Source: Membranipora membranacea
Lineage: Eukaryota; Bryozoa; Gymnolaemata; Cheilostomatida; Membraniporidae
Assembly: GCA_914767715.1 (NCBI GenBank)
Contig: OU612075.1
Location: 16,184,001-16,248,000 of the forward strand
Reading direction: 5' to 3'
Length of the DNA stretch: 64,000 nucleotides
This document shows positions 1 to 64,000 of the stretch, piece after piece. Numbering within the stretch: the stretch's first letter is position 1; each line of letters opens with the position of its first letter. The notes under the pieces were generated by a model. The model was not told the origin of the DNA, searched no databases, and saw only the letters and a list, made by a program, of their open reading frames with translations. The position numbers were made by a program, and so were the translations under genes.

Positions 1-494
1 AGCTTATCCAATTTGAGAGGGAACTTGCTCTGGTGGAGTCAAAATGAAGGCTCCATTGACAGACAGACAGGCATTACAACTCTGCAAATGTTTCTTTGAA
101 CACTATAACTCTGGCATGGCTGTAAACTGCAACTAAACATCATTCCCTCCTCCAAACTTTACTCAGTCTGTAAGTCTGTAAGACTTAGATTTGGAAAAAT
201 GAGCAAAATTATGGCAGTAATTTGTGGAGCTAAGTTATGATGTTTATTTCAGGCACAGCATAGCTAAGTTTCTGATTTCTACTCTTACACTCTATCAAAC
301 CTGTACGCCTAGCTGTGCGCTTTAAACACAACTCCCATGACGCATCTCTTGTGGTCACTCAAAAGAGGCTCAACCCCCTGATATTAAAAATAGAAGTCCA
401 CGACGTTGTGTCATGGCGTTGTGTTTATTGCGCACTGCTATACCAGTAGTGGTTATTGTGCTCTCCTGATCAGCTTGTAATGTATAATATGTAG

Positions 495-590
495 GCTCTG
501 AAGATGCTACGTAACGGCGAATTCGCACCAGTAATAACCTTCATAGCAGCACCGCCTCTCACTTTCGCTATAGAGAATCAATTTGATATT
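495..590 (+). CDS. CASK: CASK-like guanylate kinase domain, penultimate exon
   Basis: This 96-nt phase 0-0 exon lies between an AG acceptor (493-494) and a GTAAGT donor (591). Its 32 codons start ALKMLRNGEFAP and continue through FIAAPP, matching the part of the CASK guanylate-kinase-like domain that follows the inactive nucleotide-binding core. The preceding exons must lie upstream of the window. CASK is a membrane-associated scaffold (CaMK, L27, PDZ, SH3 and GuK-like domains) at synapses and epithelial junctions. It joins in frame to the exon at 1694. The exon is too short to stand out as an ORF and was recognised by its protein motif. Confidence 0.82.
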
Positions 591-1693
591 GTAAGTGCAC
601 AATCTTAGTAGTAGCTAGATCAGATTTGATCCAATTTGATGAAATTTTGAGTTCCTCACTTCTACTTTTCCTTGAGAGTGGAACTTGAGATACTCAAAAC
701 GCAAGTAGATTTGTGATCAAACTTGATCTATGTATTAGCTGTGATTTATCTCCTGCTGAGTTCGAACAATGTGCCCACATCATAGACCTAGATATCCACC
801 TGTAGGTAAGACATAGACCTAGATATAGAGATAGACAATACGTTTCAATGTACTGTCTTTCCAGGAAATGTAATTAGATGTATAATCAGACCTTGTCCTC
901 TGCTAGCCTCACATAAATTGAAAGAGATTAGACTCTACATCTGAGATGATCAAGCCTCTCACAAGCTACATGTGCTCCTACCTGCATAACCCCTGCATGA
1001 GCTTCAGCTATGTCCACAATGCTTATGCACAAATTCTATCTACACATTTCCTGACTTGTCTTGTGTTTTATGATAATTTCTGACTGTCTTGATGGCACCT
1101 TTCTGTAAAGTAAGCAGATCTCTAGAGTCTACTCAAAGTGACTTTTTAAGATTAATTTAATAGTCACATCTCATGATTAGTCATAAATGTAGACCTAGTT
1201 TGATCCATTTGTCTGCAATCGGAGCAACTCCAGATGGATCAAACATCGTGTAGTCATAAATGTAGATTGTACAAGCTTAAACGCTACAGAAGCATTGACG
1301 GTTTAGACTCACTCTGCATGCTATCTGACCTCACTGCTCTTCAAATACTCCCAAACACACCCAGGACTAATTTATTTGATTTAAGGATTACCTCTCTGAC
1401 TTTCTGTTTCCATTGTAAATTGTGTTTCATTAGTAAATTTTGTACCTGTCACCACCACAATTGGCTGCTTTAAAATTCAAAAAGATTTGGAAGTGGAAAG
1501 TAAGAAGCTAGAAACTGGATAGATTTTGTATTGGGATCATTCTTGACCGGAAAATCGATTGATTGGTGAAAGTGATTATAAACTATTACATAATACAATA
1601 ATTTTCCCTTTATCGTTGGTTGGTCTTTCCTATTAATGATCTCTACTGCACACATATCCGTATTTTGCTGATAATATTCTCACAAATTTGTAG

Positions 1694-1870
1694 GATGGTA
1701 GCTTGGAACGTCTAGTCAAAGAAAGTGGAATGCTCGAGCAAACATACGGCCATTATATCGATGTAAAAATAGTAAATACTGACATTGAAGAAACAATCCG
1801 TAAACTGGAACAGTCGATAAATGAAGTGTGCACGACTCCACAGTGGATTCCCGTTAGCTGGGTGTATTAA
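1694..1870 (+). CDS. CASK: CASK-like C-terminal exon, end of guanylate kinase domain
   Basis: The exon has 58 codons and a TAA stop (1868-1870), with an AG acceptor at 1692-1693. It starts [12 protein letters not shown] and ends [13 protein letters not shown], the typical C-terminus of CASK proteins (human CASK ends QWVPVSWVY). The segment forms the last helices of the GuK-like domain, which in CASK acts as a protein-binding module rather than an active kinase. The phase matches the 495-590 exon across a 1.1-kb intron. Other MAGUKs (MPP family) have a related ending, but the match is closest to CASK. Possible poly(A) signals AATAAA lie near 2543 and 2680. Confidence 0.88.
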
Positions 1871-3871
1871 ACATAAGAAGGGATGTTATCTGGACAACTC
1901 TGAAGCAGGTAAACGTGTGTGTCGCAGGAGTTGTCTTCTCAACGGAACATGGGCACTCATGGCATCCAATATATCAGGTTGAGGAACTAAGCTGAGTAAT
2001 TTATTCAGAGCTCGTTTCAGTGATGCTTGGGAGTACAAGATGACACCTAGGCTACAAACCATAAAACCCAGGAAGCCGCGATGCCGGCCCCACCCTGGTA
2101 CATTTTAAATTCAGTCAATCGCTGCCAAAATCATCGCCATTTAGTATTGCTACCTAATATTGACTACCATACAGTGTAGGGGTAGACAATGAGGTTATTT
2201 TTAGAAGATGAGTGATGTGGGTGTAGAAGTAGGTAGTCTTAACGTATGTAGCAACACCATTAATATACACACGCTGCAATAGTGTTACGTTTATTTTTAA
2301 ATACATGTACGTTGGTAGCTATTTTGCTGCTTTGGCGGCTCTCATGAACAAGAGCTAGGATTTTTTTCTTCCAAAAATACAACTCATATATATGAATCAT
2401 TGTTAACAGTAATGGCTGGCTATTTTCAAACACATACATGAACCGATATTCCTGTACTATTTCACGATCACGACTATTTGATTTAGCCATGGTTTTTTTC
2501 CTTATTTCTCAGTATATGTGTACAATCAACGATGTATCAGGCAATAAATATTGAATTGTCAAATTAACCTTGGGCCAATTTCGCTTTAGGACAAAGTTAT
2601 AAGAGCCGTCATGTCAGACCTAAACTAAGATCATCTGTCACCATCAAATTTACAAATTGAAAGCAAAATCACACAATGAATAAAACCAGGTAATTCTAAT
2701 CATGATGTGCACTTAAAGCTTTATTATCACTATTGTGTTGAAGAATGTTATGCCATATCTATTGCAGTGTAGCATATTGATTTAGTTATTATCTCCTCTC
2801 TTTCATTGATATGACAACTCCAACCAGGTTGACATCATTTGAGATCAGAGCGCTGACATCAACAGTGTTCTGTAAAAAAAATTCAGATGACTATTTTTGA
2901 ACCTCTGACTGATGTGATATTTTTGAGGTGTGTACAGTGGTTAAGACCTTCCCTTTAGAAAACTGATCAAGCAAGTTCTTATCAATGACTGAGTTCGCAA
3001 GGGGCCATCACATCAATAATAGCGCTTTGTGGCAAATGATATAACAAAGCCGAAGACCTACGGCCTACGCTATTCATTTCCATAGAAAGCTAAACTATTA
3101 CACTCATCGATGCTAGTTGAAAGTTACCATGTGCAGCCATATTTGAGGGTTTAACCCTGTAATAATCACGACGTACGACAAAGTTTATGAGATGTAGCAG
3201 TAACTCAACTGCTTTACTCCTTCATACAAAAGTAAGTTTTAGTGGCTAAAAACATAAGTGGCTGGATCATAAATCTGTAATGTGCTTCATGGTTGGGCAC
3301 TGTTAGCAAATCTCTTAATCAAAATCGCATTATGGAATGATGCTGAAGGCAAGTGCACAGTGAATGCTGAATAAGGAGATTGTCTCACAGCACTCAAGGC
3401 CTTTACAGCAGTGCTGCGGGTGCTGAAGTAGGGGCTGCATGAGTGCTGTGAGGCATGTCTTATCAACACCCGTCAAACTTTGGGACGTTGTATGATTGTC
3501 TGATTGGACTAAGTACCTAAAATATGTCTTGGCACGCAACATAGGCTGCACCCTTCTGATTAATTTGATTGCACATAGTTTTATTGACTGCTGACATACA
3601 GTTACTCTAATTGTGTAAATCTATGGCTGTTGATGAGGTTTCCCGTTGATAACTCGAGAGGAAGGGGAAATAATGGATCACCATTTCTTCCTGTTTTTTT
3701 AGCAAGCAATGCATCTGTGGGAAGAGGCAGAGTTACTATATGGAAGTTCAGATAAGACATCACATGGTGTCTTCTAATGGATCAGTGAAGTTACTTTTGA
3801 TTACAAACACCTACCTTAGAAGTCATCTACACACTTAACGTCTTTGCCATATTGGTCAGAATACTGTTAAA
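1871..3871. other. Spacer after CASK; probable 3' UTR then nothing recognised
   Basis: This stretch probably begins with the CASK 3' UTR (AATAAA near 2543 and 2680). I see no exon, RNA gene or dated repeat in the rest. The short ORFs here have no recognisable motifs. Confidence 0.4.
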
Positions 3872-3928
3872 TGTTACTGTTACTGTTACTGTTACTGTTA
3901 CTGTTACTGTAACTGTTACTGTTACTGC
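3872..3928 (-). repeat. TGTTAC hexamer array, likely 3' tail of the adjacent LINE
   Basis: About nine tandem copies of TGTTAC occur on the + strand, with one TGTAAC variant. On the - strand this is a (GTAACA)n tract about 200 nt after the last LINE stop codon. CR1/L2-type LINEs commonly end in short tandem repeats rather than poly(A), so this probably marks the 3' end of the element. Confidence 0.65.
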
Positions 3929-4130
3929 AACATGCATTTAAACAAGCCAGATATAATGATCTCATAGTATATATAATCTTTATTACTGAACCAATGATCA
4001 TCTTCTAAAAATTATCGGCGACCTTTAGAGGTTTCATCACAATATAAGTAAGGAAGGCAACCTGGGCATGAAAATAAAAACAGAAAAAAATTAATTCTTA
4101 GACTTTATAATTTACACATCCGGCATTGCT

Positions 4131-7100
4131 TTAACACATGAGTAAAGTGTTGCCTCTCAATTCAGTTCGTGAGCTGGTGTTGAGGCGCGTTGTATGTCTA
4201 CTAGGTCTGCGAGCACTCGGTTGAGGTAGTAAATGATGCAGGCAGTGCCCAGGTGTCTTGATCTTGTCAATGTGTTGATGGCACATAGAGTCAATATATT
4301 CGTCTAGTGGTATGATGTTTAGCAGGGCTGTCCTTTCACTATACCCGTCACAGCCTGGGGCTATAATTTTCAGTTTTAAGGTTTTTCCAGCTGGATTACT
4401 CGTTTCTTCTGTTGGTCGGTCATCATGCAGAACCAGGCTACGCTTCCATATGTCATACGAGGCCGTATACATGTAAGGTAGAACCTCGTGAGTAACCGCT
4501 GAGGTACGCCAGAGCGTTTGAGGTTAAGAAGGGTATAGGTTAGCGGTCTGACGTTCTTCAGGATCGAGTCGACATGGTCTTCGAAAGACAGATGCTGATC
4601 GATAGTGGTTCCTAGAAATCTAGTCTTAGTTGTCGGTGGTATTTGTTCTCCATTCAGCTTCAGAGTTGGTGGTTGGAATTGGTATCGAGCATGTTTGTTA
4701 GTCAGATGCATAATAGATGACTTTTTTGCATTAGCCACCATATTATACTCATCGCACCATGTCGATACTGTGTCTAGAGAGGTTTGGAGGTCCAGTTGTT
4801 GGTTTAGTGTTTTAGCGGGCAGGCCTGTTAATGTCAGGTCATCTGCGTATTTTATTATGTCACATTCAACTTCAAGGCTGTCCACATATAAAAGCCAGAA
4901 GACAGGACCTAGCAATGTTCCCTGGGGTGTTCCATTTATAACTGGTAATGTTCGGCTGGTATTGTTGCCTATGCGTACTGATTGGTATCGGTGTGTGAGG
5001 AAGCTGTTGATGATTTGCACTAGATTATAGTTGATACCCTTCCTCGTTAGCATATCTATCAGTTTTCCTCTGTCCATCTTGTCAAAAGCCTTTGACATGT
5101 CAAGGAAAGCGACTGTCAAATATTTTGACTTTGGTTCATCTAATAATTGTGTCCAATTATCGATAGCAGCTATGATTGCATCTACTGTACCTCGGCCTTT
5201 CTGATACGCATACTGGTTTCCATCAATGGTTGGTAAAACAAACTGAACATAAAAATGCATAACAGCTTTTTCAATAATTTTGCCCAGGTGCCATAACAAG
5301 GAAATAGGTCTAAAATCTGATTCAGTATCAACAGATTTCTTTTTTTCGATTGGTACTATCTCTGCACACTTCCAAATATCAGGAAAATAACCACATTTAA
5401 AACAGCTGTTTATGATAGTACATATAGGAAAGCAAAGCTCGTCTGCGCACATTCGTGTGACCCATGATGGGAAGTCATGTGAATGTGTAGCCTTCCTTGT
5501 GTCAATATCTATGAGCCATTTATATACCTGATCGACTGTAACAGACAGGGGTGTAGCGCTCTCATGACTGGCGGTGTCAGGGGTTATGCTAGTCGGGGTT
5601 CCTCCAACTGATGAGAAATAGTCATTGAGTCTATCAGCTGTCTGCTGTTGGTTTAGGTGTTCGCCGTTTAGGTTGTAGCTTTCTTTTGTCTTAGTTTTGT
5701 GTTTGCCTCTGAGTGTGTTGATAACATTCCAGCACGTCTTTGGGTTTCTATCATCAAGTTTCTTGATGATCCATTTCTTCTTTATTGTCCGTAGGTGTTT
5801 TTTCAGTAGACGTGAGAAAAACTTAGATGAAGGGGATCCTCTACTGTACGACTTCTTCTTAGCATTTCTTAGTTTCCGTGCGGATTTGTTGGATTTCTTA
5901 TAACGTCTCTTAGGGCAGTGTTTGTCTACGATATTGGTCATAGTGTGTTGAATAGCCTCAGCCTGTTGATTCACATCAGACAGAGTGGTGATTGTGTCCC
6001 ACTTGATGGATGTAACATCTTCTTGGATCGCTATTCGTGTTTGTGGTGTGGGTTTTCTCGAGTAGTAATATTCGGATCCTCTGCGTGTCACCGCTGTTGT
6101 AGGTAGATATACGGTGTCGTGGTCACTACTTCCTAGCGGACGCAGCTTTTCACATACCAGCGATTTAATCTCATCAATGTTGGTGTAAATATGGTCTAAG
6201 TAAGCATTTTCCGTGTCGAAAAGTTCACAATATTGGTCAAATTGAATACTTCACTTATGTCATGCATGTTGAGATGATTGAAGTCTCCAGCGATGACAAA
6301 GTTACTGGGATGGTGGTTGATGGAGAGATCTGTGATGGTGTCGCTGATGTGTTTGAGACTGTGTTTGCTGTCAGCAATAGTCTTAGATTTTGGATGATAA
6401 ATACACCCATATATCGAGTTGAATGACTTGCCGATCACTTTAATCCACAGTGAGCTAAATGTTTTACTGGTATATCTTCTGACGACCTTCACATCTGGGT
6501 ATGGTGGGTGAAGATGGCAACTCCTCCTCCTGGTCGATCTGATCGGTTTGATGTTTGCAGATTATAACCCTCTATGAGTCTGGACTGCTCCTTCGCCTCC
6601 GTCAGCCATGACTCCGTCAGCATAATAACTTTCGGCTCCTGATCTTCTATGATTAGTTGCAACTCATCTAGCTTCTCAGATGTCAGTGATTGACAGTTTG
6701 TCATCATAACAGCGGGATGGTGGTGCTGTCTGGAGTTGTCTATTCTGACATGGCACAACGGAATTAGATTAGGGTTGGATGACTTGTTGTGCTGATGAAC
6801 TGCTGCCAATTCTGACTGAGTCTTCCTACAGCTTCTATCACTCTCAGACCTAAAGCTAGTGTTCTGGCATTGTGCGCCGGTCAGTAACGGCTGGCCATAG
6901 CCACAGTGGGGGATCGACCAAGGCGCTTCCGCAACCCCTGCTTTCCCATTCACACTCGTAGATCCGGCCCTATCTATTTTATAATCCACAATAGATTGGA
7001 ATGTGGGTATTGTTAATAGATTAGAGTATCTCTTTTGTTGGTATGGAATGTCGACATGGTTTGACACTGGTAGCCTACTACTTATAATAGTAGGGATTCT

Positions 7101-7334
7101 TCGACCTGAGTTATGAAAGGTCGGGCGTACGATAGTGTCAATTTGGCGCAAATTGAATAAATTGTCTCTTTGTGTACTATCCTTGAATTTCAGCAGCTCT
7201 TCTCTAGTGTATGTGATGGTAGATGATGTCATATTTACCATGTATGTGTTGCTGCTGACGAGATCTTTAAGATGGTGTAGGTTTGAACTGATGACTATTA
7301 CATTAAACAGCATTAAAAGGCTAAAATTGCTCAT
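4131..7334 (-). pseudogene. LINE endonuclease-reverse transcriptase, frameshifted
   Basis: The ORF reads in order: an N-terminal segment ending in the TNCQSL motif and GGGVAIF of an exonuclease-endonuclease-phosphatase nuclease (7334-6489); GDFNHLN (6492-6196); LDHIYTN and the catalytic SSDHD, then reverse transcriptase with FRPISLL, FLDMSKAFD, NGTPQGT and catalytic YADD (about 6220-4376); and a C-terminal segment to the stop at 4131. The four pieces lie in shifted frames, with breaks near 6490, 6220 and 4400-4470, so at least three indels have inactivated it. The encoded enzyme would nick genomic DNA and copy the LINE RNA by target-primed reverse transcription. Long ORFs on the opposite strand here are shadows. 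Confidence 0.9.
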
Positions 7335-8318
7335 TTTATGAAGAGCAGATTAAAAGAGAACTTTGAAAAACGTAGCCTCGTAGCTTACTAGTCTATACAG
7401 CTGTGCCTAACAGCATTTATTTATGCTCAGAACTATGAATGAAGTTTGGTCCAGCTGACAACATCTATTAACCGGAACAAAAACTGAATTGAGTTGTAAA
7501 GTTTACAGCCCTTCTTCCAACTTTTGAGCCCGGGATGTACCTTGGTGCAATGGACTTCATTGCTTGGTGTATAGTTAAAATTAATGTGAGCTTTGAAAGT
7601 TTAAATTTAATACTTTGTTTTTATCCTGTTACAGCCTAATCATGCCTAATGGACAGATCAGCTGAATACTGTACCAGTCATTATTGCCTCTATGAGAAAG
7701 AGATGGCTAACTACTGATACTCTAAAAGCTACCGATGGGTATATTACCGATTTTAGCTGCTGCACTCATTGATATGGAATATACCTCAGTGGCTGCACTG
7801 TCTCATTTGCTATCCATCCTTCTGCTACTGGACCGTTGGTGTAAGGTAAAAAATAGTCATGCATTACCTTTGACTCATTTTATTTGTTGGCCATTTGAGA
7901 TTGAAGATGGTTTTCTGTAATGTATCCAAATGATAGATTACCTATGGTCAATACGATAATCTAGACATATATTCTGCATCTTGACGATAACCATTTGTCA
8001 ATGTAACCGATGGCGCCTCCTCCCATAGGTCGTCTTATCTCCTTCTGCTCATGCTAGTACTACCTATATCTGACTAAATCAAAGTATGGGGCTCCCTGCA
8101 CACAAAGCTGTCTTCAATTTCTTCAGAGAAAATTGACCAATCTTCAATTCCAGTCTAAAATCTTTTCTTCAACTTTAAAACACTCAATCTTCAAACTTCA
8201 GTAAAATACTCGGGGAGCCCCGAGTATATGATCTTACATTTCGTCGATTCAAGCTGAGACAATCCTTTTGACACTCAATGTCATAAGGTTTTTGGTTGAG
8301 ACAGGAAACTATATGGAG
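7335..8318. other. Spacer, nothing recognised
   Basis: AT-rich sequence with no exon-like segment. A short GGGGCTCC/GGGGAGCCCC inverted pair occurs near 8088 and 8210. The 61-codon ORF at 7735 has no motif and no splice support. Confidence 0.35.
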
Positions 8319-8361
8319 CATTAGCCTGTCTTGACAACAAAGCTGTCAAGACAGGCTAATG
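8319..8361. repeat. Perfect hairpin, 18-bp arms
   Basis: CATTAGCCTGTCTTGACA is followed by a 7-nt loop and its exact reverse complement. It is too tidy to be chance and is probably a small fold-back element or an RNA hairpin. Confidence 0.8.
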
Positions 8362-8426
8362 GAGCATAAGCATTGAGGCACTGACGCGACCAACGACATT
8401 GGAAGGTGTAGAAGCAATGATGCTAT

Positions 8427-8684
8427 CATTGATTTACTGTCCAAAATGCAGGTTTTTTCTCGATAACTTGATCAATTTTGATCTGATTTTGAGTTTGAAA
8501 TTTACAATAGATTTGTCCTGAACAGCTTGATACTAAGTTTAGCCTAAAATAATTTTTTGAAGCAGAAAAAGCATCAAGTTGATAACAAGACGCTGCTGAT
8601 TGTAAAGCAATTTTCAAATTCAAAATTCGATGAAAATTGATCGAGTTATGAACAAAGACCTTGATTATGGACAGTAAATCAATG
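8427..8684. repeat. Fold-back element, 258 bp
   Basis: The termini CATTGATTTACTGTCC and its reverse complement (ending at 8684) are perfect inverted repeats, and weaker complementarity continues inward (for example GATAACTTGATCAATTTT against AAAATTGATCGAGTTAT). This is the structure of a non-autonomous MITE or fold-back. No coding sequence. Confidence 0.7.
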
Positions 8685-10544
8685 ACGTTACGTTGCCTCA
8701 CAATTAAGTGCCCCACTTCAGCTGTATATGGTGTCCTGTCTAGGTTTATTATTAAGTCTATGGTTGATACTGATACTGACTCTTAAATAACTCTCCTTTT
8801 TTTCCAGATAAATTATGCTGTGGACGATACTACGTCTTGGTGACGTCCCATCGACGTCGTAGTGGTTTTATGAGGTTATATGAGGTTTTATGAAGCTATA
8901 TATTTATACTTAAGATATGATTCATGCCTCAGTACCTGTGATTGGGCTGCTACTACCATGACAAAAATACATCAAGGTAAAGATTGTGATGGATTACCAT
9001 TTGCTGTATAATGCATGAAGGCCATCTATTTGTATTTATTAAAAAGCCATGAAGCAGGTTTCCATAAGCAGAGGACTGTTCTAAAAAGAACTTTAAATAA
9101 ATTTTGCCATCAACAGGCCGAAATGACACAAAATTTTGGAAATCCGGATATTATATTATCCCAGGAACACCAATTTTGGCAAAAACACTTCTGCATTGCA
9201 GGGTTTCAATTCACTTTGTCACAATTCGAAATCATAGAGTGGCACCCCTGCTGTATGTCTTGCAATCTGTAAGTAAGATGATTAACCTTTTGAGTCACTG
9301 ATAAAATCATTTGGCAGCAGTCTCTGTAAAGCCGAATAGGGAGATGCATGATGCAGGTTTTGATAAATCTGGGTTGCTAGATTCATCAACTGTAACCATT
9401 CAATCATTTTTTTGTCACCCTTTTTGGTTTCTTATTTGCTGGCACTTTTGAAAAACATTTTCTTGGAAAAAATGATATAGATGCCAATAAAGTTATAAAG
9501 AAAACTGGATGGCAAATGGCATTCATTTGTCAATTTAAATTGGCCAATGATTGCTCTGACTGATTCATCATGGCCCGGTAGCCTGATATGTTTTGATCAG
9601 ATTTACTTATTTACTCTGAAACAATATATTATGCTTGCAGCCAGAAGTGTTTTTATGAGATCATGTAAACATTGAGGAGAATTCGCTAAGAAGCTAATTT
9701 GGGCAGGATATGGACATGGACAGCGGAACAGGACTATAACACTGCATATAACATAGACTCTAACATGTACAGTAGTCCAGACTCAGTGCTCTGTTATATA
9801 AAGAACAAAGGATGTACGCCCTGGTATCAAAAACTCTTAAGATAAAGTTAAAACAGTAAATATACAGGCTCCTTCTGTTCTGGTCTATATCAGCTTCTCA
9901 ATTGATAATTCAGTTTTGTAGTCTGACTTGTATGTAGCAAGCTATGTTGGCGAAAGTCAAGTGAGCCGAAATCCCATTGAATTCACCTTGTGATTTTGTA
10001 TCAAGTCTTTTTTTTATAGAAGTCTTCTCAAATTTTCCGTTCACTCTGTGCCTCTCATTAGGAGATGCAAGTTTGTCAGCAAGAAAACGATATAAAAGTA
10101 GATTAAATTTGTTATTGCAATAAACCAAGACATACTGAGTTATACTCTCCCGATTATAAATAGGATAACTCATCGATAAAACAGTGGTGGACACTAGAGA
10201 GGAGCTGAGTTGGAGAAGCAGTCACACGTTTCCTCTCTGTAGAGTAAATATCTTGCTGCTCTCCAAGAAATTCTCTGATTTGCTCGTATTTGAAAGCTGA
10301 CAGTATAGCAACCCAATATTTTTGGGTGTTATTATAATACCCTGCAGCCTATACACTGTGCTCCTGCTACGCAAAGACCAATTGTGCAACATAACTACTT
10401 TTGGGGGTAGTCGTTTGACAAGAGTAGGAAGTAATCAAACAAAAATAAATAAGAAAATATTGAGCAGAAATGGTATGACCGCTACTCACAATCACAAACA
10501 ACATGATAGGCAGCGGTTGGAACTCATGAAGCAGTTACCTCGAC
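8685..10544. other. Spacer, nothing recognised
   Basis: No exon, RNA gene or clear repeat was seen. Short ORFs at 9015 and 9910 lack motifs and splice context. Confidence 0.35.
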
Positions 10545-10695
10545 TCTTGATTAAAAAAACAGGCAGATCTGAGCGGAACTGGGGGCCACCAAACCCAGAA
10601 GTCCATTCACCGCCATGGGATTCGAACCCACAACCTTTAACATTTGCATCCTGAAGGACTGGCGCCCTAACCAACTGAGCCACCTCCTACTCCTC
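10545..10695 (-). mobile_element. tRNA-derived SINE
   Basis: Read on the - strand, the sequence has a pol III box A-like GGCTCAGTTGGT followed about 50 nt later by a box B GGTTCGAATCCC. That is the internal promoter of a tRNA-derived SINE head. The tRNA fold is degenerate and a non-tRNA body follows toward lower coordinates, so this is not a functional tRNA gene. Confidence 0.7.
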
Positions 10696-10797
10696 TTGAA
10701 GAGCCATGTATATCAATATATAGATGAATATGCCAACTCTACAACGGTATACAGATATCAGATAGAAAATCAATTACCTTCTTTCATCAAACCGGCT

Positions 10798-10870
10798 ATG
10801 GTTTGGCGGTAGAGTCACCTCTTACAAGACGAGTACTACTTGTCAGGAATGGAGTTCGAATCCTGTTAGG
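10798..10870 (+). mobile_element. tRNA-like SINE head
   Basis: TGGCGGTAGAGTC (box A-like) and GAGTTCGAATCC (box B) are spaced as in a tRNA promoter. A purine-rich, Glu/Arg-coding-looking stretch (10904-11170) and a GGGCCCCATCCGGGAC segment with an A/C-rich tail follow. They are probably the SINE or retroelement body; no protein family was recognised. Confidence 0.5.
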
Positions 10871-11279
10871 GGTTCAGTTTTATCACCTGCATGGTATAAT
10901 GGGATGGAGGTATGGTATGAAGAGAGCAAGGACAGGTGTTCACGCCGGCAAGGTGGACGGGTGGTACTCGTGGACGGACAGCAAGCAGGAGAGCAGCGGA
11001 TCGAGTCCAAGCAGGAGGAGCCAAAGGAAGTAGCTGAGGCAAGCAGGGAGGTGAGAGAAAAAGTGAGGAGCCAACAGGAGTGTGAGCTGGAAGTGAGTCA
11101 GACTGGGAGGCAGAGGAGCAGCCAGCGGAGGAACAGAGGCAGTCGGCGACCAAGTGCGGGCCCCATCCGGGACTTTAAAAACAAAAACAAAACCAAACCA
11201 GAATTTTGTAAATTTTAGTATAAGTATAACTATTACTCTGCAACAAAATATTCTGCATTACAGAGCTTCACACTGCTAT

Positions 11280-11960
11280 AATGTCACTATCAAGGATTGA
11301 ACCCAGGTAAGTATTTTTACCAACCAAGAGTCCAACACTCTAACCATCACTCCATAGGAGATGTTGTGATAATCATGGTTCGAAACTTGGACAGGATTTT
11401 AGCTGCTAGAACCTCGAGAGAGAAAAGCAATATGTCAGGTTGGGTTTGAACCCAGGAACCAAGGACTGGAACAGTGTCCAACCCTTTAACCCCACACCAT
11501 ATCAGGTGTTGTGATAACCATCATTCGAAACTTGGACAGGTTTTTAACTGTTAGCGGTTTGAGAGAGAAAATAAATGTATCATGTTAGGTTTGAACTCAG
11601 GACCCAAGGACTGGTACAGTGTCCAACACTCTAACCACCACACCATACCAGATGTTGTGATTGGTGGAAATCAAAACTCGGTCTGATATTTTCACCGCTA
11701 GGTGTATAAGTAAGAAAATCAACACACTAGGGGTTTTTGAACCCAAGACCATCACAAGTCCGTCAAATTTCACAGAACAAGTCTGACACCATGACCCCTA
11801 CACAACCGCGATCATGTTGATGAACATTATTCAAATCTTGTACTGATATTTTACTGTTGGGAGTTGAAACATGAAAATCAATACACCAGGTAGGAGATGA
11901 GCCACCGCCCTGTCTACTCACAGTCCGACGCTCCATCCAATTCACCAACCGAGTGTTAAT
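11280..11960 (-). repeat. Tandem tRNA-like repeat, about 145-bp unit
   Basis: Three clear copies and at least one decayed copy share GATGTTGTGAT (11359, 11504, 11650) and a - strand tRNA-like core with GTGGTTAGAGTGTTGGACAC then GGTTTGAACC/GAGTTCAAACC. The unit is a SINE-type tRNA promoter that has become tandemly repeated. Confidence 0.7.
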
Positions 11961-13662
11961 GATATCCACATCTTGTAACATGATCTGATTTTTTTCATTG
12001 CGAAAAGTCAAAATGAAAAATCCAAGTCGCATCCACAAAAAAAAGCCAAATAGAGCACATGCCAAATATCAAATCTTTGGTCAAGTAGGCAACTCTTGAA
12101 GGACTCAAAGGTGTAGCTGACCAATTTCATACACAAGAATCCAAACTTTTGTAAATTCTATTATTTTTTGTCTTGAAGAATTCACGATAAGCAACATAAC
12201 AACACCGTCCAATGACAAGTTTACTCTCTTGTTATGCAATTGTATTAACAGTATATAAAATGACAGGATTATGTTATAAGGCAATAGAGAGATCATTTAT
12301 TGAAATAAGATATCATAAAAACTTTATACAGTACAAATACAAATGGTGAGGGGTAAATTAACATGAAAAAGTAAAAAAAAAACATAAATACAGCAAAAAC
12401 ATGCAATGAAATTCAATTACATATATCTAAATCACCCAGCTTACACATAGCCATAATACAATGAATGGTCCAAAAATGAAACATTACACGCTACCGTACC
12501 ATGTTCGAATCCGAATCATGTCTTATATATTTATGCAGGGAGATTAATTAAACCTCAGAGTTGTCCAACCACTTAAGTGGAGGACACGACTCGAAAAACA
12601 ACTCCAATTGATACAATGGATAGAAAAAGAGTGTTGACAGCATAAGTGTACAATCAGACTAAGTTGAATCTGAAAACTGTCCAGTTTCATCTGATGGTGA
12701 CTGATCATTATCGTTTTGTAGATGACCTACTTCTTAGAACCAGCACCCAAGGAATTCTCTCTTATAGGTGTAAAAGTGGCTCCCTGGTGGTAACAGACCT
12801 AAAAACAAATAACAGGTTGGATAGATGGACTACATCTGCTGGCAAAGGAAATTCAGTGTATCTGCTGGGTACCGTCAAAAATATAAAAGCGCAATATTTG
12901 TATCGACAATCCTTGCAACTATAGCGTAGTTATAAATGTTGTAGAGATTCTTAACTCCACTATGACAAAAATTGTACAACAGGTGACATCTTTTACTATC
13001 AATAATGACACCTTTTGTTTATGACAACATGGCTAATAAAGCAGGTGATCAATTAGAACAAAATATACCACATCACCAATTACCGCATACTATATGAAAC
13101 AATGGAATAATGTCTCTAATTAAATGACCGATTTCTCATATTCCAGTTTTCAATTTCTCATTTCCGAGTCAAAAGGTTGATTGGAAACGGTGAAATTGAA
13201 GTGCTGCAACTGCATCAGCTGCCACACTCAGAATCTACAAATTGGTTTGTAATAGTAGTTGCACCGATGTAAGACCTTAATAGTCCAAATCCTCAGACAC
13301 TTCATGTTTTATGTAATTGGGAATGGAATTGCTGGCAGGGCTAAAAGGAACGAATCCTTACTTATATAAAATATCTACAAAACCTGAATATTGGAAACTC
13401 TAGCTAAAATATGGACCTCTATGAAATATTGTTAGTATGCGTTTCTGTTGGATCCACCATCAGCAGTCAGTTTGAGAAAAATATCTTGTGCCTCTTAACA
13501 AGACTTCAATGGGTCAGCAGGACACAGAATCAATTATTTGGTTTGTCCAGACTGTCTGAATGAAAACTATCACTAAAAAGAAGGACACTACACACATGTC
13601 AATGTCTGTGTCTTGAGTGAGTGAGAGAGTCCCAGCGGCAGTATAACCAGTAATGTCACTGC
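11961..13662. other. Spacer; one unexplained ORF
   Basis: An ORF on the + strand, 12646-12924, encodes VTDHYRFVDDLLLR and VVTDLKTNN. It vaguely resembles beta-propeller repeats but has no supporting splice sites or second repeat. Nothing else was recognised. Confidence 0.3.
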
Positions 13663-16479
13663 CTAAATCCTCACCAGGTCAGGAGCATGCCTCGCTGATA
13701 CTGCCACCGATTGATTGCCACGAATGAACTTGACGGAGATCTTATCTAGTGGCACAGGTCGATGGTTCTGCAATAAATAAGAGTATGATAAATAAGTTAC
13801 TGATGTTTTTTTAATCTAAAAAAATTTCTAGTCAGTCACAGTGTAAGCTTGGTGGTTCAGCATAACTTAAGGGCTTCATCTCAAGAAACCTCGTGATCTT
13901 ATAAATTATTCAGTTTCCTAAAGTCGGCAAAATAATCAGTGATAACTTCCAGCAAAACCACAAAGTACAAGTGAAATCCATCTGATATTCAGGAATCAAA
14001 ATCACTCACCTCTACCCAAGTTCTGTTTGACTTTGTTATGTCTAAAAAGTATTCTGGCCTCATTTTGATGACAATTAGGGGGGGGGGTGTCTAGGATCTG
14101 CGGGGCATGTGCTGACACAGCTCTTCAAATCCTTCCCGTCGAGAACATACTTGTTTCTTTTCATCTTCCGCTCAATGGCTACCTGGAAGGTGTCGGCTGA
14201 CATACTGGTGTAAGAGGGCGTACTCCTCGTACATCTCAGTGGATCGGAGTGTTGGGTCCAGGAAGACACAGTTAGGGGCATTTGCCTGGTTTTAGTGTCC
14301 TACTGTGGGATGGTATGATCGGATATGAGCACTAATGATCTAAAACAAAAATTGAGACGATTATTGAGGCCAATCTTTGATAACAAGGGATTCTGATTAA
14401 TGGTTCACTCAGCACTGCAGCAATATAAAGACAGAATAGCAATGTGTCTTTTCCGGTGACTGAAGGTTGATATCTCAGGCGTAGATAGTGCTTACCTCAC
14501 GATCAAATGATCACCACCCGCAGCATACCGTGTCACCGTAGGGGCATCATTAGGTGTAGCGACCATCATGTTCTTGGCGAAGGATGAATGCTTGCTGTAG
14601 CCGAGTGTTCCTAAGAACATGACTTTGCACACCCTCAGATCTTCGGCACCAGATAGAGGCAAGTAATAGTGGAAAGTGTTGGAACTTTCTCTCCACCGAT
14701 CTTCTGGGGCGACAGCCCTGATCCTGCATTCATCCCGTTTGACTATAAATTAAAAATAATGTAAAATATAAACACAATGAAATAATAGTGTGAATGATAA
14801 TTTTTTGCAAGAACACTCAGTGCAACAAAGCTGCTGCAGTCAAAATTATGTGCCTTAGTGCTCAAATGATACTATCAATCACATACAAAAAATGGCCAGG
14901 AATAAAAATGTTCAAAGAGGTATGGGAAAATACTTTCGGTCTTAATTAACCAAAGAGTATGACAATAAATAGTAACTACTTACTCAAAGGCCCAGGATCT
15001 ATGAGCATCAGGACTAGTCACTTCCCAGAAGGCATCATATATTACTTCCCTCCGTTCTGTCAGCAGTTTCGTGGAATAGTCGAGCGTCTTGCAGGTGCAA
15101 GGGGGCTCAATGAATGAGAGGCCTTCCTTTTCTCCATCCTTGAAGGCAGAGTTCTTCTGGCGTCATCTGACGCCATTATTCTTCTCACCCTCTTCAGGGG
15201 ACGTCTCACCGTGCTGGTGGAAGGGGTCCTGGAGGACGCTGATAGTGGTTGAGGGTGATCAGCGGTGGCCTCCATGAACCGCTCCATCATCTCAATATGC
15301 TCGAGGGCCAGAGGATCCAGGCTCCTCGGTGGCTGCTGGGAGGAGCTCTTCCTGGTGTGTCAGATGACGACGGGTTGTGTCTTCCTTCCTGGCTCTCTCT
15401 GCCAGCACCGAGAGTTTGCCAGAGTCAGTCTGGCGCCTGAGCTGTTCTATGGCAGCAAGAGTTGGTGTTTAGGCAGCTGCTGCTTCGGAGAAGCTGCTGC
15501 TTGGTGCTTGGTGCATGGTGGTGATGGCTGCTGGCGATTTAACTGCAGCTGCTAGTCTCGGCCCAGTAAACCCTTTTCCTTTGGTACTCTTGGTGCTTGG
15601 CATCGTGATATGGTGGTGGCTGAAGCTGACAATTTAACTACAGCAGCTACTCTCCCCGCCAACCCTTTCCCTCTGGTGCTGGAGCTGCTGGTTGGTGAAG
15701 GCCTGGATGGGGGGGGGGTGGTGGTGGTGCTTGGCTGGACGTGATGATGGTGGTTTTGGCTGCTGACGCTTTAACTGCAGCTGCTAGTCTCGAGCCTTTG
15801 GTGCTGGTTGATGCTGGGCATCTTCTGGATGTGGTGATGCTGTCGGTAACAGCATCAGCTGATGGTTTAGCAGCCGCGGCAGCTTTGGTGCTGGTTGACT
15901 AGCTTGATGCTGGGCTGGACGAAGTGGTGCGTGGTTGGGCGGCGGCAGTAGCAGCTGCAGCCAATCTCTTTGCCGACCTCCACCACGTTTTGCTGTAATT
16001 ACAATAATTCATTGAATAAATACCTGATTTTAATGACAACAATCAATAATCAACAACTTTTCAAATTTATCATGATTGAAAACATTGCCAAATGTTATTA
16101 CGATACAAAACACGTTAGAGTGATAGAAAAAATAGTCGAACCTGGAGTCAGAGCACTGACTGCATTTCGATTGTCAACAAAGATGCAATAAGCGAGAACA
16201 TAATTTAATTGTATTTAGTTAAATCAAGTATTGAGTTTGCAAGATTCAAATAGAAAATGATTACTCACCTTTGGCCTGCGCCTTGCAGCAGCTAGTAGAT
16301 GGCCCTGATAGACTATCAGGTACTGGTATAGAGGCAAAACAAGGCTCCTGTTTGATTCTGTGCTGGTTGTTGACTACTTTTGTCACCTTTCCCCCTGGGG
16401 AATAGCTGGAGAATATTTGGTGGTTCCCTTTGTTGGAGGCGACTTCACCGCCCCCTTGTACTTCATAGCTAAGTTGCAT
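13663..16479 (-). pseudogene. Broken intron-containing gene of a transposon-derived invertebrate family
   Basis: Five exon-like pieces on the - strand are bounded by good splice sites: 16479-16269, 15992-14984, 14742-14496, 14285-about 14080 and 13767-13663 (TAG stop). The third encodes VCKVMFLGTLGYS preceded by FHYYLP. The fourth encodes FLDPTLRSTEMYEEY and then, in another frame, DTFQVAIERKMKRNKY. This order (VCKxxFLxTL, then YLDPxLSxxKMYxLY, then a Lys-rich Cys segment) is familiar to me from repeated, probably transposon-derived proteins of invertebrates with no settled function. The second piece is low-complexity (Ala/Pro/Ser) with in-frame stops and a clear RRPLKRVRR basic stretch. Frame changes between and within pieces mean it cannot make one protein as read. 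The family call is from memory and unverified. Confidence 0.5.
14496..14742 (-). pseudogene. Exon of the broken gene carrying the VCKVMFLGTLG motif
   Basis: This 247-nt exon runs from an AG acceptor (14744-14743) to a GTAAGC donor. It is open in one frame from KRDECRIRAVAPEDRW to the end and is the best-preserved part of the broken gene. Its downstream phase does not lead into the FLDPTL frame of the next exon, which is evidence for an indel. Confidence 0.6.
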
Positions 16480-17227
16480 GATTCAGCTGTAAATACAAAA
16501 AATAAAATCTAATTTATCTCACATCTACGATGTACTGTCTCTTCTGAATTTAAATTTGTAAGCATTTGTCTGTCAATTGATTGTTGGCAGGACAAAACAT
16601 AAGTTAGAAATGTCAAGTTTTGAAGCTTTTAAAGGCTATTAAAACTCAACCTGACAATTAAAAAGGACTATCAAGCTCTGGTGAGTTGTTCCCTATTGTC
16701 TAACAAGAAAACAACTTGGATTAATGGCATCATGTAGTAAGTTTAATCCTCTTTGTCCTCTATGATACAGACCTAGGTTCCTTATATAAGTGAAACTGGT
16801 GCTGGTTATCTTGGTGGCCAAAAGTGTCTCATTGTCTGTCTAAATGTTGATGGATAAGGTTCATGGTCTATAATTGCGCAAAAAATTAATTATCACACCA
16901 GGACCTTGCACACAGAGCCAAGACAGGATATACAGCAATTATAACGTCTCAGGTAGCTAGGTTCTCTCTATTCATTTTTTTGCTGCAGCACTGCTGTCGA
17001 AGACAAGGTGATGTCAGTAATCATTCCCAGCTAAAGCCTGGAAATCCGCAGCTTCTATGATGATTCCCGTATTATGTTTAGATTGGACCGTTGCCTTCTA
17101 GCATATTGATATATTATGATGTGATTGTGAACAGAGAGCTTAAGTAACTCGATGAAGAACTTCTGGGTCACTTGCATGTCTAACAGCTTCATAGCCCAGT
17201 ATAGATTAAACAGTACACAAAGTATAT
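16480..17227. other. Spacer between two - strand genes
   Basis: Lies between the start of the broken transposon-like gene and the stop codon of the Mcr-like gene. It probably holds the Mcr-like 3' UTR at its upper end. No other feature seen. Confidence 0.35.
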
Positions 17228-17499
17228 CTACAATAAAGTCACTATAGAGTCACTATACGGTGCCATGTAGCCAGCTTCAAGAAATGTATATCTTTTATTT
17301 TTGATCTGATCAATCAGCCCTTTCTTTACAATGACATTATTGAAATGGGCAGATCCCAAGACCAAGCATAGTTTCAATATATTTTCTTTTTTTTCCGGTG
17401 ATGGATGTATCATTGTCTCATTGGGCGCCATAAAACCGATATAAGCAATATTCCTATGCTGCCATAGATCGAAAACTTGTTCGATACCACATTTATTGT
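17228..17499 (-). CDS. Mcr-like gene, putative last exon
   Basis: Acceptor TTTCAG; 272 nt with TAG stop (17230-17228). Encodes DNKCGIEQVFDLW, LKLCLVLGSAHF and YTFLEAGYMAPYSD. Open throughout and in phase with the previous exon. Only two cysteines, so a full NTR fold is doubtful. Could be a lineage-specific tail, or part of a different - strand gene. Confidence 0.55.
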
Positions 17500-20400
17500 C
17501 TGAAAGTTTCCTTTACATGTGAGCCTCGTATCAGGCCAAACAAAATGATCGAATGGAAGATTAATTTCTATGCTCATCATAGAAATCATAGAGTTATTAT
17601 TACTATCGGGTACGATTCACATCGCATGTTTTTGAGTAGCAGAGGGAGAGTGTATGACCTTCCTTCATATACATAATACACATAATACACATAATACACA
17701 TAATATACATAATATACATAATATACATAATATACATAATATACAAAATATAAAAAATATACATATACATATTTATAATTATATATATACATTTATTGTA
17801 TCCTTGGCTTACCTGGCAACCATAAAGTTCGCTCGGACAGGATAGAATATCTGCTACGCTTATCCTTTTGGTCAGTCCAGTAGACAAAATTAGCAGCATC
17901 AGATAACACAGCAAACTTCAATCTGCAAAGAGACATCAACAATCTTCTTGGCTAAATATTGCACAGTAAAGGATATACAGAGAGGACACTTCAATGATCA
18001 ATTTTAATTTACTGTGGGAAAATTGTCAATCTGGCCAATTTTACTTGTTATACAAATTACAATGTACTGACTTCTCAGAGTGTGGTCACAGAGACTTGAA
18101 TCTGAAACTATAAATTTCGAAATGTGGATAATACGATTATTTTGTCAGAGCCCTATTTCTAGCACATTTAAAGGGCAACCAAGGTTTCGCAGCAAAGCAT
18201 TAATGGGTAGCAAATAATGTGCTAGGCATCATCAGCTTTGTGCATTACGCGACACTTTGCGCATGTGCACCAATCAATTCAGGTTGGTTATCTTTGCACC
18301 GTAGCGACTGAACTAATTCAAATGTGCTTGAGTTCCTAAATTATAGTTCTGAACCGGCCCGAACTGGGTAAAAGTGAGCTTCTATAAGCAAAGTGTAATT
18401 AGGTCAATTGGGCCAGTTTGTGGCATTGTCGCTACGGTGCAGAGAGACTCGTATCACAGAGTCGATCTGCAAGCAGTATGATTACGCGATGCAAAACTCA
18501 AAGTAGTTGCTGACTCTAAGCTGGGTAACACTTCAGTTTAGGGGAGGTTCCAAGACTTTGCTGTAATAATTATAGAGCACAGGCTAAATAATAACAGGAA
18601 CAGGAAACTGCTATGTGGTATTCTCTTTTAGCTGAGTTTGAGTGCCTGATGGAAGAAATGTTTCACAAGAATTCTGGCTGAATAATCATCCGAATTATAT
18701 TTTGTCTGTTTCCCCATGCAGAAGGTGCAATCTGCTTTTAATCAATGGCCATCAATGAGAAGTTGTTTGAAACCTTGGTTGCCCTTTAATGATTATCGAA
18801 GTTGCATCAATGAATGGTGAGACAACAGGCCTGGGAATATTAAATAAATATATTTCTGATGATTGGTTATTACAATAACAATAGTAACAAGATACTGTCT
18901 ATCACCGCTTACCTCTCACATGATCAAATCAATCCACACTCTCCAGGTTATTAGGGCTGCACCATGCCCCTACATTTGGGCTTGATATCTACTTTCACCA
19001 AAATAGCTGGAAAGGAACAAAAAGAGTAAAATGAGCTCAAGAATTCTGACCTGGGTATGTAATCACTTCAAACATTTGCTTTGTGGTTACTATTTATTAC
19101 AACAGACCATATTATTGTTGTCTACCCCAGGTTGAAAACCACAGTGGGCAGACAACCAACACTCAAACACCCACCGAACATCATGGGAGCGCTTGTGAAG
19201 GGCAGCAGATTGATTGGCCGAAGTTATCTATATCATCGCAGTTCTCTAACACTTTGCATCCATTCTTTATTCTGTGTATTTTAATTTCACGCTCAGTTTT
19301 GAGACCACTTTGGCGTACGCAAATCCATAAATTTCCGGGTTGGTTATAACAGTTAGACCGGCGCTATGATTTGGTCTCTCATCCCGTCTCATGACTTGGA
19401 CGTGTCTCTCTGATCAGCGTTCGTGTCCTGGCTATCCTCTTTTTTTCCATATCTGACTGAGGCTGTGATGAATGATCTGTCTGCTAGTTCTCATGGTCAA
19501 AACCTCCAGTCTGTCAGCTTCCTATCCAACATGCTGAAATTAGCGATGGCATCAATATAATAATTATGTTATTGAAATATTGCAACTTGATGGACTAACT
19601 TGTTGCAGCCTAGCCACAGAATATAAATAACATGGCTACTATAGATTTCCCTCCATATCATTCAAACCACGTTTTACAGTTTTGTGTCTTCTACAGTGTA
19701 CCGAATTGTGAGATACATTATGATATTGTACAATAACTGGTGCACATTCATCTTATGTTATAGCAAGGAGTCTCTAACTCCTTGGTTATAGTCACCAAAT
19801 ATTAAAATGGATATATACCCTCAGATAACGTACAAGTAGATCTTGTAAAAGTGCCTAGCCAACCTGCTGAAGCAGTATCTCAAGTCAGGTCACGAACCTG
19901 TAAATAGTCCCTGGGGGTGTGGGAGTCCCTGGGGGTGTGGGTTGTCTCTAAATTGGAATTGAGAATAGTATCTCTATGTGTAAAATAAATCTGTTTTCAC
20001 TCAGAAAAGATATATTCCAATCAAGCTGTATAGTGTGTACAATATAGAACACAAGGAAGAATAAGAGAGAATTTTTGGCCGCAATTTTAACACCCCACCC
20101 CTTCCCCCCCTCCCCAGGGCTGGGTATAAGTAATTTATAACTCTTACCGTTGTAGTGAGGCTTTTTTGATGAATGCAGGATTCCGTTGATGAAGTTGCCA
20201 TTTGATTCCCAGAAAACCTGCTGCTGCTGCTGAGGTAACTATCTGTCAAAATTGCATATTACCCACAATGGTGACAATATGGTGTGGCTTCTATCTACCA
20301 AGACAAGTCACCGTACTGCCACTGCAAGCTTAGCTTGAGTACAAATCTTCTTTTATTGAATAGCGGTATTGGCCTTTGTGAGGAGTTTCAAAGGGCTCCA

Positions 20401-23400
20401 GAGAATATGTCAACAAAAATAGTTTGATCCCCAGGCTAATAATACTGATTGTTCCATTGTGAGGTTTGTCAGTTTTCAGCAATGAAGTTGTTGGCATTTT
20501 ACTTGGTATGGGTCTAATTACTGAAATCTGTAGCTTTTCTCAAAAAGCCTTCGAAATGACTAAAGTCAATGAAGGTCTAAACTCAGGTGTAACTCATAAA
20601 GGGGCTATCATACATTGCCAATTGTCCATAAAATCATAATTGGTAATAACCACTTAGCATATCTGTTTTAATTTATCATCCATTTGATTTTGGATACACA
20701 TCTTTGGGGTAATTTTAGAGTAATATGGTCTCAAAATCTCATTATCCAACTAACCAATTTAATGTAATGAGGGTACTGTAACTCTTTGGTTTTCATTTTA
20801 CATTTACTATGCTGCCAGGGAGGCCGAAGACAGCTACTTCATTCTCTATAGAAATCTGCTCTGCTGCCAATGCTCAAGAAGCGTAGAGAATATTTCCGCA
20901 AAAATCCTGATACCAGCACATAAATTCGCCATTACGCATTTTCCATTTGCCTGAAATAGCTTAACTAACATTAACTCACTATTTTTATTAATTTTATTTT
21001 AGAGAGATTCGAATTTTAGTGTAGTTAACACTACATGTTCCCCTCACTAGCTTAACTAAGCTATAGCTGGTGTTTACTCATTCCCAGGGTATATCATCCG
21101 CTGTTATACAGAAATAACCCTGCCAGTTTATTTCGACTGAATACCAATATCAGGATTGGTCAATATAATGACTTATAACCTAAAACAGTTATGTTATACC
21201 ATATCAAATTGTTCACTGGCTGATATGGAAAAAAATTTAAATTAGTAAAACTACTAGTTGAATAAAAATATAATTTATAAAGTTTTAATTATGGATTCAC
21301 AGGGATAAGAAGTTGTCCGTTGATTATCAAATTCATTTACAATCACATCTAAAACCTTGTAAAATACGTCTTTGAGAATGAGCAATTTTTCTATACAGTT
21401 AGAGAGTTGCAGAGAGTTATCTTATAGTGAAAAAAAAGAGGATAACTCCCGGCCACTAGAATAAATATCAAGTAACACATCCGTGTGTATATTTAAGTAT
21501 AACTCCACTTAATACAAAACTTAATACTGTCAGTAGAGATGATGATAGTCCGGGTGGTGCTCCGTTATAATGCGGGCAGTAAGGGCACTGATAAGAACCG
21601 CATACCAAACATACAGTCAACTTCTGTAACTGAAACTTCTTATAGAACGTCAGCAGAAAATTACCTACAATAGATTGTCATTGATATAAAATACGGATAT
21701 ACCCTTAACATATACATAATGCTTATTTATGTTTATTGGAAATACATACCATTACTATACCATACATACCGATATTAGCTTTAAAATTACTGACAACTAT
21801 GATGCAGGGATGTACAGTTAATGTCTTTTGCAGGCTAGATAGACTTGCAACAGTAGGTAAACAAAACGTAAAGTAAAGTAAAGATCTAGTTTCACAAAAC
21901 CGGATAGTATAATGACAATGAATTGATTGGACCGATGGGAATTTAGAAAAAATCTGAATTTTAAAGTTAATTTAACTTTTTCAATTCTCCCATGGCCATC
22001 ATATCCAGAGCTGCCGAGCAGAAACAAAACACACAAAGAAGTATTCTTACCTGGCTCATAATACTCGTATACTTTTATAGAGGTGTGTTCAGCTAGATTA
22101 GATACGGGTAAACTTCTATATGCGGAAAACTCCACACAGTTTGATCTGCTTCTGTTTAGCTGAAAACACAAAAAAGTTATTGTTGTTTTCAATAATCATG
22201 CAGTGTTGTGTCATAATGCCATAATATGCCAAAAAGCCGACTGGCGTTCAATATTGATCTTCAAAACTATATTGATGTGCTTCATTTTTGCCTGAGCTGG
22301 TTCTAGTGGCATTCCAGTATTTACCACACTCTTAGCGAAGGTTGAGGTTTAACCTTCAAACCCTGTTTACGGGCAAGTTGGTGATTGGAATGTGGCTACC
22401 TTGGTCAAGTATACACGCTCTTTAATAGATATCTACTATTCATACAGTGTATAAATGCTGGACAGACATAGAGACTGTACTATGTGAAACAACACCTAGT
22501 GGAGCACTGTGGATTGAAAATCCTTTCTCAAGTAAAAATAGAATAAACTCAACCAGTAAAACTGCCTTAGAGGAATATGATGAACCATTTAAAATGGCAA
22601 GGGGAGCCCAAAAGTTCACGTGGAAGATGATGGAGGACGATACTGTTCCAGACAGTAAAATGGGAAACTAGGGAAAAAAAACTTACATTGTCAAAATAGA
22701 ATGTGTTTTTATAATAGTCTGTTTCAGCAGCTCTCAGAGCTGTTATAGATTTTAACTTCTCCACCAAAGCTATAAGCGCTTCTGGTGAAGACTTGTACCC
22801 GCTCGGTAAGTCGACCTCCATTACTGACATTCCGCTTCTATCACCTGGACCATTCCACCTACAATGCATAGTTCATATTAGATCCAACGTGAATTAAATA
22901 TGCCTGTTATGTGAGTGGGAAGCCTGAAGCATTTTTTCACTGTCGTTTTCTGTAATGTATTGTGTATGTATAAGTCACTGGATTGTAGAGAGCTTATGTT
23001 TTATTTCCGTCAACTGCCTTTACTAAGATGGCTGCACATATACATGTGTAAGGAGTTGTCCTAGTAACATCAAAGTGTACACAACTCTTAACTTCATAAC
23101 ACAATGTATTTGGCTAAATAATTATGTTTCTAAAAATGTGAACCATAGACAAAACACACAACAGTGTGTTTTATCTATGACGTGGATAATGGGTTTTTTA
23201 ATCTGACGGTATCATTTAATATACAAACAAAAACCTGGATAACTCACCTCGGACACAGCTTGTAATTGATGCTGGAATGATTGAAGCCGCTGGTTCTTAT
23301 ATCATAGGTGAAGTCTCCAAGGTCAAACACATTCTCGATCTCTGGTTGTCGAAGCTGAGTCTGCTCAAAGTCGAAGTTCTGAGTCGTCCACATCTGAACT

Positions 23401-26400
23401 AAGGCTATACCATGACCTTTCACATCTGTCTGTATGCTTCCCCAGTGTGATGGCGTCTACATAAATATAAAGACGGTGATTTACAAGAAAAAAAAAATTG
23501 TGTGACGTAATATTGTTTTCTATGGAAACCGCTCGAGATGTAAAAGGTTTTCTTGATTTTTTAGAATGAGAGAAACGAAGCCATGGTGACTGGATCAAAG
23601 AGTTGAATGAATATTGACTGTTATTTCAATATTTAATTTATTATTTGGTGATAATTTCCGCTAAATGTAGACATAAAATATTGTTAGAATATCGGTAGTA
23701 GGCAGGCTTTATCTGTAATACCAGTAATTCAAATCAGCTTATTGGGGATGATTTCAATCGAGTTTCAAGTCATGGATCAAACATGACTTTAGGAGTCACT
23801 ATTCTACTCATAGATACGACTCAACAACTCTTACTGTCAGCGATAAAGACTAAGTCAAGCTTGATCCTATTTTCCTGCTATTAGAGTTTCGAGCCGCCGG
23901 TAGAACAGGAATGATCAGAATGTTTGTATGTTAAATTTTAAAACCCTCTCTCCAGAGATGTTTACATGAAATAAAAAAATTTAGTGCATTATATTGCTAA
24001 AAAATCTGTGCAAGTTGGATCAAACTTGATCTAGGTAAAGACCATGGCGTTATCTACTCACCTCAATTTTTTGAAGATCAAACCAGTTTTCCTGATTGAG
24101 GGTGACGACCTTTCTCCAGTTCTCATCCTGATCCGATGTGAAGGTGAAGGTCATATCATAGTTCACTCTGTCCTGGTTTCTCTTAGCTAACTCTCTCAAA
24201 GCTCTCATGGCTACAAGTGTATCCTACAATCCCAAAAAATCTGTTGGTAATTATTGTGCGACGGCAAGCAATGCACAGATGGTTCACTGTTTCAACAAAT
24301 TAAACAATGATGGAGTTATCCTAGTCAAACCAATGTCATATGACACAGCACAAGGAGTCTCTCTGACTTCTCGGTTTTCACCTTTATCAAACACACATAA
24401 TTCTATGACAGAGAAAAACGATTAAGTGGGAGGGAGCTTCAGTATAGGAGGCAAATTTAATTCCTTGAAATTGAGCAGGATCATTGAATATGGAAGCGTG
24501 ACTGACCTGTGAAGAATAAAATCCACCTATGTTGATATGCTGCTCCTGCAAGAACATCTGGATTGACTCCAGTTCCACCTCAGGTGCCCTATTTTCTACA
24601 TATGCTAGCAGAGCGTATGATGTGGCTGTCACAGTGTACGCCCCTACGCTAGATACTTGTTTGGGTAAGATTCTCAGTATAGTGTCCAGCTTACTTTCCG
24701 CCAGCTCTATCTGGGGAATCTGAGCATTGGACCAGTATGTCATCCTATTGGCTGAAATAAAATCAGCAGGTCATTCAAACACGGCATAACACAGGAAGGA
24801 ATAGGTGTGCATTGTTACCATATCTCAAAGTGATTTCACGCTGGTTACACTATAGTAAAACAAGCTGTCTGACTATAGGCCACCATAAAATGCTTGGGTC
24901 TCTAAAAACCAATTTTGGTCCAGTTTGCCTGCTTACAGAGTTGCTTCCTACATTGATAAGCCGATTCTCCTGTATGGAGGGGGAGCAACTGGAATCCAGG
25001 CAAACTAGATCAAACTTGAGCTAGGGTCTCTAGTATACACAAAACCATTCTCAATGCAGGTTATATATGCTCAGAGACAATTTGTTACAACCTTTTCAGT
25101 AAAAGGGAATAACTTTAACTGAGGGAGTGGTAGTATTTTCATACCTTGTTTCTGCATGGATCTGAGCTTGAGGTAGGCCAGTTCACTAGCGGATCCCTTT
25201 CCAGCTGTCTGTAGAGCATAAGTGACAATAGCCATCTCAAACGGATCCTCAATTTCTCTGTATGTACCAGCTAAATATTCAGCTCCCAATTCAATAGCTT
25301 GTAGAACAGACTCGCTCTACGAAAATAGTAACACATGGTGGTCAAATCTACTATATCCATTTTCTACCTTTATATCGATCAATAGACATCGATGTCTGTC
25401 TGGTGGTTTCTAGAACAAGTTTAATCCAATGACCTGAATTCCTGATGCTCCCTTCCACTGGTCACGCCGACAGGCAAAGGCCTGCAGCGTGATCAGTGGA
25501 TCGGAGCTACTCGGAATTCAGGCAAATGGACCAAACTTGGTCTAGGTGGTTTCTCACTCTTTGAGACACTAGAATTTGGTAATCTATGGCTAGGTTTCAT
25601 TACTGATTGGATTATTTTCTGCTATGCATTTGTCAGTTTTTTTTCTCTTGAAGGCTGTTTATAGGGTTACTAGGTAAATTTCATGCAGCGTGTTTGCTCT
25701 GATTGGCTATTTTCACCCAGCAGATAATCAGATCAGAGCCAACACATTGGCTAGGCAGTGGTCTGCTAATAAGCTCGTAATCTAGATCCATCAAGTGCTG
25801 TGGCATGAGAAGGGCCGCAAATGAATCCATGTTATGCAGTTGTATACATATGCATTACTATACTTACCACTGTTCTTATTCCGGCCGCCCTCTTCAAAGA
25901 AGCAACACAAAATCCTGTCAAACCTAAGTTAGCAGGTATCACAATTCCATCGTTAGTCACCACATTTGTTTTGCTCTAAAACATTAAACATTATTTCGTC
26001 AAGGAGCTTGAAAATATCTCAAAATAATGCATAAATACAAGTCGAGGTAAAGTTTTGGCAGAAATATTTTCACCATGGATTACATGTCCATAAATTGCTG
26101 TGTGCACTCAAAATGCCTGAATTCCTTGATAGTAGCAGTATGGTCATCAGTCTATATGTTCAACAATACTCTGAGGACAACGCTTTGGATAGATCTATCT
26201 GCCAATGAGGCAAAACAGGGGACGGACCTCCTTCGAACCACCACAGCATATTGGAGGGAGAGAAACAATTGTTGGTGTTTCGAAGGAGATCAGACCGCAG
26301 TGTTGCACCAAATCTATGAACTTGACCAGCAAATATCATAAATATACACACTATACTATACCTGGTAAATCCTGTTATGTACACTGCCTGTCTCTCTAAA

Positions 26401-29400
26401 CATGCCAGTGGATTTATCCTGCTGGCCAACCAGCCAATCAGCGGTAATGTTGAGAACTCCCTCAGGAAATCTGAAGTTATCTTCCCTCACTGAGCTCAGT
26501 GCATCTGTTGTCAGCGCTTCTATCATTACTTCCAGTACAGTCGCAGCCAACCTGAAAATGAGTTAGTACTTTTGCTTACATAATGGAGGAGTTTTGCTAT
26601 GGAGATAGATAACCAAAAAAAAATGAGTGGGGAGTGTTTTCACATGGATATGAAAGTGATTGTCTTTTGATTCGAACCCAGATTTCACTTCCAAGCTATG
26701 ACAGAGCAGCAACATTTTCTGAAGGGAGTTTTTGAAAATATTTATATTTGTTCATCTAGCTTACCAGGTACTGGGCGTTGAGGTCCATCTAAACTGAATC
26801 CAAGATCCATCAGGTCGAGAGTAGGACAAGAACTCCTGCATAGCTGGAAAAATGAAGCATTAAGTTAGCATGACATACAGACAGTCATACAATAAAGCGT
26901 AAAATAGTGATGTTGTTTCAATTTGTACAAGGGCATGTCTACAATAAATAATTTTTAAATTTTCATCCAAACATCACTGTTATAAAATATTGTAAGTGCT
27001 GGATTGATTTTGAAGAGGATTAATACACTGATACTTCATTCAGCAGTTACCCTTTGTGTGAACATGGTACATACGAGACAATATGTTGGCTGTGATTGGC
27101 TGGTGGGTGGTGAGTTTAACCACCCAAAAGCCGATCACAGCCAACACATTGGCTAGGTATATACGTGGCGATATAGGCCTATATATAATTATTCTCATTA
27201 TTACCTGTGTTCAAGCCGGCAGACATTGCTGCGATTCTGTCTGTACTTATAGCACCGAGCGTCCTCCTTATATTAAGATCGTAAAGTTTTACAGCAAAGT
27301 TGAAGGCTGCCTCTCCTCCACTATACTGTGGCTTAGATAGCAAACTGTCGGTATCCAGATTCCCTGTAGGGGATGCAACTCCAATTATATCCCCTGAAAA
27401 TTCAAAATCATCGGTAAAGTTTTGAATATTGATTGGTGTGTCGTGACATTAGATGGAGAATAGTGCATGTGAAGAGAGTGAGCAAGAAGGGAGCAGTGAC
27501 AATCATACATTTTTTCTCAGACAAAAAACAAAAGTGAGAAGCTACCATGCTTTCATTATCCTACTTACTATGCAGTATGTACTATCCTACACTATATATG
27601 TTTTTATTCAAGTCGTTTTCCGAAATATGTTGATGTGTGTGAGGTCAACAAGTTATTTTTAAATCACTTTTATTATAAACTTTTAGAAAGGCTCAATAAA
27701 TAAATATATGAATATTACCAACAACATATATGTGTGATTTTGGAGACCCGGGTACGTGAGCAAACAGCCGATCCTCGAATCCCTGAGCTAACTCAGCGAC
27801 CGGCAGCCATAAGTCAGGTAATCTCTCCGAGTTAGCTATCCTCAAATCTACCTGGTAACTTGTTATGTTCCAATCTTTGACACCATGGTGCTACAAAAAT
27901 AAGCAATCAGGAAATTAGTTTATATAATCCGAAGTGTAATAGCGAAACATTGGCAGCAATTCATCAAACCAAAGTTCTAGCAAAAGCCATTTATACTACA
28001 TTGTACTTTTGATGCTGAAAATGAGAGAAGGGCTAATAGTTTCCATCTCTGATAGTTTTTCATTCAGAAAAGCTGGATGGGATATTACAATGAAAGAAAT
28101 GAGACATTGTCCTCGTTTTATGTGGACATTACTCCTCTCCTACAGCACAACCAACAGTCTATGTTATTAGACCAAGAAGTAACAGGTTCGCTGTTACTCC
28201 TTGTTTAGACTAATGATCCTCAGGATTAACTTGGTTCAGTAACTCGAGAAAATATTAGCAAAATTGATACCAAAGTTTCTCAACCATCGGCTAAGATATT
28301 TAGTTTTATCAGATAGTTAGATTTAGTTAGTTTTATTTGAGCTCTACTAAAACTCACGGTTACCGTGACAGCCTTAGTAACAGTATGATCACCGTAGGAG
28401 CTGACAGCGTTCACCAATACTCTGATAGTCCCAGTCCTCTCTGGTCTCACTGGTATGTTTAAGAGTCTGGATTGTCCTGCTTCTACTGACACTAGTACCT
28501 GTAATAAAACAAACATTGGTAATCAATAATCCTCAGATAGGAGAAGACTCAAAAACCTCCATCAGAGCCAGGGAGCTTAGTCATATTATGACTGTTCAGT
28601 AAGCTGGGAGTTGTTGGGAGATGTTTAGATGAGAGACATCTGAAGTGAAGATATGTAGCGGATAATTGCCTCAATCGACCCAAAGAAACCAACCAATAAG
28701 ATCTGTCACAATGTTTCCTTATAAGCTAGTCAATGTTTTGGCTCTGATTGGGCTCTCTCACTCCACCCATCCAATCAGAGCCAACACATTGGCTTCTCAA
28801 GGATAACTCCAAAAGCATTTCACAGTAAGGCCTGACCATGCTATAATCAAATAGAGTTCAAACATATTTGGATTTTGGTCTATCTATGTATACAAGATGA
28901 CATTGGAAAGTATTGCAAAGTATTACATTTTGTAGAATTAATAGATGAAAATATTGTGGCAGATCTAGCACTTAGACTGTTCCTCATACACAGCTTGTCC
29001 ATCTTGCATGTCCGACTTTAATGGTTACTCTAAGATTCAATGCAGACCTAGACCAAGTTTGGTTTTATTTGCCTACATTCGGAGTTGCTCCCCCTCACGC
29101 TGCAGGCAAAGAGGCGTGACCAGTGGAAGCAACTGGAATGCAGGCAAATTGAATCAAATTTGTTTTAGTGCAGACCTGGTGTTCTCCTTGTACAGGCAGA
29201 GAAGATAATGCTCGATCTCTATCTATTTCGATCACACTGTAATCATCTGAAGCTGGTATAGATATCAGTACATCTATTGCCTCTGTATGGAAATGTTTAA
29301 CATGGACGTTTACAATGAGAATTTCGCCGAGTCTCACTCTATCCTGCACATTGACTAACCCAATGCACCTCCTCCCAACCTAAAATAAAGCGATATGTGA

Positions 29401-32400
29401 TAAATAGATCTCAAAACACCTCTATAATCCAAATGCTATAGTCAGGCAGTTTTGAATGATGAACTTATTTGAGATATGCATGGTGAAAAATGTCAGCGCT
29501 CCTCTGGGCGTGACCTCTGACCTATTGATGGTGGGAAGTGTGCCTCCCTTAAGGCAAAGTTACTCTCATTCCCTGCATGAGATTTGTATGGTGAAAAAAA
29601 TTCATTATAATAAACTGCCTGACTATAACATGCGTTGGTATTTGGATAGTCTTTAAGACTGTCAGTTTCACTCAAAATATCGAGGCATTCCAACAGTAGT
29701 GGCACTCCATCTTGAATGCCTTGATTTTCGGAGCACAATCCAGCAGTCTGATGGTAGACAACGCTGGATGCAATACTAGGGATGAACACAACCTTATTTA
29801 GCTCTTGGCTGTGTACAGAGAACAATCCTAGAAATAAGAGACAATCATCACACCTACCCTTGTTACGTCACCACTGAGCCCATCTGCGATCGTAAGACGA
29901 GGTGTAAAGGCAAAACCATTGATTATAAGAGGCGGTCCAAATATCTGTCCTCTTAATGTGAGTTCTGCGAATCCAAGATGACTTTGTGGCAGCAAATGCC
30001 AGCCAAAGGCCAAATCGTGCCTTGCTATCTTAACTGGCCTAGATCTCCATAACGCAAAGTCATCATATAGCTTTGGTGTCTGATCGTCTTGGTTTTCATC
30101 TGCTAAAGGAAAAATCAAATTTTCTAGTTTTCACACCTAAATCTGATACACATATGAGGCAAACTCTACTCAGAATAAAGGCATTGCTATGCCCAGGAAT
30201 TGAACAGGGGGTGGGGAAGGTGTCGTTAAGGTTTTAGGGCTCACAGTACTACACTAGCCTACAACTAAAAAGAGTGTATTTAGCTAACAAAACTGTGAAA
30301 GTCCTCTCAATGCCTGCCCTGTCATCTGTAAAGGCCAAAGCATTGAAGCACCCTGTCAGCTCACAGACTTATTTTTATTACAACAAAATAGGACAGTTAA
30401 ACCAAGTGTCTTAGTACAGAGAGTGATGGTTCACTTCTCATATTTATCAGGAGAGGGGGGCTTTCTATAGAGCAATTGATTTAGATATTATTGAACATAC
30501 ATACTAATATACAGACAAAGAGACAACAAATGTTACCGTATAGCGGACATCCCATCTCGTCTCGATGATCACGAGAGCATGCTGCCGCCCCGTCACAGAT
30601 CTGATTGGCTGTATAACACGATAACCCATCCTTACAGGGATAAAGCCCCCTACCGGTGTTACATAGAGTGTATACTGCTGATATGTTAGCATCTGTGAAT
30701 ATGTACAATCCAGCATACTGAAATAAAACGAAGACTATACAAAGTCCAATAATCCATCAATCCAACATACTGAAACCATACAAAGTATACCGACTACTGG
30801 GCTCAATTGACGCCCCATGTGTGCTCCGAACTGCCTGCAAACTGAGAGCAACTTGGCGCCGAATATGGCGGTCGCGCCATTAAGGCACCTGTATTTCTCA
30901 GTCTTTGGACAGAGACATCCTTGCGATTTTAACCAACATTTAACCTACAAAGTCTAAACAAGCTGATATATTTGTCTGTGAACATGTATAATCCATTAAT
31001 CCAGCATACTGATACCAAGGAGTTAGGGACTAACTCCTTGCTGAAACCGAACAAAGACTATACTTAGTCTAAACAAGCTGATATATTTGTGTGTGAACAT
31101 GTATAATCCATACAATGATCTATACCAGTTTGAGTCATATTATCAAAAAACACTTATCTAACCTCCATATACAAAGCATTCATCACCAGCAAAGATTTTT
31201 ACAATTTACAAGGAAGCGGGTATTATCACAGTGAATTAGTGTAGGTTTTTCAATACTATTCGTATATGCAAAATATTAAAATTTATTAAAATCTAAAATC
31301 AGTAGCTAAAATAGAATCACATAAGGGAAATTGTCTCCACTTTGACATTACTGAGACAACTCCTCAGCTATTTCAGTTAATAATATAATATCAACCAGGG
31401 AAGGTATATCCCACCTTCCCTGGTTCAACGGAAGTAGTACTTGGGAACTCCAGGCAGTATTGTACTATGTCAAACCACTGATAACTAGGTAATTATTATG
31501 GATTGAATTCTACGAAGGAAGGAGCATTACATACATAGAAGGTTGAGTTTGCGTCGTGAGCGAACGTTGGAGTAGCAGCAGTCACCACATCAGTCACAGC
31601 TCCTGATTCCTTCCAGTAATGTCTGATTGAGCTGTTTGATCTATCCTCAAACGTTAAAAGCTCTTCATATACCTGGTAAGTAGGTAAGTAAGTAGGTAAG
31701 TTAGTAAGCGAGTGAGTTAGCAAGTAAGTAAGTACAATGTGAGTAAGTAAGTAAATATAATGTATATAAAAATCATAACAACCAAATGCCAGCAATGTTA
31801 TCTGCTACTTTCTTTGGCCTACAGTCAGGTCAGAGTATATATCTCTCTCGTCGCAAAAAATAATCAGATTTCTGTAACACAAAACCCAAATCAAGAGAAT
31901 TATAATCTTCTCACAATTTCCCAATTTAGTGAATTCCTATAGCCCTTTGCGTAGGAGTCGGCTTTGTTTATGGCTGTTGTGAGTAAGGCCCCAGGATCAG
32001 AGTACAGCTCTAGCTCGTAGGTACCCGAGCTAAGATCACCAGCACGATTCAGCTTTATTTCATACTGTAAAACAAATAAGACGTCAGTAAGCAAATTAGA
32101 CATTTTAGTACAATTTTACCCCCCCCCCCTGGAATAAAAAAAAACATGATTAAAGGCAGGTTATTTGTTTCTCCAAAATAGCACGATGATTGCAAGAAGA
32201 TAAGAATTGTGCTTTTTTTAAAAATCTCTGGTTGTATGCTCCGGTATAATTCATCACAACTCGCAACAACATTATGCACCTTTCCACCTTTTGTAGCGTC
32301 CACATGGTAAACCAGACTATCAGCAATGATCTGGCCGTCTGGAGTGATATAAAATACTACAATCTTAGCACTGGGCACCATGTCTATAGTAACAGGGATG

Positions 32401-35400
32401 GAGAGGAGGCGAGTGCGAGAGTTCATCTCTAGCTGAGCAGCCTGTAGAATCACTCCTAGTGAGACTATCTGTAAGTAAGAGCAGACAGGTAATTAACAAT
32501 AGGTCATTAGTAAAAATGATTCAATTAAGTTATTATTGACTTTTATATTTAAGAAACTTTTCAGGATAGGAACTTTTTTATCTTCTAAACGGATTGAAAA
32601 CATGTTTATAAAATATGTATTGTCACATGTTTTCAATTGATCAATATCACCTATCCCCCTCGGGTCCCCCTCCCGCCCAACCACAGAGCTGTCCTAATAC
32701 AATTGTGTACTAATCCTTAAACTTAAACAACAGTTGGCTTATAACAATTAGCAGATAGAATTGTCGGAAAACTCTCAGGGTAAAAACTCATTTTACCATA
32801 GTATATGAATAATAATGTCTCCATCTTTAAGTAAAACTATATATATATACACCTACAGAAAATCTACAAAGATGTTTTTTACATTTGATAGCGAAATTAA
32901 ATCCATCAATAATCATTAACAGGGACACTAAATTACCTAAACAGTGCCTTTTATGCATTAGGTCGGTGCAGTGGTACTTTTCAAGGTTAACCAACTAGAC
33001 ACAACCCCACATGGCGCCTAGATGTGGCACCTCAAACGATAGGTACCCCTAGAACAAGTTTGATCCAGTTTGCCTGCATACTAGTTGCTCCCCTTCCACT
33101 AGTCACGCCGACCAGCGAAGGGACGAGTGTAGGGGGAGCAACTCAAGATGCAAGCAAATGGACCAAACGTGGTCCTGGTAGACCTGATTCACATTTTATG
33201 GGTCATACTCACACTGTAATGACAGTACTCGGTGAAGGCGTTCGTCTCGATATTAAATACAATATAAGAGCTGACTGTAGGCTTTTTAGTTGATGTTGAT
33301 ATGTGGATGTAATGGTTGTTAGGTGACCAATATTTTGTCGCTACAAGAGTCTGCTGAGTATCAAGTTTCCCTCCAAAACTTGCCTACAATAATCAACCTA
33401 CCAGTTAAAATTTAAAAAAGTGAACTATGTATGTACATATATACATGTGGGTGTACACAATGTATCACGAGGCACGCCAGGAATTGGTGTTTAGTGCTGG
33501 CCACATAGCTGAATGCGCAGTCAAATATTAAGGTACACACATCAAAGCAACTATAGAATCAGATGATTTTGAAGTATATATTATTTTCTTCCAGAGGATC
33601 AACAATCACTGATGGTTGGCCAAGCTAACCAAAATTTTTCCTAAAGTATGATTTGAGACTGCGACTTGCAGAGCTCGGCTATTGTTATGAGATTGGAATT
33701 TGCCTCCTTATATAGTGGTTAGGCTGCTCATTTAGCAACTTAAATTATGCTTAGTACTCCTAATTCCTTGCCTAAATCAGATGTATACTGTACAATGATC
33801 CTAAAATTATTGTCATCATACATAAGGCACAAGGGCAATCAGTTGACTTTAATAAATTGAGATTTTGGTGGACAACCAAAATGTACAAGAAAATCGAGGC
33901 ATGAAAGACAGTTTCCTTCTTGCACTTAGTGCCAATGCATCTCATGAAAGTCTCAGAGGTGTATAGTAGACATTATTACACTTACTGTGTCTGTACAACT
34001 TCCTCCTACAACTGCCCCCTCCCCCTCAAATAACATTCTTTTTTTTAAATATCACAACACTGTCACATGACATCATTCGAAGTCTGTGTCTGATGAGCTT
34101 CCCAATGGTACATAAATCGTCCTAATAGGTCACTGTGGTTTTGGCCTGAACTAGAACTTGGATAATCCCTCCATTAATACTCATACACAATCCTTAGCTC
34201 ACGTTTAAAGCTGGTCTAGGTTTGATCAGGGAGAAAAGAAGTGTTTGATATATTTCAACATTGTTTAGCGCCAGTTGACAATCTATTGTTAGACTTCAGC
34301 TGATATACTCAAAGGGTTAGCAAGGGAATAACCGTAGAATATTTTTCTGGGGACACAGTTGGAATGGCTGAGATTCAAAGAATAAAGGTTGTGTAACCAG
34401 CCTGACATCTTACCTTCAACATTATTCTTTCCGTATTGGAGCTGGGTCTCAACCAATATGTAATCATACTAGACTGAGGGATGTGTATGGATTGAGCCGT
34501 GGTCGTCTCCCCTGTTTTAGAATCGGTAATGACTGTTGTTAACTCAACAGTGTGGTTCTCGTATTTTTGTAAAAGTTTTGCACCATCAATTTGTAGTAAC
34601 GCAATCTACAAATCAAAAACACAATATAATGGCAATCAAAGGAAAACCATTTTCTAGGAAGTGATTTTTTATCCGGACATAGCAAAATTATAAGTGAGAT
34701 GCATTACCCGGGAACTCAAGAAGTTACATCATAGGTTTTTATATATTTGTGCTAAAGGATATGTGTGGATGGTTGGATTATATCAGTTATAGATAAAAGC
34801 ATGGTCTTAGCCAGATAGTCTAGACTATAGCGGGACTGACCCTCTACCACAACCAGTAAGTCAAAGAGAAAAGCCAAGTTAGGCCACCAGCCAACCATTC
34901 CGGGGCCAAAGATGCTTCACAAATCCCACCAAGGAACTAACCACTGGCGCTTTCCCCTCCGAATAGACACATGTTGTGCCTATGGATACCACTGCACATT
35001 GAGGTTCTCTCTCTGCATTTGATAAGCTTTGGATTTCATTCTTGTGAAAATGTGTGTGACAGGGTTTCATCGTTTGAATGGGCATAGTTCTGAGTTCAAG
35101 GTCAAGTGCTTCCAGCTGGCTTTAAATTAAGAAAAACTATCACCAAAGCTTGTTGTGGCAGCACAGCTATTGTTTTTCTTTGTCTGTTTTTCTGGCATAG
35201 CCCAAGTATTATAGTCATAGACAAAATGTGGCTAGCAAAAGCTCACCATTTTGTTTCACGAGCATGGTCTTATTACTTTGAACATTATTAAAATCGAACT
35301 CAACTTCAAGTTTAATCCAAGATGTTTTTTTCATATATATATATATATATCTATGTAATCTTTTTCATAATCCCGGATGTTAGTTTTGTGCTAGTGACAT

Positions 35401-38400
35401 TGTCTCGATTTTTAGTACAAGGACAATTTACCCGTTTGATAAATATGATCTAATTGGCCATAAATCTCACCAGGGCTTTAAATAGCACCTGATAGATATT
35501 GTCATATTTAAAAACAACCCTATCAGTGTGACCCCATAAGCCATTAAATTTCTTTATGGTTTTGTCTTTTAGTCCTATAAATTTATTTGTGTCATCACCG
35601 AACAGGATGTGATTTTTTGTCTGAAGCAGACTGGTAGATTTTTTATATAAGTGATGGGGGTTGGTATGTGACCGCATACTTAAAGTACCTCCGTTCGGTA
35701 CACTCTGACACCTCTCAAACAAGCATCCTGCTTTCTATTTTCAAGGTAGTTTGCAATCACTATGGTTCCATGCCTCGAATCACTGGTCCACTCCCATTTC
35801 AAATGATAAAGGCTAACGATTTCCATGATGAAAAAGACATGAAAAACATTCGCCGTGGCCAGGACTTGAACCCCAGGACTTGAACCCGGGCCTCCCGCAT
35901 CAATGTCCTTTGAAGTCTTTGTGTGCAAGCCGCTAACCATTCAGCCTTGTTGGATTTGTTCCATCCGAAAGGCGAAAGGGTATCTGTTTTAGCGTGAAGA
36001 GATGTCTATCGGTTCATGCGGAAATGGTATTCCCATATATCGATCAGGCTTAAAACTGGTGTCAAATCGATATAATATGGAAACATAGTGAATAAAACTC
36101 TTGAAATTTGGTTGAGAAATTGAAAAATTAGAGTTTTTGTACTTGAATAATGTGCGTTTAGTATCGAAAGCTTTGGGAAAATTTAAAAATGCTCCTTGGG
36201 TTATTGAAAATTCATCATGCTTTGAGTACAATTGCTCTAATTTTACCAAAACCATAGGTAGTGTTTGCTACTCCCAAAGCCATAATAATAACAGTTATGA
36301 CAACAATAATAATAATGATAATCAGCCGATTGTCAAGTTTAGTTCTAGATAAATTTGGCATAAAAAATGCAATCACAGGGTCTTCCCAACTTTTAGTCAA
36401 TTTCACTTAGAGATTAGATAAGTTGGTTATTGGTGCTATATTGAATGAATTATTTACTCCCGTATGTAAGCAGGGAGTTTGTGACAGAGCATTGTACTTT
36501 ACCCCAGCCGTTGGGCGGGGGAGGGGGAGCAATAGTCGCGGGAGGGGGGGGGCTCAGACTAAGTACTTTCCAAACTCCCTGATGTAAGCTAGTTTAAAGT
36601 ATGAAGTCGATGTTTAAATTTCTAAAAGTATCATGTAAATATGAAATGGGATGATATTTCACAGGCTTTCTGTGATGGCTTTCCTAGTTATATGATAAAT
36701 GTGATAGGAATCAGGCGGGTATTGCACTATATATCGCTGGTGCATGCTGCTGGTTGGTTTAAAAAATTAATTTCAGGTCTTATTTAAAGAGTATCATGCA
36801 AAGTAAATATTTATGATCACATCCATGACAGGGTATCATAGTGCAATGAAATTTAATTAACAATGTTGGTTTATCATTTGATAGACTATTTATGTTATGC
36901 TTTGCAAATATAAATTGACATTCAATTGAAAGGTGGGGAAGGCAAATGTAATATGCTTTTAGGAGTCAAAATTTGGAACTTAGCATTGTAGATGAACTGT
37001 GAATACAGTCATAGAATTTTGTTTCAAACGGGTGCATTAAAGCAACTTCTCAAGTTAGCAAATAGTCGGCCCAATCGAGTAGTTGAAGAGATATATCTAG
37101 ATCATAGATTTACTCCTCATTTGTATACCCTTCGTTCATACACTCTCTCTGAATATTTTGCTTGTTTTGTGAGACTTTTAAATTGGTAAAATTTCGACCA
37201 ACTCAAGACCAAGAAAAATCTCTTGTTAATTAATTTTTGGAGATTGTTTTGGCCCAGCATACATTTAACCCAACCCTTACACAGACATCGAGATAACACT
37301 AGTAGAATGCGATGTCAATGTCAATATAGTTGCGGTTCCTTACATGTTCCCGCCTCAATTCTAGAAATTTACATCGGATCATCACCCCTAACACCTTTTG
37401 ATGGTACTATATAAATAAATTAAAGCTCTTGAATAATATATATATAATATTATATCACATGATCAGGATGTCCAACCCTCCAAGGCTCAATGTATACAAT
37501 CTTAATCTTTTCTCTTACTTACCATAACTTTAAAGGGCACATTTGGTTTAAATGTCCAGACATTACCTCCGAGAAACTTCAATCGTACGCTATCAGAGAT
37601 GACTTTGACAGACTCCCAGCCCACAGCTGTCTGATTTGATGACCAATCAAGTATCTCTGCTCTGACTCTCAGGTGTTTCCCTAATAGAGAGGGTTTCCCA
37701 CCTGCATGGAGGGACAATTCTGCATTGGTGAAAGCAAACTTTGCCATGCCCTTGAACTGCAATAATATAAACAGCTGAGTCAAAATGCGGGTAATGACAC
37801 TTCGCCGCACTTGGATGTTGAAATATTACATTCATCCTCGAAAAACTGAACCAAAGCCAAACAAAATACACACTCATCAGAAGTTAAATACACAGACATG
37901 AAATTTAGAGACCTTACTCAAAGTTGGATAATTCACATATTTAAATGAAATAATAATGGGATTCCAAACATCCTAATATGTTATCTCTGGAATACTTACA
38001 AACATCTTATAATAATGGGTGGATGTTACACTTTACAAAAAAAGTGAAACAGGAATTATTCTGATCAAAAGATAGGAATGGGGAGAGTTATTTTGGTGAG
38101 GCTAGCGAAAATCTGACAAAAAGTTAAACCAAAAAGACAATTTACCGATAAATGTGTACAGTTAATACATGCCTCTTTTATTTGAAGAGTGAGGGGGCTA
38201 AGTTTGTCAACAGGCTGGTCTTCACTGTCGAAAAACTCTACTGATATAGTAGCGTTACCTCGCGATATGGCGTGGACATTCTGCTGGCTGTAAAATAAAA
38301 AATAATTTTGACTGGATAAATCATTTCGAAAAAAAAAAAAAAATAGGAGTCGTCAAAATGATAATTGAATTCAATCATAAAGGACGAGAGTATGGATTGA

Positions 38401-41400
38401 AGTTTGAATGTTTTGTATTGTCTATTCTTGTTGTGTTTATTGGTAGCAGCATTGTCTCTCGGGCTATTTATTTGGGGATTATAAAAAAATAGAAAAATCA
38501 TGTTCTCACAATATAATAATAATAATAAATAATATACACTTTTATATGCTATTCAGTATTTTCAGAGCCAATTAGAATATGTCATATGACATGATACAAC
38601 TCGTCTATTTAGCGCACCCTTGTACTATAGGTAAGTGTGGGCAAACTAGAGTTATATATGACGAGCTCACCTCCATAAGCAGCATGGGTAATGACCAGGA
38701 TTCAAACCTGCAACCATTCCACCACCCTGCCACCCTCAATAGAATGCAAAGTTGTTATATGCTGACTTACACTGCCCTGATGCTGCCAGACAGCGCTTTG
38801 TCAGAGTGATAGATAGATACTGGTACAGCTACTATCACTATCCCTTCATACATTGAAGTCGCTGCAACAAATTGACACTACGTAAAATATTTAACATGTT
38901 TATTTATGCCCTATATTCCATTCCTTTCCAGTTAGTTATCCGCTATGATTGAAGCGATTAGTCTTTGTTAAAAAATATAAATGACCAACATAGCTTATGG
39001 TGTAAAATCTGATCTGTTGGCGAGTTTAAGCGGCCTGTTCAGATGATCCATTGAGAAATTAAACTAGTGTTTGTAGAATTGCCTGCCTTGGGTCAAAGAT
39101 TAGACCTATGATTCTTGGTAGTGGCTGCTGCTCAGTTAAAGTGACCAAACCAAACTACACAACAGGCTGAGGGAAAACAAGTCACAGCATCAGTTTATGA
39201 GTTTACAATCCTTTATGTATTTGACTTGGTAATTCCATACCTGGTAATCCACATCTGGGAATCCCAGGACATAAATGCATTGTGGGAATGCTCTATTGCT
39301 AAGTTTTTTGTTGTTGTTAGACTTACTGAATTCTTCTACTACAAAAGTTTTGCTGTAGGTATAACCTCTGTAGACAGCCTGCACTGTCCATACCCCGTAC
39401 TCCAGGAAGTGATTACTGAGAGGGTACTGTAGCTCTAACACATTGATAGCATGCTGCCCGTACCATTCCTTCATAATCCTCCCTGTAGGATTCTACAACA
39501 ACAACAGAAAGATAAGAACATAATGATCACCAACTGTTAAGACAGCATGTGTACATCCTTTAAACAAACTTGTTCATAATAAATTCTTTGAATCAGATGA
39601 TTTTCTAGCTGGATGTATCATTTTATCTGGTAAGGTATTTGTACTACTACGTTCAAAGCATTGTCATTGAAAGGCTACAGTGTAGATCTAAATTTGTATT
39701 GCATTGTGGGTATTTTGTGCGCAATGAGCATTGCAAGTGCCTACCTGACACAGGTAGGCAGGTACCTACCTGCAAGCGCCTACCTGAAAAGGTAGGCGCC
39801 TACCTGACAAGCTGCCTACCTGACACAAGCGCCTACCTGACACGCGCCTACCTGACGAGCGCCTACCTGACAAGCGCCTACCTGACACAGCTGTGTCAAA
39901 ATATGGCAGACTATTAAAATTACATCCGGAAACACACTTCAAAATTTCTCTTAACTCTTGTTAATGTTGATTGTTGTTGTTGTTTATGTGGATATGGTAT
40001 TTTATTTTTATTTTCAAGGTTTTTATGGCAAATAAAACAAACATTAATGGAAAATATAAATTGCTTGCTTGACAATTATTTGACCAGATAAAGCCATTTA
40101 GAATTTTTTCTGTTTCCTGAAAACCCGCAAAGTACCGCCGACTCGGGGTACATCCTGGTTCTTTAACTCTGTAAGACTCCCGTCAACAAGGTCAAAAACT
40201 AGAGCCAAGGTATTGAGTATTGGTATATTCACTTTCACAACACAGTAATGGATTTCCTATGAAAAGCATCTCAATAATGTGATAATTTAAACAACCCTTT
40301 GATCTTATGACACTAAAGCCATACAGAAGTAAACAGGGTTATGTCAGGTTAAAATAACACACAACCCTGGAAGCCTCTTGTGAAGATAACTGTGAGTGAC
40401 CGTGACCGGTGACCAATATAATTTTCTGCTTGACCGATATGATTTACTGTGAGCTCAGTTATAGTTTAAGCTCCCCAAATTCTTGCCCCCCCCCCCCCAA
40501 TCTGACGCCACCAGCCTTCTTAATCGAGATATTCTATCTGCAGAATTTCACCTACACATATCTGTGCTGGTGCTGTCATTGATAAAAATTCCCTCTAAGT
40601 CTGGGGAGAATTTCTTGATGGATTGAATCACTCCTTTTGTTCACTATATAATTACAATTTCTGTACGGGTAGGACGTTGACAATGAATTTGAGAAGCTTT
40701 GAGAAAAGTATATACATGTAATCATAGAAATGAACAAAAATTGTGATTATAGTATATAGAGACAATGAACAAGGTTGACCTCTCATAAATTTAACTAAGT
40801 CTTAGTTTATTATTTACAGATTATAGGTTTTACAATCGGCTTAATCCTGTGACCCGTGAGCAAAAGAATTCCTTATCATTTGGATAAAAAGCTGATATTA
40901 TCAAGTTGATGAACACATTGAAGTTTGTTTACTATAGTTACGGTTACTATGGTATGTTGGTTTATTTATGGTTATTATTTAGAATACAGACAATTTTTTG
41001 TATGATTATGTTCAGATTCCTATACATCCTGCTAGAGACTTGAAATAACTGTTTGAGGGTCACGTCCTGCTTGGAGGTTGTCCAATAATAGATTTAGATT
41101 TTAATTTTTCACAATTTTAAAGGATATTATGAAACATTTAAGATTTTATTGCCTACTTATTTGTAGGGTATGGCAGTATGTAACCCACAATGCATTGTTT
41201 TTAAAATTACATTGAGGTCAGGTCAATGGTTATACACTTATTTTGATTCTTCAAGATTTACAGGATGTAATACATATATGTACATGTGTATGTATATGTA
41301 TGTACATACATGTCTGTATACGTAAACATGGTATTCAGCTGATTAGGTAAACTTGTTGAATTTAAAAACAATGGGTCAATACTTACCAAAATTCGAACTT

Positions 41401-44400
41401 CCAGCACGGTGAATAGAGCTTCCATACGTAAGTTCATAGTCACAATCCTGATCCGGACTTTAACAGAAAATAATTGCTGTGTTAAGAATTCAAATTTCTG
41501 TATTCGGAAAACTGTTATAAACATGGGTGGGATTAGTCTAAGTGCTCAGACATTGCTAATTGGTGAAATTATATTATAAAACACTCATTTCAAAATTGAG
41601 TGTTTGATAATGTAATGCCACTAACCACCATTGAAGCGGTCAGAGCACTTAGACTAGGGTTGGACTGGGATCTGTTGAATCAAAACTTATATCTATCAAT
41701 ATTTATGTATATTTCCTGAAATTTTGAAAACAAAATTTCTCTAGAGGAGAAACTATTGGCTGGAGCAAAGATTGCCCCATTAGGGGTTTAGTTTGGTAAG
41801 CTGAGGGTGGAGTATATAAAAGGTTGAGAGAGTGAGTAAATGTTTGCTATACTTAAATTTAGCTCTTTAAGGCAAGAGCAAAATGGCGGACTGTCAACTG
41901 TGAGGTTTTGTGTCATCATCCTCTTGACATTCGCTATGGTTCCATGCTTCAAATGAGTGGTCCACCGTCATATTGAATGATGAATGCTAACAATTTCCAT
42001 GATAGAAAAACATAAAAAAAGTACTACCACGCCTGGGCCTCACGCATAGAAACTATTGTTCCTATGCCGCTATCCATTCTTCTACGCCCCTTATAACATC
42101 AATACTTCGCAATACGGTTCCTGAATTCGAATGAAGAAATGCGTACCAATGCGTTCAAAAGTGATCCTAAATGCCAATCCCATTTATCGATTAGCCCTAA
42201 AACCGACGTCACACCGACATATGGAAACATAGTGATAAAGTTGAAGAAAAGTAAGGAGCAAAAGTCCCAGTTGGTTAAACATAAGCAGCAACGATGAATG
42301 AATGCTGCTATATCCCTTATTTTAGGCTATATCGTTATGTTTTAGTCATTGTCCTTGATCACCTACAACCGAATTCCTTGGCCAAGTTTAAAAATGTGTA
42401 TATACAATTATTTCCTGAAAGGACCCTCAACCTAAACCCAAAGTGTGGCCAGATTGACAGCTGAAAATAAAGTGAGGCAAATTGGTCCTTCAAATAACTT
42501 TAATCATACATTCTTTGTATGAAATTCTGTTGCGGTGAAAAAAACTCGGTCAATCACTCTTAGACATTATTACAGCTCTTTGGGATTAAAAGACCCTTAA
42601 ATCAATCAAGTACCATTATTATACAGGTGCAGACTATTTGGTGTAAAGCAGAAAATTCCACAAATATAGTAATTGTTATCTCATCTTACCTGTCTGCCCC
42701 TGGAAATAGAAGGCCTTTGGGGTGAATATGAACACTGGGATCTGCTTAGGGTCAAAAAACAGCTTGGTCTCATTGACAAAGATTTGACCTAGTAACTCGG
42801 GATCTGAGTAAGCGGAGACACGTAGCGTGTAATTACCAGGCTGCATCTGAGCTGGAGTCTAAAATAACAAAGGGGGATAATATCAGCATTATTTTTTGCC
42901 TTTTTATAACTTTATTGGCATCTATATCATTATCAAATATCACCTATAGGTCAGGCCCCATCTCGGGTTCAGCCTTGAGGAATGTCTAGCAATGTGTGGT
43001 CAACATGACCTAGAGGTCATGTCTAGTCTGCAAGGTCAATTAGGGGCTGTTAATACAGTCTATAATCTGCAAATATTAATAATGGTTAATAATAGTTAAT
43101 GATGGATAAATATACATACAACTTAATAATTCTAATGTAGAATTTTCTTCCATAAACACCTCATATACCTCCCCCTCTTTGGTGTAGTAAATTAACATTG
43201 CTTCACTAAGATCACTTACTAACCTTAGAATAAACTCATAAAACAGGTGATCAATGTAAATGTATCCATGTTGATGTTGCGGTAAAGTACACCGAGTACC
43301 TACTCTAGTCTATTCCAAAGAAAGAATTCAACCACGCTAACACCATTTTATCTAGAACGTAGCAGAGAGAGCTAGCTTTGTCACGAGGCAAAATAAAAAG
43401 CGTGACAGCGTGACAGCGTGACAGCGTGCAGCGATATACCAGCTCACATTAATTCCTACCTTCATAGTTAGACTTCTCATACCAGTTCTGGTCAATGTTT
43501 CTTGAGTAGAGCATATTTCGGTTACACTCCGGTCAGACGATCTGTACCTTATCTCTGCACGTACAGTAAACGTTGAGTAATCCACGAGACGTAAAACTGT
43601 GACCGCTATAGATATATCCTGGTCCGGCCTTATCTTAGTAGGCGCCAACACAAAATAGGAGCTGAAATTACAACAAATAAAAACTAAGTATTATTTTGAT
43701 ATCGCCTTTTTTGACACCATAAATTTGATTTTTGCTGAATTTAACCACACCGACAGCAAAATTGTTTACGGAGTAGAGTTTGTGGAAACGATAAAACAAA
43801 TGCTACCTACGGCTGTTTGCTGATTTTGCCCTGGGCTTTTATCTGCAACAAGTAAAGTGAAACAAAATATGCTCTGAGCAACATCCTCACACAGCAACCC
43901 ACTTCCACGCTCAGACAAATTATTATTTATGCCTGATTCTTGACTTTATTGATAAATGTAACATATCAGTTAAACCACAGTCAAATTCTCAAAGGTTACA
44001 GTCAAAAGCTTTTGAAGAGGCACAAATGTATAAATGACATCATAATCACAACCAGCTATCACTACAAATTTCGTCTGCGACGAACAATACATCGTTTGTA
44101 AGAATTATCTTCCCGAATTGCTATAGAATTCCCTCCATTGACTTTTAGGATAAATAGAGCTGTACCAACAGAATATAACGCAAGCAAATGGTGACAATCA
44201 ACACACTGTCATTGCGCTATTGTACTATGCTATTTTACTATGCTACCGTACAATATCATATCCCTTTCGCCCATACCTCCTATAGAGTAAACAAGAGGCA
44301 CGTCTGTTGATCACAATTAAAGATTCTCAATCATCAAAGGCTCAAAAATGTTGGAATGTCATTTGAAATGATTCAACTGCCAATTTGAGTTATTAAGTCC

Positions 44401-47400
44401 ACTCAAATTGGCAGTTGAATCATTTCAAATGATATTCCAACATTTTTTTAGCCTTTGATGATTGAGAATTTGTGTTAGTATGTCTGTTAGGTATTTATCT
44501 TCAATGTTCTAAGATCGAGATTTTTGTCTGCTGTTAAATCCTTTTTCAGCAATCTCATCGGAGAGAATTAGTAATTTTTTATGATTGATGGTTATCGTGC
44601 ATCAAAAGGGATTCGTTTTTTTTTTCTCTCATAGTTTTTTTTTGCAGCAGTCACTCTCAATGACTGATCCGACATTTGTTTTTGTTGCCAACTCTTTGGT
44701 GAGCCACGGGACAACCTTTTCTGCCACTAGTGTGTGTTCAGCCAATCGCTGTCTGCATGAGAATTTGTGGTGAGTCGGTCACAGCATACCTAATACCATA
44801 CACAGACCTTGATCAAATATCATCTCACTAATTTTCCTGCTTTCACAAACATTATTCCCGTGGCTCAGTAGACAGTTGAAGAGGGTGATATGGGTTCAAT
44901 CCCCGTTTTTTCCGAGTTTCTGGTTGAAACGTCGTCCTGTTTATCAAAGTTTTGATAACGAAGAGGCTTTATAGACCAGTATTTTGTCGATTGTTCTGGC
45001 GTGCCTTAAACAGGAGTTAGTATGTCAAGGGCTGATGTCATTATTTCACCTAATTCGAATGCATCCCTTAAAAAGGACAATCTGTTTGGGAAAACTTTTT
45101 GCCGACCAGGTAATCACTCTGATATGTAGCCTCAATCTATAATCATTGAGCTATACAGACTACATCACCTCAAATATCCATGACTTGTAGCAATAGTAGC
45201 AATTGATTACCCAGCGTCAATTTTCCGTAAACAAGTTTTTGATATATGCAAGTTTATCAAAGAATTCAATTTGAAAATTACCTATTTAATTAGATGAGTA
45301 TTTGTGAGCGCTTGAAAGTCATTTAAGATGAATAATGGGCTTGAGATGCGTCAGAATGTATCCTACGTGTGCAAAATTTCCATTTTGTAAGAAATGGATT
45401 TTTTAGATTAAAATTGTTTGTGTATTTTTGAGTTGGCTTCTCATGGTTAATGAGGCTTTCCTCACAACTTGGTTGTTAAAGCAACTCTGAATTCTGATTG
45501 GCTGAACGTCAGGATATTTAATGTTGGGCAAAGGTCATTAGCTTTCCTTTCCTTTCTTTGCCTCAGACAAGGTAGCACTGTACTCTCGAGTTTTTGAAAC
45601 TCTCCTCCCCCCATTCGATCACCTTGTATTTGTTACTCACATGATGTTCTTTCTAGTTGTAGAACGTGTGAGAAGAGTACCACAGGATTACCTGCTACAG
45701 TAGAGCACTCAATTTTTTGATTTAGAGACCAACGCTTACACAGATTTAGACCGATCATCCTCACGATCTGGAGATTTCTGTTTGCGTCTGGAGACTAATC
45801 TTGGAGCGTGTGACTAACCATCACCCAAAATTCAAACGGGTCACAGCTGGGGTAATTCGGCATTCACCGACCCGTTGGCGTCCGATTCTTCGCCAAAACT
45901 TTTATTGCCATGAATGAAATTTGTTCTATATACCTGAAGTCTATTTCACACATTGCGTAAATAAAAGTATAAAGCAATTCGTAAAAGTGCAGCCATTAAA
46001 TTTTTCTAGTTGTAGCAATTTTGATTGTGTAGCAATAATTGACATGAGAAAAGAAAGCTTACTTTCTATACGAGCATTTATGAATACTTTGAAATCATTT
46101 AAGATGAATAATGAGCTTGAGATGCGTTAAAATTTATCCATCTTACACAATAAAGCCTATCTTCCAACCAGTCTGCAGCGGCTCATGACAGGTTTGGTGG
46201 ATGTTTTGCAGAGAGAAAATGTGCTTGGCTGGTCTTCAAAGCATAATTTTAAATTTTATGGGACACTTTTTTGCCACTTTGTCCTACTTTATTAGCTTTA
46301 TAATGTCTCACAACCTTGGCATGAGCTTTTGAGAACTTGGCACTCCTCGAAGACTGGTATATGGAGCCGGGTATACAAACAATAACTCTCGCAGGCCTGT
46401 AGTTCTAGGGGAGGCAAAAGAGGCACTACCTTCCCTAAAGAGCTAATTACAATAGCCTAAAACACTGTAATTGAAAAATTCATGTCAACATCATCTCCTC
46501 TCGGATTTAAATATCAACCAAAATCACCTGCAAAACCTCATCATCGTCAACAGTTGTGTGCTGATTAGCTACACCACCTCCTGCCCCTAATAAAGGATTT
46601 ATTAACGGGATCAAACGTAGGTGAGGGTATTCAGAACATTTGAGAAAAGTGAAATGGAGTGGACATGTGTTTGAAGGGCATCTCACGGGTACAATATACA
46701 ATCTGATATGATGCGGCCTCACCGGCGTTGGTTGTTGTTTGGAATGTTCTGATATGTTTAGGCCTTGCTTGTGATGGTGGTAGCCTAGAACTTTTTGATA
46801 AACAACTATAAAATTCTACATCAAAACCAATATATTGGCCATAAATTTATTCTGCTTGGAGATTTTAATATTAATTGGAATCCCTCATCAACCGAAAAAA
46901 CACATTTAGAGCAGAGCTTCATGTCTGCAGGGCTATTACAGCAAGTTAATGGGATTTCATACATTAGCCATTTAGGGAGAGAAAACTGATAGACAGTTTT
47001 CTGAGCTCTGATTTAGGCCTTAATTCGGAGTTGTCCTCTCTCCAGTTTGGTACTTTTAACCCACGCCGCATAGGAAAAACGTACTGAAAAGAGGGTTATC
47101 TTGAAAACCGCTTATAATAGGATAAAAATTATTTTTGATTCAGAATCTGCAACATTGAAAACTCATATGGACATAGTTTGGGAAATAATTTTAGTGTTTG
47201 GATAGTCATTTATAGCATTTTCCGCCTGTTTTGCGAACAATTTGGCAGAATCTTTCATGAGTTTCGTCACTAAAATTAAGATTTATCAATATTCAAGCCT
47301 CCAATGACTTGGAAACTCTGTCTCACAGGGTTTTCAATGGTGCAGACTCTGAATCGAAAATCATTTTTATCCTCACATTAGCGGTTTTCAATATAACCCA

Positions 47401-49818
47401 CTTTAAGCAGGTTTTTTCCTATGCGGCGTGGGTTAAAAGTACCAAACTGGAGAGAGGACAACTCCGAATTAAGGCATAAATAAGAGCTCAGAAAACTGTC
47501 TATTAGACCATAACTATGTGAAAATTATATGTTGATCTAAAAACATGATGTCTCTTCAAGAGAGTGGTTTTGGGTGCCACCAGCCAAGCCACCAGCATTG
47601 ACCAAAATTCTGAGCTAAGACCGCACTTTGGCTACAGATTGCTTACCAGTTGTCAGTAATTTGTTATCCTCCTCCCATCTATGTTGGAGCGCAAGGAAAT
47701 CACCACACAAATATTGTTGGATTTGATCCCCCTTCAGTCAACTGCTGCTGGGTTATGTTGGGTAATTATGTTCGCTGTGTCGATCCTGAGTAGTCCCAAT
47801 TCATGGTCATTGTCACTTTGTCAAGTTGGGTGAAAGGGATATGATATTGATATCTACAATCTCATTGTTAACATGTGATTATGTTTTAATCAACCAAATC
47901 ACATGTTAACAGAGTGTGTTGATTGTCAGCATTTGCTTCAGTTATTTTTTGTTGGTACAGCTCTATTTATCCTCAAAGTCAATGTAGGGAATTCTATAGC
48001 ATTTTGGGAAGATAATTCTTAAAAGCAATTCCTTGTTCGTCGCGAACAAAATTTGTTGTGTGTCCTAATCAAATCAAAGTAGCATATGTAACCCAAGAGC
48101 AAGAATCAAGATGATTATGATAGGATTTATTTTAACATAAAGCACTGAAATAATGTTTTCGATGGGAGGGCTTTAAAATACTATGACATACTTGTGACAC
48201 ATTTGAAAACAATATATGGGAAACAGGTCAAATAAATGAAAAACTCCTGTTTTAAACTTTATTGCTATTCAGTGCACCCTCTGCAGGGGGGGGGGGGGGG
48301 GGGGATAGAGTGGGGGACAGGAAGGTGCTACAGTGGGAAGTGGATGGTCACTACCAACAATCATGGCACAGATTGAGCATCTGAATTCCTTGTTTAAAAT
48401 CTTGTATGAAATCCCCAGATTCACACACACAAGTCCATCAGGGAGAGTGGGACACCCTCAATGTGACCAAATACATTTCAACCAATATACACAGCAACTA
48501 ATAACACCTAACAATCTCTCCATCTCTGTCTGTATTTATCCACTGATTTCTCAAGTTGGGTGCAGTAGAAAAAAAGTCCATGCATATCCATTTTCATTAG
48601 CGGTCCCAAAGTCCCAAATCTACACTCTTTTCATCCAAATTGTGGATTTGTGGTGTTGTTGATGAAACTCAAGAAATAAATCTGTGCTGCTACTGATAAA
48701 AATGTGGATTTTCTGTGGGCTGGGTTTCGGAGAAAGAGCAGCTATATAAATCACATTCGAAGAATTTTCTTTACAGAGCAAAAATTCCTATGTGTTAACC
48801 ATTGATTTCAACAAAATCCACATACAACAAAACATTTTGAGAAAAATGAGATGCACATTTGATGAAGTGCCAATAAACCTAACTGTTCTAGGAAATGGTG
48901 ACCATTTCCGATCCTAATAATTCAACATTTTATAGGGCTTGGAGCATTATTATTAAGAAAGTTTATGCTTTTGTGCGTATATTGAAATAAACCGGAATCA
49001 AAATCGAATAACTGGTTGCCGAGGCCCGAGATATTCACGTGTAAAGACCAATTTCGGAAAAGTGCACAAGATTGCTATGCTCTATATTAATTTTCAATTA
49101 ATTTAAACAAAGCACATAACCACAAAATATTTCGTAGGACAATGATATATCCAAATTCAATTAGAAATGCTTCCACTTTTCAAATAACAATAGTAAATCA
49201 ATCAATAACAGTAGAGTAACAGTGCCAACAACAAAAACGGAGCAAGTGTGTCTACACTGACGATTCTGAGAATCCACAAACAACAAAACATTTTGTAGAA
49301 AAATGAGATTGCTGCATCTACCTCTTACACCTATCACAATCCAGTGGCTGCGGTATCATAAATACTTGACATCAATAAGTTGTAATCATTATATTCTTTT
49401 ATTGTTGCCCTTAGTTAGCTGTCCAGTGACATTAAGGGGATTACTCCAAAGTTTAATATGTTTGAAAATTATTTTTGCACCACCCACCACTCTCAAAACA
49501 GTTCAAAGGAACTTTTGTCGATATTCATCAACTCGCTAATGGTTAGTTTGCTATGCTGATCAATCAGATACACTAGTCGCCAGCATAATCGAACAAAACA
49601 CAGAGATGAATATGAAACAAACTCAATTCCATATGAAATACCAGAGAGGATGGGATATACCCCCACCCTCCCTAGATTCACTGACTGAAACTTACTTTTC
49701 AGGTCCATTAGGCTTGTTCAGCATTACCCTATTCTCTCTCTCAGAGGTAAAGCCCTAACCTTCGTACCAGAAGAGCCAAGTATGCACAGACTGTGATTAG
49801 CTGGATATCAAACTCCAT
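17228..49818 (-). CDS. Mcr-like secreted alpha-2-macroglobulin/complement family protein (33 exons)
   Basis: All 33 exons join in phase to 5028 nt, 1675 residues, within the usual 1500-1900 of this family. Order: signal peptide (1-17 plus), MG domains from SYFVLAPTKIRP (about 29) including the typical PVFIFTPKAFYFQGQT (about 130), LDL-receptor class A module (about 685-724), YDDFALW in the FPETWLW position, thioester-domain helices (about 970-1290), GSIQTDVKGHGIALVQ, receptor-binding domain (about 1430-1525) ending VYEYYEP, and a 150-residue tail. The thioester motif GCGEQ is replaced by SGGEA, so covalent attachment to targets is not possible. An LDLa module together with thioester loss is the hallmark of insect Mcr, known in septate-junction formation, phagocytosis and autophagy signalling. 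Exons: 49818-49768, 43842-43811, 43661-43460, 42858-42690, 41457-41387, 39492-39327, 38861-38771, 38287-38146, 37756-37523, 34605-34414, 33383-33213, 32468-32280, 32064-31915, 31672-31535, 30717-30537, 30102-29858, 29379-29176, 28498-28358, 27890-27719, 27393-27205, 26843-26765, 26551-26362, 25975-25868, 25316-25145, 24751-24507, 24223-24062, 23456-23248, 22858-22687, 22159-22051, 20217-20148, 17922-17813, 17499-17228. The first two and last three are the least certain. Orthology to Mcr is inference. Confidence 0.85.
17666..17790. repeat. AT-rich microsatellite (ATACACATA / ATACATA)n
   Basis: Tandem ATACACATA and AATATACAT units continue into TA-rich sequence. ORFs read through it on both strands (runs of Tyr-Val-Met or His-Asn) are artefacts. 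It lies in the last intron of the Mcr-like gene. Confidence 0.9.
17813..17922 (-). CDS. Mcr-like gene, putative tail exon 2
   Basis: 110 nt. Encodes LKFAVLSDAANFVYWTDQKD and RTLWLP. The LWLP-x-x-x-C transition into the last exon recalls the LWVPxxCxCP core of NTR/C345C domains found at the C-terminus of complement C3-C5, but the match is short. Confidence 0.6.
18168..18789. mobile_element. MITE, TTAA-flanked, with a nested insertion
   Basis: TTAA duplications at 18168-18171 and 18786-18789 flank inverted termini AGGGCAACCAAGGTTT. Without the nested 237 bp (228-bp insert plus its 9-bp duplication) the element is 377 bp, exactly the length of the second copy at 59344-59720. TTAA targets are typical of piggyBac-type transposases, which would have to act in trans. 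Lies in an intron of the Mcr-like gene. Confidence 0.88.
18253..18480. mobile_element. 228-bp element nested in the MITE
   Basis: Flanked by a perfect 9-bp duplication ATTACGCGA (18244-18252 and 18481-18489) that is single-copy in the sister MITE, proving insertion. It contains an inner inverted pair TGCACCGTAGCGAC (about 18296 and 18429), but its outer ends are not obvious inverted repeats. Confidence 0.82.
20148..20217 (-). CDS. Mcr-like gene, putative tail exon 1
   Basis: 70 nt between a CAGCAGCAG-type acceptor and a GTAAGA donor. Encodes LGIKWQLHQRNPAFIKKASL. No family recognised; placed here because phase links it to both the receptor-binding domain and the next exon. Confidence 0.5.
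20218..22050. other. Intron of the Mcr-like gene, nothing recognised
   Basis: AT-rich, with a few pyrimidine tracts and no exon-like ORF in phase. The run at 20085-20115 is C-rich. Confidence 0.35.
22051..22159 (-). CDS. Mcr-like gene, receptor-binding domain exon 2
   Basis: 109 nt. Encodes NCVEFSAYRSLPVSNL then VYEYYEPG, the CxxFxxxxxxxVxxxxPAxVxVYDYYEP signature that ends the family domain. Confidence 0.88.
22687..22858 (-). CDS. Mcr-like gene, receptor-binding domain exon 1
   Basis: 172 nt. Encodes SGMSVMEVDLPSGYKSSPEA, the SGMAIVDVxLPSGFxPxxxxL signature of the A2M receptor-binding domain, then YFDN at a GTAAGT donor. Confidence 0.9.
23248..23456 (-). CDS. Mcr-like gene, MG8 exon
   Basis: 209 nt. 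Encodes GSIQTDVKGHGIALVQMW, equivalent to VxGxGxALVQLxxxYN. A 77-codon ORF in another frame here is a shadow. Confidence 0.87.
24062..24223 (-). CDS. Mcr-like gene, end of toroid into MG8
   Basis: 162 nt, phase 0-0. Encodes DTLVAMRALRELAKR, the DTVVALxALAEYA signature, then a beta-rich MG segment. Confidence 0.87.
24507..24751 (-). CDS. Mcr-like gene, thioester-domain exon
   Basis: 245 nt. Encodes YWSNAQIPQIELAES and YTVTATSYALLAYV, the VExTxYALLAxL signature of the alpha-alpha toroid. Confidence 0.87.
24896..25032. mobile_element. Fold-back element family A, copy 1
   Basis: A 119-bp palindromic element (24905-25023) between 9-bp duplications GGGTCTCTA. It contains CCAGTTTGCCTGC and its inverse GGCAAACTAGATCAAAC, and inner GAGTTGCT/GGAGCAACT. 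It lies in the intron between exons 24751-24507 and 25316-25145. Confidence 0.82.
25145..25316 (-). CDS. Mcr-like gene, thioester-domain exon
   Basis: 172 nt. Encodes YLAGTYREIEDPFEMAIVTY then ALQTAGKGSA, equivalent to YLExxxxxxxDPYxLAIxxYALxLAxS. Confidence 0.87.
25402..25554. mobile_element. Fold-back element family A, copy 2
   Basis: Element at 25412-25544 between 10-bp duplications GGTGGTTTCT, starting AGAACAAGTTTAATCC and ending GACCAAACTTGGTCTA. The arms are near-complementary through GGTCACGCC/GCGTGATC. Confidence 0.83.
25688..25754. repeat. Fold-back family B, copy 1
   Basis: Inverted arms TTTGCTCTGATTGGCT and ATCAGAGCCAACACATTGGCT surround a short loop. The same arms recur at 27077 and 28727. 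Confidence 0.7.
25868..25975 (-). CDS. Mcr-like gene, thioester-domain exon
   Basis: 108 nt, phase 0-0. Encodes NDGIVIPANLGLTGFCVASL, equivalent to the GxxxxxVxLTAxVxIAL helix. Confidence 0.8.
26362..26551 (-). CDS. Mcr-like gene, thioester-domain exon
   Basis: 190 nt. Encodes LAATVLEVMIEAL, then ADWLVGQQDKSTGMFRETG, the WLxxQQxxDGxFxExG signature. Confidence 0.88.
26765..26843 (-). CDS. Mcr-like gene, thioester-domain helix exon (79 nt)
   Basis: Encodes MQEFLSYSRPDGSW and STPSTW, equivalent to GYQxxLxYRxxDGSxxxF...GSTWLTA. It joins WLAATVLE in the next exon. Confidence 0.85.
27077..27156. repeat. Fold-back family B, copy 2
   Basis: Arms AATATGTTGGCTGTGATTGGCT and GCCGATCACAGCCAACACATT pair almost perfectly, with an inner GGGTGGT/ACCACCC stem. 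Confidence 0.75.
27205..27393 (-). CDS. Mcr-like gene, degenerate thioester-site exon
   Basis: Encodes GDIIGVASPTGNLDTDSLL then KPQYSGGEAAFNFA. Typical members read GDxxGxxxxNLDNLLxxPYGCGEQNMxxFAP. Here Cys is Gly and the partner Gln is Ala, so neither half of the Cys-Gln thioester is present, while flanking NLD, LL, P and E are kept. This points to a family that lost the bond but kept the fold rather than a random error. Confidence 0.88.
27719..27890 (-). CDS. Mcr-like gene, CUB-domain exon upstream of the thioester domain
   Basis: 172 nt. The protein is little conserved (ELAQGFEDRLFAHVPGSPKS). Phase fits both neighbours and joins IYVVGDIIG, equivalent to the start of the thioester domain. 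Confidence 0.72.
28358..28498 (-). CDS. Mcr-like gene, MG7-CUB exon
   Basis: 141 nt, phase 0-0. Encodes VEAGQSRLLNIPVRP and GTIRVLVNAVSS, equivalent to the FxVxPxxxGxVxIxVxA strands leading to the CUB domain. The donor is GTGAGT. Confidence 0.8.
28727..28796. repeat. Fold-back family B, copy 3
   Basis: Arms CAATGTTTTGGCTCTGATTGG and CCAATCAGAGCCAACACATTGG pair over about 22 bp. Confidence 0.78.
29041..29177. mobile_element. Fold-back element family A, copy 3, at a splice donor
   Basis: A 119-bp element (29050-29168) between perfect 9-bp duplications TGCAGACCT (29041-29049, 29169-29177). The right duplication overlaps the end of the Mcr-like exon at 29176 and includes its donor: on the - strand CAG|GTCTGCA. 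Confidence 0.87.
29176..29379 (-). CDS. Mcr-like gene, MG7 exon
   Basis: 204 nt, phase 0-0. Encodes RVRLGEILIVNVHVKHF, the SVxRGExFxxxxxVxNY strand. The donor GTCTGC is unusual and lies inside the target-site duplication of a fold-back element inserted just downstream (29050-29168). Confidence 0.82.
29858..30102 (-). CDS. Mcr-like gene, exon with the FPETWLW-equivalent
   Basis: 245 nt. Encodes acidic ADENQDDQ then LYDDFALWRS in the position of FPETWLW, and LTIADGLSGD in the position of the PxTIxxWxxxxxSxxxG strand of MG7. Confidence 0.83.
30537..30717 (-). CDS. Mcr-like gene, LDL-receptor class A module exon
   Basis: Starts YAGLYIFTDANI, the usual end of MG6 (DAGLxxFTD). It then has six cysteines in the pattern of an LDLa module: C-(9)-C-(5)-C-(6)-C-(5)-C-(9)-C, with ICDG and the calcium-site DEMGC ending. 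This sits where C3, C4 and C5 carry the six-cysteine anaphylatoxin. LDLa modules bind calcium and protein ligands. A one-exon module with clean splice phases fits exon shuffling. Confidence 0.9.
31393..31425. repeat. Perfect 13-bp-arm hairpin
   Basis: AACCAGGGAAGGT, a 7-nt loop, then ACCTTCCCTGGTT. Intronic. Confidence 0.8.
31535..31672 (-). CDS. Mcr-like gene, MG6 exon before the LDLa module
   Basis: 138 nt, phase 0-0. Encodes VYEELLTFEDRS and DANSTFY. Its acceptor is preceded by a CTTA/CTTAC tandem repeat that forms the pyrimidine tract. Confidence 0.78.
31673..31760. repeat. Imperfect TAAG/GTAAGTAG tandem tract
   Basis: Repeated GTAAGTAG, GTAAGTAA and GTGAGTAA on the + strand, so the - strand is CTTAC-rich. 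It forms the pyrimidine tract before the acceptor of exon 31672-31535. Confidence 0.8.
31915..32064 (-). CDS. Mcr-like gene, MG6 exon
   Basis: 150 nt, phase 0-0. Encodes YELELYSDPGALL then NKADSY, in the place of the VxLxxxPGSxVxLxAVDKSVxL segment. The donor GTGAGA follows NWEI. Confidence 0.72.
32280..32468 (-). CDS. Mcr-like gene, MG6 exon
   Basis: 189 nt, phase 0-0. Encodes IPVTIDMVPSAKIVVFYI then DGQIIADS, the PxTxxMxPxARLLVYYV...DGEVVADS signature. Confidence 0.85.
33050..33178. mobile_element. Fold-back element family A, copy 4
   Basis: TAGAACAAGTTTGATCCAG ... GACCAAACGTGGTCCTGG with inner GTTGCTCCCC/GGGGGAGCAAC and GTCACGCC. The duplication is not clear. Intron between exons 33383-33213 and 32468-32280. 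Confidence 0.75.
33213..33383 (-). CDS. Mcr-like gene, MG5-MG6 exon
   Basis: 171 nt, phase 0-0. Encodes KYWSPNNHYIHIS, equivalent to the YxSPxNSYIQL segment of thioester proteins. Confidence 0.82.
34414..34605 (-). CDS. Mcr-like gene, MG5 exon
   Basis: 192 nt, phase 0-0. Encodes IDGAKLLQKYENHTVEL and SSMITYWLRPSSN. Confidence 0.75.
35745..36090 (-). mobile_element. SINE with duplicated box B, copy 1
   Basis: Shares ACTATGGTTCCATGC, CTAACGATTTCCATGAT and TATGGAAACATAGTG with the copy at 41930. On the - strand GAATGGTTAGCGGC (box A-like) leads to GGGTTCAAGTCC, repeated immediately as a second box B. Confidence 0.68.
36516..36552 (+). other. G-rich run, possible G-quadruplex
   Basis: GGGCGGGGGAGGGGG, then GCGGGAGGGGGGGGG after a 12-nt gap, gives at least four G-tracts. 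Intronic, on the non-template strand of the Mcr-like gene's opposite orientation. Confidence 0.5.
37523..37756 (-). CDS. Mcr-like gene, MG4 exon
   Basis: 234 nt, phase 0-0. Ends in WTFKPNVPFKVM, the FKPGLPFxVxV signature at the MG4-MG5 border. The donor is a strong GTAAGT. Confidence 0.85.
38146..38287 (-). CDS. Mcr-like gene, MG3-MG4 exon
   Basis: Encodes SRGNATISVEFF and LQIKEACIN. The donor GTAAAT at 38145 is chosen because it alone keeps phase 0 into the next exon; an earlier GTATTA would break the frame. Confidence 0.7.
38640..38760 (-). mobile_element. tRNA-like SINE fragment
   Basis: On the - strand GGTGGTGGAATGGTTGCAG is followed by GGTTTGAATCCTGG, a box B-like motif. It sits directly downstream of the MG3 exon, in the intron. 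Confidence 0.45.
38771..38861 (-). CDS. Mcr-like gene, MG3 exon (91 nt)
   Basis: Found by need for a missing MG3 segment. Encodes TSMYEGIVIVAVPVSIYHSD then ALSGSIRA, equivalent to FEVxVxxP...ISGxIxAxYTYG. The acceptor TTGTTGCAG, donor GTAAGT and both phases fit. Confidence 0.75.
39327..39492 (-). CDS. Mcr-like gene, MG2-MG3 exon
   Basis: Encodes NPTGRIMKEW, YPLSNHFLEYGVWTVQA and TFVVEEF, matching the DPxGNRIxQW, LSxxPxLGxWxI and FxVEEY signatures. It lacks the usual VLPKF that follows EEY. Confidence 0.85.
39739..39888. repeat. CCTACCTGACA minisatellite with inverted units
   Basis: About ten copies of GCGCCTACCTGACA, two of them followed by the inverted CAGGTAGGC or AAGGTAGGCGC, allow self-pairing. 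Spacers vary (CAA, CAC, CGA). It is intronic, 250 bp upstream of the exon at 39492-39327. Not a CRISPR array: no unique spacers. Confidence 0.85.
39889..41386. other. Intron of the Mcr-like gene, nothing recognised
   Basis: No exon in phase. A C12 homopolymer lies near 40487 and a GTATGTA microsatellite near 41278-41310. Confidence 0.35.
41387..41457 (-). CDS. Mcr-like gene, MG2 exon
   Basis: A 71-nt exon encoding VRIRIVTMNLRMEAL, corresponding to VRFRVVxLD of the family. Phase fits both sides. Confidence 0.75.
41534..41656. repeat. Fold-back element, 123 bp
   Basis: Ends TAGTCTAAGTGCTC and GAGCACTTAGACTA are perfect inverted repeats. An inner AAACACTCATTTCA/TTGAGTGTTT stem is also present. 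It lies just upstream of the 41457-41387 exon. Confidence 0.78.
41930..42235 (-). mobile_element. SINE, copy 2 of the 35.7-kb family
   Basis: Shares GCTATGGTTCCATGC, TAACAATTTCCATGAT and ATATGGAAACATAGTG with 35745-36090 in the same order. The tRNA-like part is decayed. Confidence 0.62.
42690..42858 (-). CDS. Mcr-like gene, MG1-MG2 exon
   Basis: Encodes MQPGNYTLRV at the end of MG1 and PVFIFTPKAFYFQGQT at the start of MG2, equivalent to the IQTDKPVYKPGQT signature of the family. One nucleotide is carried into the next exon. Confidence 0.88.
43460..43661 (-). CDS. Mcr-like gene, MG1 domain exon
   Basis: Begins SYFVLAPTKIRPDQ, the conserved first strand of MG1 (compare the YFVxAPxxLRP of thioester proteins). 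It ends in phase 0 at a GTAGGA donor. A GTGACAGC tandem trio lies just downstream in the intron (43401-43424). Confidence 0.85.
43811..43842 (-). CDS. Mcr-like gene, 32-nt micro-exon
   Basis: Lies between a TTGTTGCAG acceptor and a GTAGGT donor. It encodes IKAQGKISKQP, the expected junction between a signal peptide and the first macroglobulin strand. The phase fits both neighbours. Confidence 0.5.
44066..44273. repeat. Left arm of a 3.8-kb-spaced inverted repeat
   Basis: Sequence from AATTTCGTCTGCGACGAAC through AGAATTATCTTCCC, CTATAGAATTCCCT and GAGCTGTACCAACA to ATATCATATCCCTTTC recurs as reverse complement at about 47835-48062. Lies in the first large intron of the Mcr-like gene. Confidence 0.75.
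44323..44469. repeat. Near-perfect 147-bp hairpin
   Basis: Arms of about 68 bp, from ATTCTCAATCATCAAAGGCT to CCAATTTGAGT, then a 10-nt centre, then the inverse. Two or three indels only, so insertion or gene conversion is recent. Confidence 0.88.
44470..44860. other. Intron stretch, nothing recognised
   Basis: T-rich sequence between a hairpin and a SINE; no exon-like segment. Confidence 0.3.
44861..44955 (+). mobile_element. tRNA-derived SINE
   Basis: CCGTGGCTCAGTAGAC (box A-like) and TGGGTTCAATCCCCG (box B), spaced as in a tRNA promoter and followed by a non-tRNA body starting TTTCTGGTTGAAACG. Confidence 0.6.
45320..46135. repeat. Dispersed direct repeat
   Basis: CATTTAAGATGAATAATG(G/A)GCTTGAGATGCGT occurs at about 45322 and 46097. 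About 770 bp lie between the copies. No coding motif. Confidence 0.6.
46795..46987 (+). pseudogene. LINE endonuclease fragment
   Basis: Encodes FILLGDFNINWNPSS then QQVNGISYISHLGREN, a LINE apurinic-type endonuclease segment including the catalytic GDFN. It is interrupted at 46988 by a 515-bp palindromic element. Confidence 0.72.
46989..47503. mobile_element. 515-bp palindromic (fold-back) element
   Basis: Arms of about 180 bp run inward from ATAGACAGTTTTCTGAGCTC and its inverse, through GTCCTCTCTCCAGTTTGG and CCCACGCCGCATAGG, with few mismatches. A central loop of about 170 bp. No ORF. It cuts the LINE fragment at 46795-46987. Confidence 0.9.
47835..48062. repeat. Right arm of the long inverted repeat
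   Basis: Reverse complement of 44066-44273. It carries an extra small hairpin, GTTAACATGTGATT...AATCACATGTTAAC (about 47867-47912), absent from the left arm. Confidence 0.75.
48063..49767. other. First intron of the Mcr-like gene, nothing recognised
   Basis: Contains a G21-23 homopolymer (about 48281-48303) and short ORFs without motifs. No further exon could be placed. Confidence 0.35.
48281..48303 (+). repeat. Poly-G tract
   Basis: An uninterrupted run of more than 20 G, likely unstable and a sequencing weak point. Confidence 0.9.
49768..49818 (-). CDS. Mcr-like gene, putative exon 1 (signal peptide)
   Basis: A 17-codon ORF starts at an ATG in good Kozak context (ACCATGG) and encodes MEFDIQLITVCAYLALL, a plausible signal peptide core. 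The donor is GTACGA, weaker than the others. The phase fits the 32-nt exon at 43811-43842. The choice rests on hydrophobicity, Kozak context and phase only, across a 5.9-kb intron. Confidence 0.42.
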
Positions 49819-50864
49819 GGTATGTTTTCAGGTAACCTCATCCCATATTCATAACGGCTAATCTATCGGAGAAAAACATAGACATGATTATATTTAGTAA
49901 AATTAGCTTTATTTATTATTATATCGCGTTCGAATCTATAGAATTGGCCAAAAGGGTTCCAGAAATTTAGGAATAAACTTCAGTTAATTGATGAAAAATC
50001 AAATATCTCTGGCTTCAATGGAGAGATCAGTAGAGCTCAATTTGAGACCTAAGTACAATCAAAGAAAGGAATCCTGCAATCAGGTGAAACAAGTGCTTTC
50101 ATAATATGATACTTTCTAAATAACAATATTAAATGTGTAGTGTTTAAGGACGAGTGCACCAAAGCAGTACACTTAGTTTGTGATTTGACAATGCAATACT
50201 TTACCAGTTAATAGAAATCTGGAGGTTTGAGTGAGAGGGGGCGGATACATCATGAGCATGTAGCCAACTCAGTGACAGAGCAGAGGCAGGTGTCAACTAG
50301 GTTTACAAGTCATTTTGTAACATGGGATAGATAATACAAACTGACTGTTTTCTTTGTATTTGAAGTTCCATGAGGAACATCATGCAACATGTTCCTTTAT
50401 ATCTTATTGTGCACTGTTTATAATTTTAAACCAAAGCCTAAAACTTTAAAAAATTATAAACAGCTCATGATATGCGATAAATAAGCATGATACGTGATGT
50501 TGGTCAAGGAAGTCATGCTTACGAATTCAAAAGAAAAGTTCATAAACATCATGACAATGGGTTTCTATAAAGTAAAATCAAAGAAGTATTGCTTTGTTAA
50601 GCCAAACAAAACAGGTTAAAAATAGACACAGTTATATGACTAGCATTCCTATTATAAAAAAATATCTCATATTGGGACGTGTGGCTTTATTTCAGTAAGC
50701 GCTGTTAATCACATGGTGTCGCGCTACGTTCATTCGATTAATTGACTCCATGAAAGACAGGCTTTTTTGTTGAGACAAAATCAAGCGATCACAGAATAAT
50801 GATAAACACCTTGGCCTGCGATAATGTTATACTGTGTTTTGCGTAGGTAGCAGGAAAAAAACAT
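49819..50864. promoter_or_regulatory. Shared upstream region of two divergent genes
   Basis: About 1.1 kb between the putative ATG of the Mcr-like gene (- strand) and the NHL gene ATG (+ strand). No ORF with motifs. A TATA box is clear only on the NHL side. Confidence 0.45.
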
Positions 50865-50875
50865 TATATAAAAGG
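50865..50875 (+). promoter_or_regulatory. TATA box of the NHL gene
   Basis: TATATAAAAGG matches the TATA consensus and lies 62-72 bp upstream of the ATG, so transcription would start about 50895-50900, giving a 5' UTR near 40 nt. Confidence 0.75.
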
Positions 50876-50936
50876 CTCTCCCCATCTCAACCAGTTAAAA
50901 TAACTTCTTCTAAATAGTGCACATAGCTTACGCACA

Positions 50937-50981
50937 ATGCTCAATGGAAAGATGACAGGGGCTATCATCATTGTGTTTATG
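50937..50981 (+). CDS. NHL gene exon 1
   Basis: ATG to a GTAAGT donor; 15 codons, MLNGKMTGAIIIVFM, the first half of the signal peptide. Confidence 0.72.
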
Positions 50982-51049
50982 GTAAGTCATTGTAGTAAAA
51001 ATATAATAATTTGCTTAATTGCTTTATTTTCTGGCGCCATCATCCTAGG

Positions 51050-51175
51050 CGAATAGATAGAGACAGAGATTGTTTTATTGCTTGTCATCAATGACCCCCG
51101 ACAGCCTGCCCAGGCTACAAGATGTCTAGCCTGGGCACCCACCCCTGACAGCCTGCCCAGGCTATTAGATGTGGT
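51050..51175. repeat. Repeated AGCCTGCCCAGGCTA motif
   Basis: GACAGCCTGCCCAGGCTA occurs twice directly, and GTCTAGCCTGGGC once inverted, in intron 1 of the NHL gene. The motif is itself a small palindrome. Confidence 0.6.
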
Positions 51176-51772
51176 TGTGATTAAGGAGTTAACTTTTCGG
51201 TGTGATTGAGAGAGTCTGATACTGATTGTGACATAGCTATTGGATGGTAATTCAGCGGTATCATTGTTGATAGCGATCAATATAGCGATAGGTATAGCGA
51301 TAGGGTAGATGTGATGGAATAGAAACAAACTGACTGGGTGTTCTACTGTCAAGCCAGTTAGTTACAAGTGCATGAGCAGCGTGATAGCCACCTTATCCAA
51401 GTCATAGCTGAGTAAGAATCAAGTTCTAACCAGTAGAGATAATTATTGGATTAGAAAAGTTTAATGGGTTATTGTGCTTGAAGAATTGGGACTCAGTGAG
51501 TTAGCTATAACCACCACAAATTTGTGTCATAGAAGGAAAAGTGACACACATTCAGGCAATAACTTTTAACTTGTGGGGGTAATTATTGAATTAGAAAAAT
51601 GAATATGTAATTTTGCTTGCAAATTAGACTCAGTTCAATGACAGTGTAGGCGCGGAGTGTTATTTTGCCAAAATCACCCAAAACATATAGTAATAATGTC
51701 CCACATTCAGGTCATTAAATTCAAAATCCACCAGAATTAGAAGTAATTACCCTGATGCTATTCTATTTTCAG

Positions 51773-51831
51773 CTGAGTTTTATGAGAGTTACATTTGGAG
51801 GTGGTGCAATATTCATCTCACAATTTGACAG
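51773..51831 (+). CDS. NHL gene exon 2
   Basis: 59 nt, acceptor TTTTCAG, donor GTGAGG. Encodes LSFMRVTFGGGAIFISQFD. Phase links to both neighbours. Confidence 0.7.
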
Positions 51832-52205
51832 GTGAGGAGATTTTTTACTAGCAAAACTGTTGTGATGACAATCTCAAAGTGCTCTCTTTCGTTTTGCTGC
51901 CGATAATTCTGAATCATGACAGTTTTGCTGGTGTGGCTATCCCCTAAGCTGTCTCAAAATACTTTAAACCAAGCTCATCTGGCATTAGACAAATACATAG
52001 ACAGACAGATTTCATCTGGGTTTGTCTTGGCTGAAATCATCTAGATAGATTTCTCATTAAAAATAACAACAATAAATAATGATTTGAATTTAACTCAATT
52101 TAGTTTAATTAAATGCCCCATAAAATGATCAAAACAAGTTGAGCCCATGGGATCGCATATATTTGTAACTTGAATCCAATTGTGAAGCTCTAATATTTTC
52201 TGCAG

Positions 52206-53131
52206 CATCGCCCTAAAGTCTGTAAAACCGGATTGGATAACGATCGACTTCGCTAATTATGGTGTCATGCATATGGAGCTTGATCTCAGGCATCCTGGGA
52301 ACGTTCTGTACGCTGAGAACCACTGTCTGACCACCTTGAACCCGTAGGATCTGAGGTCAGACAAGGTCGTCGGCAGCAGTACCTTACGCGGTTACCATGA
52401 AGGTATCGGCGGTACAGCAAGATTCGATGTGCTCTCCGGCTTCAAGCAAGTTAATGCTACACATGTGATCGTGTTAGATAATTCAAATCACTGCGTACGA
52501 ATCGTGGATCGTACAACGAACAGAACCTCTACACTAGCAGGCAGGTGTTTGAGTTCGGGTTACGTCGATGGTTCTTCTCCGAGATTTAAGTTGCCGTTTC
52601 AAATCATTCAGTCTGACACTGAGAATCGTTATCTTATAGCTGACTATGGTAATCTCGTCATCCGAGAGCTGAGACTTGAAAATCAACAGGTATCCACACT
52701 TGTAAACACTACTGAAAAGCCAAACGCGCTGCTTCTGAGCAGAGACAGGAAATCTGTTTTCTTCAGCTGGTTTAAAGGAGTAGGTCAAGTTGACCTGCAG
52801 ACAAAGGAAGTCTAGTTTCTGACCTCCCCTGACAAGCTCTACTACGGATTTAGAGACGGCGCAGCTAATCAAGCTGTTTTTGAAAGGGTCGAGGAAATGG
52901 TCTACCTTAACGATCATCTCATACTCATGACTGATATCCGAAACAATGTCCTCCGAGTGTTCAACTTAATATCCAATTCCATATCGACAGTATGCAATCG
53001 GGACAACGGAACAGTCACTGGAACTATTGCTTCCTGTGAAATCCATCTACCCCGCTCGCTCTTAGTAATGCCAAACAGGGATCAAGTTCTTATTGGAAGC
53101 CTGAGGTACATTGGGTATCTCAATGTGACAG
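52206..53131 (+). pseudogene. NHL gene exon 3 (propeller blades, two TAG)
   Basis: 926 nt, acceptor TTCTGCAG, donor GTTAGT. It holds the propeller repeats and both in-frame TAG codons. Outside these two codons the frame is open for 307 codons with conserved NHL spacing, so no frameshift is present. Confidence 0.82.
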
Positions 53132-53613
53132 GTTAGTTAACTGGCTCATCCTCTCATCCTCTACATGTGTGTTTGTTCAGGATGTCTGTTACTCTGCAGT
53201 CCATTTAACATGGTATAATTATGCTTTGCTCAAAATTCTCTAAGGATTATCATTGTGTTCATTGCAATGCAAAGAAACAGGATAAGTATCCTTTTACTTG
53301 GTAAGATCCTAATAAATGTTTGCGTAAAACATTGCTTTCGTTATGCAAAGAATTTGTATACCAGTGTTGCAAGCAGTCTAGAGACTCAGTCGCTCTGGGT
53401 TTCACTTCTCATATGTCACTCATTGTCCTTTCATCATTGTGACGATAGTCTTAAAGATATTATGTTTGAGACCCATTCTTTAGGGACTCCGCAATTGTAG
53501 GGGGTATCTCTGTAATTTCAACTTGCCTTGCCCTTGTTAAGTTCTTTTTTTCTGTACACGAGCCTTGCATTATTATTCGTTGATATCTGTACAAATCTTT
53601 TTGTTTCAACTAG

Positions 53614-53714
53614 GATTAGAAAGAGTAGCAGGTGTCTCAACATTAACTCCAAACGACTCGGTAACAACAGAATTCTCACAGACATCACCACCATCAACAG
53701 CAAACTCAAATTAA
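53614..53714 (+). CDS. NHL gene exon 4, Ser/Thr-rich end
   Basis: Acceptor TTCAACTAG. Phase 1 joins give VTGLERVAGVST, then a Ser/Thr/Pro tail to TAA (53712-53714). A GTAACA inside the exon could be an alternative donor. Confidence 0.6.
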
Positions 53715-53812
53715 CAGGGCACAAAGACATCAGACTCACCAGGAAAGCTCCCATCATTAATTCTTATCATCGTAACAGCGATTTCTTCTACTTGTGTGGT
53801 TTTGTAATCAGA

Positions 53813-54093
53813 CATAATTGCATTAACCTTTGTAGTCAGCTAACAAAACAAAAAGGGTTTACTTATTATACCTGGCTTAATTTTGGCACAGGAATAATTA
53901 ATTACCATAATTGCATTAACCTTTGTAGCCAGCTAACAAAACAAAAAGGGTTTACTTATTATACCTGGCTTATTTTTGGCACAGGAATAATTAATTACCA
54001 TAATTGCATTAACCTTTGTAGCCAGCTAACAAAACAAAAAGGGTTTACTTATTATAACCTGGCTTAATTTTGGCACAGGAATAATTAATTACC
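53813..54093. repeat. 93-bp tandem repeat, three copies
   Basis: Units starting CATAATTGCATTAACCTT at 53813, 53906 and 53999 are almost identical. The third has one extra A. The 93-bp period leaves one frame open, which produces a spurious 179-codon ORF. Confidence 0.92.
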
Positions 54094-54638
54094 ATATCAT
54101 ACCTATTGGTCTAACACAACTGTTTTCATGTATGAATTTGAGCAAACAAGCATACCTGAAAACCAATGCCATCAGACTTCATATAGGAAGACGAGACTGC
54201 CAATCGATGTTGTGGTAGTGAGACCTGTATTTTTAATGGATTGCAGGGCATTGGTGTATTGTATATTGTGGCATCACATTGACACAGCTGTACAATTGTG
54301 CAAAGCTCAGTCACTAAAGGCTGTGAAGAAAAATCTATAATATTAGTTATTTATAACACTATATTAATTATTTTTACATTTCAACATTCATATTCATGGT
54401 CTGTCCTGTTTTGTTGATATAGCACGATTGTAAGCTCCCTATTTTAATATTTTTTATGATCCTTCTTCAAGCTTGCTGCATTGTCCCAATTATGCGATCT
54501 ATTTCAAATTTTTTGATACTGTTTATTTGAAAAGTTGTGAAATAAAACTCATTAACTTACAATTTCCGCAAATACATTGTAATAACCAAATAGCCTACAC
54601 TTAAAAAAAGTTGTTTAGATGCAGTCTGGAATTGAGCG
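54094..54638. other. Spacer, nothing recognised
   Basis: May contain the NHL gene 3' UTR; AATAAA near 54541 is a possible poly(A) signal. Confidence 0.35.
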
Positions 54639-56165
54639 TTGATTGACGTAATGGTCACCTTTGGTCACCTTTCACCGCCGTGGTCCTGCGCGGGTGGCGG
54701 GTTTCTGCTTGATTCCAAGTTCTACCAAACTCCTCCATCGCACTCGATCTTCAGCATCTGATCCATCTAGATCAAGCCATCTAAGGTCTGAGTTCACCGT
54801 GTCACACCATCTTCGTTTCGGTCTAACCCTAGGTCGCACTCCTTCGACTATCATCTCTGACACTCTCCGGATGTCGTCCTCACTTTCTCTCCGTCTAACA
54901 TGCCCATACCACTGCATTTTCTTTCTCCTCATCAGATCTTTAATTGGCATTACTCCGGCCTCTGCTGTTATTTCTTCATTCCTCTTGTGGTCCTCTAGAC
55001 TTATGCCCATACAAGATCTCAACATTCGCATTTCGCAGGATGACATCTTATCCGCCAGAGATCCTGTGATTGGCCATGTCTCATTTCCATATAGCAGAGC
55101 TGGTCTGATAGCTGATTTATACATCAGCACTTTCAGTTTAGTAGGCATTTTCTTGTCACAGAGCACACCAGTCATTTCTCTCCACTTATTCCAAGCCTTG
55201 GATATTCTCAGTTCTATCTCCTTGCGGCAACCTCCATCTTGGTGGATTGTTGTGCCTAAGTACTTGAACTGAGAACATTTAGGCAGGCTTTCCGCTTCTT
55301 GACTCCCATACTTCTTCATCCTGATGTTCTCTTGGTCTCCAACTGCTGGCAAATGCTCTGTTTTCTTTCAGCTTATCTTCAATCCAGCTGCCTCAATCTT
55401 CTCTCTCCAGATCTCTAACCTTCTCTCTAGTCTCTCTCGATCACTATCGCATAGGGCCAGATCATCAGCAAATGACATTGCCCATGGGCTGTCCTCATTT
55501 ATGTCTTCTGTTATAACATCCATTATTATGATGAAAAGCAGCGGGCTTAGTGCCGATCCTTGATGTAGTCAAGCTTCAATGTGAATCTTGTTTGTCAGTC
55601 CGGAGTCCGTCCTAACACTGGTGCTGCAGTCTTCGTACATGTCATGATGATGTCGATGTACTGCTCTGGAACCATTCGCTTTCGTAAGCAAAACCATATC
55701 AGCTCACTTGGTATGGTATCATAGGCTTTTTCAAGGTCTACGAACACCATATGAAGAGCTTTGTTGTACTCTCTGTGTTTCTCCTGAAGAATTGAGGCAG
55801 AACATGGGCTCTGTGGTTGATTTTCCCTTCTGAAATCCATACTGGTTTTCATTGATTGTGACTAACTCTCTGATTCTCTGCTCAATTATCCTCTCCAGTA
55901 GCTTAAGGCAGTGGCTCAGAAGTTTAATCCCCCGGTAATTTCCGCAGTCTAAAGGGTCTCTTTTCTGCTTATATATTGGTGTTATTGTGCTCTCCTTCCA
56001 GTCTGGTGGTATCCTTTCAGAGATGATGTTGTTTAAACACGCTGTCATTCAGGTGTTTCCTCTCTCTTTCAACAGATTTATGATGTCTATTGGTAGTTGG
56101 TCTGGCCCCGTGGCTTTGTTGGGTTTCATCTTTCCTATCTTTGATTGACGTAATGTCTAACATTT
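54639..56165 (-). mobile_element. RTE-type LINE, 5'-truncated, with 15-bp target-site duplication
   Basis: Perfect duplication TTGATTGACGTAATG at 54639-54653 and 56151-56165 bounds a 1497-bp insert (54654-56150). The 3' end (low coordinates) has two copies of AAAGGTGACC on the - strand, in keeping with RTE elements ending in short tandem repeats. The insert holds only the C-terminal half of the reverse transcriptase ORF. Confidence 0.92.
54672..56100 (-). pseudogene. RTE reverse transcriptase, 3' half with stops and frameshift
   Basis: Reading - strand: PIYKQKRDPLDCGNYRGIKL, NQYGFQKGKST, HMVFVDLEKAYDTI, LHQGSALSPLLF, catalytic SFADDLAL, then KYLGTTIHQDGGCRKEIELR and MQWYGHVRRRE, the typical RTE C-terminus. 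Stops occur before LHQGSALS and after AAGLKIS, and the frame changes near 55800 (after the QKGKST segment), so it is dead. Confidence 0.9.
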
Positions 56166-58035
56166 AATTAAGATGAATTATTTACATGAAATAATAATAC
56201 AATAGAGCAAATCTTTATAATTATAATAACGTGTGCACCAGTTCCCTTGACTTGTATCAAAGTTTATCAGCTTAGCCTAATAGTGCCCATCGATTTAGTA
56301 AACGCTTACATACATTACTACAAAATAGAATGAATGAGGAGTTATTTGTCCAACATCAGAGGGCAGACAACTTGGTTAAATTTTACCAAATAATTTATTG
56401 TAAGCTTATACATTCCATTGTGAGAGTCTGAGAGACCTCTAACATAATAAGAAGCTTGTAATAATAAAGTAGCCAGGCATTCCTGAACCAACCATATTTC
56501 TTATGAGCTTTACATGAATAATATTAAAACGATAACTAATGGACAATTCAATCATGAAATTGTCATAAAATTGAATGCGGAGACTGATGGCCACTATCAG
56601 GGAGTGAAATTAAAGGACAAAGTGGACAGAAAGGCAGCAGTAGCTAGATTAAGGATTTGACATGTCCTACAACAGATTATAGACAAGCAGTATAATTCTG
56701 TGTCACAGTTTCAGGCTTGAAACTCATACTTTGGTCTTTTTATGCAGCATATTTGTTGTCACCAGAGAAGAAATAAATGTTGTTTCCTTTCTTGAAACAA
56801 AAAAAAAAGTTTACAAAGGCGTCATTCTACATAAATTTATTTTCCTAACTCGATAAAATTAACATAGTGACCGACTTAAATTTGAGCACCTTCCAGCAAC
56901 TGGTCAGTGACACATAAATAGAATAGAATTTCTCTGAACAATTGTTCAATTTATGTCAAATCTTTTTCATTATGCATAATATGCAGTCTGCTTCTGCTTT
57001 TGCCCTTTAACAATACTCTAATATCCATCAACTATATCAAATTTAAATTGTTAGCGAGTTTATGCCTGACACGCTTCCGATTCTTTTATTCTAGTGGATA
57101 ATAACCTAGCGAGTGTTTGAGAGTTTTGTTCATACATGCACATACACTAAGAAAGCTTGCCGACTCCTGGTTTTGCAGCCAACTTTTTTGCATAAATACC
57201 AAATATTACCAAACATTTCAAACTACCATAACCGCCGGCACCATACAGTGGTCAACGACATGAGGGCTAGGTGTTAACCAGTCCTGTCCTAGCCAGCGGA
57301 GGTTACAGGTCAACTGTTGGCATTCAACCAGAGTAGGTTTGATTATTTAGCCTGTCACCTCTTAAGTTGGTGCATTTTAATTGTAGTGTTGACCACTATG
57401 AAAATGCAATCAGCATGATTATATCTCAGGATTTATAACCTAATATTGATAAACTGCCAGCCAAACAGGACAGAGCTAAGATATGCAAGGATAAGTGAAG
57501 ATAAATTTCAGATTATGATAAAGTGGTCCTTGTAAGAAGTGAACAAGTCTCTTTTGAAGCAAAGTGAATCCTTGCTAGTCCACTTTCTCTGTTTAGCTGG
57601 GGATGTCAATGGGCGGCAATGGCCGTAAGAGTCTGCTAAGTCATGCCAAGCTCTATCCCTAGTACTATCATGTCATGGCTATGACATGGTCAGATAATCC
57701 AAAAATTGTATTAACATTTTATCACATGGAAATTTCCAACAACTACATTAACGGCAGGTGACCAATACAAAAAAAAGGGCGAAGAGTCACGTCCAACTTG
57801 TGTTAGTCAGCAGATTCTGGTTGGTCCCATTTTTAAACCATCACATTATTAAAAAATTAACAGCCCAAGGACCGATGTAATTCGAACCAAACCGGGTTCA
57901 GGTTTCAACGATCCATAGAACTCAACCCTTCAACAAATTATATCAATTAATCTGTTATATGGTGATAACATTGAATTCCATATCTGGAATAGCATCATTA
58001 GCTTTCTTTTGCAAAACAAAGGGCTTGCAAAAATA
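56166..58035. other. Spacer, nothing recognised
   Basis: No exon or RNA gene seen; AT-rich. Confidence 0.35.
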
Positions 58036-58160
58036 GCCAGTCCCTAGTAGCAATCTAGAAATGCCCTAATCATCGACACTGTATGGGGTATAATTACTGT
58101 TTGCAATTTTGTAAACAAGACAATTTCTCAGGCTAATTATTCATGCTACTAGGGACAGCC
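58036..58160. repeat. Fold-back element, 125 bp
   Basis: Ends GCCAGTCCCTAGTAGCA and TGCTACTAGGGACAGCC are inverted with one mismatch; inner sequence partly complementary. Confidence 0.72.
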
Positions 58161-59339
58161 AATCAGAGAACAGTCAGATGGGTCCCTGTGTTTAGTGTCC
58201 TAACCGTATAACGCTATGATACTATTTCCATTCTAAGAGAAGAATCTAATTCAGTGGGTGATAAGAAGTGGTCTCTCAACAAATTCACATTATAATAAAG
58301 CAGCACCAATCCGAAAGTGAGTTGTTAACACCTATGCATTTGATAAGCGCCAGCAGGGAGAAGCTGTTGAATAATAAAACTGCAACAGAAAATGTTGTTT
58401 CTAGATTGGGTTGCCATCGCATACCATAGTAACAGCTAACATGGAGATCTATTGCCCTCTTTATCAACATACATGTCAGCTTTTGAAGCAAGAGCAGTGT
58501 CAGATGTCTATTTGATTGACACGGGTATCCTCATATAATGTGTGCATGCAAGAAGAAATAAACAGGTTTGCCATTACCAATGGGATGCTTTAATGCTGCT
58601 CTACCCATGTCCTTTTTAGTGGACCGAGCAACTGGAGGGGAGACTGGACACTCCATATCTTTTACTATTATGGAACCTCATTTTTTCTTAGCTGTGAATA
58701 TCGAAGATACTCTGATTTGTAATTTCATGCCTGTGTGTGTTCATTTAATGAGCCCTACATCACATTTAGTTTACACACGACTCATTCTATGTAAAAGCTG
58801 CATAAAATTAACATTGTGATCGACTTAGCATATACCTGCCACACCTTGTTGTTGGCGATAGAAATACAAATATGCATTAGCAAACGGTTGTGAGGGTGGC
58901 GAGGGTTGTGTTATGAACAGTCTTGGTAACCACAGAGAATGGTACTAAAAAGCTTTACTGGTCGGCTTGCATCCATGGATGAGTATAAGCTTTACCAGTT
59001 AGTTCACATACAAAGATGAATATGCAAACTGCAAGTAGACCAGAGGACAATAGTATCACTTAGATGGGTTTGCGGTAAACAAGAAATGCAGGTGCCTGCC
59101 GCCGTGCAGTTGCGAAGAGTGACCTTCATACATCGTAGTTTTAATTTATTAGTTTGTCACTGATTGAGAGATTACATTTTGATGACTCTGAGGAGAGGAT
59201 TTTATTGTTGCATTACTGTCATACTTTGTATAGAACATGTGTCAAAGGTGTAGTCAGCTGGGGACCGATAGTCTTGCTGTTACCAACAGGCTAGGACAAC
59301 TACATCCTGTTTGCTACTGTTTTAAATATATCATGTAAT
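58161..59339. other. Spacer, nothing recognised
   Basis: ORFs at 58285 (-) and 58568 (+) lack motifs or splice support. Confidence 0.35.
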
Positions 59340-59724
59340 TTAAAGTGCAACCAAGGTTTCAAACAACTTCTCATTGATGGCCATTGATTAATAGCAGATT
59401 GCACCTTCTGCATGGGGAAAAAGACAAAATATAATTCGGATGATTATTCAGCCAGATTTCTTGTGAAACATTTCTTCCATCAGGCACTCAAACTCAGCTA
59501 AAAGAGAATACCACATAGCAGTTTCCTGTTCCTGTTATTATTTAGCCTGTGCTCTATAATTATTACAGCAAAGTCATGGAACCTCCCCTAAACTGAAGTG
59601 TTACCCAGCTTAGAGTCAGCAACTACTTTGAGTTTTGCATCGCGTAATGCACAAAGCTGATGCTGCCCAGCACAATATTTGCTACCCATTAATGCATTGC
59701 TGCGAAACCTTGGTTACCCTTTAA
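59340..59724. mobile_element. MITE, TTAA-flanked, second copy
   Basis: 377-bp element (59344-59720) between TTAA duplications, termini AGTGCAACCAAGGTTTC and GAAACCTTGGTTACCCT. It is the reverse complement of the copy at 18172-18785 without its nested insert. Confidence 0.9.
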
Positions 59725-62700
59725 TAATTATATATTCATTAAATTCATAATTTCTGCTTGACACATTGGGACGGCTATCTGCGGCCATTATGAGCCCTGC
59801 CCAATACTTTATGGCCCTTTGGGGTAACTCCCAATGATTAATATCGCCTAAAAGAACGTTTTCAAACAAAATAAAGTGAGTAGTCTTCATCAAACATTTA
59901 TAGAGACAACGATTCAAACTTCTGATATGAAAATGCTCAGGCTTCCAAACTGGGATCACAGGGTAACCCAAACATGGCCATTAATATGTATTAAACTAGC
60001 ATACAACATTATGGGGAATTAAAAGGAGAGTTGTTTATCCAACATCAAGGGGCAGAAAACTCGTCTCACTCCTCACGAGCATTGCAAATATTAATGAGCG
60101 TGTTCTGTGAATGGCTTGGCCTGAATTCCTTGCAATTCGGAGATTGTCCTTTAGTTTTTAGTTTTAGTTTTTAGATGATTGAACAGTCAGAGGAATATGT
60201 CAATCAGATTGTGCGAAGCCTAATCCTACTAATCACTTCGCTCAAAATCTACACCCTTTTTAGTCTTTGAACTGAACTTCAAAATCCTTCACTCAGTAGA
60301 TATATAGTTCAATCAAGCTGTGAATGATATGGGAACAAGATCTCTTATAGGTATAGTTTATCTCAACAAGGGAAGATCGGATGGCGTTCTTGACAGTTTG
60401 TAGATTTAAGACCCCAGGCTTCAATACACAAAGATTTATTACTCCCAAAATGGGACATCTGTATGAGGAGATTAAGAATGATGAAGATGAAAGTTTATTT
60501 ATAGCTTATAAGTCTAAATTCATTGCCTGAGATTGACATAAGAATGTGTTGGCAGAGTATATGGATTCTCTCATCGAAAAATTTTGTATCATTGTAAGCC
60601 ATAAAATATACATTTTCCTACCTATGCCATGACCAGCAGAATATAATATTATAAAATCAGTAAAATTGACGATTCATGGCATCTGTCAATAGGTAGGCAA
60701 ATAGGACCAAATTAGAAAACAGAGTTATTTTAATCTCTTCCCTATTCAGCAGTCTTTTTTGCTACTGGCCATGATGATATCATCCTATCTATGTAGCAAG
60801 TCAAGTGGCAATTGCTACTAGGCCTTTAGAATAATTATCATATACGAGAGTAATGATGTGATTCGCTGTCATATAAACAGATATATGCTTCTGGTGTGAT
60901 AATGCATAATCTAATTCTTCTCTCTGATGAAGAGGCATGGACCCTTGACACAATATTATCGATGGAACTTTCTGTGTCGGATATCATTTCCAGTTTAACT
61001 ATAATATGCCATGGCATAAGTGTACTAGACCTCCGCAATTTTGAGCCAAGCAAATCAACTATTGTTAGTACATAACTAACCAGCGTGTACCTTGGTTACA
61101 GGAACTAGTTACAGTATGGAACTTATGCTCGATACAATTAAAACTAAAATGCGAGACTATTATCAACTATATTTATCTTTTGAGGAGTTATCCTCTCTGA
61201 TCCGATAAAAGTCTGCACGGTAATCTCAGACAGTCAATCTCACCATTAAAGTAGAAATGACAAGTGCAGGGTTACCATACACTATTTTAAAGAACTTAAA
61301 ATGTTATATAAGCTCCTAGGTTCTCAAGATCCTGACAAATTCTCTGAATTTCTAAGAATTTTTTTGCAAAACTGTTTTTGATTTTGAAGCAACCATGGGC
61401 TCCAAGGCTGCAGTAGAGGCAGTAAGCTTAGGAATGATATTCAATATTAAGTGATCTAGTGTATTATAAGGTATATACGGATGACAGCTCTATTTTATTG
61501 TTGAGCATGCCTCATCCCTTATTTCCTCTGCTCTCTTTGGTCTTTTGCTTCTGCTTTCAACAGGGGAGATTAACCCTTAGAAGACCCCTATCAGCACCCC
61601 ACAAATTTTAGAAGATGAGAATTAAAATCCTTCATGGCAGGTATGATATTAGTGGTAGTGTTATGCAGTATTATGTGTATTTCAATGATACACAAAAAGT
61701 ATACCTGTCATTTCTACTTTTTGATCTTGGACTGAGTAAATAACGGTAGTGACTTACATTTGTATCATGAAAGTTTAGGGGGAGAAGAACTAACACGGAT
61801 GTGATGGTTTTAGTTTCAGGCCATTCACATGACACTCGGGAAAGTTAAACAGATGAATGTGCATTTGTACTGACCTCCCAACCAACTTTGAAAGCAAATT
61901 GGCGCAAAACATGGAGCGATCCAGTCTTTGAAATGGCATGTGATTGGACCCCTTGCTTTTCACACCTACGTTTCCGGTATGCAACCACCCAAAAAAACAG
62001 TAAAGAAATGTCACTTTGTGGCATTTTTCCCGAATGTAGAGGAAATAATTGAAGATTGAACACTTTGTGCGTTCTCACGGTGACATCATTTGGCAGACAC
62101 TAAAACATAGAATAGGAAGTGGAACCAACAAAATTGCTTTTCCACTGTTATAACTTTTCCAATTTTTACCATGCGACAGATCCAATTACACATTTGCGAG
62201 ATTACCGCTGTCGATCAATGCAGACATCTGACACGATGCATATCATCGACACTCCATGTCTTTCGGATTAGATAGTCACACATTGCGTTCGCCCATAATA
62301 TTCTACTTAAATGAACCTCATGTGATCCATTTGCGGTGTGGCATGCGATCAGAAATACATTGACTGCATATTTGCGGTCTATATGCCCATTCAGCAGTTT
62401 CTCGATGCTTGTCCTGCTCAAGGTTGTTTGGTCAAATGCGTTATGGTCTAAGGATAACTCTTTCTACGTATTTGAGTACTATGATTCTGATTGGATGTTG
62501 ATGACGGCCACATATGAGTGAAACCTTTTATCACCTTTCTGTTCTGGGCTCAAGGTCATCATAAAAAAACAAAAAGCTTGCTGTAGAGTAATTAATGAGG
62601 AAACGGGTAAAATGTGCTCACTATTCCGTTTCTGAATGCTCTGGCCAAGGGACCTATAATGATTAATGGAACTAATAGGTTCGGTTACATTGTTATCTTG

Positions 62701-63393
62701 TCAAGGCCTCGTAGCTGTTGGAACTGAGGCAATATAGTCGTGTAATGCACATCAGATTTTATGTGGTCTTTAAGCGGCTAGGAAGCTAGAGAGCCCCTTA
62801 ATCTAGAGCTGGAAATTGAATTTGAGGCCTCATGATCTTGGGTTTGAACCACAAATGTCTAGACCATATCGATTTGGGAAGTGACAACACAAGAATCAAT
62901 GAATTTTTCATGGTAAAACAAAACATTGCGCTGCTAGCAATGTTACCATTTCATTCTAAGAGTCATGCCCCCCTACAAGTGTTTCAAAGTTAATAACAAA
63001 CTTTTAAAATGTGGCTTTTACAGGATGGTGAACCCCTAAAGGTTGTCACAACATTTTCATAATTATATTACCATCGAGACCCGATCCTGAAACCCGATCC
63101 TGCCTCCCTCCTCTAGCTTCACAGGGGTGAAAATTGTCCAGCATCGACAAAAATATCGTAGGCCTACGTTGGTCATTGCAACCATTTATTATAATTTCCA
63201 CAATACAACCTGGTTTAGTACCCGCTGTCAGTGGTTTTAGAGGGAAACAAACAACAACTTCACAGTTTAAATTTGGGTTTGTCACATTTGAGGTAAGAAT
63301 TCGAGTGATGAAATCGTAACAAATGATCAGGATTGACTGAAATAATACGCTAGATATGGTAGATGTCCGTCATTCCAAACAACCATCCTAAGT
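59725..63393. other. Spacer; tRNA-like remnant near 62770
   Basis: No gene recognised. GCGGCTAGGAAGCTAGAG (62773) followed by GGGTTTGAACCAC (62841) looks like a decayed tRNA-derived SINE. Confidence 0.35.
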
Positions 63394-63469
63394 GTGAGAC
63401 TTCTTCTCTTGACCTCAAGAATTCTATATGAAAGCCACAGCAGGGGCAGCACTCCTGGCATAAAAAAAC

Positions 63470-63610
63470 ACATTTTTCAGGAATACCATATGTCCCTTAA
63501 CAAAGGGCGCAAACTTATGACCATGACATGGCATGACAAACTTGGTATGGAAGTATTTGCATCCTTCGATGGAAAAACAAGGCGGCAATTTATTTTCTTG
63601 ACAAGTCAGT
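63470..63610 (+). pseudogene. Possible piggyBac-like transposase fragment
   Basis: An open frame encodes MSLNKGRKLMTMTWHDKLGM then EVFASFDGKTRR. This recalls the segment of piggyBac transposases with a basic turn followed by TWxDKRxVxxLST. Only this piece is visible. The two TTAA-flanked MITEs in the window fit an active piggyBac-type source somewhere, but the link is inference. Confidence 0.35.
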
Positions 63611-63839
63611 TGGTTAATAAGGCATATTTAAACTTTTTCTTTACCATATTTAAACAATCCAAGTTCATAAAGCATATCAAAAGAGATTGTAAAAAAATGG
63701 GGCAGTGACATATATAGGTTTTTCCTATATCAATAAAATTGGTAATAATAAATAAATTAATAATGGCAAAATCTCACACTACCCCGCAAAAAAGCGATAT
63801 ATAATATATGACTCGAAGTCTTCAATATCATATTACAGA

Positions 63840-63990
63840 GCTTTGCTACTCGAGTACAAATTCAAGTACAAGTACTACTCGAGTACCGATTTCAACTACT
63901 CTCTACTCTACTCGAAGGGGCCATAATATGGGATAAATATACTCTACTTGTACTCCCTTGGGAAGAAAGTACTCGGAATCTACTTGCAAA
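63840..63990. repeat. ACTCGAGTACT-rich tract
   Basis: Repeated TACTCGAGTAC, TACTACTCGAG and CTACTCTACTCGA units, many self-complementary, run almost to the window end; possibly a transposon end. Confidence 0.6.
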
Positions 63991-64000
63991 CTTAAATACT

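Follow-up and report, generated by a model that had tools for sequence, protein, structure and literature searches.

A probably membrane-anchored Mcr-type protein without its thioester residues in the bryozoan Membranipora membranacea

The window analysed here, a stretch of 64,000 nucleotides from the bryozoan Membranipora membranacea (contig OU612075.1), carries on its minus strand a gene of the macroglobulin complement-related (Mcr) type that extends over 21468-43661. Our model comprises 28 exons and 27 introns, all of them GT...AG, with a spliced length of 4687 bases in a single frame whose sole stop is terminal (1561 codons plus the stop). Exon borders were placed by eye, prior to knowledge of any relative. 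When seven homologues were then used as tblastn queries, the matches within the window were confined to this gene and followed its exon order, 24 of the 28 exons being matched at E 1e-4, and no second Mcr copy was found in the window. Pfam places MG2, A2M_BRD, TED_complement and A2M_recep above cut-off, giving the protein an alpha-macroglobulin frame in which the thioester domain (TED) covers residues 948-1290 (E = 9.1e-44).

Read along the minus strand, exon 1 (43460-43661) corresponds by position to MG1, exon 2 (42690-42858) to MG1/MG2, and exons 3 (41387-41457) and 4 (39327-39492) to MG2, the last also by Pfam. They are followed by exons 5 (38771-38861), 6 (38146-38287), 7 (37523-37756) and 8 (34414-34605), and by the bait-region-type domain, A2M_BRD, which Pfam places on exons 9 (33213-33383) and 10 (32280-32468) and which ends on exon 11 (31915-32064). 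After exon 12 (31535-31672) comes a six-cysteine insert of LDLa type on exon 13 (30537-30717), identified from the alignment, then exon 14 (29858-30099), exon 15 (29176-29379; MG7 by position), exon 16 (28358-28498) and exon 17 (27719-27890; the CUB/TED border by position). The thioester loop and the start of TED lie on exon 18 (27205-27393), with TED continuing through exons 19 (26765-26843), 20 (26362-26551), 21 (25868-25975), 22 (25145-25316) and 23 (24507-24751) to its end on exon 24 (24062-24223), which together with exon 25 (23248-23456) also holds CUB by position. The receptor-binding domain is called by Pfam on exons 26 (22687-22858) and 27 (22051-22159), while exon 28 (21468-21664) encodes a CxxC-x4-CxxC block, a hydrophobic tail and the stop. 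The exons with no separate tblastn match at E 1e-4 are four short ones, namely 3, 5, 6 and 16. A signal-peptide exon was not found: between 43.7 and 62 kb only three weak candidates came up, the best of which (49818-49760, MEFDIQLITVCAYLALLVR) has a poor donor (gttagg). An earlier note, made from the sequence of the window, had described the gene as open, which our model bears out, and as 1675 residues long, which it does not; we find 1561 without a signal peptide, compared with total lengths of 1565-1578 for the four homologues from Watersipora.

Several other features were seen in the window. At 4376-7349 (minus strand) lies a probable non-LTR retrotransposon, in which a 624-aa reverse transcriptase ORF (Pfam RVT_1, 2.6e-28) follows a shorter one of 286 aa with a weak endonuclease match below cut-off. 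An open frame of 231 aa at 54672-55367 (minus strand) has no Pfam match and on visual inspection resembles a portion of a further retroelement protein, and a 155-aa frame at 52348-52815 (plus strand), which may be an exon from a neighbouring gene of opposite orientation, contains a stretch similar to NHL (E 0.0041, below cut-off). Within the Mcr-type gene, the intron preceding the LDLa-type exon (30718-31111) holds short direct repeats (51 nt at 94%, 30 nt at 90% and 32 nt at 78%); on visual inspection some of the copies resemble the first part of the exon, as though a duplication of the exon edge had been followed by decay. Introns also show, by eye, a recurrent and partly inverted repeat, 'TTTGGTCCATTTGC...AGTTGCTCC' (e.g., 33060-33180, 25420-25540, 24930-25050 and 29070-29160), which resembles a small mobile element.

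The feature of interest is the thioester loop. Exon 18, for which the earlier note had drawn identical borders, translates to SLLSKPQYSGGEAAFNFAVKLY and is matched by the Bugula protein at E = 1.9e-11 (tblastn). The note had read SGGEA in the place of GCGEQ; the string is indeed present at 27322-27308 (minus strand), but its register was one residue off, and it is YSGGE (27311-27325) that stands over GCGEQ in an ungapped alignment with CD109 and 132 relatives. We consider the alignment of these 133 rows, some of which are partial proteins, to be free of gaps here because the distance from the Pro column to the end of the FNFA block is 13 residues in every one of them, and because Pro itself is kept in 131 (the exceptions are P0126 and P0132). 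The same spacing is found in human CD109 and in seven other thioester-protein (TEP) loops of the same genome, and Ixodes MCR2 reads SLLSKPFYCGEQNMFSFAANLY (YCGEQ) at this place. Column by column, Cys is replaced by Ser 976 (AGT, 27322-27320), Gly is unchanged, Glu is replaced by Gly (GGA) and Gln by Glu 979 (GAG, 27313-27311), and each of these three replacements takes one base change, which also fits the ungapped register. Thus the flanking Pro that had been described as kept is kept, while the Glu described in the same way stands in the Gln column. The absence of both bond-forming residues holds in either register, and since the predicted loop has Ser for Cys and Glu for Gln, the thioester cannot form. 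His 1099 lies one gap away from the catalytic His of CD109 and is present in 4 of the 6 bryozoan rows, although with the thioester gone it would have no bond to act on.

The earlier note had named an alternative exon encoding GCGEQ as something that would overturn its reading, and no CGEQ-type exon exists within the window: a six-frame scan of its whole length detected neither GCGEQ, CGEQ and C(G/A)E(Q/E/N) nor GCxEQ. The loosest pattern, Pro-x(1,2)-Cys-x-Glu, has 11 matches, none with TED sequence around it. One of the 11, PFYCLEQ at 22663 (minus strand), in the intron after exon 26, lies downstream of TED and is not followed by TED sequence, and we took it as chance. Besides the site itself, SGxEA matches once, across a stop codon (62773, plus strand).

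According to a snail study, Mcr proteins are marked by an LDLa domain replacing the anaphylatoxin or bait region, by an altered thioester site and, at the C-terminus, by a membrane helix and four conserved cysteines (PMC7016707). The six cysteine columns of the LDLa-type insert are shared by 126-129 of the 133 rows, the window protein included, and its Asp-Glu pair is present in 129 (Asp) and 128 (Glu). Neither in the whole window protein nor in the exon alone does Pfam report LDLa, even with E allowed to reach 1, so the insert appears degenerate and may not bind calcium; the Pfam model nevertheless misses many Mcr inserts, given that it is listed for only about 23 of 120 Mcr-type relatives (counted by eye). 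The four C-terminal cysteines occur in all 133 rows, although these alone do not define Mcr, as two TEPs of the same genome (L013 and L014) have a similar cluster, CxxC-x3-CxxC, followed by FKRK and, unlike the window gene, by no hydrophobic tail visible by eye. The tail of the window protein contains a hydrophobic stretch of 16 residues with a mean hydropathy of 2.16, a property shared by the 131 rows that reach 1.6, a threshold of our own choosing; the protein is thus probably membrane-anchored, through either a transmembrane helix or a GPI signal. Its thioester site is non-canonical as well, which is a loose rule for the family when Cys and Gln are both kept in 71 rows. Features of other groups are absent: a Pfam search admitting E values as high as 1 gives neither the anaphylatoxin nor the C345C/NTR domain of complement C3/C4/C5, and the Cys and Gln of thioester-active TEPs and CD109 are Ser and Glu here. 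The predicted insert of LDLa type with its six cysteines, together with the C-terminal cysteines and the hydrophobic tail, makes the window protein very likely a member of Mcr, in agreement with the earlier Mcr-like placement.

In a search with the C-terminal part of the protein, the five best of 13 matches were bryozoan: Bugula neritina Tep6 (P0122), which is 63% identical across 95% of the query, and four proteins of Watersipora subatra (P0123-P0126; 43-57%). The other eight, at 30-35% identity, were arthropods and one row grouping with ticks. None of the six bryozoan rows has Cys or Gln at the site. Where the window protein has YSGGEA, Bugula has YSGSEA and Watersipora has YSGHEA, YSGSGA, GTGAEA and YSSFNA, so that the Cys column holds Ser or Thr in all six, and the Gln column holds Glu in four and Gly or Asn in two. 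In Watersipora, P0123-P0125 probably lie on one contig and the fourth row on another, and the family seems expanded. Outside Bryozoa, both residues are lost in ten rows, from two sea spiders, Niponia, the mite Blomia, four malacostracans, a copepod and a row grouping with Lycorma. The malacostracan rows (P0128-P0131) read VGCEP, with Cys one place past its usual column and Pro in the Gln column, while two Mcr rows of the hoverfly Eupeodes corollae, P0039 and P0045, differ at the reactive Cys itself (ECAEQ and ESAEQ). Overall, Cys alone is lost in 46 rows, both residues in 16 and Gln alone in none, with Ser the commonest replacement of Cys (40 rows with Gln kept). These counts come from a biased sample, in which related sequences are counted many times: it contains 120 of 312 matches, picked by similarity to the C-terminus of a tick-like protein, and the named rows among the 120 matches listed are all arthropods, with no named mollusc. 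Nor does keeping Cys and Gln prove that the bond forms, since rows usually depart from the motif at its first Gly.

Trees built after removal of the 13 motif columns unite the bryozoan rows, whether from 57 rows (SH-aLRT 100), from 37 rows with a mixture model and five bryozoan rows (SH-aLRT 100) or from 133 rows with FastTree (local support 100). The 57-row tree implies at least 12 changes of the both-kept state, and the 133-row tree at least 17 changes in the Cys column and at least 5 in the Gln column. The window row has an end branch of 0.79 on the 57-row tree, compared with 0.29-0.52 for P0122-P0124 and 0.93 for P0126, and in that set it is 49% identical to the one Bugula row. Since long branches meet at the bryozoan root in all three trees, we limit our claim to the grouping and the shared loss: by these alignments and trees, the bryozoan Mcr-type rows belong together and share the absence of the thioester.

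The remainder of the genome provides a contrast. A PF00207 profile search over 339,339,785 bases on 18 contigs gave nine matches, all outside the window, around which we found the seven other TEP loci, and every one of these keeps PxGC(G/A)EQ (PYGCGEQ in L011, L012, L013 and L014, PFGCGEQ in L015, PYGCAEQ in L009 and L010). The loss is therefore a feature of this animal's Mcr. Two pairs stand out among these loci: L009 and L010, about 18 kb apart on another contig (C4), are near-identical and look like a recent tandem-like pair whose middle Gly has become Ala (GCAEQ), while L013 and L014 (GCGEQ) form a close pair about 19 kb apart on the window's own contig (C11), some 6.5 Mb from the window. 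With the seven loci as outgroup, in trees of 36 and 33 rows over 148 columns and with no A2M or C3 rows, the TEPs come out together with bootstrap/SH-aLRT values of 100/100 and 100/97, and a separate group unites the bryozoan Mcr rows (100/99 and 100/100), setting the window gene apart in its predicted sequence from the other seven. The arthropod rows form one group solely in the 33-row tree (23/79). As each outgroup tree contains three groups only, a common origin of bryozoan and arthropod Mcr is not proven by the tree alone.

We consider it very likely that the gene encodes a probably membrane-anchored bryozoan Mcr whose Cys-Gln thioester was lost in evolution while the macroglobulin frame and TED were kept. 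A decaying pseudogene, or an error of assembly or sequencing at the site, would also account for the loss of both reactive residues and for a relatively long end branch, yet either would be highly improbable beside a single open frame across 28 exons with GT-AG borders and four retained C-terminal cysteines. Both are contradicted by the loop sequences of the relatives, six bryozoan rows in six without the two residues being neither a sequencing error nor a recent decay. The earlier note's view of a conserved gene is borne out by this, by the common bryozoan group and by the rest of TED, about half of which is identical to Bugula (168 of 338 residues); its caveat of a sequencing error does not fit genes from Bugula and Watersipora, which show the loss too.

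A CD109- or iTEP-type protein with a lost thioester, rather than an Mcr, is a reading with more in its favour, albeit still an improbable one. CD109 is the best solved relative of the window protein by sequence (8s3o, 1.4e-69) and Foldseek rank 1 for a predicted model of the Bugula protein, not of the window's; four of the five bryozoan relatives are named 'CD109 antigen-like'; and the C-terminal cysteine cluster recurs in iTEP-like loci of the same genome. The outgroup tree, which separates the seven TEPs from all Mcr-type rows, makes this reading slightly less probable. It is more improbable still, and the least probable of the readings weighed here, that the Ser-Glu pair forms some other covalent or labile bond, such as an ester, and so keeps a latch-like function. 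The Ser or Thr found throughout the bryozoan Cys column and the Glu in most of the Gln column would suit such a bond, but Glu does not have the amide that leaves upon thioester formation, two of the six rows have Gly or Asn in its place, and Ser is the commonest Cys replacement overall, including where Gln is kept.

Under the preferred reading, that of an Mcr that lost its thioester, Ser would have taken the place of Cys and Glu that of Gln, with no loss of the macroglobulin frame or of the thioester domain. Such a protein would be incapable of covalent attachment to targets, and TED would accordingly act by plain, reversible protein binding, much as in complement C5. Least certain are the functions that Drosophila and mosquito Mcr suggest by analogy: the protein may sit at epithelial surfaces, probably at septate junctions, and may aid microbe recognition or release a soluble ligand from the region of the cysteine-rich insert. 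A bolder version of this history is rather unlikely in our estimation. It would have the bryozoan Mcr family lose the thioester before its copies multiplied, with other TEPs keeping it, the emptied pocket rebuilt as a Ser/Thr-Gly-x-Glu-Ala loop that is conserved and serves a separate function (e.g., a non-covalent latch or a docking site), and the route of loss fixed across Mcr, Cys first and Gln later, never the reverse.

Bugula neritina Tep6 and the CD109-like proteins of Watersipora share with the window protein its family, its exon order and the absent Cys and Gln, and they too keep the LDLa-type insert and the C-terminal cysteines, while half or more of their TED residues differ from the window's and the loop letters vary from protein to protein. 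In the Mcr of arthropods (Drosophila Tep6/Mcr, mosquito, tick IrMCR) the domains come in the same order, and the LDLa-type insert, the four C-terminal cysteines and the hydrophobic tail are present too. The earlier note's comparison with insect Mcr holds in part: thioester loss does occur there, but the Cys-less named insect rows keep Gln (e.g., ESAEQ) and many insects keep both residues, as do many chelicerates, whereas the window protein has neither. Complement C5 is a soluble protein with anaphylatoxin and NTR domains, which are not called in the window protein. Among single domains, the predicted Bugula model (a fold predicted for Bugula, not for the window) is matched best by the TE domain of C5, which likewise has the thioester-domain fold without a thioester, a loss stated in PMC12254109. 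CD109 differs in having GCGEQ and is not known to carry an LDLa insert; it is membrane-bound via GPI according to the snail study (PMC7016707).

Thioester loss in Mcr has been described before. Like the window protein, Biomphalaria glabrata MCR is described, in two reports, with LDLa, a C-terminal membrane helix and a mutated site (PMC7016707, PMC9363628), although its replacements differ from the window's and our alignment contains no snail sequence. A partial snail sequence matched to MCR, A2M-2, reads GGGEM, with Cys and Gln gone, which suggests that the loss of Gln may predate bryozoans, and the same account gives Ser in place of the thioester Cys in Drosophila Mcr (PMC9363628). The snail study states that no Mcr orthologue has an unmutated canonical site (PMC7016707), and an arthropod survey has all members of the Mcr clade without canonical GCGEQ and most thioester-lacking proteins without Cys (PMC4833078), while a figure legend on ticks lists IrMCR-1 as without the bond and IrMCR-2 as retaining it (PMC7962413). 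Our loop counts, as far as aligned residues can tell, refine these statements. Among the open-licence papers listed (12 of 836 for the broader search) we found no study of bryozoan thioester proteins, and a paper that names both subjects does so in unrelated passages.

The window gene is thus real but of an ordinary kind: it brings a new phylum, Bryozoa, to a thioester-less Mcr family known from earlier publications on insects, one tick copy and a snail, and it fits the view of Mcr as an old protostome protein. The sampled rows that keep both reactive residues suggest that absence of the thioester does not define Mcr, and the loss of Gln along with Cys, as in the window protein, appears less usual for the family. 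A more interesting lead may be the asymmetry between Cys and Gln, the first being lost alone in dozens of rows and the second never, in a biased sample that counts kin repeatedly. With a thioester-less Mcr beside thioester-bearing TEPs in one animal, and all steps of the loss within one family, these proteins form a natural series that lets one ask what a thioester domain does after its thioester is lost.
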